Shown here piece by piece: positions 1 to 57,675 of a DNA stretch of 57,675 nt. Under the pieces are notes generated by a model, which saw only the letters and a list, made by a program, of their open reading frames with translations, made no database searches and was not told the origin of the DNA. The stretch is from the NCBI RefSeq assembly GCF_002101555.1, contig NZ_LQOL01000018.1:1-57675 (forward strand), in the 5' to 3' direction. The translations under genes were made by a program, and so were the position numbers. Each line of letters starts with the position of its first letter. Within the stretch, counting starts at the first letter, position 1. Origin of the DNA: Mycolicibacterium canariasense (GTDB taxonomy: Bacteria; Actinomycetota; Actinomycetes; Mycobacteriales; Mycobacteriaceae).

Positions 1-459
1 GCCACCCCGCCCCCCGCACCCGCCGTCCCACCCAACCCGTTGCAACTGCTGGCCGCCGTGGCCGGACCGCAACTGGCGGCCCTGAATCAGGGCCTGCACG
101 GCAACATGCCACCGGTAACCGACCCGGCGCTGAACAACACCGCGCTGCAGGTGGCGCAGAACGTCGTTCCGCCGGCGATCGACCGGGCGAATCAGCCCGT
201 GGACCTACCCGCCGTGCCTCCGGCGACCAACGGCCCCATCACATTGCCGCCGCTGCGCGACATCATCGACGGCATCCGCCCGGACCGCCAGAACGAGGAC
301 GCGCACTTCGGTCCGAACGTGCCGACACCGGCCACGCCGTATTACCAGCCCTCCGGGGCGACGGGAGACGCACCAGCGGCGAGCGCAGCGACGGGAGACG
401 CAGCACCGGCGGACCCGCCGCCGCTGCCCGCGGAGGCCCCGCTGCCGCCGGCGCCCTAG
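1..459 (+). CDS. C-terminal part of a Pro/Ala-rich protein of unknown function
   Basis: The frame is open from the first base of the window to a TAG at 457-459, so the 5' end lies outside. The visible 152 residues are rich in Pro, Ala and Asn, with no recognisable domain, and end in a low-complexity tail where the peptide ATGDA occurs twice. Such composition is common in exported or wall-associated mycobacterial proteins, but no signal peptide can be seen because the N-terminus is missing. Its stop overlaps the convergent oxidase gene by 4 bases. It is not the C-terminus of EmbC, which would be the expected neighbour of embA in most mycobacteria. I do not recognise the family. Confidence 0.6.
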   Translation, partial: ATPPPAPAVPPNPLQLLAAVAGPQLAALNQGLHGNMPPVTDPALNNTALQVAQNVVPPAIDRANQPVDLPAVPPATNGPITLPPLRDIIDGIRPDRQNEDAHFGPNVPTPATPYYQPSGATGDAPAASAATGDAAPADPPPLPAEAPLPPAP

Positions 460-2090
460 TGCCGGCCGGCCAGGATGGCTTCGATATTGCGCTCGGCCAG
501 CGCGGTGATCGACATGAACGGATTGCAGCCGATATAGCCGGGGACCAGTGACGCATCGTTGACGTAGAGGTTGTCGTAGCCGTTCACCCGGCCGAAGGCA
601 TCGGTGGCCTTTCCCCGAACGCATCCGCCCAGCGGGTGAACGGTGTTGGAGGCGAAGACGTTTCCATCGAACAGGTCGTCGCGGTAGTCGACGCCGTTGG
701 CCTGGGTGACCTTGTCGAAGACGACCTTGGCCCGCTCGATCAGATGATCGGTGTGACTCTGCGGCCAGTCGATGCGGATGGAGTCGGACGCCTTGTCGTA
801 GGTGATCTCGGAGCGGTCACCGGTCTTGACCATGACGTAGTAGCCAAGGGCGTTGGTCTCGACCGGTAAGGGCAGCGAGAACATGCTGGCGTACACCGGA
901 TTGTCGGGATCGTTGCGGCCGTCCAGGTTGATCATGCCCAGCAGGGACTGCTTGGTGCCCACCGGGTCGGCCGCGCCGGTGTTGTGCGCCACCATCACAT
1001 CGCCGTTGTTGCCGTAGCCGCGGCCGATCTCGTCGGACAGGTCAGGCAGCGTGCCGGTCTCGCGGGCGCGCAACAGCAGCTCGTTGGTGCCCAGCACACC
1101 GGCGGCCAGATACAGCTGCTCACACCCGAATTCGTCGCGGGACTGCTCGGCACCCCACCGGTCGATACGCCGGGTGGACACCACGTACTCACCGGATTTC
1201 TCGCGACGGATACCGGTGACCTCGGTCAGGGTCTGCAACGTCACCTTGCCGGTCTGCACCGCCGCCGCGATGTAAGTCTGGTCCACGCTGCCGTCGCGGC
1301 CGTAGTTGTTGCCGAACTGGCACTCCCAGTCCAGCGCCGACAGCGGCACCTCACCGTTGGCCTCGCGCACCATGTAGTCGAACGAATAGGCGCTGCCGTT
1401 GTAGTCGACCGGGTATCCAGCGGCGTCGGCGTACTGACGGCCGACGCGCGCGTACTGGAAGTAGGGCGTCTGCTCGAACCAGTCCATGTTGCGGTAGTTG
1501 ATCCGCAGCGCGGCCTTGGCCCGCTCGACATAGGTGCCCAGGAACTCCGCCGGGTCGATATCGGGGAAGGCCGCCCGCACCTGGTCCGGCGTCGGGATGG
1601 CCGCGATCGCGGCATTGACCATCGAGCCGCCGCCGACCCCCGTCCCGCGGAACACGTGATGGGCACCATGGGTGACCTTCTCGCAGATGCCGGCCTGCTT
1701 GGGCTGGGCGGACGGATTCTGGGCGGCGACCGCGGAGATGGACACGCCCCGGTACGACGTCACGATGCTGGGCGGGACGTCGGCGAACCAGCCCGCGCGG
1801 GTGTCCGCGGGCAGCATTTTGGTGAACCGTTTGCCGTCCGCGTCGGCGGTGTCCCACAGCCGGCCGCGCTCCAGCACCAGGGTCTGCACCCCGGCCTGAG
1901 CCAGCCTCAGCGCACTGACCCCGCCGCCGTAGCCGCTGCCGATCACGATCGCGCGGTAATACTTGCGCGAATCCGGACGATGTTCCGATCTGGAAAGGAG
2001 ATATGCCCCCGCACCGGCACCGCCGAGGACGATTCCCGTGGTAGCGCCCAGGAATTTACGTCTTGTCAACTTAACTTGCGGTAGTGTCAC
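456..2090 (-). CDS. Tat-exported GMC oxidoreductase, cholesterol-oxidase-like (class I)
   Basis: This 544-residue protein resembles non-covalent FAD cholesterol oxidases, which oxidise the 3-beta-hydroxyl of sterols and isomerise the product to a 4-en-3-one with release of hydrogen peroxide. Residues 9-35 form a twin-arginine signal (TRRKFLG followed by a hydrophobic Gly/Ala stretch), so export is likely. The FAD dinucleotide motif GSGYGGG is at 51-57. The C-terminal motif HPLGGC starts at His485 and CNPF contains Asn523; these match the catalytic His and Asn of the family. The start is GTG at 2090 with GAGAGG five bases upstream. It is divergent from alkB. Another GMC alcohol oxidase cannot be excluded, but the length and the motif set favour a sterol oxidase. 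Confidence 0.85.
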   Translation of the reverse strand: MTLPQVKLTRRKFLGATTGIVLGGAGAGAYLLSRSEHRPDSRKYYRAIVIGSGYGGGVSALRLAQAGVQTLVLERGRLWDTADADGKRFTKMLPADTRAGWFADVPPSIVTSYRGVSISAVAAQNPSAQPKQAGICEKVTHGAHHVFRGTGVGGGSMVNAAIAAIPTPDQVRAAFPDIDPAEFLGTYVERAKAALRINYRNMDWFEQTPYFQYARVGRQYADAAGYPVDYNGSAYSFDYMVREANGEVPLSALDWECQFGNNYGRDGSVDQTYIAAAVQTGKVTLQTLTEVTGIRREKSGEYVVSTRRIDRWGAEQSRDEFGCEQLYLAAGVLGTNELLLRARETGTLPDLSDEIGRGYGNNGDVMVAHNTGAADPVGTKQSLLGMINLDGRNDPDNPVYASMFSLPLPVETNALGYYVMVKTGDRSEITYDKASDSIRIDWPQSHTDHLIERAKVVFDKVTQANGVDYRDDLFDGNVFASNTVHPLGGCVRGKATDAFGRVNGYDNLYVNDASLVPGYIGCNPFMSITALAERNIEAILAGRH

Positions 2091-2165
2091 AAATACCTCT
2101 CAGCAAATAAACCCCGAACCGCCGCCCGCCTTTGCGTGACGCAGGATTCCAGGTTAAGTTAAATA
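2064..2165. promoter_or_regulatory. Divergent control region with repeated GTTAAGTT sites
   Basis: The gene-free part between the oxidase and alkB is 2091-2207. The octamer GTTAAGTT occurs twice in inverted orientation: on the minus strand within 2066-2078, inside the first codons of the oxidase, and on the plus strand within 2151-2162 (AGGTTAAGTTAA). Two related AT-rich sites flanking a divergent promoter in GC-rich DNA look like operator sites for one regulator. They do not match the KstR motif TnnAACnnGTTnnA. The regulator is unknown and the role is inferred. Confidence 0.35.
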
Positions 2166-2207
2166 GTCACCACAGCTAATCGCTCGATACAACGGCAAGG
2201 ACACAAC

Positions 2208-3356
2208 GTGGCAGATCGAGAGGGCCTCCGCACGCCGAGCTGGCGTGACGCGAAGCGATACTTCTGGCTGCTCGGTGCCATTGTGCCCGGCCTTGTGCCG
2301 TTGGCGTGGCTACTCGTCCAGCTGACCGGCCAGGAAGTGTTCTGGTGGGTGGGGCCGGTCATGGCCTTCATGGTCGTCCCTGTACTGGATCACCTCGTCG
2401 GAAGCGCCGAGTCCGACGAATCCGAGCGCACCCTGGACTGGCTGGAAGACGACGCGTTCTACCGTTGGGTCACCTATCTCTACCTGCCGAACCAGTACCT
2501 CTCGCTGGTGTTCGCGTGCTGGCTGTGGAGCGGCGGCGGCTGGGTCACCATGAGCTGGCTGGACAAGGCCGGACTGATGCTCACCGTCGGAATTGTGGGC
2601 GGAATCTCAATCAACGCCGCGCATGAACTCGGTCACCGGCGCGCCACCGCCGAACGCCGGCTCAGCAAGCTCGCCCTGGCACAGACCGGCTACGGCCACT
2701 TCTACGTCGAGCACAACCGCGGCCACCACGTCCGGGTGGCGACCGCCGAAGATCCGGCCAGCGCGCGGCTCGGCGAGACGGTCTACCGCTTCATCCCGCG
2801 CTCGGTGCTGGGCGGCCTGCGGTCGGCCTGGAGCCTGGAACGCAACCGGCTGGCCCGGGCCGGCAGGTCGCCGTGGACGCTGCGTAACGAGGTGCTCAAC
2901 GCCTGGTTGTTGAGCGCCGCGATGTTCATCGGGCTCAACGTGTGGTTCGGCGCCGTCGTCGCGCCCTGGCTGATCGGTCAGGCCGTCATCGGGGTGTGCT
3001 TGCTGGAGTCGGTGAACTATCTGGAGCACTACGGGTTGCGCCGGCAAAGGCTGGCCACCGGCCGCTACGAGCGGGTCGGGCCGCAGCACTCGTGGAACAG
3101 CAACACACTCATCGCCAATGTGTTCCTGTTCCATCTGCAGCGGCACTCCGATCACCACACCAATCCGCAGCGCCGGTACCAGACGCTGCGCCACGCCGAC
3201 GAGGCGCCGCAGCTGCCGTTCGGGTACGGCACGATGCTGGTGCTGGCCTGGTGCACGCCGATCTGGCGGCGGGTGATGGATCCCCGGGTGCTCGACCACT
3301 ACGACGGCGACATCAGCCGGGCCGCCCTGCACCCGGCCCGGACACCGGCCGCGTAA
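2208..3356 (+). CDS. alkB: Alkane 1-monooxygenase AlkB
   Basis: This 382-residue integral-membrane non-haem di-iron hydroxylase would convert medium-chain n-alkanes to primary alcohols using reduced rubredoxin. The three histidine clusters of the membrane hydroxylase superfamily are present: HELGH from His139, HNRGHH from His169, and HSDHH from His313. The AlkB-typical NYLEHYG segment lies just before the last cluster. Hydrophobic segments near residues 20-60 and 95-130 fit the six-helix topology. The start is GTG with AAGGA six bases upstream. No rubredoxin gene follows directly, although alkB is usually next to one or two; electrons must come from a rubredoxin encoded elsewhere. Its stop is only about 75 bases before embA. 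Confidence 0.93.
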   Translation: MADREGLRTPSWRDAKRYFWLLGAIVPGLVPLAWLLVQLTGQEVFWWVGPVMAFMVVPVLDHLVGSAESDESERTLDWLEDDAFYRWVTYLYLPNQYLSLVFACWLWSGGGWVTMSWLDKAGLMLTVGIVGGISINAAHELGHRRATAERRLSKLALAQTGYGHFYVEHNRGHHVRVATAEDPASARLGETVYRFIPRSVLGGLRSAWSLERNRLARAGRSPWTLRNEVLNAWLLSAAMFIGLNVWFGAVVAPWLIGQAVIGVCLLESVNYLEHYGLRRQRLATGRYERVGPQHSWNSNTLIANVFLFHLQRHSDHHTNPQRRYQTLRHADEAPQLPFGYGTMLVLAWCTPIWRRVMDPRVLDHYDGDISRAALHPARTPAA

Positions 3357-3416
3357 CGCAGCCGAAAAGTCGGGCATCGCCGCGGGTCGCCCGGCCGGGC
3401 CCATAGCTACGTCGCA

Positions 3417-3422
3417 TACTCT
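3417..3422 (+). promoter_or_regulatory. Candidate -10 element for embA
   Basis: TACTCT (overlapping CATACT at 3415-3420) lies eight bases before the GTG at 3431. In this window several genes show TANNNT followed by 6-8 bases and a start codon, consistent with leaderless or near-leaderless transcripts. In M. tuberculosis embAB has a promoter just upstream of embA that mutates in ethambutol resistance, so a promoter here is expected. No convincing -35 box is visible. Confidence 0.4.
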
Positions 3423-3430
3423 TGAGCCTC

Positions 3431-6400
3431 GTGCCCGCCAGGACTGCCCGACTCGTCGCCATCATCGCGGGCATCGTCGGCCTGCTGTTGTGTGCGCTGA
3501 CCCCGCTACTTCCCGTCAACCAGACCACGGCCACCATCACGTGGCCGCAGGCCCCGAGCGCCGACGGGTTCGTCGGCGACGTGACCGCCCCATTGGTCTC
3601 CGGCGCGCCGCTGGCCCTGGACGTCTCCATCCCGTGCCAGGCGATGGGCTCGCTGCCGGCCTCCGGCGGACTGGTGTTCTCCACCATCCCGCCCGGCGGC
3701 ATCGACGCGACCCGCAACGGGCTGTTCGTGCGCGCCACATCCGACACAGTCTTCGTCGCGTTCCGCGACACCGTCACCGCCGTGGCGCCGCGCGCCGCCG
3801 TCAGCTCCGGGGCCTGCAGCACGTTGCACGTCTGGGCCAACTCCGGTGGCGTCGGCGCCGACTTCGCGGGGATCCCCGGTGCCACCGGCACCGCGGCCGT
3901 CGAGAAGAAGCCTCAGGTGGCCGGTATCTTCACCGACCTCAAGGTCGCGCCCCAGCCTGGTCTGAGCGCGCGGGTGGACATCGACACCCGGTTCATCTCC
4001 AAGCCGACGGCGCTCAAGGCGATCGTGATGGATATCGGCCTGCTCAGCGTGCTGATCTCGATCGTGGCGCTGGCCCTGCTGGACCGCACGGCCGGGCACC
4101 GGGTGCGGCACGCCTGGGCACGGTTCTGGAAGGTCGGCTGGGCGGTCTGGCTTGCCGACGCAGCGGTGATCGGTGGGCTGCTGGTGTGGCATGTCATCGG
4201 CGCCATCTCCTCCGACGACGGCTACAACCTGACCATGGCGCGGGTGTCCGGCGAAGCCGGGTACGTGGCCAACTACTACCGCTACTTCGGCACCTCGGAA
4301 GCTCCGTTCGACTGGTACCAGCTGGTGCTCAAACACCTGGCGACCGTCAGCACCGCCGGGGTGTGGATGCGGCTGCCGGCCCTGCTGGCCGGTATCGGCA
4401 CCTGGATCCTGGTGTCGCGCTGGCTGATCCCCCGGCTCGGGCGCACGCTGGCCACCAACCGGATCGCCGTGTGGACGGCGGCCGCGGTGTTCCTGGCCGC
4501 CTGGTACCCGTTCAACAACGGGTTGCGCCCCGAACCCCTGATCGCCTTCGGTGTGCTGGCGGTGTGGGCGCTGGTGGAGTACACCATCGCGGCCCGGCGG
4601 CTGTGGCCCACCGCCTTGGCCCTCGTCGTCGCGGTGTTCACCGTGACGCTGGCACCGCAGGGGCTGCTGGCACTGGCCCCGCTGCTGGTCGGCGCCCGCG
4701 CCGTGGTGCTGGTGATCCGCGACCGTCGTGCGGTGCTGCCCGCCCTGGCGGCGTTCGCCGCGGCGGCGTCGCTCATCGCGATCGTCGTGTTCCGGCGCCA
4801 GACGCTGGCCACCGTCGCCGAGGCGGTGCGCATCAAGTACACCGTCGGACCGACCATCTCCTGGTACCAGGAGTTCCTGCGCTACTACTTCCTCACCGTC
4901 GAGGACAGCGTGGACAGCTCCCTGACCCGGCGCTTCGCGGTGCTGACCATGCTGCTGTGCCTGTTCGGCATGATCGCCGTGCTGCTGCGCAAGGGCCGGA
5001 TCCCCGGCCTGGCCGGCGGCCCGACCTGGCGGCTGATCGGCATCTGCGCGGTCGGCCTGCTGCTGCTGACGTTCACCCCGACCAAATGGGCCGTGCAGTT
5101 CGGCGCATTCGCCGGCATCGCCGGGCTGTTCGGCGCGGTGACCGCGTTCACGTTCGCGCGGGTGGGCCTGCACAGCCGGCGCAACCTCGCGCTGTACGTG
5201 ACCGCGCTGCTGTTCGTCCTGGCATGGGCGACCTCGGGGCTCAACGGCTGGTTCTACGTCGGCAATTACGGGGTGCCGTGGTTCGACCGGCAGCCGGTGC
5301 TGGCCGGTCAGCCCGTCACCACCATGTTCCTGGTGCTGGCCATCATCACCGGTGTACTGGCCGGCTGGCTGCACTTTCGCATCGACTACGCCGGGCACAC
5401 CGAGGTGGCCGACACCCGCCGCAACCGGGTGCTCGCCTCGACCCCGCTGCTGGTGGTGGCGATCATCATGGTGGTGCTCGAAGTCGGTTCGATGGCAAAG
5501 GGTTTCGTTCAGCGCTACCCCGCCTACACCACCGCCAAGGCCAACCTGTCGGCGCTGGCCTCCGGGTTGTCGGGCACCAGCTGCGCGATGGCCGACGACG
5601 TCCTGGTCGAGGCCGACCCGAATGCCGGGATGCTGCAACCGGTTCCGGGCCAGACGTATGGCCAGTACGGCCCGCTGGGCGGAGAGAACCCGGTCGGCTT
5701 CACCCCCAACGGCATCAGCGACACCCTGGAACCCCCGAAGCCGGTGGTGGCCAACCCGGGCACGGTGAACTCCGACGGCTCGCCCAACAAACCCAACGTC
5801 GGCATCGCGTACGCCGCGGGCACCGGCGGTGGTTACGGGCCCACCGGGGTGAACGGCTCGAATGTGTTCCTGCCGTTCGGATTGGACCCGGCGCGCACCC
5901 CGGTGATGGGTAGCTACAAGGAGAACTCCACCGCCGCCAAGGCCACCTCGGCCTGGTACCAGCTGCCGCCGCGCACCCCGGACCGGCCGCTGGTGACCGT
6001 CGCCGCGGCGGGTGCGATCTGGTACTACGACGAGGAAGGCGACTTCCACTACGGCCAGTCGCTGAAACTGCAGTGGGGTGTGCACCGGCCCGACGGCAGT
6101 TATCAGGCCCTCGAGTCGGTGCAGCCGATCGACGTGTTCGCCCAATACGCTTGGCGCAACCTGCGTTTCCCGCTGGCGTGGGCGCCGCCGGAGGCCAACG
6201 TCGCCCGGCTGGTGGCCGACGACCCGAACCTGTCCGACGACCAGTGGTTCGGTTTCACGCCGCCGCGGGTGCCGCAGCTGCAGACCGCGCAGCAGTTCCT
6301 CGGCTCGCAGACCCCGGTGATGCTCGACATCGCCACCGCCGCGAACTTCCCCTGCCAGCGGCCGTTCGCCGAGCACCTCGGGGTGGCGGAGCTGCCGCAG

Positions 6401-6673
6401 TACCGCATCCTACCCAACGTCAAACAAGTGGTGGTGTCGTCGAACATGTGGCAGTCCGCCCAGAAGGGTGGCCCCTTCCTGTTCATCCAGGCGCTGCTGC
6501 GCACGTCGACCATCCCGACGTATCTACGCGACGACTGGTACCGGGACTGGGGCTCGCTGGAGCGATACGACCCCGTCGTGCCGCCGGCCCAGGCGCCGGT
6601 TGCCGACATCCAGCAGGGCACCCAGCGGGTGTTCGGTTGGAGTAGGCCCGGACCGATCAGGGCGCTGCCGTGA
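3431..6673 (+). CDS. embA: Arabinosyltransferase A (EmbA)
   Basis: This is a membrane GT-C arabinosyltransferase using decaprenyl-phospho-arabinose to build arabinogalactan arabinan; it acts with EmbB in adding the 3,5-branched (1>3) arm. The protein is about 1080 residues, with an N-terminal helix, the periplasmic [12 protein letters not shown] segment, and the catalytic loop motif SSDDGYN with paired Asp. Many membrane spans follow, then a C-terminal carbohydrate-binding region ending in [10 protein letters not shown]. That ending and the internal sequence match EmbA rather than EmbB or EmbC. I chose GTG 3431 (MPARTARL) because M. tuberculosis EmbA starts similarly with MPHDG; TTG 3422 in frame is the alternative. 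The stop overlaps embB by four bases, so the pair is translationally coupled. Confidence 0.96.
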
Positions 6674-9600
6674 ACGGGGCCATGAGCGACATGAAAGACA
6701 ACGTGAAGACCATCCGGTGGATCGCGATCATCGCCGGTCTGATCGGCTTCGTGTGCGCGGTGGCCACGCCACTGCTGCCCGTGGTGCAGACCACGGCGAC
6801 GCTGAACTGGCCGGCGGCAAGCGCGACATCGGGTACCGCGGGGCAACTGGACAGTGTCACCGCACCGCTGATCACCCAGACCGCGGTGAACATGACGGTG
6901 ACGGTGCCGTGTGAGGTGATCAGGTCCGCACCGCCGGCCGGCGTGCTGGTGCTGGGCACCGCACCGAAGGACGGCAAGCAGGCCGCGCTCAACGCGCTGT
7001 TCGTCAACGTCACCTCCTCGCGGGTGGACATCACCGACCGCAACGTGGTGATCGCCAGCGTGCCGCGCGCGAAAGCCGCTGCCTGCCAGCGCATCGAGAT
7101 CACCTCGTCGGAACAGGGCACGTTCGCCACCTTCGTCGGGCTGCCGGGCGGTGACCAGCGCACCGGCTTTCCCGACCCCAACCTGCGCCCGGCCATCGTC
7201 GGCGTGTTCACCGAGCTGACCGGCCCTGCGCCGCAAGGGTTGTCGCTGTCGGCCACGATCGACACCCGCTTCACCACCAAACCCACCGCGCTCAAACTGG
7301 CCGCCATCCTGTTGGGCATCGTGGCCACCGTCGTCGCGCTGTTCGCGTTGTGGCGGCTGGACCAGTTGGACGGCCGGCGGATGCAGCGGCTGATCCCGAC
7401 CCGCTGGCGCACCGTCACCCCGGTCGACGGTGTGGTGGTCGGCGGGTTCCTGCTGTGGCATGTGGTCGGTGCCAACTCCTCCGACGACGGCTACATCCTG
7501 CAGATGGCCCGGGTCGCCGACCACGCCGGGTACATGTCCAACTACTTCCGCTGGTTCGGCAGCCCGGAGGACCCGTTCGGCTGGTTCTACAACCTGCTGG
7601 CCCTGATGACCCATGTCAGCGACGCCAGCATCTGGATGCGGCTGCCGGATCTGGTGTGCGCGCTGGTGTGCTGGCTGCTGCTGTCCCGGGAGGTGCTGCC
7701 CCGGCTGGGGCCCGCCGTCATCGCGAGTCGGCCCGCGCTGTGGGCGGCGGGGTTCGTGCTGATGGCGGCGTGGATGCCGTTCAACAACGGTCTGCGCCCC
7801 GAGGGGCAGATCGCCACCGGCGCGCTGATCACCTACGTGCTGATCGAACGGGCCATCACGTCGGGCCGGCTCACCCCGGCCGCCATGGCGATCATCTCCG
7901 CCGCGTTCACCCTGGGTATCCAGCCCACCGGGCTGATCGCGGTGGCGGCGCTGCTGGCCGGTGGCCGGCCCATCCTGCGCATCGTGGTGCAGCGCCGGCG
8001 TCGGGTCGGGTTGTGGCCGCTGATCCTGCCGCTGCTGGCGGCCGGCACCGTGATCCTGACGGTCGTGTTCGCCGACCAGACCCTGGCAACGGTGTTGGAG
8101 GCCACCAGGATTCGCACCGCGATCGGGCCCAGCCAGGAGTGGTACACCGAGAACCTGCGCTACTACTACCTGATCCTGCCGACCGTGGACGGCTCGCTGT
8201 CGCGCCGGTTCGGCTTCATGATCACCGCGCTCAGCCTGTTCGCCTCGATGTTCATCATGTTGCGTCGCAAACGCATTCCTGGTGTGGCCCGCGGACCGGT
8301 ATGGCGGTTGATGGGCATCATCTTCGCGACGATGTTCTGCCTGATGTTCACCCCCACCAAGTGGGTGCACCACTTCGGGCTGTTCGCCGCCGTGGGTGCG
8401 GCGATGGCCGCCGTGGTGACGGTGCTGGCCTCACCGGTGGTGCTGCGCTCGGCCCGCAACCGGATGGCGTTCACGTCGGCCGTGTTCTTCGTGATGGCAC
8501 TGTGTTTCGCCACCACCAACGGCTGGTGGTACGTGTCCAGCTACGGGGTGCCGTTCAACAACGACAAGCCCGCGATCGGCGGGATCACGGTCAGCGCCAT
8601 CTTCTTCGCGTTGTTCGCCATCACCGCGGTGTGGGCGTACTGGCTGCACTTCGCGCCGCGCAACGGTGGCGAGAGCACGGTGATCCGGCGGCTGACGGCC
8701 GCGCCGGTGCCGGTGGCGGCGGGCTTCATGGTGACGGTGTTCGTGGCGTCCATGCTGTTCGGCGTGGTGCGCCAGCACGGGACCTACAGCAACGGGGAAT
8801 CGAATATCAAAGCTTTCGCCGGCGGCTGCGGCCTGGCCGACGACGTGCTGGTCGAACCCGACCCCAACCAGGGCTTCCTGACCGCGCTGCCCGGTGACTA
8901 CGGTCCCCTTGGCCCTCTGGGCGGGGTCAAGCCGGTGGGCTTCACCCCCAACGGGGTGCCGGATCACATTGTCGCCGAAGCGATTCGGCTGACGTTGCCG
9001 ATGCCGGGCACCGACTACGACTGGGACGCCCCGGTGAAGCTGACCACCCCCGGTATCAACGGTTCGACCGTGCCGTTGCCGTACGGCCTGGACCCGACCC
9101 GGGTGCCGCTGGCCGGCAGCTTCGCCAGCGGCGCGGCCCAGCAGGAGGCCCGGCTGGCCTCGGCGTGGTACCAGCTACCGCCGCCGGACGCCGCGCACCC
9201 GCTGGTGGTCGTCACCGCGGCGGGCACCATCACCGGCAACAGCATCTTCAACGGCCTCACCCAGGGGCAGCCGGTGGAACTCGAGTACGGCAAGCCCGGA
9301 CCCGACGGCACGCCGGTGGCCGCCGGGCGGGTGGTGCCCTATGACATCGGCCCGCTGCCGTCCTGGCGCAACCTGCGCTACGACCGGCGCCAGATCCCCG
9401 GCGATGCCACGTTCGTTCGCGTTGTCGCCGAGGACAAGTCGCTGTCGCAGGGCGACTGGGTCGCGATCACCCCGCCGCGGGTGCCGCAGCTGAAGACGAT
9501 CCAGGAGTACGTCGGGTCGCAACAACCGGTGCTGATGGACTGGGCCGTCGGCCTGGCGTTCCCCTGCCAGCAGCCGATGCTGCACGCCAATGGCGTCACC

Positions 9601-9876
9601 GACGTCCCGAAGTACCGGATCACGCCGGACTACAACGCGAAGATGAAGGACACCGACACCTGGCAGGACGGCATCAACGGCGGCCTGCTCGGCATCAGTG
9701 ACCTGCTGCTGCGGGCCCATCTGATGGCGACCTACCTGAACAAGGACTGGGGCCGGGACTGGGGTTCGCTGCGCCGCTTCGAGACCATCGTCGACGCACG
9801 GCCCGCCGACATCGAACTGGGCTCCGCGACACACTCGGGCCTGTACTCCCCCGGCCGGATCCGAATCAAGCCGTAG
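6670..9876 (+). CDS. embB: Arabinosyltransferase B (EmbB), ethambutol target
   Basis: This is the partner of EmbA in arabinogalactan arabinan synthesis and the main ethambutol target. The protein is 1068 residues, with the same plan as EmbA: N-terminal helix, periplasmic domain, catalytic NSSDDGY loop, multiple membrane helices and a C-terminal carbohydrate-binding domain. The ethambutol-resistance region reads [12 protein letters not shown]. Met323 here corresponds to Met306 of M. tuberculosis EmbB, so this position has the susceptible residue. The GTG start at 6670 overlaps the embA stop (GTGA); ATG 6682 is an alternative start. It is followed by a large inverted repeat that separates it from a convergent gene. 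Confidence 0.96.
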
Positions 9877-9883
9877 CGTTTCT

Positions 9884-9949
9884 TCCGCGAGCGGCCGTGT
9901 CTGCACGCAACACGCCGTGCGTGCCTGGCATTTTGGGGCCGCTCGCGGA
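9884..9949. terminator. Bidirectional hairpin between embB and the ankyrin gene
   Basis: TCCGCGAGCGGCC at 9884-9896 and its exact complement GGCCGCTCGCGGA at 9937-9949 form a perfect 13-bp stem. The 40-base loop contains a second perfect stem, GCACGC (9903-9908) with GCGTGC (9919-9924). It sits between convergent genes, where a two-way terminator is expected. There is no long U-tract. The compound fold and the GCGAGC/CGTGTCTGCA wording resemble short intergenic repeats I remember from mycobacterial genomes, so it may also be a repeat copy. Confidence 0.6.
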
Positions 9950-9951
9950 GC

Positions 9952-11154
9952 TCAGGTGGGACGCACCCGGCCTAACAGGTCGGCCGCCTCGGTCTGGTAG
10001 GCGTGCTCGGCCCAACCCTGCGGGGTGGCGTCGAAGCGCAGATCGGTGATGCCCGGGTCCGCCCCGGCCGCGAGCAGCCGCTCGATCAGGTCCACGTCGC
10101 CCGCCCACGCCGCGTGGTGCAGCGGGGTGGCACCTTCGGCGTCGCGCTGGTTGGGGTCGACGGGGAACGTCACCGGCCGCAACTGCGCGCCGGAGGTGTC
10201 GATGCCGTGCCGGGCCAGCAGCGCCAACCGCTCGGCGAAGCCGTGTTCGGCGGCCCACTGCACCTGCCGCCGCCACATCTGCTCGCGGGTCTCCATCGCC
10301 TCACCGAGGCGGCGCTCCCACGGACTGGGACCGACGCCGGCCAGCCCGTGGGCGAACAGCAGCCGCAGGTGCGAGTCGTCGGCGCCGAACATCCGGTTGT
10401 ACAGCGTCTGCTGATCGGCCGGATGTGCCCCGCGCCCCAGCAGCAGGGCGGCCAGTTTGTCGGCATCCGGGTGCCGGGGCTGCCGGCGGGGCCCCTGCTC
10501 GCCCTCGCCGAACACCCCGGTCAGCACGGTGAACGGGGTGGACATGCCGCACCACAGGTAGCCGTCGTCGGGGTCGGCACCGGCGTCGACCAGGACGCGG
10601 GCGGCGGCCGGGGCATCACCGGGCACCCGGCTGTAGGCCAGGTACAGCAGCGGCGACCACCGGTACGGGCCGCCGCGGGCGGTCGCCGATTCGGTGCGCA
10701 GGTGGTGGGCCACGGCGTCCGGGTCGGCGGCCGCGGCGGCCGCCCAGATGTGTCTGCCCACCAGATCCGGTTGCGCGGCCAGCAGGTCCGCGGCGGCCTG
10801 CCGGCGAGGTGGGGCGTCGGCGGCGTCGTAGCGCAGTACTGCCAGGGCGCAGAACCGGTCCTGCGGCGCCAGGGCATCCTCGTCGACGCCGTCGGGGTCT
10901 ACGCTGAGTCCGGCGGCCGTGCGCAGATAGCCCACGAGAGCCGGCCAGCCGGTGAAGCCGTACTGTCGCGCGACCGTCAGCTGCGCGTCGTGTAGCGCGA
11001 AAGCCGTTCGGGCAAGCGCTGTTTCGGGTCGTGGATGGTGGTTACGCACCGTCGCGCGGGCGTCCGCGGCCCCGGCGCGTACGGCCCTCTGCAGGGCGCG
11101 GGCGTCGGTGCGGAGCCGAACCAGGGACGGATTGGCGGGCAGTGTGCTGGCCAT
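9952..11154 (-). CDS. Ankyrin-repeat protein
   Basis: This is a 400-residue soluble protein with no signal peptide. The N-terminal 70 residues form a helical module (LRTDARALQRAVRAG to GWPALVGYLR) found in actinobacterial ankyrin proteins. The middle has degenerate repeats, and a clear ankyrin unit lies near the C-terminus (EGATPLHHAAWAGDVD, then AAGADPGITD). Ankyrin repeats mediate protein-protein contacts; the partner is unknown. The frame stays open upstream to 11712, but ATG 11154 has a perfect AGGAGG five bases ahead, so the longer reading is rejected. It is divergent from the MBL gene and convergent with embB. Confidence 0.85.
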   Translation of the reverse strand: MASTLPANPSLVRLRTDARALQRAVRAGAADARATVRNHHPRPETALARTAFALHDAQLTVARQYGFTGWPALVGYLRTAAGLSVDPDGVDEDALAPQDRFCALAVLRYDAADAPPRRQAAADLLAAQPDLVGRHIWAAAAAADPDAVAHHLRTESATARGGPYRWSPLLYLAYSRVPGDAPAAARVLVDAGADPDDGYLWCGMSTPFTVLTGVFGEGEQGPRRQPRHPDADKLAALLLGRGAHPADQQTLYNRMFGADDSHLRLLFAHGLAGVGPSPWERRLGEAMETREQMWRRQVQWAAEHGFAERLALLARHGIDTSGAQLRPVTFPVDPNQRDAEGATPLHHAAWAGDVDLIERLLAAGADPGITDLRFDATPQGWAEHAYQTEAADLLGRVRPT

Positions 11155-11303
11155 GACGGCCTCCTCTCGGGTGCCCGGCGTCCGCGAGGTCGGGCCGAGA
11201 AGAGGTCGGTCCTGGTGTGGTACTGCTGCAGGGGGGCTGGGCCCCTTCGAGCGGACGTCGGGCGGTCCTGCGCGCCTGCACCGCAACCTACCCGACTGCG
11301 CCG

Positions 11304-11309
11304 TACCGT
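11304..11309 (+). promoter_or_regulatory. -10 element for a leaderless MBL transcript
   Basis: TACCGT is followed by six bases and the ATG at 11316, placing the predicted +1 on the start codon. No Shine-Dalgarno sequence is present at a useful distance, which agrees with leaderless translation and supports this start. Confidence 0.5.
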
Positions 11310-11315
11310 CAAGGC

Positions 11316-12281
11316 ATGGCCGACCGTGATTCGATTGCCGGCACCGCCGGCGGTGATTCGACTGCCGGCACCGCCGACGGTAATTCGACTGCCGGCACCG
11401 CCGGCGGGCATGTCCGCCTCGGGACCGCCGTGCTGACCCGTGTGGTGGAGATGATGTTCGAACCGTCGGCCGCGGTGTTCGGCCAGACACCGGCGCAGGC
11501 ATGGACCGACAACGCCGAACTGCTGGTGCCGACGTTCTACCGGCCCGACACCCAGAAGTGGCGGGTGTCCGTGCAGTCCTGGGTGATCGACGTCGACGGG
11601 TTGCGGATCGTGGTGGACACCGGCGTGGGTAACGGCAGGCGCCGGACCATCCCGGTGCTGGATCAGCTGAACACCGATTTCGCGGCCGCCCTCGGCCGCG
11701 CGGGTGTCCCACCGGAGAGTGTGGACGTGGTGGTCAACACGCATCTGCACAGCGATCATGTCGGCTGGAACACCTGGCGCGTAGACGACGCCTGGGTACC
11801 GTTCTTTCCCAATGCCCGATACCTGTTCCCGGCGGCCGATTTCCGGTTCTTCGAGCCGGGCGGCACCGGCCACGACGAGGCCACCGCGTTGGTGTTCGAC
11901 GACAGCATCGCGCCGGTGTATGCCGCCGGGCAGGTCGAAATGTTCAGCGGCGATCATCAATTGAGCGAATCGGTGTGGCTACGGCCGGCGCCGGGACACA
12001 CCCCGGGCTCCTCGGTGGTCTGGCTGGACGCGGGCACGCCGGCGGTGTTCGTCGGGGACCTCACCCACTGCCCCATCCAGATTCCCCGGCCCGACGACGC
12101 CTGCGCATTCGACGTGGACGGTCCGGCGGCCGCGGCCACCCGCAGACGGATCTTCACCGAGGCGGCCCGCCGGCGGGCCGCCGTGGTGCCCGCGCACTAT
12201 CCCGGGCATGGCGGCGCGACCATCGTCGCCCGCGGGGACGCGTTCATGGTCGACGACTGGCTGGACCTGGAGCCGATCTGA
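11316..12281 (+). CDS. Metallo-beta-lactamase-fold hydrolase
   Basis: This 321-residue MBL-fold protein has the metal-binding signature HLHSDHVG, a later metal aspartate candidate in FVGDLTH, and C-terminal histidines in PAPGHTPGS and PAHYPGH. The spacing resembles quorum-quenching lactonases and related hydrolases, but the substrate cannot be read from the sequence. The N-terminal 30 residues are a low-complexity stretch of three nine-residue repeats (DSxAGTAxG) and are probably dispensable; the true fold begins around residue 32. No signal peptide is seen. It is divergent from the ankyrin gene, and its last 38 bases overlap the convergent ctpC. Confidence 0.85.
   Translation: MADRDSIAGTAGGDSTAGTADGNSTAGTAGGHVRLGTAVLTRVVEMMFEPSAAVFGQTPAQAWTDNAELLVPTFYRPDTQKWRVSVQSWVIDVDGLRIVVDTGVGNGRRRTIPVLDQLNTDFAAALGRAGVPPESVDVVVNTHLHSDHVGWNTWRVDDAWVPFFPNARYLFPAADFRFFEPGGTGHDEATALVFDDSIAPVYAAGQVEMFSGDHQLSESVWLRPAPGHTPGSSVVWLDAGTPAVFVGDLTHCPIQIPRPDDACAFDVDGPAAAATRRRIFTEAARRRAAVVPAHYPGHGGATIVARGDAFMVDDWLDLEPI
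11326..11406 (+). repeat. Three tandem 27-bp units inside the MBL gene
   Basis: Units at 11326-11352, 11353-11379 and 11380-11406 share the pattern GTGATTCGAyTGCCGGCACC and differ at only a few bases. They encode DSIAGTAGG, DSTAGTADG and NSTAGTAGG. The period is a multiple of three, so a change in copy number would keep the gene in frame, as in a variable-number tandem repeat. Confidence 0.85.
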
Positions 12282-14415
12282 CCGGGCTCAGTTCGGCCCG
12301 GATCAGCCGGGAACTGTTCGCCACCACGGCGACCGAGGACGCGTTGTGCAGCACCGCGGCCAGCACGGGCGACAAGGCGCCGCCCGCACCGATGGCCAGG
12401 CCGATCGCGTTGACGGCGATGGACATCGCGTAGTTCTGCCTGATCACGGTCACCGCGGCGGCACCCAGCGAGCGCACGTCCAGTAGCCGGCGCAGGTCAT
12501 CGCTGGCCAGGGCGACGTCCGCGGTTTCGACGGCGACGTCCGTGCCCCCGAGACCCATCGCCACGCCGATATCGGCGGCCGCCAGCGCGGGCGCGTCGTT
12601 GACGCCGTCGCCGACCATGGCCACCACATGGCCCGTCGCACGCAATTCGCGCACCACCTCCAGCTTGTCCTCGGGCAGCACCTCGGCCCGCCACTCGGTG
12701 ATGCCGAGCTCCTCGGCGACGGCCCGCGCCGTCTCCGGATGATCACCGGTGAGCATGACGATCCGGCGAACACCCGCGGCGCGCAGCGCCGCCAGCACCT
12801 CGAGCGCCTCGGGACGCACCTCGTCGCGCAGGCTGATCAATCCGACCAGCGCACCGTCCACGGCCAGCAGCAGCGGCGTCTCGGCCTGCCGCTGCAGCCG
12901 CGTCACCCATTCGGTCGCCTTCTTGGTGACCCGCACCTTCTCCTGCCGGAGCAGCGCCGGGCTGCCCAGTAGCAAGGTCCGCCCGTCGGCGCGGGTCCGC
13001 ATGCCCAGGCCGACCAACACCTCACATTCCTCGTGCGGTGGGATGACGATGTGGCGTTCCTCGGTCGAGCGGATGACCGCCTGAGCGAGCGGATGCCTGG
13101 CGTGGATCTCCGAACTGGCCGCGTAGGCGAGTACCTCGTCGGGCTGCCAATCCTTTTTGAAGGCAATGATACTGGTGACCACGGGCCGGCCCACGGTCAA
13201 GGTTCCGGTCTTGTCGAACACCACCGCGTCGACCTGGCCGGCCTGCTCCAGATGCGAGCCGCCCTTGACCAGGATGCCGCGCCGGGCACCATTGCCGATG
13301 GCGGCGCTGATGGCCGTCGGGGTGGCCAGTCCCACGGCGCAGGGGCACGCCACCAGCAGCATGGTCATGGCTCGGCGGACATCACGGCTGAGCAACAGGG
13401 TCACGCCGGCCAACAGAAACGAGGCCGGGACGAACCGTCTGGAGAAGTTCTCCCCGACGGTCTGGATGGGCGCCCGGTCGTGCTGCGCCTCCTCGACCCG
13501 CGTGATGATCCGGCCGATCGCGGTCTGCGATCCCACCGCGGCGGCACGCACCACGATCCGCCCCTGCATCACGACGGATCCGGCGTGCACCGGTTCGCCG
13601 GTGCGTTTGGCGACCGGTAGCGTCTCGCCGGTGATCGCCGACTGGTCGATCACCGCGTCGCCGTCGACGATGTCACCGTCGACCGGCACCGCGACCCGCT
13701 CGTGCACGACGACCTCGTCACCGACGGCGAGGGTGTCGATGGCGACCTGCACCTCGGTGCCGTCGGTCAGCCGGATCCACGCGGTGTCCTGGTTTCCGGT
13801 GAGCAGATCGGCGATCGCGCGCCGGGTCCGGCGCAGGGTCAGATCCTGAAGGTACTCACCGATATTCAGCAACCACAGCACCGTCAGCGCCACCACGTTC
13901 TCTCGCAGCACCAAGCTCGCGACGGTGGCCGCCGACACCAGCACGTCGGTGCCCATGGAGCGGCCGCGCCGCAGGGCACGCAGCGCCCCGCGCAGAAATG
14001 GATAGCCGGTGAAGATGGTGACCGCGGTGGCGAACAGCCTGGTGGTCGGACCGAGGATCGGTGGCCGCGCCAGCACATATCGCCGGATCCCCAACACCCC
14101 GAGGGCCGCCCCACCCAGGCCCATCCGCATGATGTCGCCGCTGCGCACATCGGCGGAATGCGGAGCTCGGGTCGACAGCTCGGACTTCGGCATGGCCAGC
14201 GCCTCGGTGACCGCCGCCAGCAGCGTGTCGACATCGGCACGGGCCGGCGAATACCAGATGACCACCGCACCGGTCCGCGGATAGGCGTGCACCGCACGCA
14301 CCCCCGGCACGCGCAGCACGGTGTCCTCGATCAGCACCGCCCGCGGCGTCTCGTTGCGGAAGCCGTCGGCTTGCAACCGAATCCGGCCTGCCGCATCCGA
14401 TATGACGGTGGGCAT
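12244..14415 (-). CDS. ctpC: P1B-type metal-transporting ATPase CtpC (Zn/Mn efflux)
   Basis: This 723-residue P-type ATPase matches M. tuberculosis CtpC (Rv3270), the zinc-detoxifying efflux pump, almost throughout. It contains an N-terminal degenerate metal-binding-like region, the TGE actuator motif (AITGETLP), the membrane CPC motif at Cys357-Pro-Cys359, the phosphorylated Asp401 in DKTGTLT, a HP motif (ARHPLAQA), and the hinge GDGVNDAP. The C-terminal helix segment has SVAVVANSSRLIR. ATG 14415 starts ten bases after the pacL1-like stop, so the two form an operon. The ORF upstream of 14415 is ignored because family homology begins here. The 3' end overlaps the convergent MBL gene by 38 bases. 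Confidence 0.93.
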   Translation of the reverse strand: MPTVISDAAGRIRLQADGFRNETPRAVLIEDTVLRVPGVRAVHAYPRTGAVVIWYSPARADVDTLLAAVTEALAMPKSELSTRAPHSADVRSGDIMRMGLGGAALGVLGIRRYVLARPPILGPTTRLFATAVTIFTGYPFLRGALRALRRGRSMGTDVLVSAATVASLVLRENVVALTVLWLLNIGEYLQDLTLRRTRRAIADLLTGNQDTAWIRLTDGTEVQVAIDTLAVGDEVVVHERVAVPVDGDIVDGDAVIDQSAITGETLPVAKRTGEPVHAGSVVMQGRIVVRAAAVGSQTAIGRIITRVEEAQHDRAPIQTVGENFSRRFVPASFLLAGVTLLLSRDVRRAMTMLLVACPCAVGLATPTAISAAIGNGARRGILVKGGSHLEQAGQVDAVVFDKTGTLTVGRPVVTSIIAFKKDWQPDEVLAYAASSEIHARHPLAQAVIRSTEERHIVIPPHEECEVLVGLGMRTRADGRTLLLGSPALLRQEKVRVTKKATEWVTRLQRQAETPLLLAVDGALVGLISLRDEVRPEALEVLAALRAAGVRRIVMLTGDHPETARAVAEELGITEWRAEVLPEDKLEVVRELRATGHVVAMVGDGVNDAPALAAADIGVAMGLGGTDVAVETADVALASDDLRRLLDVRSLGAAAVTVIRQNYAMSIAVNAIGLAIGAGGALSPVLAAVLHNASSVAVVANSSRLIRAELSPVRSAPGPASRRP

Positions 14416-14425
14416 GACGGGACCC

Positions 14426-14704
14426 TCAGTGCTCGTGATCGTGGCCGGCCGCCGCGGGTGGAGGCGCCTCCTCACCGATGCGTTCGCGCGCCTCGGCGAC
14501 CACGTCCCCGACGGCCAGGCGGGCGCGCTCGGCGCTCTCTTCGGCCTTGCGCACCCCACGCAGACCCCAGGCGGTCACCGTCACAGTCGCTTCCCGTGCG
14601 GGCAGCTTGGCCGCGGTCTTCCGTAACGCCTCGTACGCGGCCACTCCCACCGCACCCGTGACCACCGTGGACGCGGCCTTTGCCACCAATCCGTGCCACA
14701 CCAT
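14426..14704 (-). CDS. pacL1: PacL1-like zinc chaperone / CtpC partner (DUF1490)
   Basis: This 92-residue protein resembles Rv3269, renamed PacL1, a membrane-anchored partner that stabilises and clusters CtpC and binds zinc through its acidic-His tail. A hydrophobic N-terminal segment (residues 3-25) is followed by an amphipathic helix rich in Glu and Arg (RKAEESAERARL) and a C-terminal GHDHEH tail, the expected metal ligand. The ATG at 14704 has an AAGGGGA ribosome site about nine bases upstream. It lies directly in front of ctpC, the same pairing as in M. tuberculosis, although the surrounding locus differs. Confidence 0.88.
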   Translation of the reverse strand: MVWHGLVAKAASTVVTGAVGVAAYEALRKTAAKLPAREATVTVTAWGLRGVRKAEESAERARLAVGDVVAEARERIGEEAPPPAAAGHDHEH

Positions 14705-14742
14705 CAGGCCATCCCCTTCCCGTCCGGCAAATTCGTTTCAGA

Positions 14743-15039
14743 CTACTCGGCCGCGAGCCGTTCCAGCCGCCGTCGCTCACCGGGTGTGGTACCACCCCAG
14801 ATACCTTGTGGTTCAACATTTTTGACGGCATGGTCAAAGCACTTCGCTTGCACCGCACATGCCCGGCAGATGCGCTTGGCGGCCTCTTCACGCTCGGCTC
14901 GACGCACCCGGCTCTCGTGATCCGGCGGAAAGAAGATGTCGGCCGACATCCCCCGGCAACGCGCCCGCAGACGCCATTGTGCATGCATCAAGCCGCGCGC
15001 GCGGCTGTCGCCGCGGCACCGGATGTGCGGCTCACGCAT
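14743..15039 (-). CDS. WhiB-family iron-sulfur regulator
   Basis: This small (98 aa) WhiB-like protein would bind a 4Fe-4S cluster and act with the primary sigma factor. The four cluster cysteines are in ARCRG, ICRAC (CxxC) and AKC; the G[VI]WGG turn appears as GIWGG, followed by the basic helix GERRRLERL. It resembles WhiB3 around WRLRARCRGM but is shorter and lacks a clear one-to-one match, so I give no number. I chose ATG 15039 because GGTGGGG precedes it; TTG 15066 and the internal ATG before HAQWRL are alternatives. It lies upstream of pacL1-ctpC on the same strand, 38 bases away, and could be cotranscribed with them. Confidence 0.88.
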   Translation of the reverse strand: MREPHIRCRGDSRARGLMHAQWRLRARCRGMSADIFFPPDHESRVRRAEREEAAKRICRACAVQAKCFDHAVKNVEPQGIWGGTTPGERRRLERLAAE

Positions 15040-15060
15040 CACCCCACCGCCCGTCGATTT

Positions 15061-15078
15061 CGACAATGGTTTTCATTA
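15061..15078 (-). promoter_or_regulatory. Zur-like box upstream of the WhiB gene
   Basis: On the minus strand this reads TAATGAAAACCATTGTCG. The left half TGAAAA matches the actinobacterial Zur (FurB) half-site; the right half TTGTCG matches TTTTCA at four of six positions. It lies right after the predicted transcription start, a repressor position. A zinc-responsive box ahead of whiB-pacL1-ctpC is plausible by context, but Zur normally represses uptake rather than efflux genes. Confidence 0.4.
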
Positions 15079-15087
15079 GCGCGCGCT

Positions 15088-15116
15088 ACGCTACCCACTC
15101 GACAGCGGTTTGTCGA
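15088..15116 (-). promoter_or_regulatory. SigA-type promoter of the WhiB gene
   Basis: On the minus strand, -35 TCGACA (15116-15111) is separated by 17 bases from -10 TAGCGT (15093-15088). This predicts a start near 15081 and an untranslated leader of about 42 bases before ATG 15039. It is the best two-box promoter I found in the window. Confidence 0.55.
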
Positions 15117-15124
15117 CGCGGCCC

Positions 15125-16126
15125 CTAGTGCGGCGGCCCCAGATACGGGAAGACGTCCAGGGTGTCGGTGTGCGGGTGCAGGCCGCTCGGCGGGCACTCG
15201 CCCTTGGTCAGCGAGGCCAGCCGGTAGTCGATGACATCGTCGGTGAACACCCGGCCGTTCGGGTACTTGGCGGGCTCGGCCGGGTTGTAGGTCAGCATGT
15301 CGGGCAAGATGCCTTCGGCGTCGATCGCGGCGACCGCCTCGTCGTGCGAGTAGCCGCCGGTGTGGCCGAGCAGGTGGACGAACTGACCCAGCCAGCGGGT
15401 GCGGTCATGGACGGGTTCGCTGGCGTTGTACTCCTCCTTGGTCTCATCGGTGTTGAAGAAGCTGCTCACCGAGGGGTGTCCGGCCCGGTCCACGTGCACC
15501 AGCTCACCGTCGCGGCGCACGCTGCACCGGCCCCAGATCCTGATGTCCGGTGCCGCACCGAGTTTCACCGTCGGCAACTCCAGCACCATCGAGCACACAT
15601 TGGCCTCGATATTGGAATCCACACCGGTCCACGGTGATTCGCCGCCGAGATGCGGTGCGGTGAAATTCCGTCCGCCGGTGATGTCGAACAGGTTCTTGAT
15701 CCCGTCGAAGTCGAAGAAGAACGCATCGCTGCGCGCCCCCGCGAAGAACAGGTACTCACCCTCGCGGGCGATGACGGGCGCCTTGTCGAAGGACACCGGT
15801 ACGGCGTCGAAGATCCGCTCCCCCACCGCTTCCGGTGATCGGGCCTCCGCACCGACCGCGAGGTAGACGTCGACGGTCTGGCGGTCCTGCACGGGCTCGG
15901 AGAAGACGTAACTGAACGCGATGTCGTTGCGCAGGTCGCCGTCGTTGTCGATGGCGAGCCGGTAGATGGCGCCGGGATGCAAGGCGTCGGCGTTCGGGTT
16001 GGCGTTGAGGATCAGCACGGTGTTGGCGGGGTTGGCCGGTGACTGAAACGCGTACAGATCGCACAGATCCAGGCGTTGGTCACCGAGCGGTGGGCCGAGG
16101 GACAGACCGGTGAAGTGGTTCGACAT
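15125..16126 (-). CDS. DUF4331 family protein
   Basis: This 333-residue protein has the hallmark opening of DUF4331 proteins (LDLCDLYAFQSPANP, then NANPNAD and IDNDGDLRND). No signal peptide or membrane span is visible, so it is probably cytosolic. The family function is unknown; members often occur near stress or metal genes. ATG 16126 has GGATGG upstream. It lies 44 bases after the RDD gene on the same strand, probably in the operon headed by the kinase. Confidence 0.85.
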   Translation of the reverse strand: MSNHFTGLSLGPPLGDQRLDLCDLYAFQSPANPANTVLILNANPNADALHPGAIYRLAIDNDGDLRNDIAFSYVFSEPVQDRQTVDVYLAVGAEARSPEAVGERIFDAVPVSFDKAPVIAREGEYLFFAGARSDAFFFDFDGIKNLFDITGGRNFTAPHLGGESPWTGVDSNIEANVCSMVLELPTVKLGAAPDIRIWGRCSVRRDGELVHVDRAGHPSVSSFFNTDETKEEYNASEPVHDRTRWLGQFVHLLGHTGGYSHDEAVAAIDAEGILPDMLTYNPAEPAKYPNGRVFTDDVIDYRLASLTKGECPPSGLHPHTDTLDVFPYLGPPH

Positions 16127-16170
16127 ACCGCCATCCAACTCCGGATCGGCGCTGCCCGCAGGACTTTGGG

Positions 16171-16620
16171 TCAGGGCCGCACATAACTGACCCGGCTGCC
16201 GAACACGATGTCCTGCAAGGACCTTCGCCGCCGGTCCACGGCCACCCACAGCAACCCGACGGGCAGCAACACACAGGCAACGGCGCGTAACAGCGCGACC
16301 GCGGGTGTCAGCCGGTTCCCGCTGCGCCCAGTTACCCGTAGCCCCATGGTCACCGACCCCACCGTGCAGCCCGAGACCGCCCAGCACGCGGTCAGGTAAC
16401 CGACGGCGACGACGAACAGCACCGCGGTGGAGAACACCGCACCGACGGTGGGCACCCGGAACGCGGCGGGATGGAACATCAACCGGGTCAGCAGCAGACC
16501 GAGATAGATCGCCGCCATCACGACCCCGACGACCACCAGGTCGATCACGGCGGCGATACCGCGGCTGACGACACCGGCGGTACGGGTCTCAGGCACGCCC
16601 GCGGTGCGGGCATCAGACAC
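16171..16620 (-). CDS. RDD-family membrane protein
   Basis: This 149-residue protein has three or four hydrophobic segments and the RDD core: an early Arg-Asp pair in SRGIAAVIDLVVVG, then the SLQDIVFGSRV ending. RDD proteins are small membrane proteins; some are ion antiporters, most are unassigned. GTG 16620 overlaps the stop of the preceding gene by eight bases, so translation is coupled. Confidence 0.8.
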   Translation of the reverse strand: MSDARTAGVPETRTAGVVSRGIAAVIDLVVVGVVMAAIYLGLLLTRLMFHPAAFRVPTVGAVFSTAVLFVVAVGYLTACWAVSGCTVGSVTMGLRVTGRSGNRLTPAVALLRAVACVLLPVGLLWVAVDRRRRSLQDIVFGSRVSYVRP

Positions 16621-17050
16621 GCCCGCGGCCCAACAGTCGGTCGACGAAACCGGCCACCAGATCGTCGGCTCGTTCGCCCTGGCTGCGCACGTCGGTCATG
16701 ACCTCGGCGGTGACGGACTCGGTGGACTGCCGGATGATGGCCGGCAGGTCGATTCCCTCGACCACCTCGTCGGCCAGTGCCACCAGATCCACCCTGCGCC
16801 GCACCAGTTCGTTGAGGTCGAGTTCGTCGAGCACCCGCTCCACCAGCTGCACCGCGACCGCGACGATCACCGCCGTCACCGGTTCGATGGCCCGCTCGCC
16901 GCGGGCGGCCAGCCCGGTGCGGGTCTGATGCAGCAGATGGCCGATCACCGGCAGCCGTTCGGCGCCCCGATACACCGCGGCCGCCCCGCCCACGGCGGTG
17001 GCAGCCATTCCGGCGGCGAGCTTCACCGCCGGCGGCGGCTCATCGGACAT
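16613..17050 (-). CDS. Amphipathic-repeat protein, kinase-operon member
   Basis: This is a 145-residue protein with a short hydrophobic N-terminal segment (AAGMAATAVGGAAAV) followed by a hydrophobic stretch near residues 55-70. It then has repeated amphipathic units of the form DLNELV, VDLVAL, IDLPAII. Such DLxxLV repeats accompany RDD domains in other mycobacterial proteins, which suggests that this gene and the coupled RDD gene encode one functional unit split in two. The ATG shares one base with the kinase stop (TGATG). Function unknown; a membrane-associated partner or substrate of the kinase is inferred from context only. Confidence 0.7.
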   Translation of the reverse strand: MSDEPPPAVKLAAGMAATAVGGAAAVYRGAERLPVIGHLLHQTRTGLAARGERAIEPVTAVIVAVAVQLVERVLDELDLNELVRRRVDLVALADEVVEGIDLPAIIRQSTESVTAEVMTDVRSQGERADDLVAGFVDRLLGRGRV

Positions 17051-18414
17051 CAGGCTCTGCCATTGCCGCGCATGATGTCCTCGAGGCATTTCAACCGCGT
17101 CTGATGCGTCTGGTCCACGCATACCCGCACCGGTCCCTCGGTTTCGGGGGCATAGGTCTGCTCCCCCTCGCTGGGCGTGGCGGCGGGCGCGGACGGCTGC
17201 GTCACCTGCTGGCTCAGCGACCAGATGGTGGTGCTCGCATTCGGCAGCTGGGCGCAGTAGGCCGGTGCCCCGGACTCGGCGACCCCGGCCGCGCCCAGGG
17301 TCGCGCAGTCGGCGCCGATCACCACGACCGGGATCGGCGGGGCCTGCGGGGGTGGCGCTGTGGTCGGGGTGGTTTTGGCCTGCTGCGTCGCCGGCGCGCT
17401 GCCGGACCCGCTGAACGCGCCGAAGGCGAACGCGACCGCGGCGGCCACGATCGCCACGAGCACCACCACGGCCGGGATGAGCAGTTTGGACCGCGATCTG
17501 GCGGGGACGGCGTGCGCCTTGGCGTGCCGCGGCCCCGACGCCGGCACGGCGAGCATGGTGGCGTCGGATCCCGGCGTGCCGATGCGGTGTTCCAGGGCGC
17601 GGACGAAGTCCATGCACCGGCCGTACCGCTGCACCGGGTTCTTCGCCAGCGCCCTGTCGAAAACCGGACCGAGACTGGACAATTCGGGCCGGCGGTCACC
17701 GATGGGTGGTGGGTTGGCGGTCAGGTGCTGGCTGATCACCACCGCCGGGTTGGAGTGCTGGAACGGCGGTGCCCCGGTGAGCAGCTGGTAGGCGGTGGCC
17801 GCCAGCGCGTACTGATCGGCGCGGCCGTCTATCTCGGCGCCGGTCAGCTGCTCGGGCGCCGCGTAGGCCACCGTGCCGACGGTCATGTTGGTGCCGGTCA
17901 GATTGCTGGTCTCACCGGTCCGGCGGGCGATGCCGAAATCCGCCAACAGGATTCGCTCATCGGGTGTACCCGGATTGGAGATCAGGATGTTGGCCGGCTT
18001 CACGTCGCGGTGCAGCAGGCCCTTCTGGTGGGCGTAATCCAGCGCCTCGGCGACCGCGGTGACGATGCGCACCACGTCGTCGGCGGGCATCCCGTCCGGG
18101 TAACGCTCGGCGAGCAGCGCCCCGGCGTCGGTGCCCTCGACGTAGTCCATGGCGATCCACAGTTGCCCGTCGACGTCACCGCGGTCGTGCACCTCGACGA
18201 TGTGCGGGTGCCACAGCGTGGCCGCGATATCGGCCTCCCGTTCGAAGCGCTGCCGGTATTCGGAGTCCGCGCACACGGTGGCGCCGAGCACCTTGAGCGC
18301 GTCCCGGCGGGGCAGCCGCGGGTGCTGGGCCAGGTACACCTCCCCCATGCCTCCGGCGCCCAGTGACCGTACGACGGTGTACCCGGCGATCACCTGGCCT
18401 TCCACGAGCGGCAT
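17050..18414 (-). CDS. PknF-like membrane Ser/Thr protein kinase
   Basis: This 454-residue Hanks-type kinase has a Gly loop (GAGGMGEVY, 19-27), Lys41, catalytic Asp137 in HRDVKPAN, and Asp159-Phe-Gly. A transmembrane helix near 305-325 follows, then a Pro/Thr-rich linker and a small extracellular domain with four cysteines (ADCAT, YCAQL, RVCVDQ, LKCLED). The opening MPLVEGQ-AGYT and the cysteine tail closely resemble PknF (Rv1746). The genomic context differs, because PknF sits beside the ABC transporter Rv1747, which is absent here. ATG 18414 has its own -10 and no ribosome site. It heads a coupled group with the 145-aa and RDD genes. Confidence 0.92.
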   Translation of the reverse strand: MPLVEGQVIAGYTVVRSLGAGGMGEVYLAQHPRLPRRDALKVLGATVCADSEYRQRFEREADIAATLWHPHIVEVHDRGDVDGQLWIAMDYVEGTDAGALLAERYPDGMPADDVVRIVTAVAEALDYAHQKGLLHRDVKPANILISNPGTPDERILLADFGIARRTGETSNLTGTNMTVGTVAYAAPEQLTGAEIDGRADQYALAATAYQLLTGAPPFQHSNPAVVISQHLTANPPPIGDRRPELSSLGPVFDRALAKNPVQRYGRCMDFVRALEHRIGTPGSDATMLAVPASGPRHAKAHAVPARSRSKLLIPAVVVLVAIVAAAVAFAFGAFSGSGSAPATQQAKTTPTTAPPPQAPPIPVVVIGADCATLGAAGVAESGAPAYCAQLPNASTTIWSLSQQVTQPSAPAATPSEGEQTYAPETEGPVRVCVDQTHQTRLKCLEDIMRGNGRA

Positions 18415-18420
18415 GGCCGA

Positions 18421-18426
18421 AGTGTA
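18421..18426 (-). promoter_or_regulatory. -10 element for a leaderless kinase transcript
   Basis: On the minus strand TACACT is followed by six bases and the ATG at 18414, placing the predicted +1 on the start codon. It separates the kinase operon from the upstream accD4-oxidoreductase operon. Confidence 0.5.
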
Positions 18427-18504
18427 ATGCCTGATCAGAGCTGGTGTGCCGCATCTTCGCAGGTACCGGTGCGCACCTGGTCAGCGCGGTGGTGAGGCCG
18501 GAGA

Positions 18505-19920
18505 TCAGCGCCGCAGATACGCCAGCGCGTCGGCGGCGGCATGGGCGCCGCACATGCCGTGGGCACCGGGGCCGGGCGGGGTGGCCGCCGAGCACAGGTA
18601 CATGCCGGGGATGCCGAGCCGGTAAGGGTGCAGCGTGGGCCGCGGCCCGAACACCAGCTGGCGGATGTCCTTGGCGCCGGTGTTGATGTCACCGCCGACG
18701 TAGTTGGGGTTGTACACCGATATCTCGGTGGTCGACCGGACCGCCATGCCCACCACCCGGTCGCGGAAACCGGGTGCGAAGCGTTCGAACTGCCCGATGA
18801 TCGCCTCGGTGGCGTCCCCGCCGTACCCGTGCGGCACGTGCGCATACGCGTAGACCGGGTGGATGTCGCCGACCGAGCGGCCCGGATCGGCCAGGTACTG
18901 CTGGCCGACGATGATGAACGGGCGGGCCGGCATGCGGCCGGCCTGGATATCGCGTTCGGTGGCGGCGATCTCGGCAAGCTCCCCGCCCAGGTGCACGGTG
19001 CCGGCGCGGCGCGCCCCCGGGTTCGTCCAGGGCACCCCGCCTTCGACGGCGAAGTCCACCTTGAAAGCCCCTGGGCCGTAACGGAACCGCCGCAGCGCCC
19101 GGCCGACCCGCCGGGGCAGCCGGTCACCGAGGATGCCGGCCACCGCGGTCGGCGCCAGGTCGAAAACGGTCACATCGGCGCGCGGCAGCTGGGCTGCGGC
19201 ATCGATCCGCACCCCGGTCTGCACGGTGCCGCCGAGGTCGGCCAGTGTCGCGGCCAACGCATCGGCGATCGCCTGCGAGCCGCCTTCGGCGACGGCCCAG
19301 CCGTGCCGGTGCCCGGTGGTCACGATGCCCAGGCCGATCGCCGAGGTCATCGGCAGCTGCAGTGGGCGGAAGGTGTGCGCGGCGACGCCGCCGAACAGGG
19401 CCGCGGCGGCCGGCGTCCGGAAGGCACGGGTCAGCACCGTGACCGGCAGCAGCGTCGGCAGACCGAAACGGGCAAGGGCCAGTGGATGTTTCGGCACGTG
19501 CAGCAGCGGCCCCAGGATGTCGCGCTCCAGCAGGTCGTACCGGCTGACCGGGCCGGCGAACAGCGCCCGCCACCGCGCACCGTCGGCGCCCAGAGCCGCG
19601 GCGGTGGCCTCGACACTGCGGTACAGCAGTCCGGCGCCGCCGTCGTCGAGCGGGTGTGCACAGTCGATTTCGGGCCAGCGCCAACGCAATCCGTGCCGCG
19701 CGAGGTCCAGCCCGGCGAGGAAGGGTGAGCCGACGGCCATCGGGTGGATGGCCGCGCAGTGATCGTGCACCAAGCCGGGGACGATCGCTTCCCCGGACCG
19801 GAGGCCGCCACCGACCCGATCGGCCGCCTCCAGCACGGTGACCTGGACGCCGGCCCGGGCCAGGGTGATAGCGGCGGCCAGCCCGTTGGGGCCGCCGCCC
19901 ACCACCACCCCCGTCGTCAT
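18505..19920 (-). CDS. Phytoene-desaturase-like FAD oxidoreductase
   Basis: This 471-residue protein has an N-terminal Rossmann FAD motif (VVGGGPNGLAAAI) and VTVLEAADRVGGG, typical of the CrtI/phytoene dehydrogenase-like amine oxidase superfamily. The C-terminal FAD-binding segment is HGMCGAHAAADAL. No carotenoid genes are near, so a carotenoid role is not indicated; mycobacterial members of this family are mostly uncharacterised. The ATG lies three bases after the accD4 stop, so it is a member of the fadD32-pks13-accD4 transcription unit. A lipid or prenyl substrate would suit the context but is inference. Confidence 0.85.
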   Translation of the reverse strand: MTTGVVVGGGPNGLAAAITLARAGVQVTVLEAADRVGGGLRSGEAIVPGLVHDHCAAIHPMAVGSPFLAGLDLARHGLRWRWPEIDCAHPLDDGGAGLLYRSVEATAAALGADGARWRALFAGPVSRYDLLERDILGPLLHVPKHPLALARFGLPTLLPVTVLTRAFRTPAAAALFGGVAAHTFRPLQLPMTSAIGLGIVTTGHRHGWAVAEGGSQAIADALAATLADLGGTVQTGVRIDAAAQLPRADVTVFDLAPTAVAGILGDRLPRRVGRALRRFRYGPGAFKVDFAVEGGVPWTNPGARRAGTVHLGGELAEIAATERDIQAGRMPARPFIIVGQQYLADPGRSVGDIHPVYAYAHVPHGYGGDATEAIIGQFERFAPGFRDRVVGMAVRSTTEISVYNPNYVGGDINTGAKDIRQLVFGPRPTLHPYRLGIPGMYLCSAATPPGPGAHGMCGAHAAADALAYLRR

Positions 19921-19923
19921 CGG

Positions 19924-21498
19924 TTACAGCGGCGTCAGGCCGTGCTTGCGCTGCACCTTCTTCAGATTCTGCTTGTCCCGCAACAGATGCAGGGACTTGC
20001 GCAGCAGCAGCCGGGTCTGGTGCGGCTCGATGACACCGTCGATGTAGCCGCGCTCGGCGGCGATCCACGGGGTGGCCAGGTTGAGGTTGTACCCCTCGAT
20101 GAAGTCGGCGCGGATCTTCTGCACCTCCGGCGCGGTGGGATCCGGGAAGCGCTTGACCAGCAGCTGCGCCGCACCCTCGGCGCCGATCACCGCGATCCGC
20201 GCGGTGGGCCAGGCGTAGTTCAGGTCGGCGGACAGCTGCTTGGAGCCCATCACCGCGTAACCACCGCCGTACGCCTTGCGCACGATGATGGTCACCTTCG
20301 GCACGTCGGCCTCCACGATGGCGTTGAAGAACCGGCCACCGCGCTTGATGATGCCGCCCTTCTCCTCTTCGACGCCCGGCATGGCACCGGGGGTGTCGAC
20401 GACGAAGACCAGCGGCAGGTTGAACGAGTCGCAGAACCGGATGAAACCGGCCGCCTTGTCCGACGCCTCGTTGCCCACCGCACCGGACATGTGCATCGGC
20501 TGGTTGGCGATGACGCCGACCGGGCGGCCGTCCACCCGGGCGAAGGCGGTGATCATGGACGGGCTGCGCTGATCGGCGATCTCGAAGACGTCACCGTCGT
20601 CGAAGATGCGCAGCAAGACCTCGTGCATGTCGTAGGCCTGGTTGTCCGAGTCCGGCACGATCGTGTCGAGCTCCAGGTCGGACGCGGTGATCTCGGGCTC
20701 CAGGCCCGGGTTGACGATCGGCGCATCGTCGAAGTGGTTGGGCGGCAGGAAGCTCAGGTAGTCGCGGACGTACTGGTAGGCCGCCGCCTCGGACTCGACC
20801 ACCTTGTGGATGTTGCCGCGCTCGGCCTGCACGTCGGCACCGCCCAGCTCGTCGAAGGTGACGTCCTCACCGGTGACGTCCTTGATGACGTCCGGGCCGG
20901 TGATGAACATGTAGCCCTGGTCGCGCACCGCGACGATCAGGTCGGTCTGGATCGGCGAATACACCGCGCCGCCGGCACATTTGCCGAAGATCAGGGAGAT
21001 CTCCGGGACCAGTCCGCGGAGCATCTCGTGGCGGCGGCCGAGTTCGGCGTACCAGGCCAGTGAGGTGGCGGTGTCCTGGATGCGGGCACCGGCCGAGTCG
21101 TTGATGCCGATGATGGGGCAGCCGACCATGGCGACCCACTCCATCAGCTTGGCCACCTTGCGGCCGAACATCTCCCCGACCGACCCCTGGAACACCGTCT
21201 GGTCGTGGCTGAACACCCCGACCGGGCGGCCGTCGATGGTGCCGTGCCCGGTGACCACGCCGTCGCCGTAGAACGCGTTCGGGTCACCCGGGGTGCGGGC
21301 CAGGGCGCCGATCTCCAGGAAGGTGCCCGGATCCAGCAGGGCGTGGATACGCGCCCGCGCCGACGGGATGCCCTTCTTGTCGCGGCGGGCCTTGGCCTTC
21401 TCGTCGCCGGGATCCTGGGCCAGCGCCAACTTCTCGCGCAGTTCGGCCAGTTTCTCGGCCGTGGTGGCCGCGGGCTGTGCCGTCGGGGTTTCCGTCAC
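19924..21498 (-). CDS. accD4: Acyl-CoA carboxylase carboxyltransferase AccD4
   Basis: This beta subunit of a long-chain acyl-CoA carboxylase works with AccA3, AccD5 and AccE5 to make the 2-carboxyacyl-CoA that Pks13 uses as the alpha branch of mycolic acid. The protein is 524 residues and carries the two crotonase-like halves of carboxyltransferases, with [10 protein letters not shown] in the first and the oxyanion-type VDTPGAMPG and [12 protein letters not shown] in the second. GTG 21498 overlaps the pks13 stop by four bases (GTGA), so the two are coupled. Confidence 0.96.
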
Positions 21499-24400
21499 TT
21501 GTTCGCGTCCTTCTCTGCCGGGCTATCGGTCGCTTCGTTCTCGATACGGTTGATGGCCTCGCTCATGTGCGCGCCGACCTTGGCGATATAGGGCTCGTCG
21601 ATGGCCTGGATGTGTTCGCCACCGATGTGCACCACCTCCAGGTCCTTGACCGCTTCACCCCAGCCGCCGTCGGGCTGGCGGGTGGCGTAGGCGGGCTCGA
21701 ACACGATCGCGTCATCGTGATACCGGTCGGCCATGTACAGCGTGACGTGACCGTCGTAGGGCCGCAGTTCGATGGTGTCCAGGGCCCGGTTGTCCAGGTA
21801 CGACGTGCGCTGGTGCTCGACGATGCCGCCCGGGATCTGCACCCCGCTCTGCGCGACGATGTCCAGCACGAACTTCACCTGGCCCTCGTCGTCGAGTTTC
21901 TCCAGCTCCTCGTAGGGGATCTCGGGAATCTCGACGTTGAAGGTGCGCTCGGCGAACCGGGCGTAGCGGTCCCAGCGGGCCCGCATCCCGGCCTGCGACT
22001 GGTCGATCGGTACACCGGGGCGCACACAGTCGATCAGGCCGACGAACCGCACATCGGCACCGTGCTGCTTCAGGCCGATCGCGCAGGCGTAGGCCAGCGC
22101 CCCGCCGAGCGACCACCCGGCGAGCAGAAACGGACCCTTGTGCAGGTCAAGCAGTTTGGGCACGTACTCGGCGGCCCGTTCCTCGATGGATCCCTCGACC
22201 CGTTCGATGCCGTACACCGGGGTGTCGGCGGGCAGCCGCTTGATCAGTGGCTCGTACACCACCGTCGACCCGCCGGCCGGGTGGAACACAAACAGCGGCA
22301 CCGCGTTCGATCCCTCTTTCGGCGCCCGCAGGGTGCGCACGAAACCGTCGACCATGCCGTCCTCGAGCTGATTGCGCACCACCGTCGCGAGTTCTTCGAT
22401 GGTCTTGGCGCCCACCACGTCCTCGACGGTGATGGTGCCCTCGGCGCGTTCGGACAACCGCTGGGCCATCTTCTCGGCGGCCGAAGCCTCCAGGGCGGGC
22501 AGCTCGTTGAAGATGCCGCCAGGCGACTTGCCGGTGACGATCGCCCAGGTGGCGAAGGTGACCCGCTCGGCCGCGTCGCGCGGCGGCACGTCGGCGCCGA
22601 GCGCCTCGGTGACGGCCTCCTGGGTCAGCACCTTGGCGGCGGCCGCCGCGGCGGTCGCCTTGCTAGGACCCGATGGGTCGGTCGGCGGGGCCGGGATGGT
22701 CGGAGCCGCAGCAGCATTCGCGGTAGGACCACTCGGATCGGTGGGCGGGGCCGGAATGCCGGCGGCCGGCGAGCCGTCGGTCTCCCTCTGCCCCAGCGGA
22801 TGCCCGGCCTCGGTCAGCTTGGCCTCCAGCTCGGCCACCGTCGAGGCACCACCCAGCAGTTCGGCCTGCGCGGCCGCGATCTCCTCCGCGGTCTGGCCCT
22901 TCTGGGATTCGGCGATCTGGTCCACCTCGTCGCGGTGCTCGATCGCGTACTTGATCAGTTCCTCGACGTTGTACAGGTTGGCGTCGCGCACCGCGGTCAG
23001 CTGGATCGGCGGCAGGTCGAAGTCGTATTCGACGCGGTTCTTGATCCGCACCGCCATCAGCGAATCGAGGCCGAGCTCGATCAGCGGCACCTCCCACGGC
23101 AGGTCCTCGGGCTCATACCCCATGGCGCCGCCGACGATGGCGCCGAGCCGGTCGGCCACCGTCTCACCGGAATCCGGCGACCACTTGGCGAACTGCGCGG
23201 CCAGACCGGCACCGGCGGTCAGGTTGTCCTGCAATATGGCCGCGTCATCCGCGGCCGGTGCCGGCGCCGCCTCGGTCACCGGCTCGGCCGCGATCGCGAC
23301 ACCCGTGGCGACAGGCAGCGCGCCGCCGGCACCGTTGCGGGTCACCACGGCGTCGTACACCAGGGTGAAGGACTCGCCGATACGCGCGTGCACCTGCACG
23401 GTGGCGCCACCGGGATGGCGCGACAGGGTGGTCACCAACCGGGCCTCGTCACCGGGCACGGCGCGCTGCTCGAAGGCCGTCAACGCGGCGTCCGGAAGCA
23501 CCTGGGTGGCAGCGGCTTTCACCAGCGCCGCCAGATCGGTCTCCCCGTTGGGGGCGTACTCCCACACGTGCCTGCCGTCCGGGGTCGCCACGTGGGTGCC
23601 CGGCATCAACACCGAGTTGTCGCCGGAGAACCGGGCGTCCAGCCAGTGCGCCTTGCGCTTGAACCGGGTGGGCGGGATGGCGGCGAACTCGCCGGGCCCG
23701 AACAGCGTGCGCGGGTCCAGGTCGTGGCCGTGCACGAACAGGTGGGCCATGGCCGTGGTCATCGAGTCGACCTCGTCCTGCTTGCGCGCCAGCGTCGCGA
23801 TGAGCTGCGCGTCGTGCAAGCCCGCGCTGGCGGTGGTCAGGCCAACCTGCATGAGCGCCACCGGGTTCGGGGCCAGCTCCAGGAAGGTGGTGTGCCCGTT
23901 GTCGACGGCGTTGCGAATGCCGTGGGTGAAGTAGACGCTGTGCCGCAGGCCCTTCTTCCAGTACTCCACATCGTGGATCGGCTCGGCGCCCGCGCGGATC
24001 AGCTTGCCCTCGTGCACCGTCGAGAAGTACGCCGTCTGCAACGGGTGCGGCTGGATGCCCTGGATCTCGGCGGACAGCTCACCCAGCAGCGGGTCCATCT
24101 GCTGGGTGTGGCTGGCGCCCTTGGTCTGTAGCTTGCGGGCGAACTTGCCCTCGGATTCGGCACGGGCGACAATCGCGTCGATCTGCTCGGGCGGACCGCC
24201 GATGACAGTCTGGCTGGGGGCGGCGTACACGCACACCTCCAGGCCGGGGAAGTCCGAGAAGACGGTCTTGATCTCGTCGGCGGAGTACTCGACCAGCGCC
24301 ATCAGGCGGATGTACTCACCGAACAGCATGGCCTCGCCCTCACCCATGAGGTGGGCGCGTGAGCAGATGGTGCGGGTCGCGTCGGCCAGCGACAGGCCAC

Positions 24401-26849
24401 CGGAGAAGTACGCCGCGGCGGCCTCGCCGAGCGACTGTCCCACCACCGCGCCGGGATGGGCGCCGTGATGCTTGAGCAGTTCACCCAGGGCGATCTGGAT
24501 GGCGAAGATCACCGTCTGGACGACCTCGATGGGGTACTCGCAGGTCTCGTTGGTGTAGTCGATGGCGTCGTCGAGGATCAACTCCACGACGGAGTAGCCG
24601 CGCTCGTCCTGGATGTGCGCGTCGACCTTGTTGATCCACTCCGCGAAGACCTCGTTGCGCAGGTAGAGGTCCTTGCCCATCTTGCGGTGCTGCGCGCCGA
24701 AACCGGCCAGCACCCAGACCGGGCCGTTGGTGACGGGCCCGTCGGCGGAGAGCACCAGCGGGCTCTGCTTGCCTTCGGCGATCGCCCGCAGGCCCTTGAC
24801 GGCCTCGTCGTGGTCGTGCGCCAGCACCACCGCGCGGGACCGGCCGTGGTTGCGCCGCGACAGCGACCGGCCGATCGACTCCAGCGACGCGGCGCGGCCG
24901 TCCTCGCTGTCGATCCAGTCGGCCAGTTCAGCCGCGGCGGCCTTCTTCCGGGACGTCAGGAAGCCCGAGATAACCAGCGGCACAATCGGATTTGGCGGTT
25001 CTTTGCCCTCCAGCTCCTGACGGCCGGCCTCGATCAGACGCTGGGCCGCCTCGGTCAGGCCGGGCAGCTCGAAGGAGCCTTCCTCGTAGCTCGGGTACTC
25101 CTGCTCGAACTCGCCGTACTCGTTCATCTGGATGCCGCCGGCGAACTCGGCCGCGGCATCGTCGGACGACTTCTCCTGCACCGCATCGGATTCCGGCTCC
25201 GGTTCGACCAGATCCGAGGGCAGCACCTCACGCAGCACCAGGTGCGCGTTGGCGCCACCGAAGCCGAAGCCCGAGACCCCGGCGACGGCGTGCCCGCTGT
25301 AACGCGGCCAGTCCGAGACGGTGTCGTTGACCTTGAGGTGCTCCTTGTCGAAGTCGATGTAGGGGTTGGGGCCCGCGTAGTTGATGGACGGCGGCAGCTT
25401 GTCGTGCTGCAGCGCCAGCGTCATCTTGGCCAGGCTGGCCGCACCGGCGGCCGACTCCAGGTGTCCCACATTGGATTTCACCGCACCCAGCAGCGCGGGC
25501 TTGTCCGCGGCGCGACCCCGGCCGATGACCCGCCCCAGCGCGTCGGCCTCGATCGGGTCTCCGAGGATGGTTCCGGTGCCGTGCGCCTCGACATAGTCGA
25601 CGACGCGCGGGTCGATACCGGCGTCCTTGTAGGCCTTGCGCAGCACCGCTTCCTGCGCGTCGGGATTCGGCGCCAGCATGCCGTTGGACCGGCCATCGTG
25701 GTTGACCGCGCTGCCCGCGATGACCGCCAGGATCTGGTCGCCGTCGCGGCGGGCGTCGGACACCCGCTTGAGCACCAGCATGCCGCCACCCTCGGAGCGG
25801 GCGTACCCGTCGGCGTCCGAGGAGAACGACTTGATCCGGCCGTCCGGGGCCAGCACGCCGCCGACCTCGTCGAAGCCGATGGTCACCAGCGGGGTGATCA
25901 GTGCGTTCACGCCGCCGACGACGGCGACGTCGGCCTCACCCGAGCGCAGCGCCTGCACACCCTGGTGCGCGGCGACCAGCGAGCTGGAGCAGGCGGTGTC
26001 GACCGACACCGACGGGCCGCGGAAATCGTAGAAGTAGGACACCCGATTGGCGATGATCGCGGTCTGGTTGCCGGTGATGGCGTACGGGTGGGTGACCGTC
26101 GGATCGGCCAGCGACAGGTAGGAGTAGTCGTTGTTGGAGCTGCCGATGTACACCGCGACGTTGCCGCCGCGCAGGCTCGATGCCGGGATCCGGGCGTGCT
26201 CGAGCGCCTCCCAGGTCAGCTCGAGGGCCATCCGCTGCTGCGGATCGATGTTGTCGGCCTCCATCTTCGACAGCGCGAAGAACTCGGCGTCGAACCCCTT
26301 GATATCGGAGAGGTAGCCGCCGCGGGTGCGGGCCTTGGCCACCCGCTCGGCGATCCGCGGCTCACCGAGGAACTCCTCCCAGCGGCCCTCGGGCAGGTCG
26401 GTGATGGCGTCGCGGCCTTCCAGCAGCGCCGTCCACATCTCGGCGGGGGTGTTCATGTCCCCGGGGAAGCGGGTCGCGACACCGACGATGGCGATGTCCT
26501 CCACACCCTCCGGGCGCGACCAGTCCTCGTCCTCGCCGGTGGCGGGCTCGGGTTCGCCTTCGACGATCACCTGGGCCAGCGCCTCGATGGTGGGGTGCCG
26601 GAAGGCCATGGTGGCCGTCACGGTGACCCCGGTGAAGTCCTCGATATCGCTGGCCATCGCCACCGCGTCGCGGGAGGACAGGCCGAGCTCGACCATGGGC
26701 GCCGCGTCGTTGATGCTGTCGGCCGGCTGGCCGGTGGCGTTGGCGATCCAGTTGCGCAGCCAGTCGCGCATCTCGTTGACCGTCAGGTCAGGGCGCACCG
26801 GGCCAGTTTCAGAGTTCTGCGAATTCTCGCTGTTTTCAGTCATTCTCAT
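21495..26849 (-). CDS. pks13: Polyketide synthase Pks13, mycolic acid condensase
   Basis: This type I PKS joins the FadD32-activated meromycolic chain with the carboxylated alpha chain by Claisen condensation. The protein is 1784 residues. The order is ACP1 (phosphopantetheine Ser59 in GLSSRD), ketosynthase with Cys287 in DTACSSSL plus EAHGTGT, acyltransferase with Ser806 in GQSLGE, ACP2 with Ser1263 in GLDSLM, and thioesterase with Ser1580 in GWSLGG. Cys287 falls at the same number as in M. tuberculosis. It is about 50 residues longer than that protein, mostly in the ACP2-TE linker, which contains a duplicated 20-residue unit. ATG 26849 is used; the ATG two codons later is equally possible. 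It lies 50 bases after fadD32. Confidence 0.97.
22664..22757 (-). repeat. Two copies of a 60-bp-period repeat in the Pks13 linker
   Basis: The 34-base segments 22664-22697 and 22724-22757 are nearly identical; both encode [11 protein letters not shown]. The 20-residue period lies at about residues 1364-1403, between ACP2 and the thioesterase. The unit is Pro/Ala-rich, as expected for a flexible linker, and the duplication preserves the frame. Confidence 0.8.
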
Positions 26850-26899
26850 TCACTTTCGCCGCCGTGCGGCCTTGATGACGGGCCGGTTGTGTGCGGGTG

Positions 26900-28792
26900 T
26901 CAGTCAGCTTCGTCGGGGAAGGCGTTGGCGATCTTGCCGCTGCGCAGGCTGCCGTCGAGGTAGGCGGCCCGGCAGGCGGGGCGACCGATCTTGCCGCTGG
27001 AGGTGCGCGGGATCGCGCCGGCGGCGGTGAGCAGCACGTCGCGCACGGTCACGCCGTGACGCACCGCGATGGCGGCCCGGATGTCGTCGGCGATCGGGCC
27101 GACCTCCAGCTTGTGCGAGCCGGGCGCCCGCTCACCGACGATCACCAACTGCTCGGAGGTGTCCTCGGGGTCGAATTTGAGTCCGGCGTGGGCGTTTTCG
27201 AACACCTCGGCCGGCAACTGGTTGGCCGGCACCGAGAACGCCGCGACGAAACCGGTGCGCAGCGCCTTGCTGGCCTCCTGCGCCGAGTACTCCAGATCCT
27301 GCGGGTAGTGGTTGCGGCCGTCGATGATGACGAGATCCTTGACCCGGCCGGTGATGTAGAGGTCGCCGTCGTAGAAGGCACCGTAGTCGCCGGTGCGCAC
27401 CCAGGTGGCGTCGTCGGCCGCGCCCTCGGCGTGCGACGGGTTGGCCCGCGACTTGAGGGTGTTCTGGAACGTCTCGCGGGACTCCTCGGGCTTGCCCCAG
27501 TACCCGGTGCCCATGTTCTGGCCGCTGATCCAGATCTCGCCGATCTGGCCGTCGGGCAGTTCGGTGGCGCTTTCGGCGTCGACGATGACCGCCCATTCAC
27601 CGATGCCGACCTTGCCGGCCGAGGCCTGGGCCACGGCCTTCTCCGAGTCGGCGGGCACCTCGACGATGCTGCCGGTGTTCAGTGCGTCCCGGTCGACGGT
27701 GATGATCTTGGGCTCTTCGGAGGACGGCGTGGTCGACACGAACAGCGTCGCCTCGGCCAGGCCGTAGGACGGCTTGATGGCCTTGGGCGGGAAGCCGAAC
27801 GGGGCGAATGCCTCGTTGAACCGGCGCACGGTGGCCGCTGAGATCGGCTCGCTGCCGTTGAGCACGGCCTTGACGTTGGACAGGTCGACGGTGCCGGCGC
27901 CCTCCTTGGGGACGCCCCGCAATGCCGCGTGGTCGAAGGCGAAGTTGGGCGCCACCGAGATGGTGCCGCCGGTGTCGCCCTCCTTGCGGGCGAGCTCGCG
28001 GATCCAGCGCTCGGGTCGGCGCACGAAGGCCGCCGGCGTCATGAAGGTGAAGTAGTGGCCGATCATCGGGGCCAGCAGCGCGGTGATCAGACCCATGTCG
28101 TGGAAGAACGGCAGCCAGGACAGGCCGCGGTCGCCTTCCTCACCTTCCAGTGCCTCGACGACCTGCAGCACATTGGTGGCCAGGTTCAGGTGGGTGATCT
28201 GCACACCGGTGGGGATGCGGGTCGACCCGGAGGTGTACTGCAGATAGGCGATGGTGGTCTCGTCCGGCTCGTCGGGCTGGACCCAGGTGGCGGCGACGTC
28301 GTCGGGCACCGCGTCGACGGCGATGACGCGCGGCCGCTGGTTGGCCGGGCGGCTGCGGAAGAACTTCCGGACACCCTCGGCGGCGTCTGTGGTGGTCAGG
28401 ATGGCCGACGGATGGCAGTTGTCGAGCACCGCGTGCAGACGGCCGACGTGCCCGGGCTCGGACGGGTCGAACAGCGGAACGGCGATGCGCCCGCCATAGA
28501 GCGCGCCGAAGAAGGCGACGAGGTAGTCCAGGTTCTGCGGGCACAGGATCGCGACCCGGTCACCGGGCTGGGTGACCTGCTGCAACCGGGCGGCGACGGC
28601 TTTGTTGCGGGCGCTGAACTGCGCCCAGGTCAGATCGCGGGCGACACCGTCGCGCTCGGTGGAGAAGTCGAGGAACCGGTAGGCCAGCTTGTCGCCGCGC
28701 ACCTTGGCCCAGCGCTCGACGTGACCGACGATGCTGGCGCCGTCAGGGAACTTGATCTGACCGTCCTTGATGAACGGGTTATGGAACGGCAT
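26900..28792 (-). CDS. fadD32: Long-chain fatty-acyl-AMP ligase FadD32
   Basis: This enzyme activates meromycolic acid as acyl-adenylate and loads it onto the N-terminal ACP of Pks13. It is 630 residues, within the FAAL size range. The adenylate-forming P-loop is [11 protein letters not shown]; the core motifs SYGLAE, TGDYG and [16 protein letters not shown] are present, and the C-terminal SSGKIGRP holds the catalytic lysine. ATG 28792 is chosen because AGGAG lies seven bases upstream; an in-frame TTG precedes it directly. Pks13 starts 50 bases downstream. Confidence 0.97.
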
Positions 28793-28962
28793 CAAACTCT
28801 CCTGTCACAGCACATCGCACGCGGTCGTCACGAGCCCCGGCGATCGTACCGGGGCGCCCGATTCCCCCCTTCGACGACCGCTCGCCGCTCTTAGTTTTCT
28901 CTTAATGTTAGGTGAACGAATGTCGCAGGCCAAATCTGGTTACCCGCGAGTCGCAACGAGAT
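28793..28962. promoter_or_regulatory. culp6-fadD32 intergenic region, probable fadD32 promoter
   Basis: This region has no ORF. It contains an AT-rich block at 28890-28921 that is unusual for this GC-rich DNA, and an inverted repeat CCCCGG/CCGGGG at about 28834-28853 on the path between the two same-strand genes. It probably contains the end of the culp6 transcript and the fadD32-pks13-accD4 promoter. TACGAT on the minus strand near 28848 is a possible -10; I cannot assign a -35. Confidence 0.4.
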
Positions 28963-29976
28963 TCATCCGTGCTTGGGATGCGGTGCGTTCTCCACCAGGT
29001 TGTGGGCCCACTGCTGCGTCCACTGGGTGGCGGTCTGGCCGTCCAGGCTCCAGAACTGGGGCGTGTTGTACAGCGCGTGCACGGGCCCGGCGGTGCTGCC
29101 CAGCAGTGTCTCCAGCGTCTTGGGCAGGTTCCCGACCGAGAACGCCTGCTCCGGCGCGGCACAGATCAGGTCGCCGTTGCCGCAGATCTGGTAGACGCGG
29201 TCGTTGAGCGCGCCGAACCCGCCGTCGCGCGGGCCGGTCATCGCCAGGCCGAGCGCCGACAGCATCGGCACCTCGTGCAGGGTGATCTCGGCACCCTGGC
29301 CGGGCGGGTTGGCCGGCAGGCTCTGGCCCACCCCGTCCTGGCGGCGGCCGTCGGCGATCAACGTCACGCCCAGCACCAGGTCCTGGTCGACGGGGCCGCG
29401 GCCGTTGCCGATATCGGAGGCGATATCGCCGCCGATCACCGCGCCCTGCGAGAACCCGACGATCACGTAGCTGGTGAGCGGGCACTTGTTGTTCATGTCG
29501 GTGAGCGCCTGGATGGCCTTCTTGGTGCCCTCGGCGCGGGAGTCGTTGTAGGACATCTGCCCGTCGGCGGAGAACGGGTTATGGAACTGCGCGGTGTAGG
29601 GCACGGTGTACACCTGCACCCGGTCGGTGCCGAACTGCTGCAGCAGCGGGTTGGTCACGTTGAGCAGCAGCGCCATCGGGAACTGCGTCGGATTGTTCGG
29701 GTCCAGCTGGGGCGAGGACTCCCAGGTGCCGGGGATGGAGAGCACGAAGACGTCCGGGCAGCTGGCGTCCTGGGATTCCGGGCGCGGTTTGCTCGGCGAC
29801 GGCCCCGTGCTGGGGACACCGGACGGCGGCGCGGTGGGCGGGGTGGCCAGCGGCGGGGTCTCGGGCTGACGCAGCCAGACCACCAGGGCGGCGACGATGA
29901 CCGCCACCAGGACGGCGACGGCCGCGGCCGCGGCCACCGCCAGAATCCGGTGTCGTTTGCGGTTGTTGGTCGCCAT
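28963..29976 (-). CDS. Culp6-type cutinase-like serine esterase (Rv3802c family)
   Basis: This 337-residue envelope enzyme belongs to the cutinase-like group; the M. tuberculosis orthologue Rv3802c is essential and has thioesterase/phospholipase activity linked to mycolate metabolism. A single membrane anchor spans residues 10-36, followed by a Pro-rich linker. The nucleophile motif is GFSQGA; the cutinase Asp and His are likely in the region around residues 265-300, with the family cysteines in [14 protein letters not shown]. The ATG is preceded by GGAGCG at rather long spacing. It lies between fadD32 and the antigen 85 genes, as in M. tuberculosis. Confidence 0.93.
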
Positions 29977-30039
29977 GGTCGAAGCGCTCCTCGGTTCGGC
30001 TGAATGTCTTCGGGCGCTGCTGTCCTACCGCCGGGCGGA

Positions 30040-30537
30040 TCAGCAGAGCTGTTCGGTCGCGATGCGAATGTAGTCGGAGGTGGCGGCGTTGACCTCACCC
30101 GCAGGCGGGGCCGCCGAACTGATGTGGGCCTCGCGGACATCGGCGCGGACCAGGGGCAGCACGAAATCCCAGACCGCCTGATCGTTCTGTTTGGCGGCAC
30201 GCGCCTGGCACACGTAGGACCCGATGGTCAGCGCGACCATCTCGTCGGACGGGTGCACGCCGGCCGCCCCGAGCGCGTCCAGGTAGGACTGTTGCTGGGC
30301 CGACATGGGGATGTGTTCGCGGTATCCGCCCGCCGCGCTGGCCGCGGGCGGCGCGATGCTGCCCAACCCGTCGGAATGCCCGGCCGATTGCGAGGCCGGC
30401 AGACCGATCGTGGTGATCATGTCGTCGCTGAACGAGCAGCCGCACACCGCCGCCGCCGTGGAGGCGAGCATCAGCGGGGTCAACACGAGCGCGGGTCGCT
30501 TTGCCAGACCCGCAGACCACCGCCGGTTGCGCTGCAC
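30040..30537 (-). CDS. DUF732 exported protein, possible lipoprotein
   Basis: This 165-residue protein has an N-terminal signal (LVLTPLMLASTAAAV) ending in VCGC, which could be a lipobox. The C-terminal half is a DUF732 domain (QQSYLDALGAAGVHPSDEM, then SYVCQ and a final IATEQLC), a small exported fold common in mycobacteria with two conserved cysteines. GTG 30537 is chosen because a -10 element lies six bases ahead; a longer upstream reading is not supported. It sits between the Culp6 esterase and fbpD, a position with no gene in M. tuberculosis. Function unknown. Confidence 0.75.
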   Translation of the reverse strand: MQRNRRWSAGLAKRPALVLTPLMLASTAAAVCGCSFSDDMITTIGLPASQSAGHSDGLGSIAPPAASAAGGYREHIPMSAQQQSYLDALGAAGVHPSDEMVALTIGSYVCQARAAKQNDQAVWDFVLPLVRADVREAHISSAAPPAGEVNAATSDYIRIATEQLC

Positions 30538-30543
30538 GGCTCC

Positions 30544-30549
30544 ACGGTA
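30544..30549 (-). promoter_or_regulatory. -10 element for a leaderless DUF732 transcript
   Basis: On the minus strand TACCGT precedes GTG 30537 by six bases, the same arrangement as at the MBL and kinase genes. Confidence 0.45.
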
Positions 30550-30586
30550 CCGGCTGTGCGCGCCGGCCTCCGGGGGCCAGATGTCG

Positions 30587-31522
30587 TTAGCGGATCGCGG
30601 CCGACAAATCGCCGGCCAGCGCGGCCAACTGCGGACCCCAGCTGCCCCAGTCGTGCTGCCCACCGGTCGGGAAGTCGAAGTGCCCGTTGCGGCCCCCGAG
30701 TGAGCGGTAATGCGAATAGAACGTGCGGTTACTGCCCTGGGCCTGATCGCAGTAGCCGATCATCGCGGCGGGGTCGCTGCACGTCAGGGTCTGCGGGCTG
30801 AACACCCACAGCCGGGTGTTGTTGTCCACCAACAGCTGTGCGTGCACGTCCGGGTCATGCCACTTCCACCGGCCCAGCTGCGCCGCGCCCCACATGGCCT
30901 GGGTGTTGACGCCACCGAACTGGGCCATGCCCGCCGTGATGGCGCCGTTGAGGAAGGTGTTGGACGGCGTCAGGAAGCCCGACATGGAGCCGGCGTAGCG
31001 GAACCGGTCCGGGTGGAACTCGGCCAGCGTGATGGCCGCGGTACCGCCCTGGGCGGCGCCGACGATGCCGTGCCCGTTGGGCGCCAGGCCCTTGTTGGCG
31101 GCCAGCCAGTTGGGCAGCTCATCGGTGAGGAAGGTCTCCCACTGCTTGCTGCCGTCCATCTCCCAGTTGGTGTAGAGGCTGAATGCCCCGCCGGCCGGAG
31201 CGGCCACCGAGATGCCCTTACCGGCCAGGGTGTTGAACGCGCCGGTGCCGACCCAGTTGCTCACATCGGGTCCGGCGTTGAAGGCGTCGAGCAGGTACAC
31301 CGCGTGCGGGCCACCGGCCTGAAAGGCCACCGGGATGTCGCGGCCCATGGCCGCCGACGGCACCATGAGGTACTCGATGCCGTCGGCCCTGGCTGGAGTG
31401 TCCACCGCGCCCGACGCCGACCACAGGCCCATCGCCAGCAACACCGCGAAGGTCGCCTGCAGGGTCTTGCGGATGGCCGAAGGCAGCGCGTGGTTTCCGT
31501 CGCTTCGCTCGCCCAGCCTCAT
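30587..31522 (-). CDS. fbpD: MPT51 (FbpD), non-catalytic antigen 85 homologue
   Basis: This 311-residue secreted protein has the antigen 85 alpha/beta-hydrolase fold. The nucleophile elbow reads VGAAQGG in place of GLSMAG, so the catalytic serine is absent, as in M. tuberculosis MPT51, which is thought to bind extracellular-matrix components or carbohydrate instead of transferring mycolate. A signal peptide ends near ARADG. Signature segments are [20 protein letters not shown] and AGSMSGF. ATG 31522 has GAGGTGG four bases upstream; ATG 31534 is also in frame. Confidence 0.93.
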   Translation of the reverse strand: MRLGERSDGNHALPSAIRKTLQATFAVLLAMGLWSASGAVDTPARADGIEYLMVPSAAMGRDIPVAFQAGGPHAVYLLDAFNAGPDVSNWVGTGAFNTLAGKGISVAAPAGGAFSLYTNWEMDGSKQWETFLTDELPNWLAANKGLAPNGHGIVGAAQGGTAAITLAEFHPDRFRYAGSMSGFLTPSNTFLNGAITAGMAQFGGVNTQAMWGAAQLGRWKWHDPDVHAQLLVDNNTRLWVFSPQTLTCSDPAAMIGYCDQAQGSNRTFYSHYRSLGGRNGHFDFPTGGQHDWGSWGPQLAALAGDLSAAIR

Positions 31523-31620
31523 TGCCCACCTCATCTTGATCGAATATCCCCCACCACCGCGTTGTAGTGAATCACATCACTGCGGCGCGGTGCTTTCGAA
31601 ACGGTCCGGAAACGACCGAC

Positions 31621-31646
31621 GGCGGCGACCCCGAAGGATCGCCGCC
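31621..31646 (-). terminator. Hairpin terminator downstream of fbpA
   Basis: GGCGGCGA (31621-31628) and TCGCCGCC (31639-31646) form a perfect eight-pair stem around a ten-base loop containing TTCG on the minus strand. It lies 38 bases after the antigen 85A stop. The U-tract is weak, as is usual in mycobacteria. Confidence 0.6.
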
Positions 31647-31683
31647 GCCCGTCTTCTCGTTTGTTTGCCGGCAGGCCCGCGGA

Positions 31684-32694
<1,011 letters not shown>

Positions 32695-32809
32695 TTACCT
32701 ATCCCATCTGTCGTGTGCCGCACCCGGTCGGTGTGCGCCGGTCCGGGCCGCATCGCCCGTGTAGTCAACCACAAGTCTGTGTGACTTCTCTCTTCCGACG
32801 AATGCCCGC

Positions 32810-33934
<1,125 letters not shown>

Positions 33935-33960
33935 TTACGCCACCCGCAAAACCACGTGCG

Positions 33961-35952
33961 CTACGGACCGGTGGCCGGCATCCCGGTGTACGGCGGATTC
34001 TTCGCCGGCGGCGCCTGCAGACCGCACCGGTACAGCTCATAGAGCGGGACCCGGTCTATCCGGTAACTGCCGAACTGCAGCGCATGGGTGAGGTTGGAGA
34101 TGAACAGCCGGGGCGTCAGCTTGCCTCGCACCGAGTTCAGGATCACTTCGGTCTCCGGACACTTCAGCGCCACCTCGGCCTGGGCGATCCAGTCCTCGTC
34201 CAGGTAGGCCGGGATGTACGGACGTTCCTTCAGGAAAGGTCCTTCGGCGACCGCCCAGTCCGGGAACAGGTTCTTGTCGTGACCGATGCGGGCGTCCTCC
34301 AGCCGGGCGGTGTGCGCCGCCAGGGTGTTCACCAGACCGATCTGGTCGATGACCCGGACGTCGAGGCCGACGTTCATCCCCAGCATGCCCATGTTGGTGA
34401 AAAAGACCGTGTGCGGCCCGGTTTCGCCGTTGCGGTAGGGCTTGTCCGGCGGCGGCGGGATGGCCGGGACCACGTCCCAGCGGTCATAGTCGCCGGACGG
34501 CAGCAGCAGCGCGCCGTCGGGGGTGTTGTTGATGGCGGTGAGCACCGCGCGCATCCGCGGGTAGTCCAGGTAGTCGGCCGCGGTCAGCGGGTGGGCGTGG
34601 CCGGTGGCCTGGGCGTAGAACCGGCGTTCGTCGACGATGCCGGAATAGGTGACCCGGGTGGCGTCGGCGCCCATTCCCGGCGAATTCGCCGCCCACAGTG
34701 ACCATCCCGCGATCGCCAGCCACAACACACTGGTCGCCCCCGCCAGCAGATAGCCGGTCCGGCGGCTGACCTTGGTCTCGTCGGGCACCCTGACCGGGAT
34801 CACCGCCACCGGCGCGAGCATGCAGAACAGCGCGGTGAGCAACACCCGCCCGTGCATGAAGTCACCGCCTTGGCGCACCCAGTACACGCCTTGCAGCAGG
34901 CCGCTTCCGACGATGAAAACGACCACCGCCGTGGGGTTTTGCACCAGCCTGGCCAGGGATCGACCGGCGGCCCCGGACCGGATGGGCCCGATGGTCCAGG
35001 GATGCGACCGGCCGCGCACCAGCACCACCGCCAGCAGGATCACCAGCAGCAACGGCAGCCACAGCAGATAGGGCCGGTTGAAGTTGGTCAGATACTCGAA
35101 ACCCTGGGCCCACTTCGAACCCGAGGCGTCCTTGGCGATGGCCGTCTGGGGCACCGCCAGGCCGTAATACCCCATCCGAAAGATCTGATATCCCACCGGA
35201 AGTGCACCGCCGGCCGCGACGATCAGCGCTCGCCGCCGCCACCGCGGCTCGGCCACCACCATCATCACCAGCGCCAGCCCGCCGATGAGCGCCAGTTCCG
35301 GACGGACCAGCACGCTCAGGCCGGCCACGCAGGCCAGCGATCCCAGGAACACCGGGCCCTGCCGCCGCCCCTCGGGCAGCCTGGGCGCCTGCGACCAGCA
35401 CACCATCAGCCACCACAACAGGCCGAGATAGGCGAGCACCAAACCGTTTTCCAGACCCGACGTGGCGAAGTCGCGGGCCGGTGGCACCGCGATATAGACG
35501 AGCGCGCCCGCCGGCAGCAGCACCGCGGCCCGGCCCTGCAGGCCGGGCGCGTACAACCGGCCGGTCCCGAGCATCAACAGCACCACGCCGGCCACCGAGA
35601 GCACCAGTGCCAGGGTCAGCGCGACGTACTCCAGCCGGACCGGACCGCTGATCCAGCTGACCACGTAGATCAGATACGTCCACAGGGTGGAGGTGTTGGA
35701 CTCCACCCGTTCCCCGGCATTGAAGACGGGGCCGTTGCCGGCCAACAGGTTGCGCACGGTGCGCAACACGATCAGCCCGTCGTCGGCGATCCAGCGTCGC
35801 TGCCATGCCCCCCAGCCGAACAGGCCGGCCACCACCAGCACCGACAACCACAGGCTGATCCGCACCGACACGCTGTAGCGGAACGACGGCCAGCCGGACA
35901 GGCGGGTCGCCGCGGCGCGGCCGGCTCGGTCAGCCGAAGTAGACAGCGGCAC
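33961..35952 (-). CDS. aftB: Terminal beta-(1>2)-arabinofuranosyltransferase AftB
   Basis: This polytopic GT-C enzyme caps arabinan with the beta-1,2-linked arabinose that receives mycolates. The protein is up to 663 residues, with about ten membrane helices in the N-terminal two-thirds and a periplasmic C-terminal domain. The catalytic acid pair is in WIADDGLIVLR (Asp57-Asp58). Conserved segments include ANSPGMG, TYSGIVDERRFYAQATGH and FTNMGMLGMNVG, all matching Rv3805c. GTG 35952 overlaps ubiA by 23 bases. GTG codons at 35871 or 35865 would give about 635 residues, nearer the M. tuberculosis length, and match its MVRVSLWLS start. Confidence 0.95.
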   Translation of the reverse strand: MPLSTSADRAGRAAATRLSGWPSFRYSVSVRISLWLSVLVVAGLFGWGAWQRRWIADDGLIVLRTVRNLLAGNGPVFNAGERVESNTSTLWTYLIYVVSWISGPVRLEYVALTLALVLSVAGVVLLMLGTGRLYAPGLQGRAAVLLPAGALVYIAVPPARDFATSGLENGLVLAYLGLLWWLMVCWSQAPRLPEGRRQGPVFLGSLACVAGLSVLVRPELALIGGLALVMMVVAEPRWRRRALIVAAGGALPVGYQIFRMGYYGLAVPQTAIAKDASGSKWAQGFEYLTNFNRPYLLWLPLLLVILLAVVLVRGRSHPWTIGPIRSGAAGRSLARLVQNPTAVVVFIVGSGLLQGVYWVRQGGDFMHGRVLLTALFCMLAPVAVIPVRVPDETKVSRRTGYLLAGATSVLWLAIAGWSLWAANSPGMGADATRVTYSGIVDERRFYAQATGHAHPLTAADYLDYPRMRAVLTAINNTPDGALLLPSGDYDRWDVVPAIPPPPDKPYRNGETGPHTVFFTNMGMLGMNVGLDVRVIDQIGLVNTLAAHTARLEDARIGHDKNLFPDWAVAEGPFLKERPYIPAYLDEDWIAQAEVALKCPETEVILNSVRGKLTPRLFISNLTHALQFGSYRIDRVPLYELYRCGLQAPPAKNPPYTGMPATGP

Positions 35953-36847
35953 CGACTGTTCCGATCAACGCCAGGGCGAGCAGCTGCAGCACGCGGTCAT
36001 GCAGGGCGATGTCCTCGGGTTCGCCCGCGTCACCGCCGTCGATGTCGACGGCGTAGCGCAGGATCGCGATGGTGAACGGGATGATGGACACGGCCCACCA
36101 GGAGGCCGAGCCGCCGTCGCGCTCGAAGGCGAACAGCCCGTAGCAGAGCACCACTGCGGTGGCCGACAGCGTCCAGACGAAGCGCAGATACGAACTGGTG
36201 TAGCTCTCCAGCGATTTGCGGATCTTGGCGCCGGTGCGTTCGGCCAGCTGTAGTTCGGCGTAGCGCTTGCCGGCCGCCATGAACAGCGAACCGAAGGCCA
36301 TCACCAGCAGGAACCACTGGGACAGCTGGATGTCGGTCGCCGCACCGCCGGCGATGGCCCGGATCAGGTAGGCCGAGGACACGATGCAGATGTCCAGCAC
36401 CGCTTGATGTTTCAGCCCGAAACAGTAGGCCAGTTGGATGCCGATGTAGACGGCGATGACGACGGCCAGGCTGGGACTGACGACATAGGAGATGACCAGC
36501 GCGGCCACCCCCAGCACGACGGCCAGGCCGTAGGCCACCGACTCCGGGACCACCCCGGCCGCGATCGGGCGGAATCGTTTGGTCGGGTGCTGGCGGTCGG
36601 CCTCGACATCACGGGAGTCGTTGATCAGGTAGATGCACGAGGCGGCCATGGAGAACACCACGAAGGCCACCGCGACGCGGGAGGCCAGGAAACCGTAGTC
36701 GTAGTGCACGTCGGTACCCAGTGCCGCCAGCGGTGCGGCCAGCACCAGCACGTTCTTGACCCACTGACGGGGACGCAGCGCCTTGATCAGCCCGCTCGCC
36801 AGGTTCTTCGGCGGGCCCAGAGTCGATTCCGGCGCTCCGTCACTCAT
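35930..36847 (-). CDS. ubiA: Decaprenyl-phosphate phosphoribosyltransferase (UbiA/DppR synthase)
   Basis: This UbiA-superfamily membrane prenyltransferase makes decaprenyl-phosphoryl-5-phosphoribose, the first committed step to the arabinose donor. It is 305 residues with about nine helices. The first Asp-rich motif is NDSRDVEADRQHP; the second region is in AGKRYAEL with the following acidic residues. It is an ethambutol-resistance locus in M. tuberculosis (Rv3806c). The ATG shares one base with the upstream PAP2 stop (TGATG). Confidence 0.95.
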   Translation of the reverse strand: MSDGAPESTLGPPKNLASGLIKALRPRQWVKNVLVLAAPLAALGTDVHYDYGFLASRVAVAFVVFSMAASCIYLINDSRDVEADRQHPTKRFRPIAAGVVPESVAYGLAVVLGVAALVISYVVSPSLAVVIAVYIGIQLAYCFGLKHQAVLDICIVSSAYLIRAIAGGAATDIQLSQWFLLVMAFGSLFMAAGKRYAELQLAERTGAKIRKSLESYTSSYLRFVWTLSATAVVLCYGLFAFERDGGSASWWAVSIIPFTIAILRYAVDIDGGDAGEPEDIALHDRVLQLLALALIGTVGAAVYFG

Positions 36848-37368
36848 CAGTTGCCCGCCTTCTTGTCAGCGATGACCTGAACCGCTTTGGCGGTGGCAAG
36901 TCCCACCGCCGCTCCGGTGAGCACGTCCGTCGGGTAGTGCACGCCGAGTACCAAGCGCGACAACGCCATCGGGGGCACCAGCAGCCACGGCAACCGCGAG
37001 CCGGTGGCCCGGCCGATCAGCACGGCGGCCGCGGTGGTCGAGGTGGCATGCGCGGACGGGAAGCTCAGCCGGCTGGGTGTACCGACGTTGACGGCGATCG
37101 CCGGGTGGTGTGGGCGTTCGCGTTTGACGACGCGTTTGATCAGCACCGCCGCCGCGTGTGCGGCGAAGGCGCCGATACCGGCGGCCAGCCAGGCGCGCCG
37201 GTGCCGCGGCTGCAGCGCCGCGCCCAGGGCGGCGACGCCGACCCAGCCGGCGCTGTGCTCACCGAAATGCGAAAGAGCGCGCGCGGCCGGAAGCACTCCA
37301 GGCCGGCCGGCCAGCGTGGTCTGCACCACCACCAGCGCGGTCTCCTCGCGCGTCAGGTCACCGGCCAT
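36847..37368 (-). CDS. PAP2-family phosphatase (Rv3807c type)
   Basis: This 173-residue membrane phosphatase has all three PAP2 motifs: KRVVKRERP, PSAHAT, and SRLVLGVHYPTD. By position and the known role proposed for Rv3807c it removes the 5-phosphate from decaprenyl-phosphoribose 5-phosphate, between UbiA and the DprE1/DprE2 epimerase. Its ATG is one base after the glfT2 stop, and its own stop overlaps the ubiA start, so it is strongly coupled. Confidence 0.9.
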   Translation of the reverse strand: MAGDLTREETALVVVQTTLAGRPGVLPAARALSHFGEHSAGWVGVAALGAALQPRHRRAWLAAGIGAFAAHAAAVLIKRVVKRERPHHPAIAVNVGTPSRLSFPSAHATSTTAAAVLIGRATGSRLPWLLVPPMALSRLVLGVHYPTDVLTGAAVGLATAKAVQVIADKKAGN

Positions 37369-37369
37369 C

Positions 37370-40776
<3,407 letters not shown>

Positions 40777-41787
40777 GTGCCGAACCGACGTCGACGCAAG
40801 CTCTCGACAGCCATGAGCGCAGTCGCCGCCCTGGCCGTCGCAAGTCCAGTTGCAATTGCTGCGCTTTCAGAAGTACCCGCCAAGGACGAACAGCCGCAGC
40901 ACCGGCAGTTCGTGCAGGCGGCGCTGATCACCGACCTGCCCGGGGAGTTGATCTCGGCCCTGTCGCAGGGGCTGTCCCAGTTCGGGGTCAATCTGCCCCC
41001 GATGCCGACGGGCATTCTGACCGGTTCGCCGGCGGCCAGCCCGGTGTTGACGTCACCGGGCCTCGGTGCCACCGGCCTCACCTCGCCGGGTCTGACCTCG
41101 CCCGGATTGACGCCCGGCCTGAGCACACCCGGACTGGGCGCCACCGGCCTGACCCCGCCGACCGGCCTGACGCCGGGCCTGCAGGGCTCGGGGACCACCG
41201 CGCCCGGACTCAGCGTGCCGCCGATCAACTCGACCACCCCGTCGCTGAGCCCGACCTCGCTGACCGATCCGTCGAACACCAACCCGGCGCTGACCGGCGC
41301 CACCCCGGGCCTCACCTCGCCGCTGTCGCCGAGCCTGGCCACCCCGGCCGGTCTGGGCACCACGCCGGGACTGGGCACTGCGGGCCTGACGACGCCGGGC
41401 CTGGGTACGCCGGGGCTCGGTGGCACCGGCCTGGGCGTTCCCGGTGAGGTGCCGATCTCGGCTCCGATCGGGCTGGACCCGATGGCGGGCACCTACCCGA
41501 TCCTCGGTGGCGATCCGGGTCTGGGCCTGGGCGCCCCGGCGGCCGCCAGCGGTGGCGGCGGGCTGCTCGGCGACCTGAACAGCGCGGCCCAGCAGCTGGG
41601 CGCCGGGCAGGCCATCGATCTGCTCAAGGGCATGGTGATGCCGGCCATCCAGTCGGCCATCAAGCAGGCGGCTCCGGCCGCCGCCCCGGCCGCGGCGGCC
41701 GCCGCGCCGGTTGCCGACGCCGCCAGCACCGCCGCCAGCACGGCGACGGGGGCGGTGGCCCAGGTCGCTTCAGGCGCGGGCGCCTGA
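40777..41787 (+). CDS. erp: Exported repetitive protein Erp (PirG)
   Basis: This surface-associated protein is required for envelope integrity and virulence in pathogenic mycobacteria. It is 336 residues: signal peptide with MPNRRRRKLSTAMSAVAALA, a conserved N-terminal domain, a central low-complexity region of degenerate PGL(T/G)(S/T/A) pentapeptides (about residues 90-215), and a C-terminal hydrophobic Ala-rich segment. GTG 40777 has GGAG eight bases upstream. The repeat number and order differ between species, and this copy has a long imperfect array. It corresponds to Rv3810. Confidence 0.93.
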   Translation: MPNRRRRKLSTAMSAVAALAVASPVAIAALSEVPAKDEQPQHRQFVQAALITDLPGELISALSQGLSQFGVNLPPMPTGILTGSPAASPVLTSPGLGATGLTSPGLTSPGLTPGLSTPGLGATGLTPPTGLTPGLQGSGTTAPGLSVPPINSTTPSLSPTSLTDPSNTNPALTGATPGLTSPLSPSLATPAGLGTTPGLGTAGLTTPGLGTPGLGGTGLGVPGEVPISAPIGLDPMAGTYPILGGDPGLGLGAPAAASGGGGLLGDLNSAAQQLGAGQAIDLLKGMVMPAIQSAIKQAAPAAAPAAAAAAPVADAASTAASTATGAVAQVASGAGA

Positions 41788-41834
41788 TCAAGCCCCAGGC
41801 GCGGGCGCCTAGTCAAACCTGAGCGCGGGCGCCT
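41774..41834 (+). repeat. Three tandem copies spanning the erp stop codon
   Basis: GCGCGGGCGCCT occurs at 41774-41785, 41799-41810 and 41823-41834, with periods of 25 and 24 bases. Each copy is followed by a stop triplet (TGA, TAG, TGA). Copy one encodes the last residues of Erp and its stop; copies two and three are beyond it. Each contains the perfect inverted repeat AGGCGC/GCGCCT or a near version of it. Confidence 0.75.
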
Positions 41835-41853
41835 GATCTCAAGCCTGTCACCG

Positions 41854-41893
41854 AACGGCACCGCAGAAGCCTTTCCGGCTCTGCGGTGCCGTT
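41854..41893 (+). terminator. Strong hairpin terminator after erp
   Basis: AACGGCACCGCAGA (41854-41867) and its exact complement TCTGCGGTGCCGTT (41880-41893) form a perfect 14-pair stem with a 12-base loop, followed by only a short T-containing tail. It separates erp from the amidase gene. Confidence 0.75.
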
Positions 41894-41949
41894 ATGTGCG
41901 GCCCAGAATTCGTATCGTGTCGAAACTCTGGTAACACCAGACCCATACG

Positions 41950-41955
41950 TAACAT
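41950..41955 (+). promoter_or_regulatory. -10 element for a leaderless amidase transcript
   Basis: TAACAT ends six bases before GTG 41962, placing the predicted transcription start exactly on the start codon. There is no ribosome-binding site. Confidence 0.55.
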
Positions 41956-41961
41956 CGGGGC

Positions 41962-43554
41962 GTGTTACGTCGTCGTCCTGCACCGTCACTGCTGCTCTCG
42001 GCAGTCGTCGGCACGGTCGTCATCCTGCCGTGGGCGATCAACGGCGTACCCGAGACCGACAAGCAGCCCCCGGTGGCCATCAGCCAGCAGCCGCTGAACG
42101 ACCTGCACGGCACCGACGCTGCCGGCGAAACCATCAAGGAAGTCCACCAGGACACCCCGTTCTCGCTGGTGGCGATCACCGCCGACGACCTGGACGGCAC
42201 CACCGCGCGGGTCCGCGCCAAACAGCCCGACGGCTCCTGGGGCCCCTGGTACGAGACCGAGACCCTGGACGGCGTCGGACCGCAGGGTAAGGCGACGCAC
42301 GGCACCGAGCCGGTGTTCGTCGGCCGCACCACCACCGTGCAGATCGCCGTCAGCCACACACCTCCGGCACCGGCCCCAGTGAAACGCGACCTCGGCTACA
42401 TCCCGGCCAATGTCGAGCAGCCGCTGCCGCAGAACGTCAACGCCGTGCTGATCAGCCCACCCAAGGCGCCGATCGACGTGCAGTTCAACCCGCCCGCGGC
42501 CGCCGCGACCATCCCCGGCCGGCCGCCCAACATCATCAGCCGCGCCCAGTGGGGTGCCGACGAAGCGATGAAGTGCGGCGCCCCCATCTACGACCAAGGG
42601 GTGCGGGCCGGGGTCGTGCACCACACGGCCGGCAGCAACGACTACCTGCCCGAGGACTCGGCGGCGATCGTGCGCTCGATCTACGAGTACCACGCCCGCA
42701 CCCTGGGCTGGTGCGACATCGCCTACAACGCCCTGGTGGACAAGTACGGGCAGGTGTTCGAGGGCCGCGCCGGCGGCATGGACCGCCCCGTGCAGGGCGC
42801 GCACACCGGCGGCTTCAACACCGACACCTGGGGGGTGGCCATGCTCGGCGACTTCGACACCGAGCCGCCCACCCCGATCCAGTTGCGCACCACCGGCCGG
42901 CTGCTGGGCTGGCGCCTGGGGCTGGACCACGTGGATCCGCTGGGCACCGTCACCCTGACCTCGGCCGGCGGCGACTTCACCAAATTCGCGGCGGGAGCCG
43001 TGGAAACCCTGCCCACCATCTTCACGCACCGCGACGTCGGCAACACCGACTGCCCGGGCAACGCCGCCTACGCCCTGATGCCGGTGCTGCGGGATATCGC
43101 CGCCCGGTTCAACCGGCCGGCCGGCCCCGCCGATCTGGTGGACACGCTGCGCGGCGGCGCCATCTTCGCCAAGTGGCAGGCGATGGGCGCCGAGAAGGGC
43201 CCGCTGGGCATGCCGACCTCACCGGAGGCCGCCGGCGACGGCACCGCCCGCTATGTCACCTTCGACCGCGGCGCCATGTACTGGTCACCGGTCACCGGTG
43301 CCCAGCCGGTGACCGGCGCCATCTACGACGCTTGGGGCGCACTGGGTTTCGAGCGCGGCGCGCTCGGCCTGCCCACCAGCGGCGAGATCGGCGAGCCGCA
43401 GTGGATCGTGCAGAACTTCCAGCACGGCACCCTGAACTTCGACCGGGAGACCGGTGCGGTCACCCGCGTCACCGACGGCGTGCCGCTGAAGCTGCCGCCG
43501 CCGAATCACTCCCCCATCCAGATGGAGCGGTTCACCCCGATCGATGCGCGCTGA
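41962..43554 (+). CDS. PGRP-type N-acetylmuramoyl-L-alanine amidase with LGFP repeats (Rv3811 family)
   Basis: This 530-residue exported peptidoglycan amidase has an N-terminal signal/anchor at residues 8-26. A beta-rich region follows, then the amidase-2/PGRP domain: SRAQWGADE start, zinc ligand in GVVHHTAGS, the GWCDIAYN and GVAMLGDF segments, and the second His and Cys ligands in HRDVGNTDCPG. The C-terminal part carries LGFP-type repeats (GPLGMPTSPE, GALGLPTSGE), thought to anchor to the wall. It corresponds to Rv3811. Confidence 0.93.
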   Translation: MLRRRPAPSLLLSAVVGTVVILPWAINGVPETDKQPPVAISQQPLNDLHGTDAAGETIKEVHQDTPFSLVAITADDLDGTTARVRAKQPDGSWGPWYETETLDGVGPQGKATHGTEPVFVGRTTTVQIAVSHTPPAPAPVKRDLGYIPANVEQPLPQNVNAVLISPPKAPIDVQFNPPAAAATIPGRPPNIISRAQWGADEAMKCGAPIYDQGVRAGVVHHTAGSNDYLPEDSAAIVRSIYEYHARTLGWCDIAYNALVDKYGQVFEGRAGGMDRPVQGAHTGGFNTDTWGVAMLGDFDTEPPTPIQLRTTGRLLGWRLGLDHVDPLGTVTLTSAGGDFTKFAAGAVETLPTIFTHRDVGNTDCPGNAAYALMPVLRDIAARFNRPAGPADLVDTLRGGAIFAKWQAMGAEKGPLGMPTSPEAAGDGTARYVTFDRGAMYWSPVTGAQPVTGAIYDAWGALGFERGALGLPTSGEIGEPQWIVQNFQHGTLNFDRETGAVTRVTDGVPLKLPPPNHSPIQMERFTPIDAR

Positions 43555-43563
43555 CCGAAGAGT

Positions 43564-44376
43564 TCACATCCACCAGCGTTCGAGCACCCGGGCCACCCCG
43601 TCGTCGGCATTGGTGGTGGTGACCTCGTCGGCGACGGCCACCGCGTCGGGATGCGCGTTGCCCATGGCGACCCCGTGCCCGGCCCAGCTCAACATCGGGA
43701 TGTCGTTGGGCATGTCACCGAACGTCACCACATCCTCGGCGGCGATCCCCAGCGGCCCGGCCACCTCCGCGATGCCCGAGGCCTTGCTGACGCCCCGTGG
43801 CGTCACCTCGATCAGACCGTTGTTGGTCGAGTAGGTCAGGTCACCCCGGACGCCGACGTACGGTGCCAGCGCCGCGGCCATATCGGCGCTCTGCGCCCCC
43901 GCCTTGCGGATCAGCAGCTTCACCGCGGGAGCGCTGAGCAGGTCCTCGATGGACACCTCGGTGTTGTCCGGGTTGAGCCACGCGTGTTCGTAACCGGGTG
44001 AGCTGACGAACTGCGGGGTCGCGGCATCGTGTGCGCTGCGGCCCACCCGCTCCACCGCCAAACCGGCGCCAGGAATCACCGAGGTGGCGATATCGGCCAG
44101 CGCGGTGAGCACCTCCGCCGACAGGGTGCGCGCCGACACGATCCGGTCGTTGGCGGCGTCGTAGATCACCGCGCCGTTGGCGCACACCGCCATCGGGGCG
44201 AAGCCCAGCTGCTCCACCACCGGCGGCACCCAACGCGGCGGGCGGCCGGTGGCCAGGACGAACTGCGCCCCGGCGTCCACCGCGGCCCGCACCGCGGCGC
44301 GGGTACGGGGGGTGACGTTCTCGCCTTCGTCGAGCAGCGTGCCGTCGACGTCCGTGGCGATCAGAGCGGGCAACAT
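43564..44376 (-). CDS. HAD-superfamily Cof-type phosphatase (Rv3813c family)
   Basis: This 270-residue HAD hydrolase has motif I DVDGTLLD, motif II ATGRP, the lysine in VSKASG and motif IV GDMPNDIPML. This order and the C2 cap between motifs II and III place it with Cof-like sugar-phosphate phosphatases; the substrate is unknown. ATG 44376 has GGAAGG seven bases upstream. It follows the acyltransferase gene by 17 bases and ends ten bases from the convergent amidase gene. Confidence 0.9.
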   Translation of the reverse strand: MLPALIATDVDGTLLDEGENVTPRTRAAVRAAVDAGAQFVLATGRPPRWVPPVVEQLGFAPMAVCANGAVIYDAANDRIVSARTLSAEVLTALADIATSVIPGAGLAVERVGRSAHDAATPQFVSSPGYEHAWLNPDNTEVSIEDLLSAPAVKLLIRKAGAQSADMAAALAPYVGVRGDLTYSTNNGLIEVTPRGVSKASGIAEVAGPLGIAAEDVVTFGDMPNDIPMLSWAGHGVAMGNAHPDAVAVADEVTTTNADDGVARVLERWWM

Positions 44377-44393
44377 TGCGTGCCTTCCAAGAT

Positions 44394-45140
44394 TCAGTGC
44401 CTCCCGAGTTGTCTGCGGCCCCGCTCGGCCAGCTCGGCCTCGTCGAGACGGGCGGCTTCCTCGGGGGTGGGTGCGCCGCCGCCGAGCCGCCGCGGCACCC
44501 AGTACGCCCCCGCGGGATGTGGATAGGCCTCTTGCACGGCATGCAGCAACGACCGCATCGCCCGGCGCAGCTCGGCCATGATCTCGTCGACGCCGCCCTC
44601 GGGGGGCAGCGCTGGACCCAGCGCCACCGTGATGGGAAGGTGGTTGCGGCCCAAGGCCTTCGGATGGTCCTTCGTCCAGACGCGGTGTGCTCCCCAGACG
44701 ATGAGCGGGATGATCGGCACCCGCGCGTCGAGCGCCATCCGCGCCGCCCCGGTCTTGAACTCCTTCAGCTCGAAGCTGCGGCTGATGGTGGCCTCCGGAT
44801 ACACCCCGACCAGCTCGCCGGCCCGCAGGCGCTCGACGGCGATCGGGTAGGACGCACCGCCGGCGCTGCGGTCCACCGGAATGGTGCCGGCATGCTTGAT
44901 CAGAAAGTGCACCCCGCGCACGTCCTGCATCTCGGCCTTGATCATGAACCGCATCCGGCGCCCGCGAGCCGTCGCGGCCAGCGCCGCGGGCAGGAAATCC
45001 ACGTAACTGGTGTGGTTGATCGCGACCACCGCCCCGCCCACACGCGGAAGGTGTTCCAGCCCCTGGAAATCCAGCCGGGTGCCGGTGACACGCATCGCCG
45101 CCTTCCCCGCGATCTCGAGGGAACGAAAAACCGGCTCCAT
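44394..45140 (-). CDS. 1-acylglycerol-3-phosphate acyltransferase-like protein (Rv3814c family)
   Basis: This 248-residue PlsC-family acyltransferase has block I NHTSYVD (HX4D) and block III VYPEATISR. The C-terminal Pro/Gly tail (AYWVPRRLGGGAPTPEE) is shared with its neighbour. It probably acylates lysophospholipid or a related glycolipid at the membrane; the acceptor is not evident. ATG 45140 has CGGAG upstream and begins five bases after the preceding paralogue's stop. Confidence 0.88.
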   Translation of the reverse strand: MEPVFRSLEIAGKAAMRVTGTRLDFQGLEHLPRVGGAVVAINHTSYVDFLPAALAATARGRRMRFMIKAEMQDVRGVHFLIKHAGTIPVDRSAGGASYPIAVERLRAGELVGVYPEATISRSFELKEFKTGAARMALDARVPIIPLIVWGAHRVWTKDHPKALGRNHLPITVALGPALPPEGGVDEIMAELRRAMRSLLHAVQEAYPHPAGAYWVPRRLGGGAPTPEEAARLDEAELAERGRRQLGRH

Positions 45141-45145
45141 ACGCG

Positions 45146-45916
45146 CTACTCCGGCGCCTCACCGGCGCGCTGGGCCCGGCGGGCCGCCTTCTCCGCCGCC
45201 TCTTCGGCGTCCATCCGATCGGCCTCGGCCAGCGTCGGCGCCCCGCCACCCAACCGGTGCGGTACCCAGTACTCGCCCGCCGGGTGCGGCCCGTAGGCAT
45301 CCTGCACCTGCTCCAGCAGATGCTGCATGCGCGAATGCAGCAGCGCCGTCAGCTCGGCGGCCGGCAGCGTCGGGTAGATGGGCTCACCCACCGCCACCGA
45401 GATCGGCACCTTCGGCCGCCACATCTTCTTGGGGTGACCCTTGGTCCAGATGCGCTGGGCGCCCCACACGATGTGCGGGACGATCGGCACGTCGGCCGCG
45501 ATGGCCATCCGGGCCGCCCCGGACTTGAACGCCTTGATCTCGAAGCTGCGGCTGATGGTCGCCTCGGGGTACACCCCCACCAGCTCCCCGGCCTTGAGGG
45601 CCTGGCAGGCCGCGGTGAACGACTCGGCACCACTGTCGCGGTCCACCTCGATATGGCGCAGGCTGCGCATGATCGGGCCGCTGACCTTGCTGTCGAACAC
45701 CTCTTTCTTCGCCATGAACCGGACCTTGCGGCCGCGGTGCTGCAGATATGCGGGCAGCCCGGCGAAGGTGAAATCGAAGTAGCTGGTGTGGTTGATCGCG
45801 ATCACCGCACCCCCGGTGACCGGGAGGTGCTCCACCCCGGTCACGGTGAACTTCAAGCCCTGCAACCGCCACACGAGGCGAGCGGCTTGGATGACAGTCC
45901 CGTATACCGGCTCCAC
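45146..45916 (-). CDS. 1-acylglycerol-3-phosphate acyltransferase-like protein (Rv3815c family)
   Basis: This 256-residue paralogue of the next gene has NHTSYFD (HX4D) and VYPEATISR, and the same tail EYWVPHRLGGGAPTLAE. The two genes are a tandem duplication within one operon; M. tuberculosis has a third copy (Rv3816c), which is missing here. GTG 45916 lies seven bases after TAGGCT (45929-45924, minus), a probable leaderless promoter. Confidence 0.88.
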   Translation of the reverse strand: MEPVYGTVIQAARLVWRLQGLKFTVTGVEHLPVTGGAVIAINHTSYFDFTFAGLPAYLQHRGRKVRFMAKKEVFDSKVSGPIMRSLRHIEVDRDSGAESFTAACQALKAGELVGVYPEATISRSFEIKAFKSGAARMAIAADVPIVPHIVWGAQRIWTKGHPKKMWRPKVPISVAVGEPIYPTLPAAELTALLHSRMQHLLEQVQDAYGPHPAGEYWVPHRLGGGAPTLAEADRMDAEEAAEKAARRAQRAGEAPE

Positions 45917-45923
45917 ATCGCAC

Positions 45924-45929
45924 AGCCTA
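45924..45929 (-). promoter_or_regulatory. -10 element for the acyltransferase operon
   Basis: TAGGCT on the minus strand is followed by seven bases and GTG 45916. There is no ribosome site, so a leaderless start is likely. Confidence 0.45.
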
Positions 45930-46001
45930 GTGCTGCAGCGGCCACCCGGCGGCTCCGGTTACCCTGATACCGCACGGCTGTAACCACACGAAAGGGTATT
46001 T

Positions 46002-47561
46002 GTGCAGGTCACGAGTGTGGGGCACGCAGGCTTCCTGATCGATACGTCGGCAGGCAGCATCTTGTGCGACCCCTGGGTCAACCCCGCGTATTTCGCCTCC
46101 TGGTTCCCCTTCCCGGACAACAGCACGTTGGACTGGGACGCCCTCGGGAACTGCGACTACCTCTACGTCAGCCACCTGCACAAGGACCACTTCGATCCGG
46201 CGACCCTGCGCGACCACGTCAACAAGGACGCCGTCGTGCTACTGCCGGACTACCCGGTGCCCGATCTGCGCCGCGAGTTGGAGGCCCTCGGGTTCCACCG
46301 TTTCGTCGAGACCACCGATTCGGTGAAGCACACCGTCAGCGGCCCCAAGGGCGAGCTGGACATCATGATCATCGCGCTGCGCGCTCCCGCCGACGGCCCG
46401 ATCGGCGATTCAGGCCTGGTGGTCTCCGACCGCGTCACCACCGCGTTCAACATGAACGACGCGCGGCCGATCGATCTGGACATGCTGGCCCGCGAGTTCG
46501 GCCATATCGACGTGCACATGCTGCAGTACTCCGGCGCCATCTGGTACCCGATGGTCTACGACATGCCGGCCCGGGCCAAGGAGGCCTTCGGCATCCAGAA
46601 GCGGCAGCGCCAGATGGACCGCTGCCGCCAGTACATCGCCCAGGTCGGTGCCACCTGGGTGGTGCCGTCGGCCGGGCCGCCGTGTTTCCTGGACCCGGAG
46701 CTGCGCGACCTGAACGACGACCACGGCGATCCGGCCAACATCTTCCCCGACCAGGTGGTGTTCCTGGACCAGCTGCGCACCCACGGTCACGATGGCGGGC
46801 TGCTGATGATCCCCGGCTCGACGGCGGATTTCACCGGCGCACAACTGGTTTCGCTGACCCACCCGGTCGACGACCCGGAGTCCATCTTCACCACCGGCAA
46901 GGCCGCCTACATCGAGGCATACGCGCAGCGGATGGCCCCGGTGCTGGCGGCGGAGAAGGCCGGTTGGGCACCGGCCGACGGAGAATCGCTGCTGGAGCCG
47001 CTGCGAGCCCGCTTCGAACCGATCATGGCGCAGTCCGATCAGATCTGCGACGGGATCGGGTACCCCGTGGAGCTGCGGCTGCCCGGGGCGTCGCGCACCG
47101 AGACCGTCGTGCTGGACTTCCCGAAACGGGCAGTGCGCGAGCCGATCCCGGATGAGAAGTTCCGGTACGGCTTCGAGATCCCGGCGCAGTTGGTGCGGAC
47201 GGTGGTGCGCGACAACGAACCCGACTGGGTGAACACCATCTTCCTGTCCACCCGGTTCCGGGCCTGGCGGGTCGGCGGCTACAACGAATACCTCTACACG
47301 TTCTTCAAATGCCTCACCGACGAACGGATCGCCTACGCGGACGGCTGGTTCGCCGAGGCGCACGACGACAGCGCCTCCACCGTGCTCGACGGATGGGAGA
47401 TCCAGCGCCGCTGCCCGCACCTGAAGGCGGATCTGTCCAAATTCGGTGTGGTGGAAGGCAACACGCTGACCTGCAATCTGCACGGCTGGCAGTGGAATCT
47501 GGAGAACGGCCGCTGCCTGACCGCCAAGGGGCACCAGCTCAGGAGCGCCAGGACGTCATGA
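46002..47561 (+). CDS. MBL-fold hydrolase fused to a Rieske iron-sulfur domain (Rv3818 family)
   Basis: This 519-residue protein has an UlaG-like metallo-beta-lactamase domain (HLHKDHFDP signature near residue 58) and a C-terminal Rieske 2Fe-2S domain with CPH and CNLH ligands separated by 17 residues, plus the HGWQWNLENGRC ending. The combination recalls CMP-Neu5Ac hydroxylase-like and other MBL-Rieske enzymes that perform redox chemistry on a sugar or lipid; the substrate of the mycobacterial protein is unknown. GTG 46002 has AAAGGG five bases upstream. The stop overlaps the next gene (ATGA). Confidence 0.9.
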   Translation: MQVTSVGHAGFLIDTSAGSILCDPWVNPAYFASWFPFPDNSTLDWDALGNCDYLYVSHLHKDHFDPATLRDHVNKDAVVLLPDYPVPDLRRELEALGFHRFVETTDSVKHTVSGPKGELDIMIIALRAPADGPIGDSGLVVSDRVTTAFNMNDARPIDLDMLAREFGHIDVHMLQYSGAIWYPMVYDMPARAKEAFGIQKRQRQMDRCRQYIAQVGATWVVPSAGPPCFLDPELRDLNDDHGDPANIFPDQVVFLDQLRTHGHDGGLLMIPGSTADFTGAQLVSLTHPVDDPESIFTTGKAAYIEAYAQRMAPVLAAEKAGWAPADGESLLEPLRARFEPIMAQSDQICDGIGYPVELRLPGASRTETVVLDFPKRAVREPIPDEKFRYGFEIPAQLVRTVVRDNEPDWVNTIFLSTRFRAWRVGGYNEYLYTFFKCLTDERIAYADGWFAEAHDDSASTVLDGWEIQRRCPHLKADLSKFGVVEGNTLTCNLHGWQWNLENGRCLTAKGHQLRSARTS

Positions 47562-47893
47562 CCACGGCGGTGTCGTACGACGACGGGCTGATCCAACTGG
47601 ATCGCCAGGCCCTGACGCTGCGGCGCTACCACTTCCCGTCCGGGACGTCGAAAATCATCCCGCTGCAGGCGATCCGGGGTTACAAGGCGGAGTCGCTGGG
47701 CCTGGTCTTCGACCGGTTCCGGATCTGGGGGCCGTCGGACGACCCGCGCCGCTGGCTGCCGCTGGACGTGTGGCGGCCGATCAAGTCCACCCTGATCGTG
47801 CTCGACGTGCCCGGCACCCGGCCCAGCCCGGCGTTCACGCCGCTGCGGGTCAAGGAGTTCGTGTCGGTGTTGGACGAGCTGCTGCAGCAGTAG
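47558..47893 (+). CDS. Conserved protein coupled to the MBL-Rieske gene (Rv3819 family)
   Basis: This 111-residue soluble protein has no signal or membrane segment. It reads as an all-beta, PH-like fold (GLIQLDRQALTLRRY, GYKAESLGLVFDRFRIWGP), but I do not assign a family with confidence. The ATG overlaps the preceding stop by four bases, which argues for a partner role with the Rieske protein. It ends six bases from the convergent thiocyanate hydrolase operon. Confidence 0.75.
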   Translation: MTTAVSYDDGLIQLDRQALTLRRYHFPSGTSKIIPLQAIRGYKAESLGLVFDRFRIWGPSDDPRRWLPLDVWRPIKSTLIVLDVPGTRPSPAFTPLRVKEFVSVLDELLQQ

Positions 47894-47899
47894 TGACGG

Positions 47900-48244
47900 T
47901 CAGGCCTCCAGCCGGGCCCGCACCGCTGCCAGCCGCTGCGCCAGCTCGGCCTCCCCGATCACCCCGCGCGCCAGCAGCGAATGGGCCAGTGACATCAGCT
48001 GGTTCTCCGGGTACGGCAGGTCTGCGTACACCGTCGCCGACAGCGCATCCTCCTCGTCCCGGCGCTCCTTGAAGTTCGGGAGGTCGGCCTCGTCGCACTC
48101 GGCGCGGTCGAGCGCGTCGCACAGCCCGTCCAGGCTCGTCTTCCAGGGCGGAACCGGGTTCTCCACACCGTATTTCGCGGCCATCCGCGACCACACCTGA
48201 TTGCGCTCGACGATGGCGGCCAGCGGCTCGGGCGCGGTGCTCAT
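47900..48244 (-). CDS. P15K-like activator of thiocyanate hydrolase
   Basis: This 114-residue protein resembles nitrile hydratase and thiocyanate hydrolase activator proteins, which are beta-subunit N-terminus-like metallochaperones. Visible features are PPWKTSLDGLCDALDRA and the helical ending ENQLMSLAHSLLARGVIGEAEL, corresponding to the YY-W-LA-LL-G-L part of the family. In Thiobacillus a small gene, P15K, next to the subunits is needed for cobalt insertion into the gamma subunit. The ATG overlaps the gamma stop (ATGA). A truncated beta-type subunit is the alternative. Confidence 0.65.
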   Translation of the reverse strand: MSTAPEPLAAIVERNQVWSRMAAKYGVENPVPPWKTSLDGLCDALDRAECDEADLPNFKERRDEEDALSATVYADLPYPENQLMSLAHSLLARGVIGEAELAQRLAAVRARLEA

Positions 48245-48945
48245 GCGCCGTTGGGGTGGATCGCGGGCCGGGTCTCCACGACGACGTTGGTCGTCACGCC
48301 CGCCTTGGGCAGCGCGACGCCGATCAGACAGTCGCGGGTGACGATCTCGGCGAGCTGGTCCTCAGTCCAGCCGTCGGTGCCCTCGGGGCGCAGCGGCATC
48401 ACCATGAAGCGATGCTTCTGGTTCGAATCCTGCACGCGCACTTCGATGTCGTCACCCAGATAGAGGCCGAACTCGGAGAGCACCTGACGGGGCCAGCGCA
48501 CCAGCCGGCGCCGGTAGTTGGGGGTGCGGTACCACTCGGGCGAGTTGCCCAGGATCGGTCTGGGATAGCAGGAACACAGCGCGCACACGATCACGTGGTG
48601 CACGGTCGGGGTGTCCGCCAGGATCTCGAAGGCGGTGAAGTCACTGGGCGTGCCGAACCCGGTCGGTTCCAGCCAGTCGACCCCCACCTCCTTGCTGGCG
48701 GTCATCGGTTCGGCCAGCGCCAGCGCCTTGAAGTCGGGATCCAGCCAGGCGCGCGCCACCAGTCGGGCCGCGGGGGTCGGCCCGATCTGCTCGGCGAATT
48801 CGGTGAACCGGCGGTGCTCCTCGGCGGTGAAGATGCCCTTCTCGATGCACAGCTCGCGCAGGGCGATCTCGAGCACCTCGAAGTCGGTGATCTCGTCGAC
48901 CATCGGCTTCACCGTGCGGTCGTGGTCATGGTCGTGGTCGTGCAT
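48241..48945 (-). CDS. Thiocyanate hydrolase gamma subunit (nitrile hydratase alpha family)
   Basis: This 234-residue catalytic subunit has the metal-claw motif Cys121-Ala-Leu-Cys124-Ser-Cys126, whose two inner-cluster cysteines are normally oxidised around cobalt in this family. Flanking sequence (YPRPILGNSPEWYRTPN, RLVRWPRQVL, PEGTDGWTEDQLAEIV) fits thiocyanate hydrolase gamma better than ordinary nitrile hydratase alpha, and so does the N-terminal HDHDHDHD tract. The reaction would be thiocyanate to carbonyl sulfide and ammonia. The residue after the first Cys is Ala, where Co-type enzymes have Thr. The ATG shares one base with the stop of the fused beta-alpha gene. Confidence 0.85.
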   Translation of the reverse strand: MHDHDHDHDRTVKPMVDEITDFEVLEIALRELCIEKGIFTAEEHRRFTEFAEQIGPTPAARLVARAWLDPDFKALALAEPMTASKEVGVDWLEPTGFGTPSDFTAFEILADTPTVHHVIVCALCSCYPRPILGNSPEWYRTPNYRRRLVRWPRQVLSEFGLYLGDDIEVRVQDSNQKHRFMVMPLRPEGTDGWTEDQLAEIVTRDCLIGVALPKAGVTTNVVVETRPAIHPNGA

Positions 48946-49784
48946 CAGGCGCCTCGCAACCAGTGTTCGGGGATCTCGGTTCGCAGGGTGTCGGTCGGGG
49001 ACCCGGTGTAGTCGTCCCACAGGTCGGCCTGGTTGAACTGCACCACGTAGAACCACTCCGGCTTGGCATCGGAGCGGGCCCAGGTCTCGTCCTCGGCGGC
49101 CGGGCTCTCGTAGGCGACGACGGCGATCTCGCCTTCGGCGCCGCGGCAGTACTCGGGCGTGCGGGTGTAGAACAGCACCGGCAGTTCGTCGCGCACCACC
49201 ACGCGGTCGCCGACCGTGAACTTGGGGTCACCGGCCTGGCCGGCGTACACCTGTGGGTCACCCTTGCCGACGGCGTGGATGTGGTGCTCGTTGCGCGGGA
49301 CCTGCGAGCCGTCCCCCTCGCCCTTGGGCTCGGCCCGCAACTGTTGGCCGGCCAGGCCGTCGGCATAGCGGTCGCGCACCTCGATCATCCGCTCGGTGAG
49401 TTCGGTGAGGCCGATGTGGTGTTTCTCGATCAGCACCCGCGCGACGGACAGCAGCCACCGGCCGTAGTACGGGAAGCCTTGGTAGACGGCGCGTCCCACG
49501 TCGACGTTGCCGATCCGGCGGCGCTCCTCGGACAGCCAGATGCCGCGCCAGGCGAGCACTTCGCACATGACATAGGTCATGTGCTCCCAGTACTCGTAGT
49601 CCTTGTTGACGTAGCGCGTCGGGGCGTCGGGTTCGCCCCCGACGTCGTGCACCGGTTTGGTCAGCGCGACGATCCGCCCGTGGTCCATCAAGTCGGGATA
49701 GGGCGCGTCCGGGATCTCGGGAAAGGCCGATTTCAACCGGCCGACCAGATCCAGTTGTGCAGCGCGTTCGGCGGCCGTACTCAT
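48945..49784 (-). CDS. Fused thiocyanate hydrolase beta-alpha subunit (nitrile hydratase beta family)
   Basis: This is a 279-residue protein. Residues about 1-150 resemble the thiocyanate hydrolase beta subunit (HDVGG, WEHMTYVMCE, LAWRGIW, QGFPYYGRWLLS). Residues about 165-279 resemble the alpha subunit, an SH3-like barrel (KFTVGDRVVVRDELP, FYTRTPEYCRGAEG, ESPAAEDETW, QADLW). In Thiobacillus these are separate genes; nitrile hydratase beta has the same two parts joined. The linker is about residues 150-165. ATG 49784 has GAGGGGGAA eight bases upstream; the frame is open to 49829 without a better start. Confidence 0.82.
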   Translation of the reverse strand: MSTAAERAAQLDLVGRLKSAFPEIPDAPYPDLMDHGRIVALTKPVHDVGGEPDAPTRYVNKDYEYWEHMTYVMCEVLAWRGIWLSEERRRIGNVDVGRAVYQGFPYYGRWLLSVARVLIEKHHIGLTELTERMIEVRDRYADGLAGQQLRAEPKGEGDGSQVPRNEHHIHAVGKGDPQVYAGQAGDPKFTVGDRVVVRDELPVLFYTRTPEYCRGAEGEIAVVAYESPAAEDETWARSDAKPEWFYVVQFNQADLWDDYTGSPTDTLRTEIPEHWLRGA

Positions 49785-49892
49785 CCGCGATTCCCCCTCA
49801 GCCAACGGCAGGGCCATGCTCGCGATCAAGTACAGCGCACATCGCGGCGCCGCGTGGGCAGAACCGCACCGATTGCTCGGCGGACGCTCCGC

Positions 49893-50693
49893 TCAGCGCA
49901 CCTTTTGGCGCAACTCGGAGTACGCGTCGGACGCGGTGTCATACACCCGGACCACCGCCTCGTCGCCCGGCGACAGATAGGTCGACTCGCCCAGCGGGGT
50001 GTAGCGGGTGGCGCCGATCCCGATGAGCACGTGCTCGGGATGCCCGGAGGCCACCATCAGTGCGCCGACGTCCTCCAGCGGTGTGTCCGGGGCGCCCTTT
50101 TGGTTGGCCAGCCGTTCGGTGATCCAGTCCAGCAGCACCTCGCCGTAGTACGAGTAGCCCAGCAGCGGGCTGTCCACCCCGTACTCGTGCTCCTGACCGT
50201 CGGCGGTGTTCAGGTAGCACACCAGCCGCATGGTGGCCGTCGGGCCGTCCGGGGTGAGGTCGTGGGCCTCGAAGAACTGGCGCGCAACACCTTTGGAGGC
50301 GGGGCCCCAGTTCTTCTTGTGGCTGATCTTCGGTGCGCCCGGGCGCCGGATGGAGCAGTCGTTGAACGCGCCGAGCGCGAACGGGAGCAACGACACCACG
50401 GTGTCGCCCTGCCAGCGCACCTCGCAGGCCAGTCCGACCTCGGGCTCGATCTGGAGATTCAGCGGGCTGTCACTGGCAGGCAGGGCGATCTCGTCGTGCG
50501 ACAGCGGGAACTCACCGAGGAAGGTGTCGCTGCCCGGCGCGTACCACGGGAAGATGCCTTTCGGGGCGTTCCCGACGGCTGCCACGTTGGTGAAATCGAC
50601 TGCTTCCCCGGCCTGTTCGAGATGACCGGCGAAGTTGCCCGCCACCCCGAACCCGAACCAGTTCCGCAGCTCCGCATCGTCGAGTTCGATCAC
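49893..50693 (-). CDS. Conserved protein of unknown function (DUF5718-like)
   Basis: This 266-residue soluble protein starts with [20 protein letters not shown] and contains [10 protein letters not shown] and [13 protein letters not shown] associate it with the DUF5718 family, but with limited certainty. No catalytic motif is obvious. GTG 50693 overlaps the serS stop by four bases, so it is cotranscribed with serS; it ends 108 bases before the fused beta-alpha gene. A link to thiocyanate metabolism is not shown. Confidence 0.65.
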
Positions 50694-51943
50694 GCTGTCA
50701 GCACCTCCGTACCGAGATAGGGCACCAGCGCGGCGGGCACCCGGACACTGCCGTCGGGCTGCTGGTGGTTCTCCAGGATCGCGACCAGCCACCGGGTGGT
50801 GGCCAGGGTGCCGTTGAGCGTGGCGGCGATCTGCGGCTTGCCGTCGTCGTCGCGGTAACGGGTGGACAGCCTGCGGGCCTGGAACGTCGAGCAGTTCGAC
50901 GTCGAGGTGAGCTCGCGGTAGGTCCCCTGGGTCGGCACCCAGGCCTCGCAGTCGTACTTGCGCGCGGCCGACGAGCCCAGATCGCCCGCAGCGACGTCGA
51001 TCACCCGGTAGGGCACCTCGATGGCGGCCAGCATCTCCCGCTGCCAGGCCAGCAGCCGCTCGTGCTCGGCCTCGGCGTCCTCGGGCTTGCAGTAGACGAA
51101 CGCCTCGACCTTGTCGAACTGGTGCACGCGGATGATGCCGCGGGTGTCCTTGCCGTAGCTGCCTGCCTCGCGCCGGAAGCAGGACGACCAGCCGGCGTAG
51201 CGCAGCGGCCCGCCGGACAGGTCCAGGATCTCGTCGGCGTGATAGCCGGCCAGCGGCACCTCCGAGGTGCCCACCAGGTACAGATCGTCGTCGTCGAGGT
51301 GGTAGATCTCGTCGGCGTGCGCGCCGAGGAATCCGGTACCGGCCATCACCTCCGGCCGCACCAGCACCGGCGGGATCATCAAGGTGAACCCGTTGGCGGT
51401 GGCCAGCCGCACCGCGAGTTGCAGCAGGCCCAGTTGCAGCAGCGCGCCCTGGCCGGTGAGGAAGTAGAACCGCGAGCCCGACACCTTGGCGCCGCGCTCC
51501 ATGTCGATCAGCCCCAGCGCCTCGCCGAGCTCGAGATGATCCTTGGGCGAGTCGATGACCGGCGGATCACCGACGGTGTCCAGCACGACGAAGTTGTCCT
51601 CGCCGCCGGCGGGCACCCCGTCCACGATCACGTTGGCGACGGCCAGATGCGCGGCGGTGAAGGCACTCTCGGCCGTTGCCTGCGCGGCTTCGGCGGCCTT
51701 GACCTCCTCGGCGAGTTGCTTGGCGCGCTCGAGCAGGGCCGGCCGCTCCTCGGGGGAGGCCTTGCCCACCGACTTGCTGGCCGTCTTCTGTTCGGCACGG
51801 AGATTGTCGGCGGCCGAGATGGCGGCGCGGCGGGCGGTGTCCGCATCCAGCAGCGCATCCACCAAGCCGGGGTCCTCGCCGCGGGCGCGCTGTGAGGCAC
51901 GCACCCGGTCCGGTTCGTCACGCAGCAGCTTGAGGTCGATCAC
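50690..51943 (-). CDS. serS: Seryl-tRNA synthetase
   Basis: This class II aminoacyl-tRNA synthetase is 417 residues. An N-terminal coiled-coil arm covers about residues 30-100 (ADNLRAEQK to [10 protein letters not shown]). The catalytic core has motif 2 [14 protein letters not shown] and motif 3 [15 protein letters not shown]. The GTG start at 51943 has TAGGGT seven bases ahead and no ribosome site, so a leaderless message is likely; longer readings to 52486 lack homology. It corresponds to Rv3834c. Confidence 0.97.
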
Positions 51944-51950
51944 GGCGGTA

Positions 51951-51956
51951 ACCCTA
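51951..51956 (-). promoter_or_regulatory. -10 element for a leaderless serS transcript
   Basis: TAGGGT on the minus strand, then seven bases, then GTG 51943. The same hexamer and spacing occur at pheA. Confidence 0.55.
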
Positions 51957-52030
51957 CTGTGCCGCCCGAATTGGGCAGCGCCGGTGGGGAGCACCGTGCC
52001 ACAACCACATAACGTTACAACCGCATCACT

Positions 52031-52057
52031 TGTCACAGGCCGTGACACGCCTGTCAC
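52031..52057. promoter_or_regulatory. Operator-like array of three alternating TGTCAC half-sites
   Basis: TGTCAC (52031-52036), GTGACA (52042-52047) and TGTCAC (52052-52057) form two overlapping perfect palindromes with five- and four-base spacers. The array ends at the candidate -10 CACAAT (52055-52060) of the downstream gene. Cooperative binding by a dimeric repressor is likely in principle; the motif differs from the CRP/GlxR pattern TGTGANNNNNNTCACA. Confidence 0.5.
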
Positions 52058-52067
52058 AATGGAGCCG

Positions 52068-53507
52068 ATGTTGGACGCACCAGAGCACCCGCAGCCGTTC
52101 CTCGACGAGGGGCCCCCGCCGCCCGCGTCGCGGCGGCTGGCCTGGTTGCGTGACGCCCAGCTCACCCCCACCCGGCGCGCGCTGCTGCTGACCGCCCTCG
52201 GGGGCCTGATGATCGCCGGTGTGATCACCGTGCTGCCGGACACCGCGGCCGGCGGCCGGCTCGCCGGCCTGAGTTCCGGCACCGGTGGCCTGGCCCGGTC
52301 CAACAGCACCTTCGACCACGCCACCAGCGGATCGTGCCTGAACTGGCCGGACCGGGTGCCCGACGCCGCACAGATCGTCGACTGCACCACCGAGCACCGG
52401 TTCGAGGTGGCCGAGGCCATCGACCTGCGCGCCTTCCCCGGCACCGAGTACGGCGCCAACGCCGCGCCGCCGTCGCCGGCGCGCATCCAGCAGATCAGCC
52501 AGGAGCAGTGCCAGAGCGCCGTGCAGCGCTACCTGGGCGACAAGTACGACCCCAACGGCCGGTTCGCGGTGAGCCTGTTGTGGTCCGGGGAGAAGGCGTG
52601 GCGGCAGAACGGCGAGCGCCGCATGCTGTGCGGCCTGCAGTTGCCCGGCGCGGACAACCAGCAGCAGGCCTTCCAGGGCAAGGTCGCCGCGGTGGACCAG
52701 TCCAAGGTGTGGCCCGCAGGTACCTGCCTGGGTATCGATCCGGCCACCAACCAGCCCACCGACATCCCGGTCGACTGCGCCAGCCCGCACGCGCTCGAGG
52801 TCACCGGCGCGGTCAACCTCGCCGAGAAGTATCCGGCCGGCGTCCCGCCCGAGCAGGAGCAGGACACCTACGTCAAGGACACCTGCACCAAGATCACCGA
52901 CGAGTACCTGGCGCCGCTGAAGCTGCGCACCACCACGCTGACGCTGGTGTACAGCACCATCTCGCTGCCCAGTTGGCTGGCCGGCAGCCATCAGGTGTCC
53001 TGCAGCATCGGCACCACCCTGGGCAACGGCGGCTGGTCCACCCTGCTCAACAGCGCCAAGGGTGCGTTGATGATCAACGGCCGGCCGCCGGTGCCGCCAC
53101 CGGACATCCCGGACGAGCGGCTGAACATGCCGGCCATCCCGCCGCCGTCCATCGATCTGTCGCAGAGCCAGTCCTCGTCGAGCGGATACGACTCCGGCCA
53201 GTCGTCACAGTCGACCACCCAGCAGACCCAGTCCGACCAGCACCTGCCCGGTCAGTCGAACCAGACACCGACCACCCAGAGCAGCCAGCCGTCGACCCCG
53301 GCGCCCGCGCCCGGCGGCAATACGTTCCTCAACGGACCGCCCCCGCCCGGTGATGCGCCGCCGCCGGCCGATGTGCCGCCGCCGGCCGATGTGCAGGCTC
53401 CGGGCGGCCCCCCACTGGACGGACCGCCACCGCCCGCGGACGCACCAGTCGTGCCGGCCGGCCCGCCGCCCGGTCCCGCGGAGCCGGTGCTGCCGCCGGT
53501 GCAGTGA
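52068..53507 (+). CDS. Septum-formation-family membrane protein (Rv3835 family)
   Basis: This protein of about 480 residues has a cytosolic N-terminus, one membrane helix ([20 protein letters not shown], about residues 42-61), and two copies of a Cys-containing extracellular module (SCLNWPD to [11 protein letters not shown], and TCLGIDP to [11 protein letters not shown]) like the septum-formation domain. A Ser/Gln and Pro-rich tail follows. ATG 52068 lies seven bases after CACAAT and would be leaderless; ATG 52059 is in frame just upstream. It corresponds to Rv3835 and is divergent from serS. Confidence 0.85.
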
Positions 53508-53514
53508 CCGCCTG

Positions 53515-53865
53515 ATGCCGGTGCCGATGAGCCGGAAACGGTTCGACGAATTGGTCTCCGATGCCCTGGATCTGATCCCGCCGGAGCTGGCCGCCACCGC
53601 CGACAACGTGGTGTTCCTGGTGCAGGGCCGCCATCCGGACGAGCCGGATCTGCTCGGCCTGTACGAAGGTGTCGCGCTCACCGAACGGGATTCGTCCTAC
53701 GGCGGGTACCTGCCCGACACCATCACCATCTATCGCGATGCGCTGCTGGAGATGTGCGACACCGAGGAGCAGGTGGTCGAGGAGGTCGCGATCACCGTCG
53801 TGCACGAGCTGGCCCACCACTTCGGCATCGACGACGATCGGCTGCACGAATTGGGTTGGGCTTGA
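53515..53865 (+). CDS. Zincin-like metallopeptidase (Rv3836 family)
   Basis: This 116-residue protein is of the compact zincin family. It has the zinc motif HELAHHFGIDDDRLHELGW: HExxH with a third acidic or His ligand in the following helix. GYLPDTITIYRDA and LTERDS are the beta strands leading into it. The start is uncertain among ATG 53515, GTG 53521 and ATG 53527. It lies seven bases after the preceding stop and is coupled to it. Confidence 0.85.
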   Translation: MPVPMSRKRFDELVSDALDLIPPELAATADNVVFLVQGRHPDEPDLLGLYEGVALTERDSSYGGYLPDTITIYRDALLEMCDTEEQVVEEVAITVVHELAHHFGIDDDRLHELGWA

Positions 53866-53985
53866 ATTCCTGGGGCGAGCGGAGCGACGGGCGAGGGTGC
53901 CTTCCGCGTGGGAACGCCGGCTTGTCGGCACGCGGTGCTAAGAACGAACCATGAGGACCAACCAGGAGCCGAAGGCGGATCGCAC

Positions 53986-54201
53986 ATGAGTGCGCACTGC
54001 CGCGAGTGCGCGGACGGCCTCGCCCACTGCCACGGCACGGTGATCCTGCACATCGGTTGGCGGGCCGAATGCACCGAGGACTGCGGCCATCCCGAGATGG
54101 ACCACACCTACACCATCGACTGCATGGCCGTCGGGTGTGGCTGCGCGCAGGATCAGCCCATCGGGTCGGGCACGCTCTCCTCGGGCAGCTTGTCCGCGTA
54201 G
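53986..54201 (+). CDS. Small cysteine/histidine-rich protein
   Basis: This 71-residue protein has nine cysteines and several histidines in motifs such as CRECADGLAHCHG, CTEDCGHPEMDH and CMAVGCGC. The spacing suggests a zinc-binding module. ATG 53986 has a GAAGGCGGA stretch ahead. Its last 49 bases overlap the convergent phosphoglycerate-mutase-like gene. I do not recognise a named family; function unknown. Confidence 0.65.
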   Translation: MSAHCRECADGLAHCHGTVILHIGWRAECTEDCGHPEMDHTYTIDCMAVGCGCAQDQPIGSGTLSSGSLSA

Positions 54202-54824
54202 AACGGCGGAGCGAGTTCGCCCCACTGCACACAGCTCCAGCGCCCGTCGGTGATCGGGCTGAGCACCACGCTCTCGGTGTTGGCCAGGTGATGATCCAGC
54301 GCGAACCGGCCGTCCACACCGGCCAGCACCGCGGCCACCAGCCGGATCGCCGCGCCGTGGCTGACCACCACGATGTCGTCCTGCCAGTCGTGGTCGTCGA
54401 GGTGTCGGATCCGCAGTTTGGTCAGGACCGGCACGATGCGATCGAGCACCTGCCGCCCGCTCTCGCCCCCTGGCATCGACGCGTCGAGGTCGCCCAGCTG
54501 CCAGCGCCGGTAGATGCTGTCGAACTGCTCGACGGCGGCGTCGTCATTGCGGTCCTCGAGGTGGCCGACCTGAACCTCATAGATGTCGTCGAGCTCCCGC
54601 GGCGCCACCTCGAGGTGCCCGCCGATTCCGGCGGCGGTCTGCCGCGCCCGGGTGGCCACCGAGTGGGCGACCACGCCGACCGGATGCCCCCAGTCCCGAG
54701 CGAACGCCCTGGCCTGTTCGTGCCCCAGCTCGGTGAGCTCGGCGCCGGGCGGCCGGGTGTCCAGCCGCTTCTCGACGTTGCCGAAGGACTGCCCGTGCCG
54801 TACCAGTACCAGCCGCCCGCTCAC
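54153..54824 (-). CDS. Histidine phosphatase / phosphoglycerate-mutase-like protein (Rv3837c family)
   Basis: This 223-residue protein of the histidine phosphatase superfamily has the catalytic LVRHGQSFGN near the N-terminus, a second Arg in ATRARQT, and SHGAAIR with the second His. Rv3837c is annotated as Gpm2, but the sequence does not show mutase rather than phosphatase activity. GTG 54824 overlaps the pheA stop by four bases; the longer reading to 54857 is not needed. Confidence 0.88.
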   Translation of the reverse strand: MSGRLVLVRHGQSFGNVEKRLDTRPPGAELTELGHEQARAFARDWGHPVGVVAHSVATRARQTAAGIGGHLEVAPRELDDIYEVQVGHLEDRNDDAAVEQFDSIYRRWQLGDLDASMPGGESGRQVLDRIVPVLTKLRIRHLDDHDWQDDIVVVSHGAAIRLVAAVLAGVDGRFALDHHLANTESVVLSPITDGRWSCVQWGELAPPFYADKLPEESVPDPMG

Positions 54825-55753
54825 AATCGCTCTCCTTGGCGCAGTGCCGCCAGCCACCGCGTCGCCTCGCTCGAGGCGGGCGGTACCGCCCCGGCCGCGG
54901 CACCGGTCGGCCAGGACCCCAGGAAACGAACGTCGACGCAGCGCCGGTGCAGCGCCTTGAGCGCCTCGGCGACGGCGTCGTCATCGATATGTCCCACACA
55001 ATCGAGGAAGAACTTGTAGGTTCCCAATTCCGTTCGGGTGGGCCGGGATTCGATGCGGGTGAGGTCGATGTCCCGCATGGCGAACTCGGTCATCGCGGCC
55101 GCCAGCGCGCCGGGCTCGTTGTCCAGCCTGAGCACCACCGAGGTGCAGTCGGCGCCGGTGCACGCCGGCGGCGGCGCCGGCCGCCCGACGAGCACGAACC
55201 TGGTGCGGGCGTTGGGCTCGTCGACGACGCCCGCGGCGAGCACCTGCAGCGCATAGCGTTCGGCCGCCAGCGCCGTGCTGACCCCGGCATCGGCCCGGCC
55301 GGCCGCGACATCGGCCGCGGCGGCGGCGTTGGACTGCGCGGGGACCACCGAGGCCTGCGGCAGTTCGGCGGCCAGCCAGCGCCGCACCTGCGCGGCCGCG
55401 ACCGGGAAGGCCGCCACGGTGGCGATGTCCGCGGCGGCGGCGCCCGCCCGGGTGACGATGCTGAACGCCACGTCGAGTGTGTGCTCGGCGAAGATCTGCA
55501 GGGCCGATCCGGCGGCCAACCCGTCCAGGGTGGGCAACACCGACCCTTCGATGGAATTTTCGATGGGCACGCACGCGTACTCGGCCCCGCCGGACCGGAC
55601 GGCCTCCAGCGCCGCGCCGGGGCTGTCACAGCCCACGGGCGTGACCTCAGTTCCGGAAGGACCGCCGCCGGGGATCTTCGCACCGGCCGCCATCTGCAAC
55701 AACGCCGCTTCGGTGAACGTCCCCTCCGGTCCGAGATAGGCGATGCGCGGCAC
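54821..55753 (-). CDS. pheA: Prephenate dehydratase
   Basis: This enzyme converts prephenate to phenylpyruvate in phenylalanine synthesis. It is 310 residues with the start LGPEGTFTEAAL, the PIENSIEGSV motif, the catalytic TRF in NARTRFVLVG, and a C-terminal ACT regulatory domain (DNEPGALAAAM, ESRPTRTELG) for feedback by amino acids. I chose GTG 55753 (MPRIAYLG) over GTG 55762 because it aligns with M. tuberculosis PheA and lies seven bases after a TAGGGT -10. Confidence 0.95.
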   Translation of the reverse strand: MPRIAYLGPEGTFTEAALLQMAAGAKIPGGGPSGTEVTPVGCDSPGAALEAVRSGGAEYACVPIENSIEGSVLPTLDGLAAGSALQIFAEHTLDVAFSIVTRAGAAAADIATVAAFPVAAAQVRRWLAAELPQASVVPAQSNAAAAADVAAGRADAGVSTALAAERYALQVLAAGVVDEPNARTRFVLVGRPAPPPACTGADCTSVVLRLDNEPGALAAAMTEFAMRDIDLTRIESRPTRTELGTYKFFLDCVGHIDDDAVAEALKALHRRCVDVRFLGSWPTGAAAGAVPPASSEATRWLAALRQGERL

Positions 55754-55760
55754 GTCTCTC

Positions 55761-55766
55761 ACCCTA
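55761..55766 (-). promoter_or_regulatory. -10 element for a leaderless pheA transcript
   Basis: TAGGGT, then seven bases, then GTG 55753, identical in design to serS. It also places the alternative GTG 55762 across the -10 element, which argues against that start. Confidence 0.55.
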
Positions 55767-55831
55767 GTGGCTCGCGCGGGCGGCCCCGCCCACGCCGAGA
55801 GGAAAACCTTGCGGACAGGGAGGTCGTGTAG

Positions 55832-55850
55832 TTAAGTAAGGCTTACCTCA
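55832..55850 (+). promoter_or_regulatory. IdeR iron box
   Basis: TTAAGTAAGGCTTACCTCA matches the 19-bp IdeR/DtxR consensus TTAGGTTAGGCTAACCTAA at 15 positions and is nearly palindromic. It lies 18 bases before the ATG of the DUF2470 gene, in position to block the promoter when iron is plentiful. Rv3839, the M. tuberculosis counterpart, is IdeR-repressed. Confidence 0.85.
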
Positions 55851-55868
55851 CTAAGGGAAGGTGTTCTG

Positions 55869-56660
55869 ATGACGACTGTGGTGGCGGCCCCGACGACGGC
55901 CGAGCGGATCCGCAGCGCCTGCGCACGGGCCGGTGGCGCAATGGTGGCGGTCGACGGTCTGGATCCCACCGCCACCCCGGTGCACCATCTGTTGGCCGAC
56001 GGCTCGTTCGCGATCACCATCCCCGCCGACGGAGCGTTGGCAGGCGCGCTGGTGTCGGCCGGCGCGGCCGGTATGCAAGCCGTGTTGGAGATGACCGACT
56101 ACGCGCCACTGCCCCTGCGCGAACCGGTGCGATCCCTGGTATGGATGCGTGGCCGCCTGGTGCCGGTGCCCGCCCACGAGGTCGGCGGCCTGCTCGACCT
56201 CATCGCCGCCGAACACCCGAATCCCGCTCTGCTGCAAGTGAACACCGACGAACCCGTCGGCGGTGAGACGCCGTACGCGTTGGTCCGCCTGGAGATCGAA
56301 TCCGTGGTGGTCGCCGACTCGACCGGGGCCGAGTCGGTCGGTGTCGGCGCCCTGCTGGAGGCGCGGCCCGATCCGTTCTGCGGCCTGGAGTCCTGCTGGC
56401 TACGCCACCTGGAATCGGCGCACCGCGATGTCGTCGAGCGGCTGTCGGCCCGGCTGCCCATGACGCTGCGCAGTGGCCGGGTGCGGCCGTTGGGCCTGGA
56501 TCGCTACGGCGTGCAACTGCGGGTCGAGGACGAGACCGGCGACCACGACGTCCGGTTGCCGTTCGCCAAACCGGTCGACGACGTGGCCGGCCTCAGCCAG
56601 GCCATCCGGATCCTGATGGGTTGCCCCTTCCTCAACGGGCTACGCGCGCGCCGGATCTGA
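55869..56660 (+). CDS. Iron-regulated DUF2470 protein (Rv3839 family)
   Basis: This 263-residue soluble protein's C-terminal region (about residues 180-260) is a DUF2470 domain (SAHRDVVERLSARL, LGLDRYGVQLRVED, DVRLPF). The N-terminal half resembles the split-barrel flavin/haem-binding proteins that often carry this domain, such as HugZ-like proteins, so a haem-related role is plausible but not proven. ATG 55869 has GGGAAGG seven bases upstream, below an IdeR box. Confidence 0.85.
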   Translation: MTTVVAAPTTAERIRSACARAGGAMVAVDGLDPTATPVHHLLADGSFAITIPADGALAGALVSAGAAGMQAVLEMTDYAPLPLREPVRSLVWMRGRLVPVPAHEVGGLLDLIAAEHPNPALLQVNTDEPVGGETPYALVRLEIESVVVADSTGAESVGVGALLEARPDPFCGLESCWLRHLESAHRDVVERLSARLPMTLRSGRVRPLGLDRYGVQLRVEDETGDHDVRLPFAKPVDDVAGLSQAIRILMGCPFLNGLRARRI

Positions 56661-56679
56661 AGTCGCGCCGCGCGGCCAC

Positions 56680-56685
56680 TAGCGT
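56680..56685 (+). promoter_or_regulatory. -10 element for the CPBP protease gene
   Basis: TAGCGT is followed by seven bases and GTG 56693. There is no ribosome site. Confidence 0.5.
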
Positions 56686-56692
56686 GGCTGCG

Positions 56693-57448
56693 GTGACCGA
56701 ACCGGACCCGCTGCCCCGGCGCACCCTGCGCATCGAGGTCTTCGTCGTCCTCGCCGTCACCTTCGGACTGAGCGCCTACACCGCGCTGCTGGACCTGATC
56801 GAGGCCGTCCTGCTGGGGCTGGCCGGTCGGCGGGTGGCACTGAATCAGCGCCGGTCCCCGTTCGACCTCATCGACTTCGGCCTCAACATGGCCTCGGTCC
56901 TGCAGCTGGTGGCCTGGGGCGCCCTGGGGCTGTACCTGTTGTGGCGCAGCGGTTTCGGCCCCCGCCGCATCGGCCTCGGGCGTATCCGCTGGCATCCCGA
57001 CGTGACCGGTGGCCTCGGCCTGGCCGCCCTCATCGGGCTGCCCGGACTGGGGCTGTACGTCGCGGCCCGGGTGCTGGGCCTGAGCGCCGCCGTGGAACCG
57101 GCCCAGCTGTACGACACCTGGTGGCGCATCCCGGTGCTGTTGGCGCTGGCCTTCGCCAACGGCTGGGCCGAAGAGATCATCGTCGTCGCGTTCCTGATCA
57201 CCCGACTGCGCCAGCTGCAATTCAATCCGGCGGCCGCGCTGGCGATCTCGGCGCTGCTGCGCGGCGCCTACCACCTGTACCAGGGCTACTCCGCGGGCCT
57301 GGGCAACGTGGTGATGGGGCTGGTGTTCGGATACCTCTGGATGCGCACGGGCCGACTGTGGCCGCTGATCATCGCGCACGGACTGATCGACGCCGTCGCG
57401 TTCGTCGGTTACTCGCTGGCCGCGGGCCACTTGGACTGGCTGACCTGA
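56693..57448 (+). CDS. CPBP-family intramembrane metalloprotease
   Basis: This 251-residue membrane protein has about seven helices. The CPBP (Abi) motifs are present: the EE pair in NGWAEEIIVVAFL with a downstream Arg (ITRLRQ), the His in RGAYHLYQG, and the HGLID segment at the end. The family includes CAAX-type prenyl proteases and bacteriocin-immunity proteins; the target is unknown. GTG 56693 is 32 bases after the DUF2470 stop but has its own -10. Confidence 0.88.
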   Translation: MTEPDPLPRRTLRIEVFVVLAVTFGLSAYTALLDLIEAVLLGLAGRRVALNQRRSPFDLIDFGLNMASVLQLVAWGALGLYLLWRSGFGPRRIGLGRIRWHPDVTGGLGLAALIGLPGLGLYVAARVLGLSAAVEPAQLYDTWWRIPVLLALAFANGWAEEIIVVAFLITRLRQLQFNPAAALAISALLRGAYHLYQGYSAGLGNVVMGLVFGYLWMRTGRLWPLIIAHGLIDAVAFVGYSLAAGHLDWLT

Positions 57449-57466
57449 CGCCGCGGCCCCGGCCAG

Positions 57467-57472
57467 TACATT
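57467..57472 (+). promoter_or_regulatory. -10 element for the last gene
   Basis: TACATT, then seven bases, then GTG 57480, again without a ribosome site. Confidence 0.5.
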
Positions 57473-57479
57473 CGCAGCT

Positions 57480-57675
57480 GTGAACGACCACCGGCCGCCC
57501 GGCCAGGAGCCACCGCCGCCCCGCAGGCGGCCGGTGCCCCCACGGGAGCCGTCACAGGTCATCCGTCGCGAGCCCGGGTATCGGCCGCCACCGCAGTGGC
57601 CGCCCAATCCCTGGCCGGTATCGACCTCCCGGCCGGCTGCCAGGAACTCGACGGCCGCAACGCCCTGGGCTTCGT
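57480..57675 (+). CDS. N-terminus of a proline-rich protein, possibly LCP/CpsA family
   Basis: The frame is open from GTG 57480 to the window end (65 codons) and encodes a Pro/Arg-rich cytosolic-type segment (PPGQEPPPPRRRPVPP). LytR-CpsA-Psr ligases, which attach arabinogalactan to peptidoglycan, often begin with such a tail before their membrane helix, and a LytR-related gene follows Rv3839 in M. tuberculosis. No diagnostic domain is inside the window, so the assignment rests on position. Confidence 0.5.
   Translation, partial: MNDHRPPGQEPPPPRRRPVPPREPSQVIRREPGYRPPPQWPPNPWPVSTSRPAARNSTAATPWAS

Follow-up and report, generated by a model that had tools for sequence, protein, structure and literature searches.

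Thiocyanate hydrolase (SCNase) is a cobalt enzyme that hydrolyzes thiocyanate, releasing carbonyl sulfide and ammonia. The enzyme of Thiobacillus thioparus (2dd4, 2zzd; EC 3.5.5.8) carries alpha and beta on separate chains and has a gamma subunit with a metal-binding motif, an arginine following this motif and an N-terminal His-Asp tract. All the SCNase structures matched in our analysis are this three-chain Thiobacillus sequence or a mutant thereof, and an activator of the enzyme, P15K, is known from a title cited in PMC3511329. Two-chain cobalt nitrile hydratases combine a single beta subunit containing both halves with an alpha subunit bearing the CxLCSC motif and a small downstream activator. 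Subunit fusion has also been described in this superfamily for the nitrile hydratase of Monosiga brevicollis, where, according to the available part of PMC2603476, beta is joined to the metal subunit.

Here we analyze a window of 57,675 nucleotides, the whole stretch of DNA under study, from contig NZ_LQOL01000018.1 of Mycolicibacterium canariasense, the source genome being 6.76 Mb in size. Three genes in this window (Table 1) very probably encode an SCNase-family enzyme with a fused beta-alpha chain, its gamma subunit and a chaperone-like protein, and this enzyme is predicted to release carbonyl sulfide and ammonia from thiocyanate, with nitrogen scavenging as its likely role. The candidate enzyme shares with that of T. 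thioparus the gamma metal motif, the arginine after it and the His-Asp tract, but alpha and beta, separate there, form one chain here; the window thus lacks the three separate chains of the T. thioparus type, a trait that the NCBI gamma model does not demand. It also differs from the M. brevicollis fusion, since its metal subunit is separate.

Table 1. Features of the predicted SCNase operon, in positions of the window
Feature	Coordinates	Strand	Basis
Fused beta-alpha chain of predicted SCNase, 279 aa, 31.6 kDa	48945..49784	-	NHase_beta_N and NHase_beta_C Pfam matches; 2dd4_B, 2dd4_A
Beta-type segment of fused chain, residues 10-145	49350..49757	-	Alignment to 2dd4_B; R88 in 109/109 fused rows
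Junction in fused chain, residues 146-163 (18 residues)	49296..49349	-	Match limits and chain lengths
Alpha-type SH3-like segment of fused chain, residues 164-277	48954..49295	-	2dd4_A; R208 in 109/109
Gamma subunit with putative cobalt-binding motif, 234 aa, 26.5 kDa	48241..48945	-	TIGR03887, 386.7 bits; 2dd4_C, E 1.2e-108
Gamma metal site CALCSCYPR (C121, C124, S125, C126) and R129	48559..48585	-	Invariant in 109/109 rows
Gamma His-Asp tract	48919..48942	-	HD/HE repeat of at least 2 within first 25 residues in 101/109 rows
Activator-like (self-subunit-swapping chaperone-like) gene, 114 aa, 12.55 kDa	47900..48244	-	Position, size, weak beta N-terminal similarity

A first-pass annotation of the window had described a protein of 279 residues holding HDVGG/YYGRWLL and GDRVVV/FYTRTPEY regions. 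All of these are present on the minus strand (HDVGG at residues 46-50, YYGRWLL at 106-112 and FYTRTPEY at 205-212, together with GDRVVV), in a gene with its ATG at 49784 and its stop ending at 48945. The same annotation had read the gene as beta and alpha combined, and the comparison with solved structures agrees: residues 10-145 match SCNase beta 2dd4_B (E 5.1e-39, 137 bits) and residues 164-277 match SCNase alpha 2dd4_A (E 2.2e-31, 112 bits), whereas nitrile hydratase beta chains reach at most 44.6 bits. The join is nearly seamless, because only 18 residues lie between the two matched segments, compared with 21 unmatched residues at the break in T. thioparus, to which the beta tail contributes 10 and the alpha head 11. 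Selection on both the fused gene and gamma is purifying, with dN/dS values against six relatives of 0.06-0.28 and 0.02-0.23, respectively. Predicted structures were poor (mean pLDDT of 58.3 for the fused chain and 46.7 for gamma), too poor for any claim on assembly, and a Foldseek search with the fused-chain model, which returned 2dd4_A as its best match (E 2.5e-12), is reliable for the alpha half only.

The gamma gene, which carries CALCSCYPRP, lies directly behind the fused gene and shares position 48945 with it, confirming the one-base overlap noted earlier. Its product scores 386.7 bits against the NCBI equivalog model for SCNase gamma (TIGR03887, cut-off 291.45) and 201.2 bits against that for nitrile hydratase alpha (TIGR01323, cut-off 249.85), and the fused chain likewise stays below the cut-off of the nitrile hydratase beta model (TIGR03888, 76.2 bits against 152.2). 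The best match of gamma among solved structures is SCNase gamma 2dd4_C, with 365 bits compared with a maximum of 189 for nitrile hydratases, and its identity to T. thioparus gamma is 68%. The first-pass annotation had favored SCNase over nitrile hydratase and proposed a gamma phylogeny as a check; in our tree the window gamma lies inside the SCNase clade (support 100/99) and not inside nitrile hydratase alpha, and a topology that forces it together with the nitrile hydratase sequences can be rejected (p-AU 0.001). As judged from family models, solved relatives and phylogeny, this is a true SCNase operon and not a nitrile hydratase operon.

Features shared with the two-chain cobalt nitrile hydratases nonetheless require that the opposite reading be weighed, in which the 279-aa chain would be an extended beta subunit, the second gene would encode alpha and the substrate would not be thiocyanate. 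The chain architecture is that of nitrile hydratase, with both halves in a single beta, a CxLCSC metal subunit and a small activator downstream, and the Pfam models matched by the two halves and by the second gene are nitrile hydratase models, with the beta N and beta C domains found in one protein as in nitrile hydratase beta. We regard this reading as highly improbable in view of the missed equivalog cut-offs and the separate clade, and also because two additional nitrile hydratase-family operons are present in the genome. The activators of these two operons end in His-Asp tracts similar to that of the window, and the earlier argument that the tract points to thiocyanate as the substrate therefore fails. 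In the window, the tract sits at the start of gamma.

Residue conservation was assessed on 109 rows picked for a fused frame of at least 270 aa, comprising the window, the loci of 80 relatives, 26 genomes of an order sample and two plasmids, with possible overlap between the relatives and the order sample. Cysteines 121, 124 and 126, Ser125 and Arg129 of gamma, as well as Arg88 and Arg208 of the fused chain, are invariant throughout. By manual residue count, Arg88 and Arg208 align with Arg52 and Arg149 of Pseudomonas putida nitrile hydratase beta, which we take to hold the oxidized cysteines, and Arg129 aligns with an arginine in 2dd4_C and with a tryptophan in 3vyg_C (position 136). The six two-chain nitrile hydratases in the tree also have tryptophan where the window gamma has Arg129. 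We considered this arginine as a sole marker of SCNase and dropped it: it follows the metal motif in L117, L120 and L175 as well, and in L119 as YPRM, and L117, L119 and L120, which are three-gene systems, pass the nitrile hydratase alpha model, so that the residue is not decisive by itself.

The fusion is not peculiar to the window. Beta and alpha lie in one frame in 80/80 loci of relatives (close kin, since they are the best 80 of at least 356), in 27 of the 28 order-sample genomes, the window included, and in both plasmids. One of the relatives' loci (L060) shows a frame shift in the last part of alpha, and the sole split locus of the order sample (L084) belongs to genome G250. The 28 genomes are those, among 298 in the order sample, that exceed the SCNase gamma cut-off, and all of them fall in the family of the window; the six above this cut-off among the 346 of a phylum sample are all already in the order sample. 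A class sample yielded matches in 21 of 394 genomes, and the single one outside the family, G536 (locus L175), groups with three-gene nitrile hydratases. Using the gamma of G250 as a query on a family sample, with at most seven candidates scored per genome, we obtained matches at E of 1e-60 or below in 113/401 genomes, one in each. They comprise 36 at 429 bits or above (G250-type) and 77 at 311-347 bits (window-type). Every one of the 27 window-type genomes examined is fused, and every one of the 30 G250-type genomes examined is split, often with an ATGA overlap.

This second type (G250 and 35 further genomes of the same family) resembles the window in its gene order of beta, alpha, gamma and activator-like gene, and the G250 gamma passes TIGR03887 with 402.6 bits; it differs in having distinct genes for beta and alpha (141 and 98 aa, respectively, in G250), and in its gamma, which is only about 66% identical to that of the window and branches outside the fused type. 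Fused SCNases are also borne by two alphaproteobacterial plasmids, of Azospirillum ramasamyi and Roseomonas marmotae, our sampling of Pseudomonadota consisting of plasmids and protein search matches. As in the window, a single chain (283 aa) is followed there by scnC and an activator-like match, but the chain is only 38-40% identical to that of the window, and the plasmid operons adjoin genes annotated as CbtA/CbtB or HupE/UreJ.

Such coexistence of split and fused loci might suggest that the fused gene is a mere precursor or a sequencing join, with alpha and beta separate in the mature enzyme, as they are in T. thioparus and in the second actinobacterial type, which keeps the same order and often a four-base overlap. 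We give this explanation very little credence: the single frame recurs throughout the relatives, the order sample (its one split locus excepted) and the plasmids, and nitrile hydratase beta functions as a single chain. The beta-alpha fusion is genuine at the gene level, though the translated chain may, with low probability, be cleaved, and fused SCNases are widespread in the family of the window. Among the papers on thiocyanate hydrolase that were listed, judged by title and abstract opening and with few subscription papers covered, none describes a fused SCNase, and the available text of PMC10098168, which built an SCNase tree, contains no words beginning with "fus". Both subunits are already combined in some JGI names, in the form "thiocyanate hydrolase subunit alpha/thiocyanate hydrolase subunit beta".

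The first-pass annotation had gone on to propose a two-subunit form intermediate between the SCNase and nitrile hydratase families. This proposal is not sustained, since the window gamma lies inside SCNase, where it groups with that of the three-chain T. thioparus enzyme, and the form is not singular either, with window-type gammas in 77 of the 113 gamma-bearing genomes of the family. The fused operon is better described, on the sequence comparisons, as a variant of a known enzyme.

The evolution of chain number was analyzed on trees with rows hand-picked for spread, the larger gamma tree comprising 17 fused and 15 split rows along with 9 from nitrile hydratases. Apart from L175, the SCNases cluster together in it (100/99). 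The second type, represented by 13 split rows, forms a weakly supported group (81/77) outside the window and T. thioparus gammas, and split T. thioparus joins 15 fused rows (97/92), inside the fused plasmid forms. A concatenated tree retains this position of T. thioparus (98/96) and does not resolve the second split type as one group, and in a tree of beta-alpha sequences the fused protein P0247 is the closest partner of the split betas from Thiobacillus (98/95). Placing all split forms in one clade is rejected in five tests (p-AU 0.019, 0.029, 0.044, 0.007 and 0.008), and placing all fused forms in one clade is not (p-AU 0.118, 0.21, 0.146, 0.063 and 0.080); L175 was omitted from the later split test, and the final concatenated tree excludes both L154 and L175. 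Taken together, the best trees and the rejected split clade imply at least two changes of chain number inside SCNase, an estimate subject to long branches and few proteobacterial rows. A re-split origin of the T. thioparus enzyme is favored but unproven. We advance only tentatively, as less likely than not, the broader proposal that chain number in SCNase is fluid, that its beta-alpha fusion came about separately from nitrile hydratase beta, and that the three-chain T. thioparus enzyme descends by re-splitting from a two-chain enzyme with this fusion.

These observations bear on how the enzyme is understood, because the window-type, fused in all genomes examined, is the commoner type in the family sample and the structures matched represent the three-chain form only. 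The presence of fused and split types in one family provides a natural comparison of the costs and benefits of breaking a chain, in a metalloenzyme whose assembly is believed to depend on subunit swapping.

Regarding such assembly, the annotation of a small activator-like gene behind gamma with a four-base overlap is confirmed (48244-47900). Its product resembles the beta N-terminal domain with E 0.00049 and 20.6 bits, just under the Pfam cut-off of 21.5, and in some loci it is 36-43% identical to stretches of the fused chain. The available part of PMC3511329 lists five features that define self-subunit-swapping chaperones of the NhlE and P14K type. Four of these are found here: a gene directly downstream, beta preceding the metal subunit, a mass below 17 kDa and weak similarity to beta. 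The fifth, absence of a metal-binding motif, probably holds as well, the protein having two cysteines and one histidine in 114 aa and no CxxC on inspection of its sequence. With four and probably five of the features present, cobalt loading by gamma swapping appears likely. In the mechanism we propose, gamma would bind Co(III) through C121, C124 and C126, two of these cysteines being oxidized; R88 and R208 of the fused chain would hold these oxidized residues, the role that the corresponding arginines have in nitrile hydratase; and the small protein would load cobalt through a swap that delivers gamma to the fused chain. With the latter in the position of nitrile hydratase beta, the enzyme would be built from two chain types and not three.

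The assembled enzyme would then hydrolyze thiocyanate at the cobalt, yielding carbonyl sulfide and ammonia, with nitrogen scavenging as its probable role. That this relative of SCNase favors a different small compound in the cell, such as cyanide or cyanamide, a small nitrile or else an isothiocyanate, is an unlikely but not negligible alternative: the consulted portions of the SCNase-related literature yielded no assay of a mycobacterial member, and the fused and split types found within one family could mean different substrates, but the gamma identity to T. thioparus and the invariance of the metal motif and R129 speak for thiocyanate. Regulation in a related species is in line with conversion of thiocyanate for nitrogen. 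According to the available part of PMC4617892, Mycobacterium smegmatis MSMEG_6266 and MSMEG_6267, annotated as SCNase beta and gamma, are up 3.68- and 3.42-fold on nitrogen limitation, and for a PII mutant on nitrate the portion of PMC11001197 consulted gives increases of 2.37- and 2.35-fold. The consecutive locus tags, and the lack of an alpha gene in the tables of these sources as available, fit a fused gene in this species too. A search with the M. smegmatis GlnR motif, taken from the available part of PMC3662644, found no enrichment in the 250 bases upstream, with at least seven of eight letters matched in 11/107 loci and in 137/1070 shuffles. Four pattern scans over 400 bases were positive in 5, 10, 3 and 12 of 108 loci (shuffled means of 1.1, 2.65, 0.65 and 8.7), numbers of loci too small to support a conclusion, a sigma-70 promoter scan of positions 47500-50800 found none, and an Rfam scan over the window returned no match.

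A thiocyanate route induced by nitrogen limitation in mycobacteria is what these data point to, and thus a possible source of carbonyl sulfide. We searched the beta-carbonic anhydrases for a carbonyl sulfide hydrolase with HTDCGM as the presumed pattern, and recognized none among the three in the genome, a weak test in which one was compared with solved structures. In its available part, PMC5745022 names carbonyl sulfide as the SCNase product and presents mycobacteria as otherwise known for consuming this gas.

The three genes also keep together as a cassette. An activator match lies 3' of gamma on the same strand in 80/80 relatives' loci, 27/28 order-sample loci (window included) and 2/2 plasmids, the exception (L093) being an inverted fragment that lies at the end of a contig. 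Among the neighboring genes, in flanks reaching up to 3 kb, no other family recurs in more than 12/80 loci. Among the matches listed, the closest at this locus are those of Mycolicibacterium sp. J2 and M. arenosum, with gammas 99% and 98% identical to that of the window, and one relative's locus (L004) is collinear with the window across all 6.7 kb. The M. arenosum locus (L005) shows DNA similarity to the window only over 49785-47900, at 87.5%, with nothing outside at E 1e-10; similarity confined to the three genes, among neighbors that are not conserved, argues that the cassette travels as a unit.

A second type of thiocyanate hydrolase, in which beta and alpha are encoded by separate genes, occurs in the same bacterial family as the window and is represented among the compared loci by L125-L154 (30 of the 36 genomes of that type). 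All 113 gamma-bearing genomes returned a single match to the thiocyanate hydrolase gamma subunit at an E-value of 1e-60 or better, and hence no genome was seen to carry both the split type and the fused type of the window. In the beta-alpha tree, P0247, a fused beta-alpha protein of 258 aa, groups with the beta subunits of Thiobacillus, which are of the split form (98/95 support).

At G052:C1:1825330-1825719, in a genome of the same genus as the window, the thiocyanate hydrolase gamma subunit is matched only as three partly overlapping pieces, with one stretch absent, and this is likely a decayed gamma copy. In Mycolicibacterium litorale F4 (L060), the fused gene contains a frame shift close to its 3' end, which may be a real change or a sequencing error.

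Coordinates of features in the window and of related operons in its source genome
Feature	Position	Strand	Context
Protein with metallo-beta-lactamase-like, SCP2-like (Rv3818 family) and Rieske domains	46002-47561		adjoins thiocyanate hydrolase operon
DUF5718 protein	49893-50792	same strand	between seryl-tRNA synthetase and thiocyanate hydrolase operon
Mycobacterial cell-wall genes	3422-9876 and 21495-40707		window
L001, nitrile hydratase family operon	C60:3694		source genome of window
L002, nitrile hydratase family operon	C63:62042		source genome of window

Among the loci compared, the Rieske-domain protein is common only to the window and L004, a collinear relative. The two cell-wall stretches include two arabinosyltransferases, galactofuranosyltransferase 2 and UDP-galactopyranose mutase, together with a ketosynthase-acyltransferase-thioesterase polyketide synthase, an AMP-binding ligase, a cutinase-like protein and an esterase. 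The activators of both nitrile hydratase family operons have His-Asp-rich ends, and putative cobalt transporter genes resembling CbtA/CbtB adjoin L002.

Three-gene nitrile-hydratase-like operons, combining two small SH3-like or beta-like genes with an alpha-type gene, were found at L117, L119, L120 and L175, hosted by a sphingomonad, a cyanobacterium, a rhizobium and an actinobacterium from outside the window's family; in all four, Arg replaces the Trp that follows the metal motif. An annotated aquaporin gene adjoins L120, and a nickel/cobalt transporter lies close to L117.
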